Shown here: positions 1-40,354 of the stretch, piece by piece | How the letters are laid out: each line of letters begins with the position of its first letter | Numbering within the stretch: the stretch's first letter is position 1 | Source of the DNA: Gammaproteobacteria bacterium | Lineage (GTDB): Bacteria; Pseudomonadota; Gammaproteobacteria; SZUA-152 | DNA length: 40,354 bases | Reading direction: 5' to 3' | Assembly: GCA_021647705.1 (NCBI GenBank) | Contig: JAKIUF010000042.1 | Coordinates: 1-40,354 of the forward strand | The notes under the pieces: generated by a model | The model's database searches: none | Told to the model about the DNA's origin: nothing | What the model saw: only the letters and a program-made list of their open reading frames with translations | Translations under genes and position numbers: made by a program

Positions 1-69
1 GTTGTTGTGTTTTTTGCATTAAAGACCCGGTGTTTTTAGAACTTAATGCATATTTAAGTTATAAGCCGG

Positions 70-327
70 GTAGGGTGGAACAAGCGCACCGGTTCCACTA
101 AATGGGAAAGGGGCATGTTCAAGGTTTGATCAGCTATCAATGTCCACCTTGCCCTGTCGTTTGCTGGTGAGTTGTTGTCGCATGAGTTGTATGAGAGTTT
201 TTCTCCTGTTTCAGGCGATTAGGTTTTGTTACCGTTTTTGATTTTTTTGTCAGAGGTTGTGAGTATAAAAATGATTTGTTGTTCCTTATAGCCTGTTGGT
301 GGAACCGCTGCGCTTGTTCCACCCTAC
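70..327. repeat. Inverted pair of palindromic repeats (BIME-like) around an hsdS relic
   Basis: Positions 70-98 start with GTAGGGTGGAACAAGCGC and end in GGTTCCAC. Positions 299-327 are the reverse complement with one mismatch and end in TTCCACCCTAC. Each half can also fold on itself (GTGGAAC with GTTCCAC). The outer GTAGGGTGG/CCACCCTAC ends match the repeats at 4226-4307 and 17540-17609, so this is one family. In those copies the two hairpins are 15-30 nt apart; here about 200 nt separate them and that space holds an hsdS relic. Positions 1-69 and 328-544 hold no gene that I can recognise; 1-45 weakly resembles the sequence just right of the repeat at 36999-37082. Confidence 0.75.
140..290 (-). 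pseudogene. Decayed 3' end of a type I hsdS gene
   Basis: Read on the minus strand, this stretch aligns with the last ~150 bases of the intact hsdS at 16284-17552. Shared blocks include CCACCTT at the 3' end, the TTGC(C/T)GGTGAG block encoding the LLTGKR motif, a CATGAG block, and the CCTG(C/T)TTCAG block encoding the LKQEK motif. Small insertions and deletions destroy the reading frame, so it cannot make a subunit. The identity is visible by eye but was not scored. It shows that a related specificity gene once lay next to the Wadjet genes, or that an hsdS 3' end was moved together with the flanking palindromes. Confidence 0.65.
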
Positions 328-544
328 GGTTTTGTGCTGTGTTGAATAGAGTGGAACAAAAGAATCTATGAACACTTTAGCGCTACTCTCTTCCCGGGTA
401 GGGCTTAGCCTGATGGCCATGTCTTTGAGGGAATACCTGTCTGCGGCAGGAAAAAGTTGAGATGGGGGCATACATCCTCATCTCAAGCTCCCCCGATTTT
501 GGGAAAATAGAGAAGTATTCACACAAGTTTAGAGTTAAGTATTT

Positions 545-3500
545 ATGTTTTTGAAAAAATTTATCTTTGTAAACTGGGGTAACATCCCGCAGCTTGAATT
601 TGAAATGGGCCCCATCAACCTGCTGTCGGGCGGTAACGGCTCGGGCAAAACCACAGCCGCAGATGCTATCCAGACCATCATGACCGCTGCCCACGAAAAT
701 CTTTTTCAATACAACCCGGGACAGGATGAAACCACCCAGCGTGGTCGTGGTGGCAAGCGTGTGCGCACCCTGGCGTCTTATGTGCTGGGTTGTGACGATG
801 GCAGTTATGCACGGCTTGACCCGAGTGATGGTTATCTTGCTGCGGTGTTCTGTCCCACCAAAGGTGAATCGGCAGAACCTTTCACCGCCGTTATTGGTAT
901 ACGTGCCTGGCTGGACGCGACCGGTGGGCAGCAGATAGCGCGGCAGGATGATTTGTTATTTCTGATCTTGCCCGGTGAAGAGCTGACGCTGGCACACTTT
1001 GTCCGCGAGGATGAAATTGGTGACAAAAAAACCGGCCAATACATCACGCCACTGGATAAAATACAGAACCTGCTGATTCGTGAGTTCGGTCAGCGTCGCG
1101 TGCAAAAATATGACACCAAAAAAACCTATCTGCGCCGTCTTTACGCGGCCCTGCGTGGCCAGCATGACAGCGTTTCCGAAACAGAGGCCACAGCAGCAGC
1201 GCGTGCCTTCTCCCGCTTCATGGCTTACAAGCCGGTACGCAGTATCAATGACTTTGTGGCCCATGAAATTCTTGAAAGAAAAGATCTCGGCGAAGCAATT
1301 CGCGCCATTTCAGGCCAGCTTAAAACCATTCATGCCATGGAGCGTGACGCAGCCCAGCTGGTGGAATCCATTGTTATTCTGGAAAATGCTGAACAACAGG
1401 CCAGCCAGTACATTCAGCAATGGATAGAGCTGAACAGCCTGGATTTCACGCTCGCACAATATGAGTATCTGCAACGCCAGCGTGATTACGTCAAAACCAA
1501 AAAACAGCAAAGTGATTACCAGCGCAACCTGAAAGAAAATGAAGCCGAAACAAAACTGACCGAACAACGACAAAAACAACTGAACGAGCAACTGGTTCAC
1601 CTGGAAGCCCAGCGCCTGGGCATCAGCGCCCTGCAACAAAAAGATGAACTGGAGCAACAGAGGAAACAACAGCAGGATAAATTGACGGGCATGGCGCGCC
1701 GTCTATTGGAACAGGACAACTCGCTGGACAACAATCTGCAAGCCACCAAAACCATCACAAAAGATTTACAGCATGCCGGTTTAATGGATGAATTGCCGAT
1801 GATCGCTGATTTACAGATTCGTCAGCTCGCACAAAACGTCGTGAAGGAAGGCGGGCGCGGTGAGTTGGATATTCCGGCACTGTTGCAAAAAGACCTGCTG
1901 AATGACCTGTCACCATTGGAGCTGCATCTGGATCAGGCCCGTGCCGCCCAGCGATTGCATAATCAGTGGCATGAGCAATGGCATCAGTCCGATAGCCTGT
2001 CGGGTAATACCTCATTGTATGAACAGTTGGCGAAACTGGTAGATAACCGGGAAGTGCGTTACGAAAAACTGAAAAGCCAGTGCCGACAAAAAAAGCAGGA
2101 CATCGAACGTCTGGAAGCAAAGCAAGTCAGCTATCCATCTTTTGTGGAACGTGCCCTGGCCATCATTCGCCGGGACTGCCCGCAAGCTGATCCGCGTGTG
2201 CTGTGTGACCATGTGGAAGTCAGTGATCCACGTTGGCAAATGGCCATCGAAGGTTATCTGGGTATGACACGTTTTTCCATTATTGTGGATGCAGACTGTG
2301 AAGCCGAGGCCATTCGCATCGTGCGGCAGCTGCCAGGGCGTGATAACCGCGCACGTATTATTCAAGGCAACAAGGCACAACAGGATGCCGAGCGTTCCAG
2401 CCTGCCGACGGATTCGCTGATTCACTTACTGTCATTTAGCCATGCCACAGCCAAACATTATCTGACCGCCAGTTATGGCAACGTAGTGCAGGTAGCCTCT
2501 GCTGATGCACTGCGACAAACTCGCCGTGGCCTCACTGCTGAGGGTATGGGAGCGGGTGGTTACAGCATGTTTCGTTGTGACCTGCCGGAAGGCGAGCTGG
2601 TCTTCGGTGTGGCCGCACGGGAAAGAGCCCTGAAGGCCAAACAGGAAGAACTGGCCAGCCTTAACGAGCTATGGCAACAAGCCAATGACCAGATGCAGCA
2701 GGCCAGCAATATGCTCGACAATGTCAAAAAAATACAGCCGCTGGACTATGCTGATGCCATTACCGACATGCTGGAAATACACCGTGAACTGCAAAAGCTG
2801 GAAAACCTGCTGGCACAATTGGACCTGTCCGAACACAAAGACCTGGAAAACAAACTCACCGAACTGCGTGAGCAGGAACAACAATTACGCCAACAGCAAG
2901 GCAGCCTGAAAGAAGGCAAAGGCGAGCTACAGGAAAAAATGCGCAAGATCAACAAGCGTTGTGAAACACTGGCCGACGAACAAGAGAAAACCCAACAGGA
3001 GGCAGAAGACTGCGAAAAAAACCTGCTGGCCATCGCCAGTGAATGGCCAGAGTGTGATGCCGATGCACGATTGAGCCGCGCAGAAAAAGAAGCGGCTGAA
3101 CTGAGTGATGATACCGCCGATATTGCTATCAATCATCGTAAGGAAATCAAGAGTGACCTGCATAAATCAGAACGTAAAATGGACGAGGCGATCCAGAAAC
3201 ATAACCAGCATTGTTTACCCGGTGATGCCATCATCTATCACCATTTCAATGGTGATTATGATGCCGCCCTGTTTCGCGCCATTTGTGGACTGCAACGTGA
3301 CCTGGACCGGGTATTCAATCGCCTGAAAAATAACATTCTGGTGGAAAAATACGACAACCTGCGACAACTCAAAGAAAGCTTTAATAACGCCTTCGTCACC
3401 CACTTCTGTCACACTATTCATCAGGCTATCAACGATGGCAAACGCCAGATCGAACGGCTCAACAAAGAATTACAGCATCACCGGTTTGGCGATGACCGTG

Positions 3501-4216
3501 AACGTTTTCGTTTCGACAGTGACTGGATTCCTGAATTTCGTGACTATGCCCGTTTCTTCGAAGAAATCATCAAGCAACCCGGCGTGGGTGATGATATCGA
3601 CCTGTTCAAAATGGAGCTGTCAGTAAAGTCACAAAAAGTCCGGAAAGAATTGATGAGGATGCTGCTCGATGAAGACGCCAATAAAGCGCTACGGGAACTG
3701 GATCGCATTGGCGATTATCGAAACTACCGGAAATATGAAATCTACAAAGAAGTGGAAGGCAAAGAACCCATTGCCCTGAGTGAATACGGCACAGGCAGTG
3801 GCGGCCAACTGGAAACCCCGGCTTATATTATCCGTTCGGCGGCTATCACCTCTGCATTTCGTTTTGCTGAAGGTAGCAACCACCTGCGTATGGTGCTGGT
3901 GGACGAAGCCTTTTCAAAAATGGACGAAACTCGCTCACGGGAAGTTATTGACTATTTAACCAAAGCCCTCGGTTTGCAACTGATCTTTATTATGCCCACC
4001 AGTAAATGCGGCCCATTTATGGACTTGATCAGTAATGAATTTGTATTTGCCAAATGTCCCAGCGAAAAGCCCCGTGGCCAGCTTAATACCCGGGTGCTGG
4101 TCGATCGCAAACAATGTAATACCGAAAAGATCCAGCAATTATGGGCTAATCATAAACGTACTGTTTACCAACAGGCCGAACTGGATTTTATGGATGAAGT
4201 TTTAGAAGCGCAATAA
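545..4216 (+). CDS. jetC: Wadjet JetC, SMC/SbcC-like ATPase
   Basis: This 1223-residue SMC-like ATPase is the motor subunit of a Wadjet anti-plasmid complex (JetABCD), which extrudes and cleaves small circular DNA. The Walker A motif GGNGSGKTT lies at residues 29-37 behind an N-terminal segment (FIFVNWGNI) typical of the family. Residues ~290-480 and ~680-870 are long, charged, Gln/Glu-rich coiled coils. An ABC signature-like YGTGSGGQ lies near residue 1080 and Walker B (MVLVDEAFSKMD) near 1116-1127. Length and layout fit JetC/MksF. jetD follows 128 bp downstream across a palindromic repeat. In known loci jetA and jetB sit directly upstream, usually overlapping; here at least 544 bp upstream contain neither. 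I see no strong ribosome-binding site before the ATG. Confidence 0.9.
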   Translation: MFLKKFIFVNWGNIPQLEFEMGPINLLSGGNGSGKTTAADAIQTIMTAAHENLFQYNPGQDETTQRGRGGKRVRTLASYVLGCDDGSYARLDPSDGYLAAVFCPTKGESAEPFTAVIGIRAWLDATGGQQIARQDDLLFLILPGEELTLAHFVREDEIGDKKTGQYITPLDKIQNLLIREFGQRRVQKYDTKKTYLRRLYAALRGQHDSVSETEATAAARAFSRFMAYKPVRSINDFVAHEILERKDLGEAIRAISGQLKTIHAMERDAAQLVESIVILENAEQQASQYIQQWIELNSLDFTLAQYEYLQRQRDYVKTKKQQSDYQRNLKENEAETKLTEQRQKQLNEQLVHLEAQRLGISALQQKDELEQQRKQQQDKLTGMARRLLEQDNSLDNNLQATKTITKDLQHAGLMDELPMIADLQIRQLAQNVVKEGGRGELDIPALLQKDLLNDLSPLELHLDQARAAQRLHNQWHEQWHQSDSLSGNTSLYEQLAKLVDNREVRYEKLKSQCRQKKQDIERLEAKQVSYPSFVERALAIIRRDCPQADPRVLCDHVEVSDPRWQMAIEGYLGMTRFSIIVDADCEAEAIRIVRQLPGRDNRARIIQGNKAQQDAERSSLPTDSLIHLLSFSHATAKHYLTASYGNVVQVASADALRQTRRGLTAEGMGAGGYSMFRCDLPEGELVFGVAARERALKAKQEELASLNELWQQANDQMQQASNMLDNVKKIQPLDYADAITDMLEIHRELQKLENLLAQLDLSEHKDLENKLTELREQEQQLRQQQGSLKEGKGELQEKMRKINKRCETLADEQEKTQQEAEDCEKNLLAIASEWPECDADARLSRAEKEAAELSDDTADIAINHRKEIKSDLHKSERKMDEAIQKHNQHCLPGDAIIYHHFNGDYDAALFRAICGLQRDLDRVFNRLKNNILVEKYDNLRQLKESFNNAFVTHFCHTIHQAINDGKRQIERLNKELQHHRFGDDRERFRFDSDWIPEFRDYARFFEEIIKQPGVGDDIDLFKMELSVKSQKVRKELMRMLLDEDANKALRELDRIGDYRNYRKYEIYKEVEGKEPIALSEYGTGSGGQLETPAYIIRSAAITSAFRFAEGSNHLRMVLVDEAFSKMDETRSREVIDYLTKALGLQLIFIMPTSKCGPFMDLISNEFVFAKCPSEKPRGQLNTRVLVDRKQCNTEKIQQLWANHKRTVYQQAELDFMDEVLEAQ

Positions 4217-4225
4217 TAAAAGCTC

Positions 4226-4307
4226 GTAGGGTGGGCACGTAGTTTGTGCCCACGCGTTACAGAAACTTCGAATTTTCCGCGTGGGCAAAAAAGTGTGCCC
4301 ACCCTAC
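4226..4307. repeat. Double-hairpin palindromic repeat between jetC and jetD
   Basis: Two hairpins in opposite orientation begin with GTAGGGTGGGCAC and end with GTGCCCACCCTAC. The first folds GTGGGCAC with TGTGCCCAC, and the second folds GTGGGCA with TGCCCAC. The same unit is found at 17540-17609 and, in variant form, at 70-327. It starts 10 bp after the jetC stop and ends 37 bp before the jetD start. It probably arrived after the operon formed and may change the jetC:jetD expression ratio through RNA structure; that effect is inference. Confidence 0.85.
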
Positions 4308-4344
4308 CTGATTTAGTGCTTTTAAAACAAAGGCCATATTAACA

Positions 4345-5481
4345 ATGACAACCCCTCCTGTCTGGTTAAATGATACAACCGAAATCATAAAACTATGCAA
4401 CTGGTTTATTGATCGCTTAAATGAAAAACCCGCTTCGGCACGCCAAAAACCTGTGGGAATCACATTGAATGAAAAAACCATCCCGGGCTTGTTTATACAA
4501 GGTGAAGCAGCAGATCATCTATGGGATTTGATCAAAAGCCTCAAAGAAGACCATCAGGTTTTTCACATCCGGGAAAATAACCCAAAAGACCCCTTTTCCC
4601 CGGAATACACCCGGGCACGGTTGACTTTGCAATACGGGGGAGAAGATATTTTACGCAGCTGGCTACAGCGTGCAAAAGGCTTGTCTTCATTACAGGTGTG
4701 GCGCAAGACAGTCGCTGAAAACCAGCCTCGTTTCCCCGGAAAAACGGAAAAATTATCCACTCATCACATTGCCATACACGGCATGGAAAATGAAGATATT
4801 ATTGATGCCTTTGCCAGCCTTACAGATTATCAACACGCAGGTCTGAACTTGCGACAATTGAGTAGCCGGTGTTTTTTCGGGGACTCCAAGTTTCTGGATA
4901 ACCGCGAAGAACTGATTCGTGAGCTTTACCCGGATTTACAAATTATACCCCGGCCAGTAATGGTCAATATTTTCATTCCCGAAACAGTTCAGGGTATTTT
5001 GTTTATCGAAAATCAGGACAGTTATACCCGTGCTATAGCCGGTAACCTAACCATGTGTAACGATTGGGTGCTGGTGTATGCCGCCGGATTCAAAGGCAGT
5101 GCAGCACGTATCAGACAACCGGATGGTGTTAGCCTGCATTATCATTGTAAAAGCAACAACGTGATACAAAAACAATTGGAAGCCTGGTGGTTTACCCAAC
5201 AAGTGAGTGAATGGCCAGTGTGTTTTTGGGGTGATTTGGATTATTCCGGCATGGGTATTCTTAAAGCATTGAAACAGCGTTTTAATGATGTTCGTGCCTG
5301 GCAACCAGGTTATGAACCAATGCTGAAATTTTTACAGCAACAAAAAGGCCACCAACCTGTTATGGCTGATAAACAGGAGCAACAAGACCCTGGCACAACA
5401 GGTTGTGACTTTGCCGATAAAATATTGTTGCCCGCTATACGCCAGGAAAAACAATTTGTGGATCAGGAAATTGTATTTTAG
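4345..5481 (+). CDS. jetD: Wadjet JetD, Toprim-type nuclease subunit
   Basis: This 378-residue protein matches JetD, which pairs an N-terminal DUF3322 domain with a C-terminal DUF2220 Toprim-like domain. JetD is the DNA-cleaving subunit of Wadjet and acts on circular DNA held by the JetABC motor. The N-terminal half contains the family-like stretch around TRARLTLQYGGEDILRSW. The Toprim acidic residues are visible as the Glu in LFIENQDSY near residue 222 and the DLDYSG motif near residue 297. The length fits the family. The gene ends just before a strong hairpin at 5498-5538. It should be co-transcribed with jetC unless the repeat between them blocks read-through. Confidence 0.88.
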   Translation: MTTPPVWLNDTTEIIKLCNWFIDRLNEKPASARQKPVGITLNEKTIPGLFIQGEAADHLWDLIKSLKEDHQVFHIRENNPKDPFSPEYTRARLTLQYGGEDILRSWLQRAKGLSSLQVWRKTVAENQPRFPGKTEKLSTHHIAIHGMENEDIIDAFASLTDYQHAGLNLRQLSSRCFFGDSKFLDNREELIRELYPDLQIIPRPVMVNIFIPETVQGILFIENQDSYTRAIAGNLTMCNDWVLVYAAGFKGSAARIRQPDGVSLHYHCKSNNVIQKQLEAWWFTQQVSEWPVCFWGDLDYSGMGILKALKQRFNDVRAWQPGYEPMLKFLQQQKGHQPVMADKQEQQDPGTTGCDFADKILLPAIRQEKQFVDQEIVF

Positions 5482-5497
5482 TGTTGTTTTTTTATGT

Positions 5498-5538
5498 AAA
5501 ATGACAGGCTGGGCATTCAACACCCAACCTGTCATTTT
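5498..5538. terminator. Bidirectional Rho-independent terminator
   Basis: AAAATGACAGG (5498-5508) pairs with CCTGTCATTTT (5528-5538), and the stem is extended by CTGGG pairing with CCCAA. A-rich and T-rich flanks lie on both sides. It sits between the convergent jetD and the minus-strand gene ending at 5550, so it can stop transcription from either side. Confidence 0.8.
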
Positions 5539-5549
5539 GATATTAATGC

Positions 5550-6437
5550 TTAGTTTCGTGAGTGCCAAAGTGATTTAGAGCGTTGTAGGTTTTCGAGAAT
5601 CAATTCACAAGAAGGATAAGCATCGCTCAACATTCTTGAACTACCCGCCAAGTGTATACACTGGTCAAGTTGTTTGCGCGCCATAGATAGCTGATTTAAT
5701 GCAGCCCCTTCAATATTGGCAAGACGATATTTATCATTTTTACTTCGGGTAACATTAGCTTCCTTGATGTCATCATTCATGTTTTCCTCAAAAGAAGTCA
5801 ACAATTTCTTGGTATGGAGAACCATATCATTGAATTTGGCAATATCTTTTTTAAAAATTGATTTTTTTAACACCATGACGGCTTCAGAAATTATTTCCCA
5901 GTCGCGTTCTTTGACGGCAAAATCTGTGGACCCTGAGCAGTTTGCGCAATATAGCCAGCGACCTTCTCCATCAACCCACCGTGAACTATGATTGGCCGTA
6001 ATTTCTATAGCAGCGGCACCGATTGGTGGTGAAAAGGTTTGACTGCCATCAGTATACTCAATGACAGACTCACTAGTGTGGGGGCACCCTGGCTTCGGTA
6101 TCCACACATAAATATCTTTCCAAAAATCGGCGCTATCAAGAGTGTTGTAATAACCATCCAAATGTCGGTAATAAGATGGCGTTGAGAATTTCCGGCCACA
6201 GGCCCAGGCAGGGGGAATTAATAAAGTATTACCATTATATAATTGATGTTCCTGGTATGTTGCCCACCCTGTATCGCCATTGTACCAAACAGTATAATCA
6301 GCCATGCTCGCGCTTGAATAAGCACTAAGTGCCATGATTCCTGGAATAATAGTTTTTGAAAGAATACTTTGAATGTTATTACAGTCAGCTTTTCTCGCTG
6401 AAAATTGATTAATTAAAAATGAGGATAATTTATTCAT
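5550..6437 (-). CDS. Putative secreted protein, unknown function
   Basis: I do not recognise this 295-residue protein. A GGAG ribosome-binding site lies about 8 bases before the ATG, supporting this start. The N-terminus has a charged, Cys-containing leader of ~25 residues, then a hydrophobic stretch (IIPGIMALSAYSSAS) and a possible signal-peptidase site near residue 46 (SMA before DYT). The mature N-terminal half is rich in Trp, Tyr and Gly (YTVWYNGDTGW) and carries five cysteines, including a CANC pair near residue 164. The C-terminal ~110 residues look helical and charged. Export to the periplasm or outside is likely. It lies alone, convergent to jetD, with no operon partner. Confidence 0.6.
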   Translation of the reverse strand: MNKLSSFLINQFSARKADCNNIQSILSKTIIPGIMALSAYSSASMADYTVWYNGDTGWATYQEHQLYNGNTLLIPPAWACGRKFSTPSYYRHLDGYYNTLDSADFWKDIYVWIPKPGCPHTSESVIEYTDGSQTFSPPIGAAAIEITANHSSRWVDGEGRWLYCANCSGSTDFAVKERDWEIISEAVMVLKKSIFKKDIAKFNDMVLHTKKLLTSFEENMNDDIKEANVTRSKNDKYRLANIEGAALNQLSMARKQLDQCIHLAGSSRMLSDAYPSCELILENLQRSKSLWHSRN

Positions 6438-6722
6438 TTATTTACTCCAATTACAGATAGAAGAAGTTATTTAGTCATTTCACACGCTTATTTAATTACC
6501 TATAAAAAATTAGGTATGAAGGGTGCGTCTCCATATACAAAATTAATAATTGCTTATCAATAATATACGTTGAGGGCGGAAATGTTATGCCAGCTGGTTT
6601 TTTTGTTTTATGCGAAAAGTCACAAAATATCGGGCTATAATTACATCTTTATTATAAAAAAATACGATATTCTTTATAGAAAGGAATGAGAGGGAATGTC
6701 ATTAAAGTGAGATTGTTATAGA

Positions 6723-6753
6723 TTAGGGCTCGCAAGCTCACCCCCAAGCTACG
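6723..6753. repeat. REP-like palindrome, family 2
   Basis: The core CTCGCAAGCTCAC is followed by CCCAAGCTACG. About 26 of 32 positions match the reverse complement of the element at 37155-37187, so both belong to one dispersed family that differs from the GTAGGGTGGGC family. Such repeats are often mobilised by RAYT transposases, one of which lies at 39494-40213. A direct link is not shown. Confidence 0.6.
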
Positions 6754-6836
6754 TTACATTATAACTTGTTAACTTAATGATATTGGAGTGAGAGGGTTCC
6801 TTGTTTTTTTATTGATACGCAAGGAGTATCATACTT

Positions 6837-6995
6837 CTTAATTTGTTTGTCTTCTGCTATGTTTCGGCTGGGTTCGGTCCAGTAGTTCGATGTATTGAAT
6901 AATTTTATTGTTAAATTTATAAAGTAGTTTATGTTGTCGTTTGATAACCAAACTACAGATCTTGACGGGTGATTTTTTCCGGCACAATCAACAGA
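6837..6995 (-). pseudogene. Decayed C-terminal fragment of a response-regulator gene
   Basis: On the minus strand this reads HKLLYKFNNKIIQYIELLDR, then a stop 9 codons later. The intact regulator at 9461-10189 has HKLLHEFNNSDFQYTELLDR at the matching place. Upstream similarity fades (SLVIKRQ here against QFLAHKNIQ in the intact gene), and there is no receiver domain and no start. A different frame here stays open for 77 codons but has no coding character. The intact and decayed copies flank the MCP gene on either side, pointing to an old local duplication or rearrangement. Confidence 0.7.
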
Positions 6996-7047
6996 CCCCA
7001 AAAGCAATACATATCCCCTGATTTTTTCTTCTCACAACCGGGGTCAC

Positions 7048-9054
7048 CTATGTCTTAAACTGCGACACCATTTGTTGCAGGTCAGTCGCCAGAGAGGCCA
7101 GCTCCTGACTGGCACCGGCTGTTTGTCCGGCACCTTGCGCGGTTTCGTCGGCCACTTGGCTAATGGTGACCACATTGCGATTAATTTCTTCGGCCACAGC
7201 GCTTTGTTCTTCAGCGGCACTGGCGATTTGTGTATTCATATCGTTGATGCGTGCTACTTCATCGGCGATGACGCTAAGGGCATCACCAGCTTTGGCAGTT
7301 TGTTCAACGCCATGTTGTGTTTGTTCGCGACTTTGTTCCATAAGCAACACCGCATCTTTGGAACCTGTTTGCAGAGATTCAATCATCTGTTGAATTTCCT
7401 GGGTTGATTCTTGAGTACGTCCTGCCAAAGTACGCACCTCATCGGCGACCACCGCAAAACCACGGCCCTGTTCACCAGCACGGGCAGCTTCAATGGCAGC
7501 ATTGAGGGCCAGCAAATTAGTTTGCTCGGCGATGCCTCGAATAACATCCAGCACGGTACCGATACGCTCACTGTCAGCTTCCACTCGCTGAATGGCTTCG
7601 GCGGCCTTGGAGATAGCATTGGCGAGGGAGTCCATGGTACTGATGGCATTGTTGACCACTTGCCGTCCTTTGGCCGATTCACCGTTGGCAGTGGCAGCGG
7701 CACTTGCGGCTTCCAATGCATGGTGGGCAACCTCTTGCACCGTGGCGGCCATTTCATTCATGGCAGTGGCCAATTGGTCAGTTTGTGATTGTTGTTCCTG
7801 AATGCCCTTACTGGTTTGTGTTGTCACCGCAGACATTTCTTCCGCGGCAGTACCGAGTTGTGCGGTTGAGCTTGTCACCCGCTGAACCATGTTTCGCAGG
7901 CTATCATTCATGTCATTGATAGTGCCCGTTAGCTCACTCAATTCAGCGTTTCCGGTGATTGGCAACGCAGTACCTGTAAGGTCTCCCCCGGCGATAATCC
8001 TAGCGCGATTTACCACGGTTTTCAGCGGTCCGGTAAGCTTGCGACTAATGTAAATGATCACGAAAACACCGATGCCAAGGGCAAGAAGTGTGCCTATCAG
8101 CATTACGATTTGCAGGGTGCTGATTGCACTTTCCAGGTATTTTTGATCGACAGTGGATAGCTTTTCTTGCGATTCGCGCATCTGTTCGAGAATAACCATA
8201 ATAGCATCGGCTTTAGGTGCTGCTTTGCTACCCAGCCAATAGCTGGCCAAATTCCAGTCCTTGAGATTGCGTAGTTTGAATATTTTGGGCGGCAGCGGGG
8301 CAAACTCGGCACGCATGTTTTTGTAAGTCAGCCATGCCGATGCTTGTTTGGCATTAAATAAATCCGTCATGCCCGACATCGTTTTGAAACGGGCTTCATT
8401 TATTTTCCATTGCTTGTGGAAGTCATCGGAAAATCGGCTGTCGGCCGAGAATAAATAGGCACGGATGTTGGCCAGCCCGATGGAGAAAGAGCCACGACTG
8501 TCCGCCATTATTTTTAATAATAATTTGCGCTCAGATGTTGCTTTTTGGGTGGTTTCCTCGTTGATCATTGTTGTGATGGCTGCCAGCGCTTTGTTCGCTC
8601 GTGGTGCAGCCTCAGTGCGTAACATGTTAAAGGCAGGGAGGTTTTTATCGGTATGGGATATATTCTCCACCTCTTGTTGGGCACTGCGAAATTCTTCCAC
8701 CAGCACCTTCATTTCCGCCAACATTTCAACATTTTTGGGGTCAGTCCAGTTTTTGGAAAGCTCCTCCAGTTTGATCATAGAAGTATCGATTTGGTCCCAG
8801 CCATGTTGACGCTCGGCCTTGAATTTTTCCGCTGCTGTCGGGTTTTTTCCCAGGATCATGTAGCCGCGCAGGCCAGCCAAAGAAAGATGGATGCCATCAG
8901 TAAACTGCATGCCGGCTGTTACTGTAGGCAGGCGCAAATTGATCAGCCGATGCTCAGCTTTGGCAATATTATTCAGTTCTGAAAAGTTGTTAATTGACAC
9001 CAGTGCGACAATTATCAGTACCATGCCAAAACTATTTTTAATGGTAAATTTCAT
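7048..9054 (-). CDS. Methyl-accepting chemotaxis protein
   Basis: This 668-residue inner-membrane chemoreceptor should sense a ligand in the periplasm and control a CheA-CheW kinase array. TM1 is at ~9-24 and TM2 at ~311-334 ([19 protein letters not shown]). The ~285-residue periplasmic part has two similar helical units, each with an R-x-Y-(M/L) motif (LRGYMILGK near 60 and IRAYLFSAD near 200), which suggests a helical bimodular (HBM)-type sensor. A HAMP domain (~335-390) and a complete signalling domain follow, with the hairpin-tip motif [20 protein letters not shown] near 510-530. There is no C-terminal CheR-docking pentapeptide. No other che genes are nearby. The response regulator upstream could be a partner, but the ~400-bp gap argues against one transcript. 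Confidence 0.93.
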
Positions 9055-9460
9055 TATTATATCCTGTTACAGCCAAGCAGTATGAACAAAGGCATTGATT
9101 GGTGACGCACTATTTTCCTGGGCGCAGGACAAAGGCGTGCGATCTACTGGCTGTGAAATCGGCACTTCATCAGTAATTCTTGAGAAAATACTTTAAATTT
9201 TATGTCGCGCCTGTTGAAATCATCATCAGACGGGGAGGAAAGGGAGCGGAGTGATTTGTTTTTATACCCTTTTCCGATATGTTCATCAGGATAATTTAAC
9301 CATTCCGACATATGAAAAAGGATTGTCGCTGCCACGAAAGCCAAAATTGTATCTGCCGGGAATCCCTGCACATGTTGTACAGCGTGGTAATAATCATGAT
9401 GTTTGTTTATTGGCTATACAATAATTGGGTCATCCCGGAATATGGAGTTATTTTTTCTTG
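9055..9460. other. Spacer upstream of the MCP gene
   Basis: This spacer of about 400 bp should hold the MCP promoter. A GGAT element lies 9-12 bases before the MCP ATG. I could not identify convincing -10/-35 or sigma-28 boxes by eye. It also contains the RAYT relic at 9329-9424. A minus-strand frame open for 75 codons (9144-9371) overlaps that relic and looks non-coding. Confidence 0.4.
9329..9424 (+). pseudogene. N-terminal relic of a REP-associated tyrosine transposase
   Basis: The plus strand encodes LPRKPKLYLPGIPAHVVQRG followed by NNHDVC and a stop 6 codons later. This is the hallmark N-terminus of RAYT transposases (Y1_Tnp superfamily). The intact copy at 39494 has LPRFVIPGQPQHVIQRGNNR at the same place. 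The catalytic HxH motif and everything after it are missing, so the fragment is inactive. It is a different lineage from the intact copy, judging by the LYLPG wording. Confidence 0.8.
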
Positions 9461-10189
9461 CTAATGTTCAGGGTTTTCATATTTTTTCAATTGTTCATTT
9501 TCTTCTTCGATCATTTTTTGAAACTGTTCTGGCGTGAGGCTCTGTTTTTTAAGCCATATTTTTGAAGCGTGAATTTGTATCATGCTATGTTCTTCGTGAG
9601 TGCGGTCCAGTAATTCAGTGTATTGAAAATCACTATTGTTGAATTCATGAAGCAGTTTGTGCTGTATGTTTTTATGCGCCAAAAATTGGAAAGGGGCACC
9701 TATCACGGTGAATTTTGCAATTCCTTTTTTATCCAGCCTTCTCAATTCCGTTAATTCCTCACTATTAGCTGGGCCAATTCTGGACATTGACAGGGTTTCA
9801 TCACCCAGGTAAAGCACAATTTGTTTTACAGCACATTCTTCCAATTTTTCTTTCAGTGTTTTAGAAGGATGGGGTTTTAGCAGAAATTCATCGGCTCCAG
9901 CTTTAAGGCTGGCTGCTTTATTATCCATATTGGCACTGTAGGCAATAACGGGAAGGTAGGGAGTTTTTTTGCGGATTGTCTGTATGGCCTCAATACCATT
10001 CATGATGGACATATTGATATCCATCAGGCAGAGATCATAGTGTGCTATGTTTTTCTTTCCCGTTTTTTGAACATAGTCTACGGCTTCTTTTCCGTTGCTG
10101 GCGAGGTCTACATGGTATCCCCACCTGCTCATTCGTTTTTGGTGAAGCATGCGGATATCGGAATTATCTTCGGCAATGAGTATTTTCAT
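9461..10189 (-). CDS. Stand-alone response regulator with unknown output domain
   Basis: The 242-residue protein has an N-terminal receiver domain (~1-120). The acidic pair is E7/D8, the phospho-acceptor is D57 (LMDINM), the switch Ser is S85 (AYSAN) and the conserved Lys is K105 (LLKPHP). The C-terminal ~115 residues match no output domain I know: no helix-turn-helix, GGDEF, EAL or HD-GYP motif is visible, and the end is helical and charged (MIEEENEQLKKYENPEH). It may act by protein contact, like single-domain CheY-type regulators. No kinase gene adjoins it; the MCP downstream on the same strand is the only signalling neighbour. A decayed copy of the C-terminal part lies at 6837-6995. Confidence 0.85.
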   Translation of the reverse strand: MKILIAEDNSDIRMLHQKRMSRWGYHVDLASNGKEAVDYVQKTGKKNIAHYDLCLMDINMSIMNGIEAIQTIRKKTPYLPVIAYSANMDNKAASLKAGADEFLLKPHPSKTLKEKLEECAVKQIVLYLGDETLSMSRIGPANSEELTELRRLDKKGIAKFTVIGAPFQFLAHKNIQHKLLHEFNNSDFQYTELLDRTHEEHSMIQIHASKIWLKKQSLTPEQFQKMIEEENEQLKKYENPEH

Positions 10190-10247
10190 TTCTAACTTCC
10201 TTGTAAATAAAAATAAAGGGTATTACGGTTTTTGGTTAAAATATTTT

Positions 10248-10276
10248 AGAGGCTTGCTGTTTTTCAGAAATCCTCT
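10248..10276. terminator. Possible terminator after the restriction operon
   Basis: AGAGG (10248-10252) pairs with CCTCT (10272-10276), and an inner stem pairs CTG with CAG around a T-rich loop. On the plus strand it is followed by GATTTTATT, on the minus strand by AAAATATTTT. It lies between the metallopeptidase gene and the response-regulator start, where the long minus-strand operon should end. The stem is short and interrupted. Confidence 0.35.
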
Positions 10277-10286
10277 GATTTTATTA

Positions 10287-11030
10287 TTATTGATTTAACA
10301 AAATTTCAGACAGGTTATCCAGTTTCGCTTTTACCGATTTCCACTCCGGCTGATACCGGGTGAGTAGCTGGTAGAATTTCGGGCTATGGTTATGTTCCTG
10401 CAAATGGCAAAGCTCGTGCAATATGACATAGTCAATACAGTCACGAGGTGCCTTTATCAGGTGAGGGTTCAAAATAATCTTGCCCCCCGGCGAACAGCTT
10501 CCCCATTGGCGCTTCATGGTTAACAGACGAATTTCCGGGGGAGATTTCCGCACCCGGGGAATTTTTTCCGCCAATACATAAAGTCGTTTCTGAAAGTTTG
10601 TACGGGCATGTGTTTTGTACCAGTGCCAAAGTAATTGTTTAATAGCTTCGGGTGATGTGTCCCGTGTATTGACGTTCAGGCGTCCGGCAAAAAGTTTTGT
10701 TTCCGGTTTCCCGTCGGCAATATGATTAACTTTTAATAAATAACGACGACCCAGATAAAAGCAGCTTTCTCCGCTCACATAGCGGCGGGGCAGCACTTCC
10801 TTTTGACGCTCTCGAATATCCGCCAGATGTCGAGTGACCCAGCGCGCGCGCTGATTGACTGCATGCTTGATATCAGTCTGTTTCGCACCTTCCGGGGCAT
10901 CGACCTGTACCACGCCATTGGGATGAACGTGTATCGCAATTCTGTGTTTTCTTTCAGGAAGGTAAATAACCTCGTAGCAAAATTCATCTTCCCCATACTG
11001 GCAGCTTAATTGGCTCATATTATCAGCCAT
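10287..11030 (-). CDS. YgjP-like (M48 superfamily) zinc metallopeptidase
   Basis: The 247-residue protein belongs to the DUF45/YgjP family of predicted zinc metallopeptidases. The metal site is HELCH at 205-209 with further His at 213 and 215 (EHNHSPKFY). The preceding RQWGSCSPGGKIILN segment is also a family signature. Such genes often accompany type I restriction loci, though the role there is unknown. Its ATG lies 8 bp inside the end of hsdR, so the two are translationally coupled and it is the last gene of the operon. No signal peptide is visible, so it should be cytoplasmic. Confidence 0.88.
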   Translation of the reverse strand: MADNMSQLSCQYGEDEFCYEVIYLPERKHRIAIHVHPNGVVQVDAPEGAKQTDIKHAVNQRARWVTRHLADIRERQKEVLPRRYVSGESCFYLGRRYLLKVNHIADGKPETKLFAGRLNVNTRDTSPEAIKQLLWHWYKTHARTNFQKRLYVLAEKIPRVRKSPPEIRLLTMKRQWGSCSPGGKIILNPHLIKAPRDCIDYVILHELCHLQEHNHSPKFYQLLTRYQPEWKSVKAKLDNLSEILLNQ

Positions 11031-14000
11031 TCTGTTTTGTCAGCTCAAGACGGGTTATCTGAATAACCTGATCAATCACTTCTTTCGCCTTTTCCATACC
11101 CATTAACGTAAAGAGGCAGGATAATAATCCTTTACGGATTTCAGCTTCAATATTTTGTGGATTGAGAGAATGCTCAGCGACGGCTTTATCGACCACTTCA
11201 TCAATCAACAATGAATGCGTTATGTAAATCTGGCGTTGTTCGTCAGAGAGTGTGTCAAATACAGCATCACCCAGAACAAGCTGAAACACACCGTAATAAG
11301 CGCGTGCGTGTGGATTATCAATAAGTGTCTTTGGCATACCCGGTACCTTTCTGTTTTCTACCTGTTCTTCCAGGTCTCTGAACAGGGCATATTGTTTATA
11401 GGGATGATCAAATTCCGCCTCGGCTTCCTGAATCGCTTCTTTCAGCAATGCTGAAAATATTTTCTGCGCATAAGGATCATCCTGAAGATCCTGTTCTATG
11501 GTTTTTTTGAGGCGTGTACGGATGATATCTGTTTCGTTTCGGGTTTTTTCTTCCGTCCATTCTGCCGGGTCGTCTTTTTTACCTAACTCATTGACGAGGT
11601 AAATCCCATCGGGTTCCCGGATATTTTCACCCACTACATGTTTATCAATGAGTTTTTTGACGTGCGCAGAATAACCGGAATAATCCACCGTCTCCCCGGC
11701 ATCCTGTTGTGCAGTACGTCGCAGGTCGGTGAAGTACGCCAAATCACGCTTATAGGTTTTGATATCCTCTTCCGTAAAACTTTGGTCCTCATAAAAATTG
11801 GCAGAGCCCAGGGCTACTTCCAGGCAACGGCTGAAATTCTGTAATGCCTCGTAAAAATCTTCTCTGGTTTTTTGGCGAGTGTCAAAAAGCACACCGGCTT
11901 CATCTTTCTGATAGCGAGGAATAAGCACCTGCCGGAACTGTTCCCGGTCCCCCTGGTTTTTTACCGTGCTGAATAATGCCCACAACTGATCGTGGAGCAT
12001 GGGCAATTTTTTATATTCGGTACTGATCTGCCGGTAGAGTCCTGCAAGGTCATCAACATCAAAGCCACCCTGCGTGCGCTCCTCCAGATCCTGATAGGCC
12101 ACCAGTGCGGTATCCAGTGCTTTCAGAATGCCACGATAATCAATCAGCAAACCAAACTTTTTTGATTCATGTAACCGGTTAACGCGGGCAATGGCCTGGA
12201 TGATGTTGTGATTCTTCAACGGCTTGTCAATATAAAGCACCGCATTACGGGGTTCATCAAAACCGGTGAGCAGCTTGTCCACCACAATGAGCAATTGCGG
12301 ATCATCTTCCTCCGCAAACTGGCGTGTTACAGCTTTGCCGTAAGCCTCATCATTCTGGTTGCCAATGTTCTCCTGCCACCACTGCTGTATTTCGGGCAGC
12401 TGCTTCTCATCAACTTCAGAATGCCCCTCGTGAGTATCAGGCGACGACATTACCACGGCGCTGCTTACCAGCCCGATATCATCCAGATATTTTTTATAGC
12501 GAATGGCCGACAGTTTACTGTCTGTTGCCAGTTGCCCCTTCATGCCATCGGGAATGTTTTTGATGAAATGATCCGAAATATCATGAGCGATTAATTCGAT
12601 ACGGCTATCGGACTGATAGATCACACCTTTGCGGGAAAACTTCTTTTTCAGATCGGCCTTCTGTTTGTCAGTCAGCCCCTCAGTGATACGTGTAAACCAG
12701 TGATCGATTGCCTTCGCATTAGTCCCCAGTTCCGGGATGCGCTCTTCGTAAAGCAAGGGAGTTACTGTGCCGTCTTCCACTGCCCGCTGCATGGTGTAAG
12801 CGTGAATAATGGGCCCAAATTTGTTAGTGGTTTTATCCTTATGCAACAACGGCGTACCGGTAAACGCGATAAAAGCGGCATTGGGCAATGCCTGACGCAT
12901 ACGCTCATGAGTCTCCCCACCGTGACTGCGGTGGCCTTCATCCACCAATACAATAATATCCGGATCAGGGTTGTGACACTCAGGCTGCCGGGCAGCGGTG
13001 GCAAACTTGTTGATAATGGAAAACAGAATACGTTCTCTGCCGCTGCCAATACGTTCCGCCAAATCCTTACCGGTGCGGGCCTTGGCCCGTTCGATATCCC
13101 GCGCCGTGGCCAATGCCCCGGCATTGGCAAATACATTGCTGAGCTGGTTTTCAAGATCAATGCGGTCAGTGACTACCACAAAACGACATTGTTTCAAGGT
13201 CTCATGCAGGATCAGCGTTTTGGCCATAAACACCATGGTGAATGACTTGCCCGACCCTGTGGTATGCCAGATGATGCCTCCCTGGCGCACACCTTGTGTA
13301 TCTTTTTGGCCGACACGCTCGATCAGTCGTTTGATACCAAAATATTGTGGGTAACGGGCTGCAATCTTGCCGCTTTTTTTATCGAACAAAATAAAGAAAC
13401 GAATAAACGCCAATAACCGGTCTGGGCGTAACAGGCTGATGAGCAAGCGATCCTGCCCGGTGGGTAACAATTTTCCCTGTGTTTGTACTTCATTAAAATG
13501 CTCACACGTCCATTTTGGCCGATGCGCAAAAAGCCGGTTTTTTTGCTCATCAGGCAATGCCCGGTTTTTGATTTCATCAAAAATGGCATCATCCAGATCC
13601 GTATCCTGCCACTGTGCCCAGAATTTCTCAGGGGTGCGCGTCGTACCATAACGGCCATCCAGCCCGTTAACGGAAAACAATAACTGGGAATAGGCAAACA
13701 GGCCCGGAATCTCGACCTCACCCTGATTACGGAGCTGCTGTGAAATACCTTCTTTGATCATGTCTTGATGAGAATTATGGGCAGCAGGGCGCTTGGCTTC
13801 GATTACCACCAGAGGAATGCCATTAATGAAACACACGATATCCGGTCGTCGAGTACCTGTGCCTGCTGTATTCAGTACCGTGAACTCATCAGTGACATGA
13901 AACCGGTTGTTTTCGGGATTCTGCCAGTCAATGACCGGGATGGTGGGTTGTGCCTTTTTTCCGTCAATAAACTCGGTCACCGTAATGCCCAGCGTCAGCC

Positions 14001-14292
14001 GGTTATAGATACGCTCATTGGCTGTCAACAGTCCCTCGCTCAGGCCGGGTGAAGCAAGTTGGCGCACGATTTCATCGATAGCGTTATTGGAGAGAGGGTA
14101 TGTCTTGCCTTTCCAGGTGAAACAGCGTTTGCACAGCTCGCTGATTAACACCTCCCGCAGTAAAACCTCGCCAGTATTGTTACCCCGTTGTTTCAGCGCC
14201 TCATCAGGTGACAGGTAGGCATAGCCCATGTTCATCAAAAGCTGCAAGGCAGGGATGTGAGAACTGAAGAGTTCTTTGGTATTGGGGATCAT
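11023..14292 (-). CDS. hsdR: Type I restriction enzyme, R (motor/nuclease) subunit
   Basis: HsdR joins HsdM and HsdS to form the ATP-driven restriction complex that translocates and cuts unmodified DNA. The 1089-residue protein has a PD-(D/E)xK nuclease centre near residues 145-170 (RRPDIVCF, then VVIEAK). It also has helicase Walker A TTGSGKS near 347, a DEGH box near 449, motif III FTGTP, and motif VI-like IIQAIARVNR. All look intact. A GGGGGAAA ribosome-binding site supports the ATG at 14292. A truncated 5' copy of an older hsdR lies upstream at 15109-15243. The stop overlaps the metallopeptidase start by 8 bp. Confidence 0.96.
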   Translation of the reverse strand: MIPNTKELFSSHIPALQLLMNMGYAYLSPDEALKQRGNNTGEVLLREVLISELCKRCFTWKGKTYPLSNNAIDEIVRQLASPGLSEGLLTANERIYNRLTLGITVTEFIDGKKAQPTIPVIDWQNPENNRFHVTDEFTVLNTAGTGTRRPDIVCFINGIPLVVIEAKRPAAHNSHQDMIKEGISQQLRNQGEVEIPGLFAYSQLLFSVNGLDGRYGTTRTPEKFWAQWQDTDLDDAIFDEIKNRALPDEQKNRLFAHRPKWTCEHFNEVQTQGKLLPTGQDRLLISLLRPDRLLAFIRFFILFDKKSGKIAARYPQYFGIKRLIERVGQKDTQGVRQGGIIWHTTGSGKSFTMVFMAKTLILHETLKQCRFVVVTDRIDLENQLSNVFANAGALATARDIERAKARTGKDLAERIGSGRERILFSIINKFATAARQPECHNPDPDIIVLVDEGHRSHGGETHERMRQALPNAAFIAFTGTPLLHKDKTTNKFGPIIHAYTMQRAVEDGTVTPLLYEERIPELGTNAKAIDHWFTRITEGLTDKQKADLKKKFSRKGVIYQSDSRIELIAHDISDHFIKNIPDGMKGQLATDSKLSAIRYKKYLDDIGLVSSAVVMSSPDTHEGHSEVDEKQLPEIQQWWQENIGNQNDEAYGKAVTRQFAEEDDPQLLIVVDKLLTGFDEPRNAVLYIDKPLKNHNIIQAIARVNRLHESKKFGLLIDYRGILKALDTALVAYQDLEERTQGGFDVDDLAGLYRQISTEYKKLPMLHDQLWALFSTVKNQGDREQFRQVLIPRYQKDEAGVLFDTRQKTREDFYEALQNFSRCLEVALGSANFYEDQSFTEEDIKTYKRDLAYFTDLRRTAQQDAGETVDYSGYSAHVKKLIDKHVVGENIREPDGIYLVNELGKKDDPAEWTEEKTRNETDIIRTRLKKTIEQDLQDDPYAQKIFSALLKEAIQEAEAEFDHPYKQYALFRDLEEQVENRKVPGMPKTLIDNPHARAYYGVFQLVLGDAVFDTLSDEQRQIYITHSLLIDEVVDKAVAEHSLNPQNIEAEIRKGLLSCLFTLMGMEKAKEVIDQVIQITRLELTKQNG

Positions 14293-14358
14293 TGTATTTC
14301 CCCCAGGGATAGGAACTTTACTAACTGAACCTGATGGTCCATACTAAATTCAAATGTT

Positions 14359-14413
14359 CCCCCCCAATGACAAGAGCCCCATCGGCTCTTACCGCAAGGT
14401 ATAGTTGGGGGGG
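14359..14413. repeat. Nested hairpin with C7/G7 arms between DUF3800 and hsdR
   Basis: Outer arms are CCCCCCCAA (14359-14367) and TTGGGGGGG (14405-14413). An inner hairpin is AAGAGCC, a 5-base loop, then GGCTCTT (14372-14390). There is no U-tract, so it is not a classical terminator. It lies in the 148-bp gap before hsdR and could attenuate transcription or mark an old insertion junction. The function is unknown. Confidence 0.5.
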
Positions 14414-14440
14414 TCACTTTTTTAGCCTTCATGAATTTCA

Positions 14441-15112
14441 TCAGTAGTACCGTTGGGTTCCCGTCTTAAAAATCTCGAATTCACTGTGTAACGCATCCTT
14501 GATCTGGTCGTAATAGTACGTTTCGCCTGTATCCCATTTTCGATAAATAGCCCAATTGCAATAATCTGCCACTTGTAACCCATAATGGGATCGGGATGCC
14601 TGATGCAGAACGCGATACTTCACCTCTGCGGGTAACATGGCTTTCAATGCCTGCTTGACACCTTTTTCCACCGCCTTGCGTTTCTTTTGATGAGGAATCG
14701 TATCGGTAATTGCGATGATTTCACTGTAGCCATTCAAATGCTCAAAAACATGCCTGAGTAAATAACCCAGCATTTCCGGATAGAAGCGATGATCGTTTCT
14801 TAATGGTGGTTTCGTTTTAGCTTTTTCCACAATCAGGCTGTCAATACGCAAACGGGTTTGATGGTTATGCAAAATGCCAAATAAACGATCACGAAGATAA
14901 CGGTTATCATCGGCGCAATGAAAATATTCCACGTTCCGACCAAATTCCAGCAATTCATGCCGGTAGTCATCCCAAAGGTCACGTACTGCAAAGGGACGAT
15001 GCATAGCGACACTTGTCAGGGTAAAATAACGCGTCCCCGTTGGTGAAAAATCGAAATTTCCCCCTTCATCCAGAAAAATATAAAGGCAGCGATTGGCCAT
15101 TTCTGTCGTCAA
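14441..15112 (-). CDS. DUF3800 domain protein
   Basis: The protein belongs to the DUF3800 family, a predicted RNase H-like fold of unknown activity that is frequent in defence islands and mobile DNA. The N-terminal motif YIFLDEGGNFDF supplies the conserved acidic residue, and the C-terminal GLQVADYCNWAIYR supplies the second conserved Asp. The frame opens with TTG at 15112, but the ATG at 15100 (MANRCLYIFLDEGG) is closer to the conserved start and gives 219 residues. It sits between a truncated old hsdR 5' end and the intact hsdR, as if it entered the operon by recombination. The 148-bp gap to hsdR is unusually long for this operon. Confidence 0.85.
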   Translation of the reverse strand: MTTEMANRCLYIFLDEGGNFDFSPTGTRYFTLTSVAMHRPFAVRDLWDDYRHELLEFGRNVEYFHCADDNRYLRDRLFGILHNHQTRLRIDSLIVEKAKTKPPLRNDHRFYPEMLGYLLRHVFEHLNGYSEIIAITDTIPHQKKRKAVEKGVKQALKAMLPAEVKYRVLHQASRSHYGLQVADYCNWAIYRKWDTGETYYYDQIKDALHSEFEIFKTGTQRYY

Positions 15113-15243
15113 GTGGTTGTCTCCACGTTAACTCGCCGTTGTTTCATTGCCTCATCAAGTGGTAGGTAGGCATAACCCATGTTTATCAAAAGCTGCAAGG
15201 TAGGGATATGGGAGCTGAAGAATTTTTTGGTTTTGGGGATCAT
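15109..15243 (-). pseudogene. Truncated 5' end of a second hsdR
   Basis: This 44-codon frame starts MIPKTKKFFSSHIPTLQLL and matches the intact HsdR N-terminus (MIPNTKELFSSHIPALQLL) at 28 of the first 36 residues. Similarity stops after KQR (residue 36, near 15135). Its ATG overlaps the rhuM stop as ATGA, the coupling expected of a real downstream operon gene, so this was once the true hsdR start. The ~78% identity means the copies come from diverged alleles and not from a recent tandem duplication. The DUF3800 frame begins right at its end. Confidence 0.85.
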
Positions 15244-16280
15244 TTCTTGTTCCTAGGTTCCTTTTGACCAAGGAATTTGAGCACGCGATCAAAATCCGAT
15301 TCAAACAATCGATCCTGGACAATCCGATATTTTTCAAACTCGCTTTCGGCAAAGCCCTTGGCAATCTCCGCAGTTACCTTACCGCTGTGTTGTAAAATAT
15401 CCCGTTCATCAAATTCCAGGAATTTGTCCAGTCGCGTCGCCCAGTCTTCCATGGTCATGGGAATTTTTCGTTTGGCGCGGTCTTCTGCAAGTTCCAGATA
15501 GGCGTTGATGATTCGTCCCAGGGATTCAAGCTCATCGGCCATCAGATAATTTTTTGCAACGGATACATCAGTTTTGAGGATTTTGCCTTTCGGGCTGTTT
15601 TCCCAACTTATTAACCCCATGTGTTTTTTGCGGGCATCCGCTCGTTCTACGATCAGTTCTGCAGCGGTGTATCCGTGAATGGAAAAATGCAACTTGTTTT
15701 GAATCTTGGCAAAAAATTCTCGCGTGGTGGGGGCATCCTTGTTGTAGTCCACGCTGGTGGCATAGATGTCAGTGATTTTCTGATAAAATCGTCGTTCACT
15801 GAGCCGTATTTCACGGACTTCTTCCAGCAATCGCTCGAAATAATCCTCGTTGAGAAATGTGCCATTTTCCATGCGTTTTTTGTCCAGCACATAACCTTTT
15901 ATTGCGAAATCACGCAACACCTGTGTGGCCCACTGACGGAACTGTGTCGCCTTTACCGAGTTGACCCGGTAGCCGACGGAGATGATGGCATCAAGGTTGT
16001 AAAAGCGTGTGTGATAGGTTTTTCCATCTGCGGCAGTATGTGCAAAATTTGCACATACTGAATCCTGATCTAACTCCCTGTTTTTAAATATATTTTTTAG
16101 GTGCTTGGTCATGACGGAACGTTCCACCCCGAATAATTCGGCCATCAGTTTCTGGGTAAGCCATATGCTCTCTTCGGCTACCCTCACTTCGACACTATTC
16201 TCTCCAGCTTGCGAGGTGAAGATCAAAAACTCCACTGTACTGTTACGGATTTGCATTTTTCCGGGCTTGTTTTTTTTCAT
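15240..16280 (-). CDS. rhuM: RhuM family protein
   Basis: The 346-residue protein matches the RhuM family, first described as a virulence-associated protein in Salmonella pathogenicity islands and common inside type I restriction operons. The N-terminal half carries the DNA-binding-like segment WLTQKLMAELFGVERSVMTK (~40-60) and the FYNLDAIISVGYRVNS motif (~92-107), which resembles phage KilA/Bro-type domains. The C-terminal half is helical and charged. The biochemical role is unknown. It starts 3 bp after hsdS, and its stop overlaps the truncated hsdR start (ATGA), so it is tightly embedded in the operon. Confidence 0.92.
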   Translation of the reverse strand: MKKNKPGKMQIRNSTVEFLIFTSQAGENSVEVRVAEESIWLTQKLMAELFGVERSVMTKHLKNIFKNRELDQDSVCANFAHTAADGKTYHTRFYNLDAIISVGYRVNSVKATQFRQWATQVLRDFAIKGYVLDKKRMENGTFLNEDYFERLLEEVREIRLSERRFYQKITDIYATSVDYNKDAPTTREFFAKIQNKLHFSIHGYTAAELIVERADARKKHMGLISWENSPKGKILKTDVSVAKNYLMADELESLGRIINAYLELAEDRAKRKIPMTMEDWATRLDKFLEFDERDILQHSGKVTAEIAKGFAESEFEKYRIVQDRLFESDFDRVLKFLGQKEPRNKK

Positions 16281-16283
16281 GAC

Positions 16284-17552
16284 TTAGCCATCCACCTTCA
16301 CTCGTCGCTTGCCGGTGAGCAGTTGTTGCATGAGAGCCTTTTTTTCCTGCTTCAGACAATCGAGTTTTTGTTGCAGGGTTGTGGTTTCTTTGTCAGCAGT
16401 CGTTAGCAGGGCAGCGATTTTTTGTTGTTCCGGGTAAGATGGAAGTGATATTTTCAGATTTAAAAGATCTTTGGGGTTTACCCGTCTGGCTTTTCGTCCA
16501 CCATTTGCCAGACTTAAGTTGGCAGAGTAAAACGCCTCTCTTGAAACAAAATTAATAAACCATACCGGCTCTACACCGGTTTTGAAGTCAAATGCTGGCA
16601 AATCAAGAGTTGATTCAAATCCATCCAGTTTTTTGGGGATAATGCCAAAAGCACCATTAAGAAAATCCAGCTTGCTGTAGATGAATTGTCCGGCCTTTCT
16701 TTTGTAATACTTGGTTGATTGACTCCCTTGCCGTTTTTCATTCTTTGGAACGACACCCTGTCCATACAACTTTATCGTTATTTTTTGAGCGACATCACCC
16801 GTTGTGCCAGGGATACGGCTTTCTACGATCAGCTTTTCTAACGGCGTATTTTTCCATTCTTTTTCAAACTTTGGCAGTCGCCGTTTTCCTGTCAACAACT
16901 GCTGCATCAGCGCCTTCTTTTGTGCCTTGCTGTTTTTAATTAGATTTTCGACGGTTTCGATAGCCTTGTCCCAGGAAGAAAGAATGCGGGCTATTTTCTT
17001 TTGTTCATGAAGAGGAGGTAGCAGTATTGGGGTTTTTTCAACAATTGGTTTGTTGATTTTTACCATTGTTCTGCTGCTGCCAGCGGCACAGTTTTTAAAA
17101 TATCCACGAATGAAAGAAGACTTTAATTTCGCTGCTATGAATCCAGCATCAACAAGACTTTCATTCACTCGAAAGCGCATCATTAGATCAGGGTATGAGC
17201 AATTATTTATTTCGCCTTTGAATAATATGGAACGACCTACTTTATCCGGTGTATTAGAGCGGCTAATCAGGAAATCACCAGGATGTAAGCGACAGTTAAG
17301 CACTTTTTGTGTGGCTTCGACTGGTTTGATCTCGCTAGCAATCAAGCCATTATCTCCAAGTGCTCCGAGACCTAAAACCCAATGTCCAGTATTCTTCTCT
17401 GCGGCATTTGGCGAGTAGCCATTTTTTATACCACCATCTACGATATTTTTTAGCATTTCCATCTGCCAGCCTTCAGGAACCATAACGTAATTCCTTATGT
17501 CGGGAGTTAAACCGAACGAATCCGTAAAAGTTAATTGGCGTAGGGTGGGCAT
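16284..17552 (-). CDS. hsdS: Type I restriction enzyme, full-size S (specificity) subunit
   Basis: HsdS recognises the two half-sites of the target DNA. The protein has the classic two-repeat plan: target-recognition domain 1 (~24-175), conserved helix 1 (~178-228, ending ALMQQLLTGKRR), domain 2, and conserved helix 2 (~370-418, again ending ALMQQLLTGKRR). The ATG at 17552 lies inside the palindromic repeat at 17540-17609, which would encode the first residues. A more natural start is the ATG at 17483 (MVPEGWQMEML), preceded by a GGAAT element and beginning where S subunits usually do. The repeat may have replaced the native leader. rhuM follows after 3 bp. Confidence 0.93.
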   Translation of the reverse strand: MPTLRQLTFTDSFGLTPDIRNYVMVPEGWQMEMLKNIVDGGIKNGYSPNAAEKNTGHWVLGLGALGDNGLIASEIKPVEATQKVLNCRLHPGDFLISRSNTPDKVGRSILFKGEINNCSYPDLMMRFRVNESLVDAGFIAAKLKSSFIRGYFKNCAAGSSRTMVKINKPIVEKTPILLPPLHEQKKIARILSSWDKAIETVENLIKNSKAQKKALMQQLLTGKRRLPKFEKEWKNTPLEKLIVESRIPGTTGDVAQKITIKLYGQGVVPKNEKRQGSQSTKYYKRKAGQFIYSKLDFLNGAFGIIPKKLDGFESTLDLPAFDFKTGVEPVWFINFVSREAFYSANLSLANGGRKARRVNPKDLLNLKISLPSYPEQQKIAALLTTADKETTTLQQKLDCLKQEKKALMQQLLTGKRRVKVDG

Positions 17553-17609
17553 GCTTTTTTGCCCACGCGGATGATGTACATGTGGGCACAGAAAACGTGC
17601 CCACCCTAC
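17540..17609. repeat. Double-hairpin palindromic repeat between dinD and hsdS
   Basis: The ends are GTAGGGTGGGCA and TGCCCACCCTAC, with two inverted hairpins (17544-17566 and 17582-17604) about 15 nt apart. This is the same family as 4226-4307. It overlaps the longest hsdS frame and separates hsdS from the dinD stop at 17649. Confidence 0.85.
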
Positions 17610-17648
17610 GGTTAACGCTACGCTCTTGTTTTGCCATTGAATCAGATT

Positions 17649-18500
17649 TCATTCTTGACCATTCCCCAGTTTTTTCCGTTGGTGCTCAAGCTGCTTGATG
17701 CCTTGCTCGGGTGTGGGCAAGTCTTCTGGCATGGTGCCTCCCAGTTCCTTGATAGTTTGGCGTACTTTGGCACCGACTTTGCGGTGAGTTTGGTTGGCTT
17801 TGCTTTTGCCTTTGATGGCATCTCGCTTGAGCTTGTCTTCTGTCTGGGTGGCGCGGAACAGGTTGGCAGCCAGTTCAGTGCTGCCCATGTGGTCGAGAAT
17901 TTTCTGGCTTTTCTTCAAGCCTTTGTGCTGATGGATAGCTTTGTTGTCGAGACCGCCATACAGTCCTTTATAACCGTGGTTTTGGAAGATGGCGTAGTCC
18001 AGGCCGCTTTTTACACCGGCATTCCGGGCGACGGCTGCGAGTTGTTTGTTGTGGGTTGCCAGTTCATTGTGCAACATCAGTCGTTTCTGATCTTCAGATA
18101 GTTGCTGGAAGCCGGTATCGTCTTTCAGTTCCTGGCGTCGGGTTTGAATGGCAAAGTAGGTCTGGCCATTGGCGATAACCAGTTTGTTGGCATCGGCGTT
18201 TTGTACAATGAGATAGCAGGCGTAGCGGGAAAGTGCGTAAGACGCCACTTTACGTTGTGCTCCGGATCCGAGATCGACCATCTCGTGCATCTCCACGAAA
18301 TGGTCGGAGACCGTTTGCTCACTGTTTTTACAGGCTTTTTTTGCCTTTTCTATGACCGGAGAGAAGTTCCTGAATTCAGCATAATCCAGAGTTTTTGCCA
18401 GTTCACGAGCCATCCAGAATTCTTCGTTATATCGGTTGAGGCGTTTGATATCTTCAAAACTCTTGTGTGTGGTCTCTATTTGATTGTTTTTTGCCATCAT
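17649..18500 (-). CDS. dinD: DinD-like DNA-damage-inducible protein
   Basis: The 283-residue protein matches DinD. E. coli DinD is SOS-induced and inhibits RecA strand exchange. Recognisable parts are the N-terminal EEFWMARELAKTLDYAEFRNF (Bro-N-like) segment, the GAQRKVASYALSRYACYLI block, and the conserved C-terminal region with GLYGGLDNKAIHQHKGL and ILDHMGSTELAANLFRATQT. Two ATGs in tandem open the gene after an AGGAACACG element. It lies between hsdM and hsdS on the same strand, 21 bp after hsdM, so it should be expressed with the restriction system. I see no LexA box immediately before it, which fits operon control. Confidence 0.9.
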   Translation of the reverse strand: MMAKNNQIETTHKSFEDIKRLNRYNEEFWMARELAKTLDYAEFRNFSPVIEKAKKACKNSEQTVSDHFVEMHEMVDLGSGAQRKVASYALSRYACYLIVQNADANKLVIANGQTYFAIQTRRQELKDDTGFQQLSEDQKRLMLHNELATHNKQLAAVARNAGVKSGLDYAIFQNHGYKGLYGGLDNKAIHQHKGLKKSQKILDHMGSTELAANLFRATQTEDKLKRDAIKGKSKANQTHRKVGAKVRQTIKELGGTMPEDLPTPEQGIKQLEHQRKKLGNGQE

Positions 18501-18521
18501 CGTGTTCCTGTTTTCATCGCT

Positions 18522-20045
18522 TTATGCGTGATAACCCAATTCCTTCAAATATCCGTCCATTTCCTCTTCCAGTCCGGCCAGTTCTGCCTTTAGTTTTTCT
18601 CGTTCGGCGCGCACGGCCATAAGATCGATTTCTTCCTCTTCTTCAAAGGTATCTACATAGCGGGGGATGTTGAGGTTGAAGTCGTTCTCGCTGATTTCTT
18701 TCGGGGTGGCGAGGTAAGCGTATTTATCCACGAATACCCGCTGGCGGCAGGTGTCGATGATTTTCAGGATGTCTTCAGTGCGCAGGATGTTCTGGTTTTT
18801 GCTGTCGGCATATTCGCGGCTGGCGTCAATAAACAGCACTGTGTCGTCAGTCTTTTTCTTTTTGAATATGAGAATGGCGGCGGGGATGCCGGTGCCGTAA
18901 AACAGTTTTTCCGGCAGGCCGATGACGGTGTCGAGCAGGTTCTCTTCAATGAGTTTACGACGGATTTTGCCTTCTGCGGCACCCCGGAATAGTACGCCAT
19001 GGGGTACGACAACGCCCATACGCCCGGTATCGGGTTTGAGGGTTTCGATCATGTGCAGGATAAAAGCGTAGTCGCCTTTGGTTTTGGGCGGAATGCCCCG
19101 GCGGTAGCGGCTCCATTTGTCGTTTTCTGCTTCGTCATGGCCCCATTTTTCCAGGGAGAAGGGCGGGTTGGCGGTGACGATGTCGAAGTGCATCAGGGAT
19201 TCGTCGGTATTGAGCAGTTTGGGGTTGCGCAGGGTGTCGCCCCATTCGATGCGGTGGTTGTCTTCGCTGTGCAGGAACATGTTCATTTTGGCCAGTGCCC
19301 AGGTGGAGCCGATGGCTTCCTGGCCATAAAGGGCGTATTTTTTTGAGCCGTTGAAGTTTTCACGAATTTTGCGGCCGCATTTCATTAACAGGGAGCCGGA
19401 GCCGCAGGCGGGGTCGCAGATTTTATCGCCTTCCCGGGGTTCCAGTAGTTCGGCGATGAGGTCGGAGACTTCGGGTGGGGTGTAAAATTCACCGGCTTTT
19501 TTCCCGGAGGTCGCGGCGAAGTTTTTGATGAGAAATTCGTAGGCGTTGCCAATGACATCCAGATTGCCGATCAGTGAGGGGCTCAGGTTTAATTCGGGTT
19601 TGTTGAAGTCTTCCAGTACGTGACGCAGGATTTCGTTTTTCTGTTTGTCATCCCCCAGTTTGTTGGAGTTGAAGCTGATGTCCTGAAAAACATCGCGCAG
19701 TTTGCTGATGTTGGCTTCTTCAATGGCATGCAGGGACTGGTCGATACGTTCACCGTTACCGGGCTCGTGGCGGTGTTCGAAGAGGTTGTAAAAACTGGCT
19801 TCCTTTGGCAGTACAAAACGTTCAGTTTTCATCAGTTCTGTAATCAGTTCCGGTTCGTCGCCGTGCTCGGTCTGGTATTTGTCGTAGTGGTCCTGCCAGA
19901 CATCGCTGATGTATTTGAGAAACAGCAGGGTCAGGACGTAGTCTTTGTAAATGCTGGGGTCCACTACACCCCGGAAGCTGTCGCAGGCTCCCCATACCGC
20001 TTTGTTAATGGCGTCCTGACTGATTTGATGGTTGTGTTCGTTCAT
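18522..20045 (-). CDS. hsdM: Type I restriction enzyme, M (methyltransferase) subunit
   Basis: HsdM transfers methyl groups from S-adenosylmethionine to adenine at the HsdS target and forms the core of the restriction complex. The 507-residue protein has the N-terminal helical HsdM domain (FRGVVDPSIYKDYVLTLLF), the SAM-binding motif DPACGSGSLL near residue 210 and the catalytic NPPF near 292. The Glu/Lys-rich C-terminal tail (~465-507) is likely the helix that contacts HsdS. It follows the half-size hsdS gene by 16 bp and precedes dinD by 21 bp. Confidence 0.97.
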   Translation of the reverse strand: MNEHNHQISQDAINKAVWGACDSFRGVVDPSIYKDYVLTLLFLKYISDVWQDHYDKYQTEHGDEPELITELMKTERFVLPKEASFYNLFEHRHEPGNGERIDQSLHAIEEANISKLRDVFQDISFNSNKLGDDKQKNEILRHVLEDFNKPELNLSPSLIGNLDVIGNAYEFLIKNFAATSGKKAGEFYTPPEVSDLIAELLEPREGDKICDPACGSGSLLMKCGRKIRENFNGSKKYALYGQEAIGSTWALAKMNMFLHSEDNHRIEWGDTLRNPKLLNTDESLMHFDIVTANPPFSLEKWGHDEAENDKWSRYRRGIPPKTKGDYAFILHMIETLKPDTGRMGVVVPHGVLFRGAAEGKIRRKLIEENLLDTVIGLPEKLFYGTGIPAAILIFKKKKTDDTVLFIDASREYADSKNQNILRTEDILKIIDTCRQRVFVDKYAYLATPKEISENDFNLNIPRYVDTFEEEEEIDLMAVRAEREKLKAELAGLEEEMDGYLKELGYHA

Positions 20046-20061
20046 ACCGTTTCGTGCTCCG

Positions 20062-20661
20062 TTAAATGTCTTGCAGGTGCTGTTCGTGGGTGCAGAGTGT
20101 CTGCCGGGCGATAGTGTTCATCATCTGTCGGCGGTTATCCACCAGTGCTTCCAGGAGTTGTGTTTCTTTTTTGGTGAGCCGGTCTACGGCAATGATTTTC
20201 TGTTGTGTTTCCAATGGCGGGATGACAACGGGCAATGTTGCCAGCTCTGATTTTTTGATGTTCCGTAAAACGCTGCCTTGTGCCAGACGTGAAAAATAGC
20301 TCTGGGCGGGTGTTTGGTTGATTTGCCATGCGAGAAACTCCGGCAGCAAATCGATGGAAGGTTTGATGCGGATCTGAAAAAAGTGGGGTGTGCAGACGGT
20401 TTTTTCGTTCAATTGGTCAACGTAAACCGCAAAATTATTATTGCCGCGTGCAACAAAAAGAAGGTCGCCTGTCATCAGCCAGTCAGGCGTTTTTTTGCCC
20501 GGTAGCTCAACATGCGCGAGATCATTTGTTTTCAAACCCTGTTCGAGTGCGGCGTCACGCATTTGAATGACGGCGATGTTTCCCGGCTGTTGGGTTTTGA
20601 TGCTGCCTCTGAACGGGTAGCCGGGCTCAATGGCGGCAGTTTTTTCCAGGAGTAATATCAT
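20062..20661 (-). CDS. Half-size type I S subunit (single recognition domain)
   Basis: The 199-residue protein has one target-recognition domain (~1-140, with DLLFVARGNNNFAVYV and GSVLRNIKKSELATLPVVIPP) and one C-terminal helix (ETQQKIIAVDRLTKKETQLLEAL). It is about half an ordinary HsdS. Half-size S proteins can act as dimers in engineered and some natural enzymes. It is the first gene of the operon, before hsdM, whereas the full-size hsdS lies after dinD. The recognition domain is unlike either domain of the full S by eye. It may provide a second specificity or act as a regulator; this is inference. Confidence 0.85.
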   Translation of the reverse strand: MILLLEKTAAIEPGYPFRGSIKTQQPGNIAVIQMRDAALEQGLKTNDLAHVELPGKKTPDWLMTGDLLFVARGNNNFAVYVDQLNEKTVCTPHFFQIRIKPSIDLLPEFLAWQINQTPAQSYFSRLAQGSVLRNIKKSELATLPVVIPPLETQQKIIAVDRLTKKETQLLEALVDNRRQMMNTIARQTLCTHEQHLQDI

Positions 20662-20704
20662 TTGTTGAATCCGTTCGTATTAAGTGCGTCATTTAGTTAG
20701 GCGC

Positions 20705-20733
20705 AATGTATTTGCTTTTTTTACGGAAGTCAA
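20705..20733 (-). promoter_or_regulatory. Likely promoter of the hsd operon
   Basis: On the minus strand TTGACT (20728-20733) is followed after 17 bp by TACATT (20705-20710), a good sigma-70 match 44 bp before the first ATG. Just upstream, TTGCGTC (20743-20749) and GATGCAA (20759-20765) form an inverted repeat with one mismatch that could bind a regulator. Confidence 0.55.
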
Positions 20734-20824
20734 TAGTAATTATTGCGTCTATTGAAAAGATGCAATTAATATGATTGGTTCTTTTAGGCGGGAAATCTGC
20801 GAAGACTGAAGTTTTTACAATTAT

Positions 20825-22213
20825 TTATTCCAACATTTGATTGATTTTTTTGAGGTCTCCAATACCCAACACGCCGGCACTGTATTTTAAATTGGCATGA
20901 TGCAACACGTTATCATGTTGTGCCTGTGCAAGCCGCCTGCGCAGTGTGTATAACATTGAGCGAGCATTGATCACATCAAAGCTGGTTCGCTGTCCCGCTT
21001 CGTAACCGGCAACATTGGCTTTTACGGCAATTTTTTGTGATTCAATGGATTGTTTCATTTCGTGAATACGTGTTACGCCACCGATGAGAATAAAATAGGC
21101 GTCACGAACTTGCCTTTCAACCAGGCTTTTTTGTTGTTGCAGAGAAATGTCCACCTGGTTTTTATAATATTTTGCTTGGCGCACACGGGAACTTATCGCT
21201 CCACCCTGATAAAAATTCCATTTCACTCGTGCGGTGATGGAGCTCGTCTCTAATTCTACGCCTGTATAATCCAAGTCTAAGTCATTGTAATAATTATACG
21301 TGGCAATAAGCGAAAGATTGGGATAGCGCGAACTGCCTTGTCTTTTAATGCCAATGCGTGCCATTTGAAGTTGTTGTCGAGCAATGTGTAATCGATGGTT
21401 ATTTTCATGTGCTGTTTTAATCCAAAAATTAGGATCATTCGGACGGGGTAAGCCGAAAGTGGCGTTCATGTTGAGCTTGTCGAGATCATCGTGCAGCTGA
21501 CCGGTAATTTCACGCAATGTTTCATTGGTTATGGACAAACGAATATAAGCAGAAGTCCGGTTGGCAGATGCCAAGTCATAACCTGCTTTGGCTTCACTGA
21601 CATCAATCTTTGCACTAATACCTATCTCGAAACGATACTCCATGTTCTCAAGTTGTTTTTTAAGTGTTTGCAACTCTTGTTCTCGATAGCGGATTTCTTT
21701 TTTGGCAGAAAGCACGCCCAAATATGCAACGATAACCCGAAGCAGTAGAAGATTGTCCATTTCATCATATTGCTTATCTGCCAAGGCATGTTGCGCCCAC
21801 GCTTGTTCGCTATTAATAGTTGCATCATAATCAAATAAAGACTGCGTAATGCTGACACTGTAGCCACGGCTAGCGTATTCAGGGCTGCTATTAAACAGCA
21901 TCGTATTATTAAAGTTATGAACCGTGCGCTCCTGTACATTTTGTGTATAAAAAGTACTGGCAGAAATTTGGGGTAAAAATCGAGCGTTACTCTGTTCAAC
22001 AATTTCCTGAGAGCCAGCACGAATCACCTTTGCTTTTTTTATCACATGATCCGAGCGTTGTGCTAAATCATAAATTTCTTCAATATCTATGGCTAACGCA
22101 GGCCTTATTATCAACAATAAAGCCATAATACATAATAGTCTCACACACATTATTTCCGGAAAAAATACATTTTTTTCACGGCTTATTTTAGTCACCAAAA
22201 ATTTACAGAACAT
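20825..22213 (-). CDS. TolC-family outer-membrane efflux protein
   Basis: The protein belongs to the OEP/TolC family, which forms trimeric channels across the outer membrane and periplasm. The frame opens at 22213, but the ATG at 22150 gives a clear signal peptide (CVRLLCIMALLLIIRPALA, then IDIEEIYDLAQRSD) and is the likely start (441 residues). Two OEP repeats are visible: one begins near IYDLAQRSDHVIKKAKV, the second near NDPNFWIKTAHENNHRLHIA. The motif GYEAGQRTSFDVINARSML is typical of the second repeat. It is the last gene of the pqqD/ATP-grasp cluster, 39 bp after the urea-transporter fusion. No ABC or RND pump or periplasmic adaptor adjoins it. Confidence 0.9.
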   Translation of the reverse strand: MFCKFLVTKISREKNVFFPEIMCVRLLCIMALLLIIRPALAIDIEEIYDLAQRSDHVIKKAKVIRAGSQEIVEQSNARFLPQISASTFYTQNVQERTVHNFNNTMLFNSSPEYASRGYSVSITQSLFDYDATINSEQAWAQHALADKQYDEMDNLLLLRVIVAYLGVLSAKKEIRYREQELQTLKKQLENMEYRFEIGISAKIDVSEAKAGYDLASANRTSAYIRLSITNETLREITGQLHDDLDKLNMNATFGLPRPNDPNFWIKTAHENNHRLHIARQQLQMARIGIKRQGSSRYPNLSLIATYNYYNDLDLDYTGVELETSSITARVKWNFYQGGAISSRVRQAKYYKNQVDISLQQQKSLVERQVRDAYFILIGGVTRIHEMKQSIESQKIAVKANVAGYEAGQRTSFDVINARSMLYTLRRRLAQAQHDNVLHHANLKYSAGVLGIGDLKKINQMLE

Positions 22214-22252
22214 AACTTTATTTTTTGTGCCAAGAGAATAACGGGAAAAATA

Positions 22253-24475
22253 TTAAATGGCCGACATGTCTGGGCTGGTTTCTTCAATTTGCTGCTCCCG
22301 CCAGCCAGGAATACCATGGTCTTTTATTAAACCATTATTCAACAATTGGGCTCGCCAGATATGTCCATTAAATGACAACGACATGTCATTACTGACAAAA
22401 GCTCTGTCTAATTCTATTTCAGCTTCCGCAATCAACGTGCGCGGTCCGATTTTTAAGGTATGAGTACTGTGCTGTAACCACATACCTTTCGTGGGATCCC
22501 AGTGGCGTCGATATTGGCTGTCGAGCCCTGCGCCTAGAATAAATCGAAAGACCAACAATATTTTTTCCCAACTGTGCAGGGGTAATAATTTTACCGCAGG
22601 CGAGTCCTGCCATTGTTGCGCAAGCTCACTTAATGGCGTCAGGCCATACGATAACAACAGCATATCCAGCAATTTATCCGCAGGCCCCTGTTGGTCATAA
22701 AAGGCAAGCACACCATTGGCCTCTTCAAAGGCCACACTGGCTCCAGAATCACTGACTAAACGAAACTGGCCCATAAGAGTGACCTCAACCAGTAATCGGC
22801 ATACTTTGTTTGTATTGGTTTCCGGGTCGATTATTTTGTACGTAAAATACCGCCCGATAGGGAGGTGCTGGTGAATGTTGGAAAGCCCCCGCGCGTGATC
22901 TGCGGCCTGAATGCTCATATGCTCTTCTGGGCGACTGATCAACTTATAGTGCGTACCCTTATTTACAATCTGATTCCCACTATTCTCCAATACACTGCAA
23001 AAATGAAACAATTGTGTAGGACATCCCAGCGCGACTTCTTTTTGTAGATGAATATGCAGATGGGGCTGGGGGGAGCGTCCTGAATTACCGCAAGCAGCCA
23101 ACTCGGTTTTTGGCGTCACGTATTCACCAACATTGACTTTGACACTTAAAAACTTCAAATGCGCCAACATTACACAGTGGCCAGTATTCAGTCGAATGAG
23201 AATGTAGTTACCCCAATTATTATCCACGTTAACAGCACCAGGATTATTGTCTGGTACAGAATTTACGACGGCAACGATTTCCCCATAAACCGGTGAAGAA
23301 ATGGGTAAGCCATAACAAAAATAATCTTTCAGTAGAAAACCCTGAGATCGATAACTCTGCCCTTTTTCCGTAATATAAAAATCAACAGCATGATTCCAGG
23401 GAGCCTTGTGTGTATGTCGGCCATCAAATCCCTGATATACGTTCCAGGTGCCGTAAAAAGGTAACAATAACGGAATGCTGTTGGGCTCTCCACAACGGCT
23501 GCGTGTTAAGCGCCGTTGCTCATAATCACTCTCCGGCAGGCTCGGTGTCGCACATAACCACGGTGATTTCATACTGCTGCGCCGCTGAAGTACCGCAATG
23601 CACATTAATGTGCTGACAACGAAAGGTAAGGCCATTACCGGTAAATGGTAAACCAGCATTAAGTCCTGCATGGCGATAACAAATAATACAGAAGCGGCAA
23701 CGCCGAACATGGCGTAAACAAAACTGCTACGATCAGGCACCGTATAAATGCCACCTACGGCTATTGCCGTTAATGAAAAATTAAAGCACGTCCATACATA
23801 AAATCCCGGAGCATGAGTGCCGGATAACATGTTCAACAATAAAAGCCCGAATAAAAACCCCGTTATGGCTAAAAAACCTATATAACGGGACTGAATCACG
23901 ATGGCTAAAAAAATCAGCAAGCCCAATACGGGATTAGGTGAAAACAGGGTGGCGGAAAGTGTACTAAAAAATAAATCCACCCAGGGATGAATCCAAACAG
24001 ACGCAGGTACCCCTAATCCAACACCACCAAATTCCACTCCGGTAAAATCCACCATCGGCACATAACGCCGAACCACCAACGACAGAATTGCCGCACTCAC
24101 TACAAATGACAAACACAATGCGGGAAGATGGGACCGCCGCCACATCATGTCACTAATCAGAATCGATAAAAATGTCGTGAGTATTCCACCCACAATAACA
24201 AAAGCCCAGAATTGACCATTGAGATGAAACAAGGCACCAAGCGATAAACCTGCCAAAGTGCTGTTGAGAATGTGTGCTTTACTACTGATATGCGGTAGCT
24301 TTAAAAACACACAAATTAACATGCTGGTGAAAGCCGCCAACAAGCCCGCCGCCCCGGTTTGAGGCGACCAAAATGTCAATGCTATAAACAAGCCACCGAG
24401 CAACGGATGCTCCAGAAACAATATCCCGGAGTATGCTTTAGCGATGTCCTTAAATTGACATCTATTTGCAATCAT
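22253..24475 (-). CDS. Urea-transporter domain fused to an M23-type peptidase
   Basis: This 740-residue inner-membrane fusion starts with a urea-transporter domain (~1-305) of about ten hydrophobic helices. The helix set includes GAAGLLAAFTSMLICVFL, NSTLAGLSLGALFH, NPVLGLLIFLAIVI and the Thr/Pro/Gly-rich turns of the family. A peptidase M23 (LytM-like) domain follows at ~335-490, with HAVD near 364 and HLHIH near 472. The final ~240 residues match nothing I know. The first metal motif is H-x2-D and not the usual H-x3-D, so activity is uncertain. It lies between the decarboxylase (17 bp away) and the TolC-like gene. It may carry a small product or substrate, with the C-terminal part in the periplasm. 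Confidence 0.85.
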   Translation of the reverse strand: MIANRCQFKDIAKAYSGILFLEHPLLGGLFIALTFWSPQTGAAGLLAAFTSMLICVFLKLPHISSKAHILNSTLAGLSLGALFHLNGQFWAFVIVGGILTTFLSILISDMMWRRSHLPALCLSFVVSAAILSLVVRRYVPMVDFTGVEFGGVGLGVPASVWIHPWVDLFFSTLSATLFSPNPVLGLLIFLAIVIQSRYIGFLAITGFLFGLLLLNMLSGTHAPGFYVWTCFNFSLTAIAVGGIYTVPDRSSFVYAMFGVAASVLFVIAMQDLMLVYHLPVMALPFVVSTLMCIAVLQRRSSMKSPWLCATPSLPESDYEQRRLTRSRCGEPNSIPLLLPFYGTWNVYQGFDGRHTHKAPWNHAVDFYITEKGQSYRSQGFLLKDYFCYGLPISSPVYGEIVAVVNSVPDNNPGAVNVDNNWGNYILIRLNTGHCVMLAHLKFLSVKVNVGEYVTPKTELAACGNSGRSPQPHLHIHLQKEVALGCPTQLFHFCSVLENSGNQIVNKGTHYKLISRPEEHMSIQAADHARGLSNIHQHLPIGRYFTYKIIDPETNTNKVCRLLVEVTLMGQFRLVSDSGASVAFEEANGVLAFYDQQGPADKLLDMLLLSYGLTPLSELAQQWQDSPAVKLLPLHSWEKILLVFRFILGAGLDSQYRRHWDPTKGMWLQHSTHTLKIGPRTLIAEAEIELDRAFVSNDMSLSFNGHIWRAQLLNNGLIKDHGIPGWREQQIEETSPDMSAI

Positions 24476-24492
24476 TAATGAAGTAACCCCAG

Positions 24493-25932
24493 TTATGCAG
24501 GTTTTACTTCAAGCACAGTAACTGTCGCCGGCGCATCTGAAAAAGGGTCAGCCAAATGAGCTGGCAAGCGGTCAAGCGAATTCATTGACTGTAAATTTTC
24601 AGCCTCACGCACCACAGATACCGTTTGATCTTCATGCACCATCACCACATTAGGTCGGTATTCGATAAATTGCATCCATTGTGTATTGTTGTAAGCTCCC
24701 ACTTGTTTAATCACCATGGCCTCACCTAATTTTAGAGGCGGAAGCTTTATACTTTTTCGTACTACATCAATATTCATACACAACGGACCATACAGCACAG
24801 TTTCTTCAGCCACACCCGTCAATTCTCGTGTAGGTACAATTTTGTGGTCATACCAAAAGCTGGTAAATAATAAATTTAAGCCAGCATCCATTATCGAAGC
24901 CTTTCGACCATCTGGTAATTGTTTGTTAGCAACAACAGAGGTAATTAACACTTCTGCATCATCAATCATGGCGCGACCCGTTTCCAATATCAGCAACAGG
25001 TATTTTTCTCTGTGTGCGCATCGGGCTTTCATTTCTTTTGATAATGCATCACAAATGAGTGTTGCGTATTCTTCAATCGATGGAATGTATTGCTCAGGCG
25101 GCAAATAAGCACCTTGTAATGAGTTCATTGATGCCAAACCACCGCCGATATCAATGTAATCAATAGAACAGTTTGTTTTTGATTCCACCTCATCCATAAA
25201 TTGACACATGATTTCAATTTGGCTGACATAGGCTCGACCATCGGTGATGAATGTTCCGATATGACTATGTAATCCAACCAAATTCATATATTTACTGTTT
25301 GAAATATGTGCAGCGGCATCAAAAGCCTGGCCTGATTCAATATTAAAACCAAAACGACCCCAGTTTTCGGTATAACCCGTATCAAAATTAAGCCGGATAG
25401 CAACAGGAATCGATTTTTTCTTTTCGTTAGCAATTTCATCGATCAAAAAAAGTTCGTCCAGGTGATCAATATGCAGTAATGCGCCTTCATCAATAGCCTG
25501 ATTGAGTATTTCCCTGGACTTGTGTGGGCCATTGAAAATTATTTTGTGCCCTGGGACACCTAAATTTCTGGCCTTTTCATACTCAAATTCAGACACCACT
25601 TCAGCCCACAAACCTTCCTGATGAAAGACATTGCAAACTGCATTTAAGTAATTGGTTTTGTACGACCAGCCAAATTGTACATGTGGATAACGTGAACTAA
25701 AGGCACGTTGAATGCGACGGGAATTGCCTCGCTGTTGTTTTTCAGAAATAACAAAGAGAGGTGAACCATATTTTTCAATCAGCTCCTGAACCGGAACGCC
25801 ATCAATATTACTTTGAATATCGGTGAAAGGTCGTGAACCAAATTTGTTAATCGTACCTGAGTTTAACGGGTGAATGGATGGTTTGTTCCATAAAACATCT
25901 TTTTTATCGTCTTGTAATATTTTTTTACTCAT
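24493..25932 (-). CDS. LysA-like PLP-dependent decarboxylase
   Basis: The 479-residue protein is a fold-type III PLP enzyme of the diaminopimelate/ornithine decarboxylase group. K92 (GWSYKTN) is the expected Schiff-base Lys. HSHIG near 219 and the IDIGGG loop near 267 bind PLP phosphate. ETGRAM corresponds to the EPGR motif, and Cys near 383 (YGPLCMNID) matches the active-site GPxCxS/D. All look intact. An extra ~45 N-terminal residues precede the usual start. The operon context (PqqD-like, ATP-grasp, transporter, TolC) suggests a biosynthetic substrate other than diaminopimelate, perhaps a C-terminal amino acid or a ligated product; this is inference. A 259-bp gap separates it from the ATP-grasp gene. 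Confidence 0.9.
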   Translation of the reverse strand: MSKKILQDDKKDVLWNKPSIHPLNSGTINKFGSRPFTDIQSNIDGVPVQELIEKYGSPLFVISEKQQRGNSRRIQRAFSSRYPHVQFGWSYKTNYLNAVCNVFHQEGLWAEVVSEFEYEKARNLGVPGHKIIFNGPHKSREILNQAIDEGALLHIDHLDELFLIDEIANEKKKSIPVAIRLNFDTGYTENWGRFGFNIESGQAFDAAAHISNSKYMNLVGLHSHIGTFITDGRAYVSQIEIMCQFMDEVESKTNCSIDYIDIGGGLASMNSLQGAYLPPEQYIPSIEEYATLICDALSKEMKARCAHREKYLLLILETGRAMIDDAEVLITSVVANKQLPDGRKASIMDAGLNLLFTSFWYDHKIVPTRELTGVAEETVLYGPLCMNIDVVRKSIKLPPLKLGEAMVIKQVGAYNNTQWMQFIEYRPNVVMVHEDQTVSVVREAENLQSMNSLDRLPAHLADPFSDAPATVTVLEVKPA

Positions 25933-26020
25933 GACACACCTGTAATAAATTAAACTAAAAAACTAAGCCAGTGTTGCTGACGTTTTTCTGAGTGCTAAGG
26001 ACAATTAATTAAATAACTTT

Positions 26021-26143
26021 TTAATTAATTGAGAGTTTTGTGTATGTGGATTCCAATATTTTACTGTGGGGAGGTTTTAATGCTTCTATCGTGGTATGTC
26101 GGTGCTTATATTTTTCAAGAAGAGAATTGTAAAACATAATCAT
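26021..26143 (-). CDS. Possible 40-residue peptide between ATP-grasp and decarboxylase
   Basis: A minus-strand frame opens with ATG and runs 40 codons. It starts MIMFYNSLLEKYKHRHT and ends KILESTYTKLSIN. It is charged and amphipathic, with no Cys and no hydrophobic signal. There is no clear Shine-Dalgarno sequence. It lies in the one long gap of the cluster, on the same strand. It could be a substrate peptide, a small subunit or a chance frame; AT-rich DNA makes chance frames common. Confidence 0.3.
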   Translation of the reverse strand: MIMFYNSLLEKYKHRHTTIEALKPPHSKILESTYTKLSIN

Positions 26144-26191
26144 TCAATCTATTTTTAAGGATAATATGTAAATATTATTTAATTTACATTA

Positions 26192-27265
26192 CTAGCCTGG
26201 TGTCGGTGTTCCACCTTCGATGGCCACTGACTCAAAAGATGAAATAGGCACAATAGATTCCATTGCATGTCGAATAAACATTACGCCAGAATTTTTAGAA
26301 GGAGGCTCAGATGTCGGTTTTCCCGCGATTCTCTTGAGTAATTTTATGGGTAAGTTTTGGCCAACTCCTTGCGTCAAATACACCCAGGCAGGAAATCTTG
26401 GGTTAATTTCAATAAGGTGATATTTGCCTTTTTTGTCGCGCATCACTTCAATTTCAAGCGGTCCTTTCCAGCGCAACGTGTTAATGACTTCAAGGCAGGC
26501 TTGATAAAGACCTTCATCATAAATGCTGATTCCCGCACTGGCCTTTCCTTTTTCAGTGAGTAAGATCTTTTTCATCATTACCAGCCCATCAACATTTCCT
26601 TCCCCATCGCCTAAGGCGGCAACGTTGTACTCCTCGCCAGCAACAAATTTTTGCACAATAACCGGAAACCCCCATTGAGCCGTAATCGTTTGAAATGCCG
26701 CAATGCCTTGCGCCTGTGTATAGACAATTTTGGCATCAAAAAAAATGCCTTTTACCACCAGGGGGTATTCCCAGTCTTTCATTTCACAATCTTTAAAAAA
26801 TTGTGAACTGTTAATATTAATGGATTCAGGGCATGTCATTTTCCCCTTACCAACCAATTGTGATAGCTGGTCTTTATTTCTTTTTGTCAGTTGTTCAAAG
26901 CTTGGCAGGTAGGTTTTTATACCCAATTTTTCAAACATAGGCACCAAATTTATCATCCCAGCCAATTCAGAATCCAGACAAGGAATCAACACATCAATTT
27001 TTTCTTTATCATGAATTTCTTTTATCCGTTCGACATGTTCAAAACTTTCACTGGAGGGATAAGGCAACAGATAACCTGCGTCACAGAGTTCGTTATGATA
27101 AATTCCTGCATCAAGCGCGTCATAACCCAGACCAATAATACGGCCATTAAACTCAGGGGATTCTTTCAAGCACCGTGCTATAGCCAAGCCTGGGCCAGGA
27201 TTGTCTGGCTGAGAATTCATGCCGGTAATAGCCACTGTTATATTCATTGTCATTACTAGGTTCAC
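26192..27265 (-). CDS. ATP-grasp ligase
   Basis: The 357-residue protein has the ATP-grasp fold of the carbamoyl-phosphate-synthase-like (PylC/CarB-type) group, which joins a carboxylate to an amine or thiol using ATP. A nucleotide-binding-like start (ITVAITGMNS) and pre-ATP-grasp domain (DVLIPCLDSELAG) are followed by the ATP-binding core VVKGIFFDAK near 169 and VQKFVAGEEYNV near 203. The Mg-binding ELEV/EIN pair (LEIEVMRD, LIEINPRFP) lies near 268-288. The start overlaps the pqqD-like stop by 4 bp (ATGA). The direct coupling to a PqqD-like protein suggests it modifies a peptide bound by that partner. The exact substrate is unknown. Confidence 0.9.
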   Translation of the reverse strand: MNLVMTMNITVAITGMNSQPDNPGPGLAIARCLKESPEFNGRIIGLGYDALDAGIYHNELCDAGYLLPYPSSESFEHVERIKEIHDKEKIDVLIPCLDSELAGMINLVPMFEKLGIKTYLPSFEQLTKRNKDQLSQLVGKGKMTCPESININSSQFFKDCEMKDWEYPLVVKGIFFDAKIVYTQAQGIAAFQTITAQWGFPVIVQKFVAGEEYNVAALGDGEGNVDGLVMMKKILLTEKGKASAGISIYDEGLYQACLEVINTLRWKGPLEIEVMRDKKGKYHLIEINPRFPAWVYLTQGVGQNLPIKLLKRIAGKPTSEPPSKNSGVMFIRHAMESIVPISSFESVAIEGGTPTPG

Positions 27266-27573
27266 AAATAAAAATGTCTATTCAGGCTACTGGAAAACTC
27301 CAGGATGTCTCTTTCAATGACATGTAAATCAGTTTTATATTTTTTGTGCTGTTTATTCACAATGATGTCGATATTGTTTTCCTGCAAAAACAATTCTAGT
27401 AGCTCAAGGCCGGTTTCATTCACCGTAAAGCTCTTGCCTGTGCCTGGGTCAAAAACAAAACCATTCTTACTAATGGCCAAATGTTGCAGATATTTATTAT
27501 CCAAAATATCAGGGCGCTTACATATCGGTACCAATGACACTTGATTTACTGCCTGACTGACAACTGCTTCCAT
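27262..27573 (-). CDS. PqqD-like peptide-recognition protein
   Basis: The 103-residue protein resembles PqqD, the RiPP recognition element that presents leader peptides to modifying enzymes. The family core is GFVFDPGTGKSFTVNETGLELLELF (~38-62), with the usual D-x-x-T-G-x-x-x-x-x-N-x-x-G pattern. A helical tail follows (~65-100). AAGGGG lies 8 bases before the ATG. It overlaps the ATP-grasp gene by 4 bp. PqqD-like proteins also occur in sugar and ATP-grasp operons without a known peptide, so the presence of a peptide substrate is inference. Confidence 0.8.
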   Translation of the reverse strand: MEAVVSQAVNQVSLVPICKRPDILDNKYLQHLAISKNGFVFDPGTGKSFTVNETGLELLELFLQENNIDIIVNKQHKKYKTDLHVIERDILEFSSSLNRHFYL

Positions 27574-27709
27574 AATAAAGCCCCTTAAATATTACATTGC
27601 TTAGCGTTAACCCTAGAATAGACGGCGTATACCGAGTATCACTACTGAATTAACCTGCTATTTTTGTGTACAACAAATTTTGAACATACTTCAATACTCA
27701 TAAATTCAC

Positions 27710-27912
27710 TTAATCTACAGCCAGCTCGACATTCAGGGTCATTTTAATCAGCATTGCCTGAATTCGTTAAGGTCTTTTTCTGTGTTGATGTTTTTAGCGA
27801 CTGCCTAGGCTAGGGATTGTAGACCTTTACTTTTCATCGTTTCCTATCTTTTCCCGTATTGGGGCTAGTGATAAGCTGTTACACATATTTCAGTACAGGG
27901 TCGGGGTTAGTC
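27710..27912 (-). mobile_element. IS256-family insertion-sequence relic (left end and transposase start)
   Basis: On the minus strand, ATG at 27837 opens MKSKGLQSLA, a TAG stop, then AVAKNINTEKDLNEFRQ. After a one-base shift it continues MLIKMTLNVELAVD (27754-27713). This is the characteristic N-terminus of IS256/Mutator-type transposases (SLAEAVAKNIKTEKDLNEF). A GATAGGAAACG ribosome-binding element precedes it. About 75 bases upstream carry a plausible IS left end (GACTAACCCCGACCC near 27896-27912). The rest of the element is gone. It lies 137 bp before the pqqD-like start, between that gene and the possible Met-Gly peptide, so it may have interrupted or moved the cluster's 5' region. Confidence 0.8.
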
Positions 27913-27995
27913 TCATATCAGGTGTAAAGCAATATTAGTGATTTGTAGTGTTTCCTGTATGTAGATAGATGCGGGCGACAACGCATTGTAAGGGT

Positions 27996-28067
27996 TTACA
28001 TACCACCGCTACCCATGCCGCTACCCATGTCGCTACTACCCATATCAAAATCTTGTCCCATACCCAT
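27996..28067 (-). CDS. Possible Met-Gly-rich micro-peptide
   Basis: A 23-codon frame reads MGMGQDFD, then MGSSD, MGSG and MGSGGM, then TAA. The ATGGGTAGC unit is repeated at DNA level. The same frame is open 15 codons further upstream (from WVCLKFNGRPKRKFI) but offers no ATG/GTG/TTG. No clear Shine-Dalgarno is seen. The possible promoter at 28208-28236 would start transcription about 135 bases upstream. It lies first on the strand of the PqqD-like/ATP-grasp cluster, where a precursor peptide would be expected, but an IS256 relic now lies between them. An overlapping 88-codon frame (27935-28201) covers the same bases. It may be a real precursor, the tail of a decayed gene or a simple repeat. 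Confidence 0.35.
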   Translation of the reverse strand: MGMGQDFDMGSSDMGSGMGSGGM

Positions 28068-28207
28068 AATAAATTTTCGTTTAGGTCTACCGTTAAATTT
28101 AAGACATACCCATTATCCATTAGTTTGATGAGTACATTTTCAGCCAAAAACAATATTGTATTTTTTTGTGTTTTATTATCCTTCTTCCAGATAATAAGCA
28201 CGCCGAA

Positions 28208-28236
28208 AACTTAGCAGCGGGGTGGTTTATTGTCAA
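28208..28236 (-). promoter_or_regulatory. Possible sigma-70 promoter
   Basis: On the minus strand a perfect TTGACA (28231-28236) is followed after 17 bp by TAAGTT (28208-28213). It would drive the Met-Gly-rich frame and, if transcription crosses the IS256 relic, the downstream cluster. The -10 box is weak. Confidence 0.4.
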
Positions 28237-29330
28237 TTTTTTTAGCTATTTTTTAAAGAGAAATACTACCCATAACGCATTGAATTTTAAAGGGTTAGTG
28301 GGGAGTGTTGTGCTGGGTTACCCGGGGGATGTTAAGTTAAAGAAGAATATTTGATTAATGTGTAGACAGCAATTGAATGGATTGCCTGATAAGGGCAGTT
28401 TTTTATAATACATAACAATATATAGGTTTTTATTGTGTGATTGTATGTTAGATATTTTTAAAAATAAAAAACTTAATATGTGATTAAATTAATCTAAAGC
28501 GCTGTTTATATTTATTATCAAGTAAGACTTGATAGTAGCTTATAAGTTATAAAAATTCCCTGATAAAATTTTTATACAAATCTTGTTCAATATTCATGAC
28601 ATTTTCGGGAGTGATTTCAATCACCTTTTTTATGAGTCACTGGGTTAAATACCTTTGTAGGAAAGTAGTATTCAGTCCGATCAGAAAATATTTCATTTTT
28701 TGGATTATATGAGTGACGACAGTAGGTAAATTTTTTCTTATTCTTCTCTGTTTTATCTGATGCTTTTGAGGTGGATTTTTTTATTGGTTGTGTTATTTAT
28801 TGTATATCGTTAGAAATAATTTTTTTTAAAAAAATGTTGAACTATAAAAGTATAGGTGCTCCGTTTTCGGTTGTTTTTATTTTTCGATATTCAGGTTGAA
28901 ATATTAATCATTTTTAGTGGAAATAAATGAGTATGAGCAGCGTTGTATGGTAAAGAATGCTTGAAACTGTTTTGAATAATTATGGTTGCATTTTTGCGGG
29001 TTTTTTGATAGAAATAAAGCATTGAATAAGCATGAAAAATAACGCCATTAATAGAAGACAATATCGTTATAAATTAATAAGCGGTATTAATGACTTAGTG
29101 GGAAGAAAGCACACGGATTGTTGTTAGATCATTGACTTTCTATTTTCGAAGAGTGTCTTTTAGAGGGTGGTATATTCGATTTTCCTAGGGGTTTCCGTGG
29201 TCGTATGGCCGTTCCCGGGGTGTGAAGTAAGGCGTATTGCAAGCACTAGCGGTATTTGATGTTATTTATCGTCAGTAGTATTGCTTTATATTTTTGTATT
29301 CTGGTTCAGTGATAGAACCTGTGTAAATAA
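28237..29330. other. AT-rich spacer without recognisable genes
   Basis: About 1.1 kb of very AT-rich DNA separates the minus-strand cluster from the plus-strand chorismate-lyase-like gene. I checked both strands and found no frame with coding character, no tRNA and no known repeat. A short hairpin GTGATT/AATCAC followed by CTTTTTT lies at 28611-28631 and may be a weak terminator. The low G+C and lack of genes suggest foreign or decayed DNA. Confidence 0.5.
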
Positions 29331-29954
29331 GTGGGTCATATGGATATGAATGAATCAATAAAGGATAACTCACTTAATAAGTCTGAATTTGGCGAAATAC
29401 CCCCCAGGCTGTTCCCAGAGAAAGATTTTATTTCTGAGGGCGCTACGGTTATTGTTGACCAACCATTAAGTACCTTCCAGAAAATACTGTTAACGACTGA
29501 TGGTACGGTGACTGATCTCATCGCGCTTTATGCGGGTGAGCCTATAAGAGTTAAAAAAATCGGACAGAAAATGTTTCTTAGCGATAATCGCCAGAATTTC
29601 TTTTGTCCATCTGAGACTCCGTTACTTGAAAGAAATGTTTTACTTTGTGGTGCCAGAAAAAATTATCTTTATGCAGAATCTGTATTTGTGGTCGGGTTAC
29701 TTTCCCATTCTATTCAATACAAGTTACTGGAAACAGATTGCCCCATAGGGCTGATGTGGAAGGAAGAAAAACTTGATATGTATCGTGATATTCTTGGTCA
29801 TAAAACAGAAATTTGTGACACGGTGGCTGCATATTTTGATGTCCCTCCTCAAACCCCGATTATTTCACGGACCTATTCGATTTATCACCGGGGTAAAATT
29901 TTAGGCACGATTACTGAAAAATTCCCTATTACATTCTTCAGGAGGCAGATGTGA
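29331..29954 (+). CDS. Chorismate-lyase-like protein (DUF98 family)
   Basis: The protein of ~200 residues belongs to the DUF98 branch of the UbiC/chorismate lyase fold, which makes 4-hydroxybenzoate plus pyruvate or a related aromatic acid. Family signatures are LSTFQKILLTTDGTVTDLI (~46-64), YAGEPIRVKKI, ERNVLLCGARKNYLYAES and the C-terminal ISRTYSIYHRGKILGTITEK. The last contains the Glu equivalent to the catalytic Glu of UbiC. The frame opens with GTG at 29331, but ATG at 29340 or 29346 is more likely. A phosphopantetheinyl transferase follows after 164 bp on the same strand, which suggests aromatic-acid loading on a carrier protein elsewhere in the genome. Confidence 0.85.
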   Translation: MGHMDMNESIKDNSLNKSEFGEIPPRLFPEKDFISEGATVIVDQPLSTFQKILLTTDGTVTDLIALYAGEPIRVKKIGQKMFLSDNRQNFFCPSETPLLERNVLLCGARKNYLYAESVFVVGLLSHSIQYKLLETDCPIGLMWKEEKLDMYRDILGHKTEICDTVAAYFDVPPQTPIISRTYSIYHRGKILGTITEKFPITFFRRQM

Positions 29955-30118
29955 AAGGGGGATAGTCCAGCGATGCGAGACTCGTAATGACCCAAGGTGG
30001 GTTTTTATTCTGTTCCTGGTGTTAGCATAGGGATTCAGGCGCAAGTATCTCCATTCCTCAGTATCATGTCATACTTCAGTGACGTTAAATGGGTGTGTTA
30101 GATATTGTGGACTGATCC

Positions 30119-30889
30119 TTGATGAGTATTTTTTCTGAAATGTGTCATTCGGAGCCAAAGTGGGGTTCTCCTCCTGCTAATTTCACGATAAACGACAATG
30201 AGGTCCATCTCTGGCAAGCCAGTCTGGATCAGTCCGGCTCACATATTCAAGAACTGGAACGGTTGCTGTGTCCGGCGGAAAAGTTGAGAGCTGGAAAATT
30301 TGTATTTGATAAACATCGTCGGCGGTTTATTGCCGGGCGTGGATTTTTGCGCAGTATTTTGGGCGGATACTTAAATCAGTCGGCTACAAGTCTGGAGTTC
30401 TCCTATGGCCCACAGGGAAAACCCGCGCTTGTTTCTCCCGATATTCACGATAAGCTGTATTTCAATGTGTCTCATTCTCATGAAATAGCGCTTTATGCCA
30501 TTTCCAGAAACCGCCAAGTGGGTGTTGATGTCGAATATCTTCGGGCAAAGCGGGGCGTGGAAAGTATCGCACAGCATTATTTTTACCCAGCTGAGTGTAA
30601 GGTTATTGACTCCCTTCCCGCAGAGAGAAAAAAGGAGGCTTTTTTCAAGGCATGGACTGTCAAAGAGGCTTATGCAAAAGCGACGGGAGAGGGATTGTCC
30701 GTATTGGAACAGGTTGAGACCTCATTGTCCCCGAATGGTCCGGCAGCATTGCTGAATATTCATGGAAATTCTGGAGCAATGGCTCGCTGGTCGTCCCGCC
30801 AGATTCACTTCTCTCCTGATTATATGGCGGCACTGGTGGTTGAGGGGCGAGACTGGCGTTTACGCTGTGTGATGCATAATTCAGGATGA
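30119..30889 (+). CDS. Sfp-type 4'-phosphopantetheinyl transferase
   Basis: The enzyme moves the phosphopantetheine arm from coenzyme A onto a Ser of acyl or peptidyl carrier proteins. The length (~255) fits the Sfp/Gsp group used for secondary metabolism. Motifs are YFNVSHSHEIALYAI near 117-131, VGVDVEYL near 134-141 (Mg-binding Asp and Glu) and FFKAWTVKEAYAKATGEGL near 175-193. All catalytic residues are present. The frame starts with TTG at 30119; ATG at 30122 is more likely. No carrier protein, NRPS or PKS gene is in the window, so its target is unknown. Confidence 0.92.
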   Translation: MMSIFSEMCHSEPKWGSPPANFTINDNEVHLWQASLDQSGSHIQELERLLCPAEKLRAGKFVFDKHRRRFIAGRGFLRSILGGYLNQSATSLEFSYGPQGKPALVSPDIHDKLYFNVSHSHEIALYAISRNRQVGVDVEYLRAKRGVESIAQHYFYPAECKVIDSLPAERKKEAFFKAWTVKEAYAKATGEGLSVLEQVETSLSPNGPAALLNIHGNSGAMARWSSRQIHFSPDYMAALVVEGRDWRLRCVMHNSG

Positions 30890-31008
30890 CCCAGGTTGAC
30901 GTTATCCGTTTAATTCTCTGGCGTTCGATTCCCCGTAGCTTGCTGCGGAGCCATTTATTGGATGGACTTCCGCTTGCGTAAAGCTTGTAAATCGATTGCC
31001 GATAGGCA
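30890..31008. other. Spacer after the phosphopantetheinyl transferase gene
   Basis: A short stretch of ~120 bp with no gene. It leads into the 186-bp inverted-repeat element. I see no clear terminator here. Confidence 0.4.
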
Positions 31009-31194
31009 CTTAGGAATGGAACACAATAACTTATCTAGTAAGTGGCGCTCTGATTTAATTCGTATTCGTTCGTTCTGATTGAACAAAAGTGCAGGAATAG
31101 TCGTTCTATTTCGAGCTTTTGTGATTGAAGAACGGGCGAAGACGGGTTGAAGTAGAGATGTCAGTTGTATGAGTTATTGTGTTCCATTCCTAAG
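31009..31194. mobile_element. 186-bp MITE-like inverted-repeat element upstream of sucA
   Basis: The ends are perfect 23-bp inverted repeats at 31009-31031 and 31172-31194, starting CTTAGGAATGGAACAC and ending GTGTTCCATTCCTAAG. Inside, further imperfect pairing continues (CGTTCT...ACAAAAG against CTTTTGTG...AGAACG), so nearly the whole element can fold into one long hairpin. It has no coding capacity. It lies 82 bp before sucA and could influence the sucA promoter or leader. I see no certain target-site duplication. Confidence 0.75.
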
Positions 31195-31276
31195 GGGCTA
31201 CAACATCAGGAATTCCTTGTTATTGTTATACCCTGGGAGCCTGACGGACATGATATTGGCGGTGTGAGGAAGTTGA

Positions 31277-34126
31277 ATGAAAAAAGCAGCAATGAAAGCA
31301 ATGCAGGACAACAGTTATTTGTTTAGCGCAAATGCCGGGTTTGTTGAAGAGCAGTACGCGGTGTTTTTGCAAGACCCGTCAGCCGTGAGTGCTGATTGGC
31401 GGGCTCTTTTCTCCGATGAAAAATTTGCCGGTTCCCGAACTGAAGAGGGTGTGCCCGGAACCGAGGCAGACCATAAGGCTATACGCGATGAATTCAGGCG
31501 CATGGCCCGGCAACCCCGGATGCCCACCGTCGCGAATGCAGCGGCGTCGGAAAAATCCTGCCTGGATGCCAGACAGGTGGCTGTTTTGCAGTTGATTAAT
31601 GCCTATCGTTTCCGTGGCCACGAACATGCGGACCTGGATCCACTGGAGTTACGTGACCAGAATCTGGTGCCGGAGCTGCATCCCGCGTTTTACAAGCTGG
31701 GCGATGCTGACATGGCCACCGTGTTCAACACTGGCTCACTGGTGGGTGAAGATACTGCGCCGCTACAGGAAATTCTGGAAATTCTGCGCCGTTCATATTG
31801 TGGGCATATTGGCCTGGAATACATGCACATCACGGATACGCAACAGAAGCGCTGGATTCAGCAACGTGTCGAGGGTGCTGGCAGCCGATATGAATTCCCG
31901 AAAAAACAACGCCTGGATATGCTCAAGTCCATTTTATCCGCCTCGGAATTTGAGCGCTATCTGCATACCCGTTATGTAGGACAGAAACGCTTTTCACTGG
32001 AAGGCGCGGAATGTCTGATTCCCATGTTGCGCCAGCTGGTGCAGCAGGCAGGTGAAAACAAAGTGGCCGAAGTGGTGATTGGTATGGCACACCGTGGACG
32101 CCTCAATGTATTGACCAATATTCTGGGCAAGGCACCCAGCTCGTTGTTTGATGAATTTGAGGGTAAATCAGCCGGACAAGTGGTTAATGGCTCGGGAGAT
32201 GTGAAATACCATCAGGGGTTTTCATCGGACATCGAAACCGCTGGAGGCATTGTGCATCTGGCCCTGTTGTTTAATCCGTCACATCTGGAAATTGTCGGCC
32301 CGGTGGTCGGTGGCTCGGTGCGTGCCCGACAGCATCGCCGTAAGGATACAACCGGCAGCATGGTGTTACCCGTACTGATTCATGGCGATGCCGCATTTTC
32401 CGGTCAGGGCGTGGTGATGGAAAATTTTAATATGTCGCAGGCGCGTGGTTTCAGCATCGGCGGCACAGTACACATTATTATCAACAACCAGATCGGCTTC
32501 ACCACCAGCAACCCGCTGGACTCGCGTTCCACAACCTATTGCACCGAAGTGGCACGCATGATCCAGGCACCGATTTTTCACGTCAACGGCGATGACCCGG
32601 AAGCGGTGGCGCGCATCATCAAAATCGCCCTGGATTTTCGCATGGTCTACCGCAAAGACGTGGTGGTGGACATGGTGTGTTATCGCCGCCATGGCCATAG
32701 TGAAGCCGATGAGCCCGCAGCAACACAGCCGATGATGTATAAAAAAATTCGCCAGCATGCCCGGGTTGCCCAACTCTACGCAGATCAACTCATCGATGAT
32801 GATATTGTCAGCGCAGACGACGTGGATGCAATGAATCTGCAATACCGGGACAGCCTGGACAACGGTGAAACGGTGGCACCTGACATCGTGAACAAATATT
32901 ACGACAAGCCTTACTGGGTGGACTGGAAGCCGTATCAGGAAACCGACTGGACCGAAAATAGTGATACCCGCAAATCACCATCGTACATACAGGACGTGGT
33001 GAGCCGGTTATACCACCTGCCAGACAATATGATGCCTCACGCCAGTGTGCGCCGCATTCTGGACGACCGCCATAAAATGGCCCGGAATGAAATGCCCATG
33101 GACTGGGGGTTTGCAGAAACCATGGCCTACGCCAGTCTGGTGGAAGAAGGCTATCCCGTCCGTCTCTCGGGACAGGACAGTGGTCGCGGCACCTTCTTTC
33201 ATCGCCACGCGATCATTCATGACCAGCAGACCGGTGAGAGTTATACCCCGTTACAACATCTTACAGAAGAGCAGGGTGATTTCGTCGTGATTGACTCCCT
33301 GTTATCCGAAGAAGCAGTACTGGGTTTTGAATATGGCTTTAGTACCGCAGCGCCCGATGCATTGGTCATCTGGGAAGCGCAGTTTGGTGACTTTGCCAAT
33401 GGGGCACAGGTGGTGATTGACCAGTTTATTACCTCAGGCTTCTCCAAGTGGGGGCGTTTGAGTGGTCTTGTGATGTTTTTACCACACGGTTTTGATGGCC
33501 AAGGGCCAGAACACTCATCCGCCCGCCTAGAGCGTTATTTGCAGTTATGTGCCGAAAACAATGTGCAGGTGTGCATGCCCAGTGAACCGGCACAAATGTT
33601 TCATATGCTGCGCCGCCAGGTGTTACGCAAAATGCGCACACCACTGATTGTGATGACACCCAAAAGCCTGCTGCGACACAAATTGTCAACATCGCGCCTG
33701 GAAGACCTGTCCGACGGCGAATTCAAAACGGTGATTGATGACCCCGATGGGCTGGACGCCAAAAAAGTCACCCGTATAGTGGTGTGCAGTGGCAAAGTGT
33801 TTTTTGATTTACTGGATGCGCGCAGAAAGCGTGAGCTGCACACTGTGGCGCTGATTCGTATTGAGCAGCTTTATCCCTTCCCGACGACACAGTTTTGTGA
33901 CGTACTGGAAGCGTACCCAAAAGTAAAACAGATTGTCTGGTGCCAGGAAGAGCCACAAAACCAGGGCGCATGGCAATATATCCAACCCACCCTGCGCGAC
34001 AGTAAACAAGATAAACAGGTGTTATCTTATGCAGGGCGACCGGCCGCAGCCGCACCGGCAGTGGGGAGTTACAAAAAACACATTCAGCAATTACAATCAT
34101 TAATTGACACCGCATTATCGGAGTGA
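31277..34126 (+). CDS. sucA: 2-oxoglutarate dehydrogenase E1 component
   Basis: This thiamine-diphosphate enzyme decarboxylates 2-oxoglutarate in the TCA cycle and passes the succinyl group to SucB. The 949-residue length is normal. Visible features are the N-terminal NSYLFSANAGFVEEQY and FMxGxWxxF-like segment, VVIGMAHRGRLNVL near 270, the thiamine/Mg site with VNGDDPEAV near 435 and NNQIGFTT, and the C-terminal VWCQEEPQNQGAW. The GAGGAAG ribosome-binding site is well placed before the ATG. It starts the sucA-sucB-lpd operon. The usual sdh genes do not precede it, and a MITE-like element lies in its upstream region. Confidence 0.98.
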   Translation: MKKAAMKAMQDNSYLFSANAGFVEEQYAVFLQDPSAVSADWRALFSDEKFAGSRTEEGVPGTEADHKAIRDEFRRMARQPRMPTVANAAASEKSCLDARQVAVLQLINAYRFRGHEHADLDPLELRDQNLVPELHPAFYKLGDADMATVFNTGSLVGEDTAPLQEILEILRRSYCGHIGLEYMHITDTQQKRWIQQRVEGAGSRYEFPKKQRLDMLKSILSASEFERYLHTRYVGQKRFSLEGAECLIPMLRQLVQQAGENKVAEVVIGMAHRGRLNVLTNILGKAPSSLFDEFEGKSAGQVVNGSGDVKYHQGFSSDIETAGGIVHLALLFNPSHLEIVGPVVGGSVRARQHRRKDTTGSMVLPVLIHGDAAFSGQGVVMENFNMSQARGFSIGGTVHIIINNQIGFTTSNPLDSRSTTYCTEVARMIQAPIFHVNGDDPEAVARIIKIALDFRMVYRKDVVVDMVCYRRHGHSEADEPAATQPMMYKKIRQHARVAQLYADQLIDDDIVSADDVDAMNLQYRDSLDNGETVAPDIVNKYYDKPYWVDWKPYQETDWTENSDTRKSPSYIQDVVSRLYHLPDNMMPHASVRRILDDRHKMARNEMPMDWGFAETMAYASLVEEGYPVRLSGQDSGRGTFFHRHAIIHDQQTGESYTPLQHLTEEQGDFVVIDSLLSEEAVLGFEYGFSTAAPDALVIWEAQFGDFANGAQVVIDQFITSGFSKWGRLSGLVMFLPHGFDGQGPEHSSARLERYLQLCAENNVQVCMPSEPAQMFHMLRRQVLRKMRTPLIVMTPKSLLRHKLSTSRLEDLSDGEFKTVIDDPDGLDAKKVTRIVVCSGKVFFDLLDARRKRELHTVALIRIEQLYPFPTTQFCDVLEAYPKVKQIVWCQEEPQNQGAWQYIQPTLRDSKQDKQVLSYAGRPAAAAPAVGSYKKHIQQLQSLIDTALSE

Positions 34127-34186
34127 TATTCGTCATGAAATACGCAGAAAATAGTCCGCGTTTACACAATATTCTGGAGAATTTTT

Positions 34187-35425
34187 ATGCTTATTGATGT
34201 AAAGGTACCCGCCTTGTCGGAATCCATTACTGATGGAACCCTGCTTAACTGGCACAAAAAGCCCGGCGAATTTGTTCGGCGTGACGAAAACCTTGTGGAC
34301 CTGGAAACCGACAAAGTCGTGTTGGAAATTGTGGCACCGAAAGAAGGCGTCTTACAGGAAATCAACAAAGGTGATGGTGAGTTGGTGGCAAGTGAAGAAA
34401 TTATTGCCACGATCAATGATGAAGGAAAACCTGGACAGCATGCAGAAGAACAGGCAGTTATCGCTGAAAAAATAACCACCACCGAAAAAATACCGGAAAT
34501 CTTGTTGAGCCCCGCCGCCAAAAAGCTAGTGGCAGAAAACAATATTGACCCAGCGCGTGTATCGGGAACCGGCCGGGATAATCGTGTTACCAAAGCCGAT
34601 ATTATTCATTACCTGGAAACACGGGGTGGTGGCAAAAAACATGAAAAAACCGCAGATGACACCATCGATAAAAATGTGACGGTTGATTCTGTAAAAGCAC
34701 CTATAATGAATATACCGACGGGTGCCCGACCGGAAAAACGTGTACCCATGAGCCGTCTGCGCGCGCGCGTGGCAGAGCGACTCAAGGATGCGCAAAACAC
34801 CGCAGCCATCCTGACCACATTTAATGAAGTCAACATGCAGCCAGTGATGACGCTGCGTGAAAAATACAAAGATCAATTTGAGAAACAGCACGGTACCCGG
34901 TTAGGCTTTATGTCCTTTTTTGCCAAAGCCGTTACCGAAGCGCTAAAGCAATTTCCGGTCATCAATGCCTCAATAGACGGACAGGATATCGTCTATCACG
35001 GTTATTTCGATATCGGCATCGCCATAGGCTCACCGCGTGGACTGGTGGTACCGATATTACGTGACGTGGATCAACTGAGCTTTGCGGACATCGAAAAAGG
35101 CATTCGTGACTTTGGTCAGCGTGCCCAGGATGGAAAGTTATTGTTGGATGAACTGACCGGGGGCACCTTCAGCATCACCAACGGAGGCACCTTCGGCTCC
35201 ATGTTATCCACGCCCATACTGAACCCGCCACAAAGCGCGATACTGGGCATGCACAACATCCAGCAACGGGCCGTTGTGGAACAGGGTGAAATAGTGGCGC
35301 GGCCCATGATGTATCTAGCCCTGTCTTATGATCATCGCATTGTCGATGGCAGTGATGCCGTATTGTTTCTTGTCGCCATTAAAAATACACTGGAAGACCC
35401 GGCACGTCTGTTGTTAGAAATATAA
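34187..35425 (+). CDS. sucB: 2-oxoglutarate dehydrogenase E2, dihydrolipoyl succinyltransferase
   Basis: SucB is the core of the complex and transfers the succinyl group to coenzyme A. The 412-residue protein has a lipoyl domain with the lipoylated K43 (LETDKVVLE), an E1/E3-binding domain at ~105-142 ([17 protein letters not shown]) and a catalytic domain from ~180. The active site is DHRIVDG with H383 and D387. The linker is Thr/Glu/Lys-rich. A GGAGA element precedes the ATG. It follows sucA by 60 bp. Confidence 0.98.
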
Positions 35426-35489
35426 TTTTTATAAGGAACGTGTACGCTCCCAAGCCTGCTACAAAAAAATAAATTCAAGGAATCAAGCC

Positions 35490-36920
35490 ATGGCAGATTT
35501 TGATGTAATCGTTATTGGCGGTGGCCCCGGTGGTTACGTGGCCGCTATTCGTTGTGCCCAGCTCGGCCTGAAAACAGCCTGCATTGATGATCGTGTAGAT
35601 GAAAAGGGAGAGCCCTCTCTGGGTGGTGTTTGTCTTAATGTCGGCTGCATTCCCTCCAAGGCATTACTGGACACCACCCATCATTATCATCGAGCGCAAC
35701 ATGAGTTTGCCGGGCATGGTATTAATATCAACGGCCTTGAAATTGATATTGCCACTATGATGGCACGCAAAAAGAAAGTGGTTAAAACCCTAACGGATGG
35801 TATTGCCATGTTGTTCGTCAAACATAAAATTACCTGGCTCAAAGGGCGGGGTGAACTGGTAGGCGAAAATCGTGTGCGTGTATCACCGCACAATGACAAC
35901 AAAGGTAATGACAACGAAAGTTACGAATACCAGACAAACTACATCATCATCGCCACCGGCTCTTCGCCGGTAATGCCGGATGTAATACCGGAAGATGAAA
36001 AAATTGTAGACTCTACCGGTGCGCTGGCGTTTGAATCAGTACCAAAACGCCTTGCGGTTATTGGTGGTGGTGTCATCGGCCTGGAGCTGGGTAGCGTGTG
36101 GACTCGCCTGGGAGCCAAAACCTCCATTATTGTGCGTGGAACCCAATTCCTGAAAAATGTTGACCAGCAGATTGCCAAAGCCGTACAGCAGGATCTGGAA
36201 AAACAAGGCATGAATATTTTGTTAGGCGCAAAACTGGTTTCTATAAAACCCAGCAAAAAAAATGTAACTATCATCTATGCAACAGACGATGGCGAGAAAA
36301 AACTGATCGTAGACAAAGTATTGGTTGCCACCGGCCGCACACCCAACACCGAAGGCATCGGCGCGGACATAGTAGGGCTGACGCGAGATGCCCGCGGGTT
36401 TATTGAAGTGGACGCGGAATGCCGCAGTAACCTGCCCAATGTATTTGCCATTGGCGACGTAGTGCGTGGCCCTATGCTGGCACACAAGGCATCGGAAGAA
36501 GGCGTCGCCGTGGCAGAGCGCATTGCCGGTCAACAACCGGAAGTGAATTACGCCGTCATTCCTTCGGTGGTGTACACCTGGCCGGAACTGGCATGGGTTG
36601 GCCTGACAGCCGAGCAATTACAATCTACGGGCACCCGTTTTAAATCCGGTGTGTTTCCCTTTACCGCCAGTGGCCGCGCCCATGCCTCAGGCGATACCCG
36701 TGGCATGGTAAAAATTCTCAGCGATGCCAGCACCGACCAGATACTCGGCGTGCATATTTATGGCTCCAATGCCTCAGAATTGATCAGCGAAGCCGTGGTC
36801 GCCATGGAATATTCCGCATCAGCGGAAGACCTCGCACGCACCGTGCATGCACATCCCACCTTATCGGAAGCCGTACATGAAGCCGCATTAGCCGTTGATG
36901 GGCGCGCATTACATTTCTGA
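35490..36920 (+). CDS. lpd: Dihydrolipoyl dehydrogenase (E3)
   Basis: Lpd reoxidises dihydrolipoamide using FAD and NAD+ for the 2-oxoglutarate, and often the pyruvate, dehydrogenase complex. The 476-residue protein has an FAD-binding GGGPGGY at 10-16, the redox-active disulfide C48/C53 (GGVCLNVGCIPSK), an NAD-binding IGGGVIGLELGSVW near 190, and the C-terminal catalytic HAHPTLSE. It follows sucB by 64 bp, so this copy is dedicated to the SucAB complex. No sucCD genes follow. Confidence 0.98.
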   Translation: MADFDVIVIGGGPGGYVAAIRCAQLGLKTACIDDRVDEKGEPSLGGVCLNVGCIPSKALLDTTHHYHRAQHEFAGHGININGLEIDIATMMARKKKVVKTLTDGIAMLFVKHKITWLKGRGELVGENRVRVSPHNDNKGNDNESYEYQTNYIIIATGSSPVMPDVIPEDEKIVDSTGALAFESVPKRLAVIGGGVIGLELGSVWTRLGAKTSIIVRGTQFLKNVDQQIAKAVQQDLEKQGMNILLGAKLVSIKPSKKNVTIIYATDDGEKKLIVDKVLVATGRTPNTEGIGADIVGLTRDARGFIEVDAECRSNLPNVFAIGDVVRGPMLAHKASEEGVAVAERIAGQQPEVNYAVIPSVVYTWPELAWVGLTAEQLQSTGTRFKSGVFPFTASGRAHASGDTRGMVKILSDASTDQILGVHIYGSNASELISEAVVAMEYSASAEDLARTVHAHPTLSEAVHEAALAVDGRALHF

Positions 36921-36998
36921 ATATCAGAAGCTCTTGGACAATTGCTCCAGTCTATTGGGAAGTTATGTTGTTGTGATACTGGCAAGTGGAGTGTCATA

Positions 36999-37082
36999 AA
37001 CGCAGAGGTCGCAAAGACGCAGAGAACGCAAAGTGTTTAGTGTTTTTCTCTGCGTCCTTTGCGCCTCTGCGAGCTCTGCGTT
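36999..37082. repeat. CGCAGAG-type imperfect inverted repeat
   Basis: The left arm has AACGCAGAG, GACGCAGAG and AACGCAAAG units, and the right arm the complementary CTCTGCGTCC, GCCTCTGCG and CTCTGCGTT. They can fold into a long hairpin around a T-rich loop. Repeats of this type are scattered in many bacterial genomes. The sequence just to its right (TTAAATACTCGGTG) resembles window positions 5-18. Confidence 0.75.
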
Positions 37083-37154
37083 AAATACTCGGTGATTTTT
37101 AAATCCGATGTTTTCAGCGCTTAATGTACCTTTAAAGCCTGTGCAACATCTTAC

Positions 37155-37187
37155 CGTAGGTTGGCGGTGAGCTTGCGAACCCCAACG
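37155..37187. repeat. REP-like palindrome, family 2, second copy
   Basis: CGTAGGTTGGCGGTGAGC is followed by TTGCGAACCCCAACG. Arms GTTGG and CCAAC pair. It is the reverse-orientation relative of 6723-6753. Confidence 0.6.
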
Positions 37188-37237
37188 GAATCCATTCAAA
37201 TTGTGGAGTATTCCTCACTCAGTTAACCCCTGTTTCG

Positions 37238-37852
37238 TTAAACTGCGTTACTGAATTTATCCTGAATAACAACCTCATCAATATCAAGTTGCCCGCCTCT
37301 TGGTGCGGCATCTTTCACTCCTTTCCCGATAGCAACAAACATAGAAATCACATGGTCATCCGGGAGCTGAATAAGCTCAGCCACTTTATCAAAATCAAAA
37401 CCATCCATAGGACAAGAATCATACCCCATCTCTTTAGCGGCCAACATTAACGTTTGCGCCGCAATACCACAGGACCGAAACGCCTCGTCTCTTTGCACCT
37501 CTTCTTTTCCCCGGTAATAGCCATCAATAGTAGGAAGCATAAAATTCTGCACCTCACTTCCCGCATTGGCCCAATAGCGAGCAGGCTCTTTTTCCCAGGC
37601 TTTCAGGTCAGCACAAATGATAACCAATAAAGAACAATCGGTTACCTGCGCCTGACCCCACGCCGCCTCCTTTATCTGGAGGCGTAACTCATTATCTTTT
37701 ACAACGACAAATCGCCAGTTTTGTATATTGAAAGCCGTTGGAGACAACATGGTTAAAGATAACAGCTCCTTTTCTTCATTTTTCGGTATTTCATAACGGG
37801 CATCAAACTCTTTAACCGCTCGACGGCTTGTAATGGCTTCCTTCGTATTCAT
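37238..37852 (-). CDS. Nitroreductase family protein
   Basis: The 204-residue flavoprotein belongs to the nitroreductase (NfsB/YdgI-like) family, which reduces nitroaromatics or quinones with NAD(P)H and FMN. The N-terminal ITSRRAVKEFD supplies the FMN-phosphate-binding Arg residues, SPTAFNIQNWRFVVV is the SPSxxNxQPW-type motif, and CGIAAQTLMLAAKEMGYDSCPMDGFD is the conserved second half. It is transcribed away from the HxlR-type regulator gene, 127 bp apart, a common arrangement in which the regulator controls the reductase in response to electrophiles or oxidants. Confidence 0.93.
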   Translation of the reverse strand: MNTKEAITSRRAVKEFDARYEIPKNEEKELLSLTMLSPTAFNIQNWRFVVVKDNELRLQIKEAAWGQAQVTDCSLLVIICADLKAWEKEPARYWANAGSEVQNFMLPTIDGYYRGKEEVQRDEAFRSCGIAAQTLMLAAKEMGYDSCPMDGFDFDKVAELIQLPDDHVISMFVAIGKGVKDAAPRGGQLDIDEVVIQDKFSNAV

Positions 37853-37979
37853 ATTTGACCCCTGTTGTGTCTCTCAACCAGAAAACTTAATGTTATGCTA
37901 TACACACCAATATTGTAAGAACGCACATTTTTGTAACATAGGCACACAATGTATACCGTGAAAGTGAGACCTGACTATC
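37853..37979. promoter_or_regulatory. Divergent promoter region of nitroreductase and hxlR-type genes
   Basis: The 127-bp gap between the divergent starts must hold both promoters. Two TTGTAA elements lie at 37913-37918 and 37931-37936, and TATACA (near 37900) faces TGTATA (near 37950); either could be the regulator's site. GGGGT lies 6 bases before the nitroreductase ATG. The boxes are read by eye and are tentative. Confidence 0.4.
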
Positions 37980-38330
37980 ATGACGAATAAAAATCAATTT
38001 TGCAGATTTGGGTGCCCAGTGGAAGCTGCTTTGGAAGTCCTGGGCGGAAAATGGAAAGGGCTGATTCTTTATTACCTGAGGGGCGAGACCCGGCGATTCA
38101 ATGAACTGAAACGACTTATTCCAGGTATTACCCAGAGGATGCTGACAAAACAATTAAGAGAATTAGAAGCCGACAAAATTGTACACCGGGAAATCTTCCA
38201 GGAAATTCCACCCAAAGTGGAATATTCCCTGACAAACTTTGGACTGACACTTACCCCTATTCTTGAAGCACTTCAGATATGGGGGGTTGAATACATCGAA
38301 GAAATCACGAAAATCCGTAATGAAGCCTGA
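37980..38330 (+). CDS. HxlR-family transcriptional regulator
   Basis: The 116-residue protein has the HxlR-type winged helix-turn-helix: [20 protein letters not shown] (~12-31), the recognition region [17 protein letters not shown], and the wing [16 protein letters not shown]. Two Cys at 8 and 12 (FCRFGCP) lie where redox- or aldehyde-sensing members (HypR, YodB) keep their sensor Cys. It probably represses the divergent nitroreductase and itself and responds to disulfide or electrophile stress; this is inferred from family and layout. Confidence 0.93.
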
Positions 38331-38421
38331 TGCCTAAAAGTATGAAAAAGACGTGCGGCGTATTTACGGAAGTGTTTTATTTGATTTAAAGGGAGAGCAT
38401 AAAGAGGTCACGTGTTTCACG

Positions 38422-38451
38422 TTACATAATGTTTATTTGCTCATTATGTAA
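38422..38451. repeat. Perfect 10-bp inverted repeat downstream of the HxlR gene
   Basis: TTACATAATG (38422-38431) and CATTATGTAA (38442-38451) are separated by 10 bases. A T7 run lies ~14 bases further on. It may be a weak terminator or an operator. The rest of 38331-38531 contains nothing I recognise. Confidence 0.45.
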
Positions 38452-38531
38452 TATCAAGTAATGATTTTTTTGTGTGGCACAAATGAAGCGTAGTTTGTTT
38501 TTGAATGAATGCCTTGATACTTATTAAGCCT

Positions 38532-39103
38532 TCATAACCCGTCTTTCTCTTCTTCTCTCTGATGCCAAACTCTCAAAACATTTATTGTCTTATCCAGAAC
38601 TAAATACCGACAATATAGCCCCCCAAAATTAGGTCTCTCACCAATTCCGGGTTTGGTGCCTCACTTACTTTTACCCCAAGGAATGGAAACGGCTTCAGTT
38701 TTTTTATTCCGCTTACACAGACATTGGGCAGCCTATGCTTTACGAAATTTGATTTATTAATAAGCACAATGTCGATAATTTATACAAATTTATCGTTTGC
38801 TCACCAGAAAATAAGCTTTTATTTGCAATGCTGCGAAAAGGGGTTTCTCAAAAGCACCTCCGTAGCGCTAACTTTTGCTCCAAACCAATAAAAATGCTCC
38901 ATTCGTTAACAAACACTCAATGAGTTGGATGAAATTCGCACAATCTGAGCATTAATAAAGCAATTTATTTCAAAGTTGGCTGCCCAATGTCTGCTTACAA
39001 GTGAATTAGCGATTTTTTTAGCTGCGCCTGGGTTTTTAACCTCGATAAACTTTCTTAGTCGAACCAAGTCTTCAATCGCTTCTGGCGTATAGACAATTTT
39101 CAT
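38532..39103 (-). pseudogene. RelE/ParE-type toxin gene split by a MITE and frameshifted
   Basis: The N-terminal part (39103 down to 38994) reads MKIVYTPEAIEDLVRLRKF and on to NSLVS. Removing 38718-38993 plus one copy of the 6-bp duplication continues in frame as GIKKLKPFPFLGVKV and NPELVRDLILGGYIV, which completes a typical ParE-fold toxin. Beyond that a one-base deletion shifts the frame; the original end is still legible as YLVLDKTINVLRVWHQREEE, with a stop at 38532-38534. The toxin is therefore dead for two reasons. The antitoxin gene upstream overlaps it by 4 bp and remains intact. Confidence 0.9.
38718..38993. mobile_element. 276-bp MITE-like element inserted in the toxin gene
   Basis: The 16-bp terminal inverted repeats are perfect: CAGACATTGGGCAGCC (38718-38733) and its reverse complement (38978-38993). 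Weaker pairing continues inward (TTTATTAAT on both sides). A 6-bp target duplication CTTACA flanks it (38712-38717 and 38994-38999). It encodes no transposase, so it was moved in trans. The host reading frame is restored exactly when the element and one duplicate are removed, which fixes the boundaries. Confidence 0.9.
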
Positions 39104-39366
39104 ATTTTGGGTGGTGATTGCTCATTGTCCGATCCCCAGCTTTTTAGCCAGTCCACAACTTCTACCTCTTTAACCACTGATTCGTTTTTGACTGACTCTA
39201 GCGCCACGAGGGTGTCGCTCCAGCGTTCTTCCGCAATTAAACGCCTTTCCAGAAACTCTTTAATTGCTTGATTTATAATGTAATTTTTACTTCTATCCAG
39301 CTTTTTGGACAAAATCTCCAGTGGTTTTTCGATATCTGCTTGCAAGCGTATACTGGTTACACCCAT
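39100..39366 (-). CDS. Ribbon-helix-helix (CopG-type) antitoxin
   Basis: The 88-residue protein starts with a ribbon-helix-helix DNA-binding unit (TSIRLQADIEKPLEILSKKL, then DRSKNYIINQAIKEFLERR). Its acidic C-terminal tail, rich in Val, Glu and Trp, would wrap around a ParE/RelE-type toxin. The ATG follows an AAGGGGAAAA ribosome-binding site. It overlaps the toxin start by 4 bp (ATGA). With the toxin destroyed, it can only act as a DNA-binding autoregulator or neutralise a toxin from another locus. Confidence 0.88.
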   Translation of the reverse strand: MGVTSIRLQADIEKPLEILSKKLDRSKNYIINQAIKEFLERRLIAEERWSDTLVALESVKNESVVKEVEVVDWLKSWGSDNEQSPPKI

Positions 39367-39419
39367 GACATTTTCCCCTTAATAAAATACAAACAGTTAC
39401 ATTGTAGTACAAAAAATCA

Positions 39420-40219
39420 ATGGGGTCAGACTCGATTGTTTTAAATAATTCTGCTATTCTTTCCCGAATCATTAATCTGGAAAGAGTTCACTTATGGCGC
39501 GATTACCCCGTTTTGTAATCCCCGGTCAACCTCAGCACGTTATTCAGCGTGGCAATAACCGTGGAATAATTTTTTCTCATGATGATGATTACCGGTTTTA
39601 TTTAAAGAGTCTTCATGATGCTTGTGCAGAGCATCAATGCGTTGTACATGCCTATGTCCTGATGACTAATCATGTTCATTTTTTGATGACCCCGGACCTG
39701 GAAGACAGCATAAGTAAAGTGATGCAAAGCCTGGGGCGGCGTTATGTTCAATATTATAATTACACTTATAGTAGAACAGGTACTTTATGGGAGGGCCGCT
39801 ATAAGGCTACGCTGATCGACTCAGAACAGTATTTATTAACCTGTAGTCGATATATTGAATTGAACCCGGTGCGCGCTAATATGGTACGGCACCCATCGGA
39901 ATATCCATGGTCCAGTTATCATTACAATGCTCTGGGAAAAGAGGATTCGTTAATTTCACCCCAATTATTGTACAAACGATTAGGCAGCTCTCCAGGTGAG
40001 CGGCAAAAAGCTTACCGGCAGCTTTTTCGTACACGTCTTGCAGAGTCGGCAGTAGAGGAAATCAGAGAGGCGACGAATAAATCGTGGGTGCTGGGGAGTG
40101 ATCGATTTAAAGCAAAAATTGAAAAATTAACCGCTCGCCAGGCAGCGCCAAAAGCGCGAGGCGGAGATCGAAAGTCTGAAAGTTATCGGAAATCAAAAAT
40201 CAATCGAGTCTGACCCCAT
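39420..40219. mobile_element. RAYT transposase unit bounded by 19-bp inverted repeats
   Basis: ATGGGGTCAGACTCGATTG (39420-39438) and its exact reverse complement (40201-40219) bound the transposase gene. The right repeat overlaps the last codons and stop of the transposase. The right end abuts the end of an IS110-type transposase fragment, whose final codons are formed by the repeat. Confidence 0.8.
39494..40213 (+). CDS. REP-associated tyrosine transposase (RAYT)
   Basis: The 239-residue protein is a Y1_Tnp-superfamily single-strand transposase of the RAYT group, thought to spread REP/BIME palindromes. The N-terminal LPRFVIPGQPQHVIQRGNNR is the family signature. The metal-binding HUH motif is H60-x-H62 (LMTNHVHFLM), and a tyrosine cluster at 84-90 (RRYVQYYNY) holds the likely nucleophile. 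The ending IELNPVRANMVRHPSEYPWSS is also diagnostic. The gene looks intact. It is a candidate mobiliser for one of the palindrome families in this window, though none has been shown to be its partner. Confidence 0.95.
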   Translation: MARLPRFVIPGQPQHVIQRGNNRGIIFSHDDDYRFYLKSLHDACAEHQCVVHAYVLMTNHVHFLMTPDLEDSISKVMQSLGRRYVQYYNYTYSRTGTLWEGRYKATLIDSEQYLLTCSRYIELNPVRANMVRHPSEYPWSSYHYNALGKEDSLISPQLLYKRLGSSPGERQKAYRQLFRTRLAESAVEEIREATNKSWVLGSDRFKAKIEKLTARQAAPKARGGDRKSESYRKSKINRV

Positions 40220-40354
40220 CGATTTTGGCGATGCCATATTCAAGCAATTGCCCACGGGTTTGGTTAACCAGTGCGGTACGTTGTTGTACTTGCCGTTGAC
40301 GTATACGGTGAAGCAACTGGATATCCTGCTGTGCAATGGTCTTGGATGATACAT
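40200..40354 (-). pseudogene. IS110-family transposase fragment, runs off the window
   Basis: On the minus strand the edge reads KTIAQQDIQLLHRIRQRQ, then VQQRTALVNQTRGQLLEYGI, followed by AKIDGVRLD and a stop. This is the RTALVNQ(I/T)RGLLAEYGI region of IS110-type (DEDD) transposases. Its last ~6 codons and stop are made by the RAYT terminal repeat, so the gene is truncated at that junction. The 5' part lies outside the window, so its completeness upstream is unknown. Confidence 0.75.

Follow-up and report, generated by a model that had tools for sequence, protein, structure and literature searches.

Several described systems resemble parts of the locus analysed here. Class II microcins and microcin B17 are Gly-rich exported peptides, PqqD domains are known as peptide-binding chaperones, and dual-function small RNAs form a class of RNAs of their own. 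Our locus shares a short Gly-rich peptide and an ABC exporter partner with the microcins, a short repetitive ORF upstream of PqqD and ATP-grasp genes with the corresponding modified peptides (RiPPs), and a short structured transcription unit holding a micro-ORF with the dual-function RNAs. The nearest known sequence is the GroEL/Hsp60 tail, (GGM)4M, which likewise consists of Gly-Met repeats with Met at the end. In two papers these C-terminal repeats are described as functionally important (PMC11978752) and as adopting polyproline II helices (PMC12571646).

The micropeptides reported here differ from all of these. Unlike the GroEL tail, they have a gene to themselves, complete with promoter, Shine-Dalgarno site and untranslated regions (UTRs); their Gly runs between Met residues are often longer, and Arg, Gln, Asp-Ile and Gly-only versions exist. 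We rejected an identity as C-terminal chaperonin extensions, since the frames stand alone with their own start and GroEL tails were separated out. Unlike the microcins, they have no double-glycine leader and mostly no Ser or Cys, and we noticed no modification enzymes beside intact copies. The exporter carries ABC_membrane and ABC_tran domains without a C39 peptidase by Pfam (two exporters scanned), and its scores against NCBIfam were below every cut-off shown; a class II microcin or other double-glycine-leader bacteriocin was rejected on the leader and the exporter domains. We also take the Gly-Met composition to be unlike the usual hydrophobic helix of a type I toxin.

A family of Gly/Met-rich micro-ORFs

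The window, by which we mean the whole stretch of 40,354 nt that was analysed, carries on its minus strand at 27996-28067 a frame of 23 codons that reads MGMGQDFDMGSSDMGSGMGSGGM before its stop, with a Gly+Met share of 61%. The preliminary description had seen in it four MG(S) units and a GGM end; the end is as described, and we count five MG dipeptides, three of them MGS. Among the ATG frames of the window that span 18-70 aa, only two reach 50% Gly+Met, and the second fits a nested start of the same micro-ORF. In 100 dinucleotide shuffles of the window no such frame arose, the top fraction being 0.48. Upstream of the micro-ORF lie two divergent genes, one chorismate-lyase-like and one for a phosphopantetheinyl transferase.

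With the window's own copy included, we found 28 stand-alone loci, distributed over 21 genomes and five gammaproteobacterial families, that encode mostly Gly/Met-rich peptides of 13-70 aa where complete; the assignment of these genomes to Gammaproteobacteria rests on contigs matching G004 and G011. The window's genus g1 contributes G000 (the window's genome), G001, G002, G003, G004, G005 (two loci), G006 (two), G007, G008 (two), G010 (two) and G011, other genera of the same family, f1, contribute G012, G014, G015, G016 (three), G018 and G021, and the families f34, f37, f124 and f101 contribute G056, G059 (two), G260 and G338. Some copies are imperfect in the assemblies: several lie at contig ends (two of those in G016 are cut by them and the one in G001 is at one), the locus of G003 spans two contigs, those of G056 and G338 contain N gaps, and the frame of G014 is broken. 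When 229 genomes of the class were searched with an MGGGM-stop pattern, two genomes matched, G002 and G059, both of which are members; G059 belongs to another family than the window and has two gene copies. Further loci were found by following the exporter described below and by a GMGGGM pattern.

Nine close loci (the window, G002, G003, G004, two in G006, G007 and two in G008) were compared directly. Their ORFs span 13-58 codons and are kept in the same register, and only the G006 C336 copy differs at its start; in the relatives the MG start is immediately preceded by a Shine-Dalgarno site. The peptide of G007 is MGMGQDCGMGGGGMGGGM, that of G002 has 58 aa that are all Gly or Met except one Gln, and that of G008 begins MGMGQGGGMGDIDFGDIDMG. 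Across 19 ORFs from the close and other loci, Gly or Met accounts for 641 of 745 codons (86%), and the Gly codons vary freely at the silent third base (GGC 255, GGT 183, GGA 53, GGG 2). The composition is not uniform: the G338 peptide consists of Met and Gly only, that of G021 is Arg-rich, one G005 version is Gln-rich, one G010 peptide has an Ala/Pro insert, and Asp-Ile-rich versions also occur.

The same comparison dealt with two other frames that the preliminary description had raised. A frame of 88 codons does overlap the micro-ORF at 27935-28201 on the minus strand, yet stops interrupt it in each of the eight loci from relatives. In G003 and G007 these lie near its 5' end only, whereas the other six have them deeper in the frame, either additionally or instead; it is not the conserved frame. 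The upstream frame, thought to be leader-like and to join the micro-ORF after a one-base shift, has stops in all eight loci as well (in two only near the 5' end); the relatives have no leader in frame, and the supposed leader stretch coincides with a covarying 5' UTR hairpin. Both the 88-codon frame as a gene and a frameshift-joined leader are excluded by these stops. An accidental open frame in non-coding DNA would be in keeping with the shortness of the ORF and with the missing Shine-Dalgarno site of the window, but the conservation in register and the shuffled controls refute it, and we give it practically no weight.

Searches beyond these relatives returned nothing comparable. A Shine-Dalgarno site followed by MGGGMG matched 90 stretches of viral contigs. 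Among those with an ORF shorter than 150 aa or with Gly+Met above 0.5, most matches belong to the 3' portion of a longer frame, the others are short or unrelated frames, and none looks like a stand-alone Gly/Met gene; on these a phage origin was rejected. With MGMG in place of that motif, 70 of 369 genomes of the class matched, including the member G002, and no short stand-alone Gly/Met gene was seen among the 30 loci listed. With MGGxMGG, 398 genomes of the phylum gave two matches, neither a family member in the ORF scan, and a pattern match in G307 was not a member either. Pfam and NCBIfam gave nothing for five peptides at E up to 1, although such low-complexity queries are hard for HMMER, and tblastn against plasmids with the window peptide, a low-complexity query with the BLAST filter on, gave no match. 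Six Rfam matches over seven loci all stayed below the gathering score. In titles and the starts of abstracts, with little coverage of subscription papers or preprints, the literature yielded papers on GroEL/Hsp60 tails and unrelated work, and no stand-alone bacterial Gly-Met peptide gene. The family appears to be new, and the window copy appears to be a relic of it.

Repetitive Gly/Met sequence was also seen in larger proteins. Locus L130, one of the MGMG matches, holds a Gly/Met/Pro repeat frame of more than 200 residues. Several large proteins of the window's family other than GroEL end in or near Gly/Met-rich stretches (L350, L351, L353, L364, L366, L367, L368 and L369), and tails of this kind seem to have proliferated in this lineage. 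A separate protein of G011 carries a Gly/Met stretch behind what appears to be a signal sequence (L362, 2054-2317 on the minus strand, 2185-2448 on the reverse complement).

The predicted transcription unit

A TTGACA-type promoter on the same strand had been reported upstream of the micro-ORF, and it is both present and conserved. In the window, TTGACA (28236-28231) and TAAGTT (28213-28208) are separated by a 17-nt spacer, TGC precedes the -10 element, and the promoter (28208-28236, minus strand) lies 169 nt upstream of the start; a consensus promoter scan of the window did not list TTGACA-N17-TAAGTT. All nine close loci have TTGACA 168-170 nt upstream of the start with the same spacer. Their -10 element is TAGATT, except in three where it is TAAGTT or TAGTTT, and it is preceded by TGC or TGA. 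The stretch between the chorismate-lyase-like gene and the promoter is itself conserved in G003, G004 and G007 (73-75%).

The Shine-Dalgarno site that the preliminary description had noted as missing is indeed absent: AACGAAAATTTATT at 28068-28081 (minus strand) stands directly before the ATG. This is an exception, since eight of the nine close loci have a site (GGAG in seven and GGGG in one) and 18 of the 19 loci examined have one, the window being the sole exception.

Between promoter and start, a hairpin of ten pairs (28104-28137, minus strand) is kept in the nine loci. Over the nine sequences 91% of its cells are paired and five pairs are changed on both sides. Its covariation score was reached by 4 of 500 shuffles and its count of both-side-changed pairs by 23 of 500, and slid versions came nowhere near the real score. 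Downstream of the ORF, a 3' element of two hairpins is 94% paired over 13 sequences, with six pairs changed on both sides; no shuffle of 500 reached its covariation score and six reached its count of both-side-changed pairs. A measure of further pair types did not exceed shuffles for either structure. The 13 rows were chosen for carrying the motif or its aligned counterpart, and loci without it, such as G018, G021, G056, G059 and G260, were left out, as was the window because an arm is missing. What remains in the window, at 27940-27982 on the minus strand, lacks the 3' arm of hairpin 1. RNAalifold predicted the same hairpin 1 and paired the next stretch differently, in place of hairpin 2. The 3' element was not found in every family, and other families keep such an ORF with UTR sequence that is not the same. 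In 12 of 18 loci a terminator-like hairpin follows the ORF within 300 nt (that of G260 is weak); none was found in the window, G004, G003 (where only 99 nt were available), G006 C236, G018 or G021.

The exporter, the replaced segment and the PqqD/ATP-grasp block

In many of these genomes an ABC exporter gene lies near the micro-ORF. The two are arranged 3'-to-3' in G001, G006, G008, G010, G011, G014, G015, G021, G056, G059 and G338, and also in G002, G003 and G005, where degP and hsp20 lie between them; the order is codirectional in G018 and G260. G007 has its exporter on one contig and the peptide gene on another, the latter together with hsp20 and degP. In the four further families (G056, G059, G260, G338), too, the peptide gene adjoins the exporter or lies close to it, in orientations that differ and are mostly convergent. 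Being mostly convergent, the pair does not form a single operon. An amino-acid attenuator leader peptide would have a codirectional regulated gene downstream; the mostly convergent exporter and the terminator-like hairpins of 12 of 18 loci speak against one, although G018 and G260, among the copies whose neighbours were read, do show a codirectional order. In eight genomes groEL is found on the exporter's stretch, and in four, all of the window's genus, degP and hsp20 are.

The association extends beyond adjacency. Among the 24 genomes of family f1, 15 have exporter orthologs (at least 47% identity), and none was found in nine (G000, G004, G009, G013, G017, G019, G020, G022, G023), genomes that are 74-100% complete and whose matches are about 30-40% identical. 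The GMGGGM pattern, applied to whole genomes independently of the exporter, matched 21 of the 24. Stand-alone micro-ORFs found in this way are present in 13 of the 15 exporter-positive and none of the nine exporter-negative genomes (Fisher p = 4e-5, without correction for relatedness among species that are not independent). The remaining matches fall within the tails of GroEL and of further large proteins, in one secreted Gly/Met protein or in short frames unrelated to the family. The pattern missed G014 and G021, where variant genes lie beside the exporter, and with these and the degenerate window and G004 copies added the comparison stands at 15 of 15 against 2 of 9 (p = 1e-4). In a tree of the exporter, 26 homologs fall on one side of three outgroup paralogs and the peptide-adjacent ones are spread throughout (the G010 C33 copy was left unlabelled); the peptide gene is linked to this one exporter clade. 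We also found exceptions. No peptide gene was found beside the exporter copies G012 C211, G016 C15 and G059 C29, which have flank on both sides, and G010 C33, G012 C109, G123 and G150 lie too near contig ends for their neighbours to be judged; G010 C13 has the missing end of its exporter together with a peptide gene. For seven peptide genes (G006 C336, G008 C131, G012 C93, three in G016 and G059 C66) the stretch examined shows no exporter, and some of these stretches stop at contig ends. Taken as an association, these results indicate that intact peptides probably work with the ABCB-type exporter. G024 and G181 have more distant exporter homologs, and downstream of these we saw small Gly/Asp-rich ORFs with Shine-Dalgarno sites (L301 1076-1225, beginning MLTKYIIKLHVGRDGDGGG, and L303 1034-1186 on the minus strand, beginning MLTDYVIRVHGRDGDGGG), which may be a sister peptide type.

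In the window, the place that the exporter holds in relatives is taken by a PqqD/ATP-grasp block (20797-27812, minus strand), which is shared with G004 and starts about 420 nt downstream of the micro-ORF on the same strand. It comprises genes for a PqqD-like protein (27262-27573, with a Pfam PqqD match), an ATP-grasp protein (26192-27265), a PLP decarboxylase of the ornithine/DAP type (24493-25932), a urea-transporter/M23 fusion (22253-24475) and TolC (20825-22213), all on the minus strand. On the left, a specificity-subunit-like stretch (19639-20769) matches, wholly or partly, the sequence to the left of the exporter in G003, G006 and G007; it adjoins the exporter in the first two and is about 2.3 kb off in G007. 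On the right, 27903-34965 matches the right side of the intact peptide gene of G007. G003 has the exporter together with degP and hsp20 between these flanks, whereas the window and G004 have the block there. We found no exporter ortholog in the window's genome (top match 32% identical) or in G004, the other block carrier at this locus. These matches point to a replacement of the exporter segment by the block in the window/G004 lineage.

The peptide genes of this lineage are degenerate. That of G004 keeps its Shine-Dalgarno site and has 13 codons. In the window the Shine-Dalgarno sequence GGAGA has become CGAAA, five positions hold Ser or Asp that are each one G-to-A step from a Gly codon, one arm of the 3' hairpin is gone, and no terminator was seen downstream of the ORF on its strand. 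We suggest that the gene decayed after the exchange. A near-palindromic dispersed repeat at 31009-31194 of the window recurs next to the exporter and peptide locus of G008, close to the exporter of G007 and, in L008, where the block ends on its TolC side, and it may have helped the replacement. Elsewhere in the window, PADLOC identified two genes of a Wadjet-type defence system, JetC and JetD (545-5481), with JetA and JetB presumably before position 545, near or beyond the window edge. We also noted the R, S and M genes of a type I restriction-modification system (11023-20661) with PDC-S05 and PDC-S13 candidates between them and a short extra specificity-like ORF at 20062-20661.

The block itself is widespread. 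Traced via its decarboxylase, the best 80 of 139 confirmed loci include Gammaproteobacteria, Mariprofundaceae, Cyanobacteria, Persephonella and others; the PqqD-like/ATP-grasp/decarboxylase/urea-transporter-M23 combination spans MAGs of Gammaproteobacteria, Zetaproteobacteria, Aquificota and Cyanobacteria. We searched up to 2.5 kb upstream of 81 PqqD or ATP-grasp loci, 74 of which had at least 300 nt of upstream sequence, for Gly/Met-rich precursors. An ORF of at least 11 codons and at least 50% Gly+Met was present only in the window's genome (L001) and G004 (L002 and L008), and no Gly/Met-rich precursor ORF is common to the block loci. Conversely, the homologous frame occurs in G002, G003, G007 and G008, with a close relative in G006, and none of these five genomes has a PqqD/ATP-grasp protein match. 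In G011, G012, G015, G018 and G001 the block and the peptide gene are on different contigs, so the two are not mutually exclusive.

Interpretation and alternatives

Taken together, our results suggest, with a probability of roughly 60%, that the window frame is a decayed copy of a genuine and apparently undescribed micropeptide gene family. The existence of the family, the conservation of the frame, the UTR structures of the close loci, the segment exchange and the loss of the Shine-Dalgarno site are evident at the level of sequence. The intact unit would consist of a promoter, the 5' hairpin, a Shine-Dalgarno site and the micro-ORF, in many cases with the 3' hairpins and an intrinsic terminator; it is apparently monocistronic, and its product would be a leaderless peptide, mostly of Gly and Met. 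This peptide would partner the ABCB-type exporter, which adjoins groEL in several genomes and would most likely carry it out of the cytoplasm, perhaps for a role outside the cell. In the window/G004 lineage the exporter segment would have been swapped for the PqqD/ATP-grasp block, after which the orphaned gene decayed.

Other explanations were weighed against this one. The preliminary description was right that a real Met-Gly gene lies behind the frame; its other suggestion, a modified-peptide precursor at the head of the adjacent PqqD/ATP-grasp cluster, has in its favour the short distance on the same strand and a domain that matches PqqD. The block, however, is widespread in genomes that lack the peptide, and the peptide is also found where there is no block; there is neither co-conservation with the modifying enzymes nor a leader and core in one frame, and in the window the Shine-Dalgarno site is lost exactly where the micro-ORF adjoins the block. 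The neighbourhood stems from the segment exchange, and we rejected the precursor as very improbable. The main product might instead be the RNA, a structured regulatory or possibly dual-function molecule in which the Gly-rich ORF is secondary or serves translation-coupled control. The covarying hairpins on both sides of the ORF, the alternative pairings of the 3' element, the long conserved upstream region and the terminator-like hairpins fit this, and conserved RNA structure does lie beside the ORF in the close loci, as judged for the 3' element from the 13 loci chosen for carrying it. On the other side, the ORF stands in frame behind a Shine-Dalgarno site and stays 86% Gly/Met despite lengths of 13-70 codons, other families keep it without the same UTR sequence, and unlike described dual-function RNAs the loci have no Rfam match above the gathering score (seven loci). 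We regard this reading as unlikely.

It is less probable still that the window copy is a divergent gene at work. The promoter and 5' hairpin are retained, its sister in G004 has a Shine-Dalgarno site on a 13-codon version, and the window frame has no internal stop, so weak use is possible; but the Shine-Dalgarno site, the hairpin arm and the terminator are all gone, and so, as far as our searches found, is the exporter ortholog. Similarly improbable is that the peptide is a free mimic of the (GGM)n tail of GroEL, acting in the cytoplasm on chaperonin or stress proteins, with the exporter a mere bystander at the groEL locus. Its composition does resemble the tails, whose importance and polyproline II form are reported in the papers cited (PMC11978752; PMC12571646), and heat-shock genes do lie close by (groEL in eight genomes, degP and hsp20 in four); the Arg-, Gln-, Asp-Ile-rich and Gly-only versions are unlike GroEL tails, however, and the peptide gene tracks the exporter, while groEL should be present in all genomes.

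Returning to the exported micropeptide, we tentatively propose, at somewhat less than even odds, a novel class of secreted, leaderless, ribosomally made Gly-Met or Gly-only micropeptides with an ABCB exporter at heat-shock loci and a highly structured mRNA. By analogy with the GroEL tails, the free peptides might adopt a polyproline II conformation. Met thioethers spaced along such a flexible, polyproline-II-prone Gly backbone could, speculatively, serve as a soft-metal ligand or as a surface or adhesive polymer.

Very short, low-complexity genes are easily missed by gene callers and masked in similarity searches, and for this reason an entire peptide family that has a conserved exporter can go unnoticed. 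Should export be confirmed, the family would represent a type of peptide in which two amino acids make up most of the sequence, and the unassigned exporter that adjoins groEL in several genomes would gain a role open to testing. The window further suggests that an accessory block can displace a probable functional partner and leave behind a peptide gene that then looks like the precursor heading a biosynthetic cluster.
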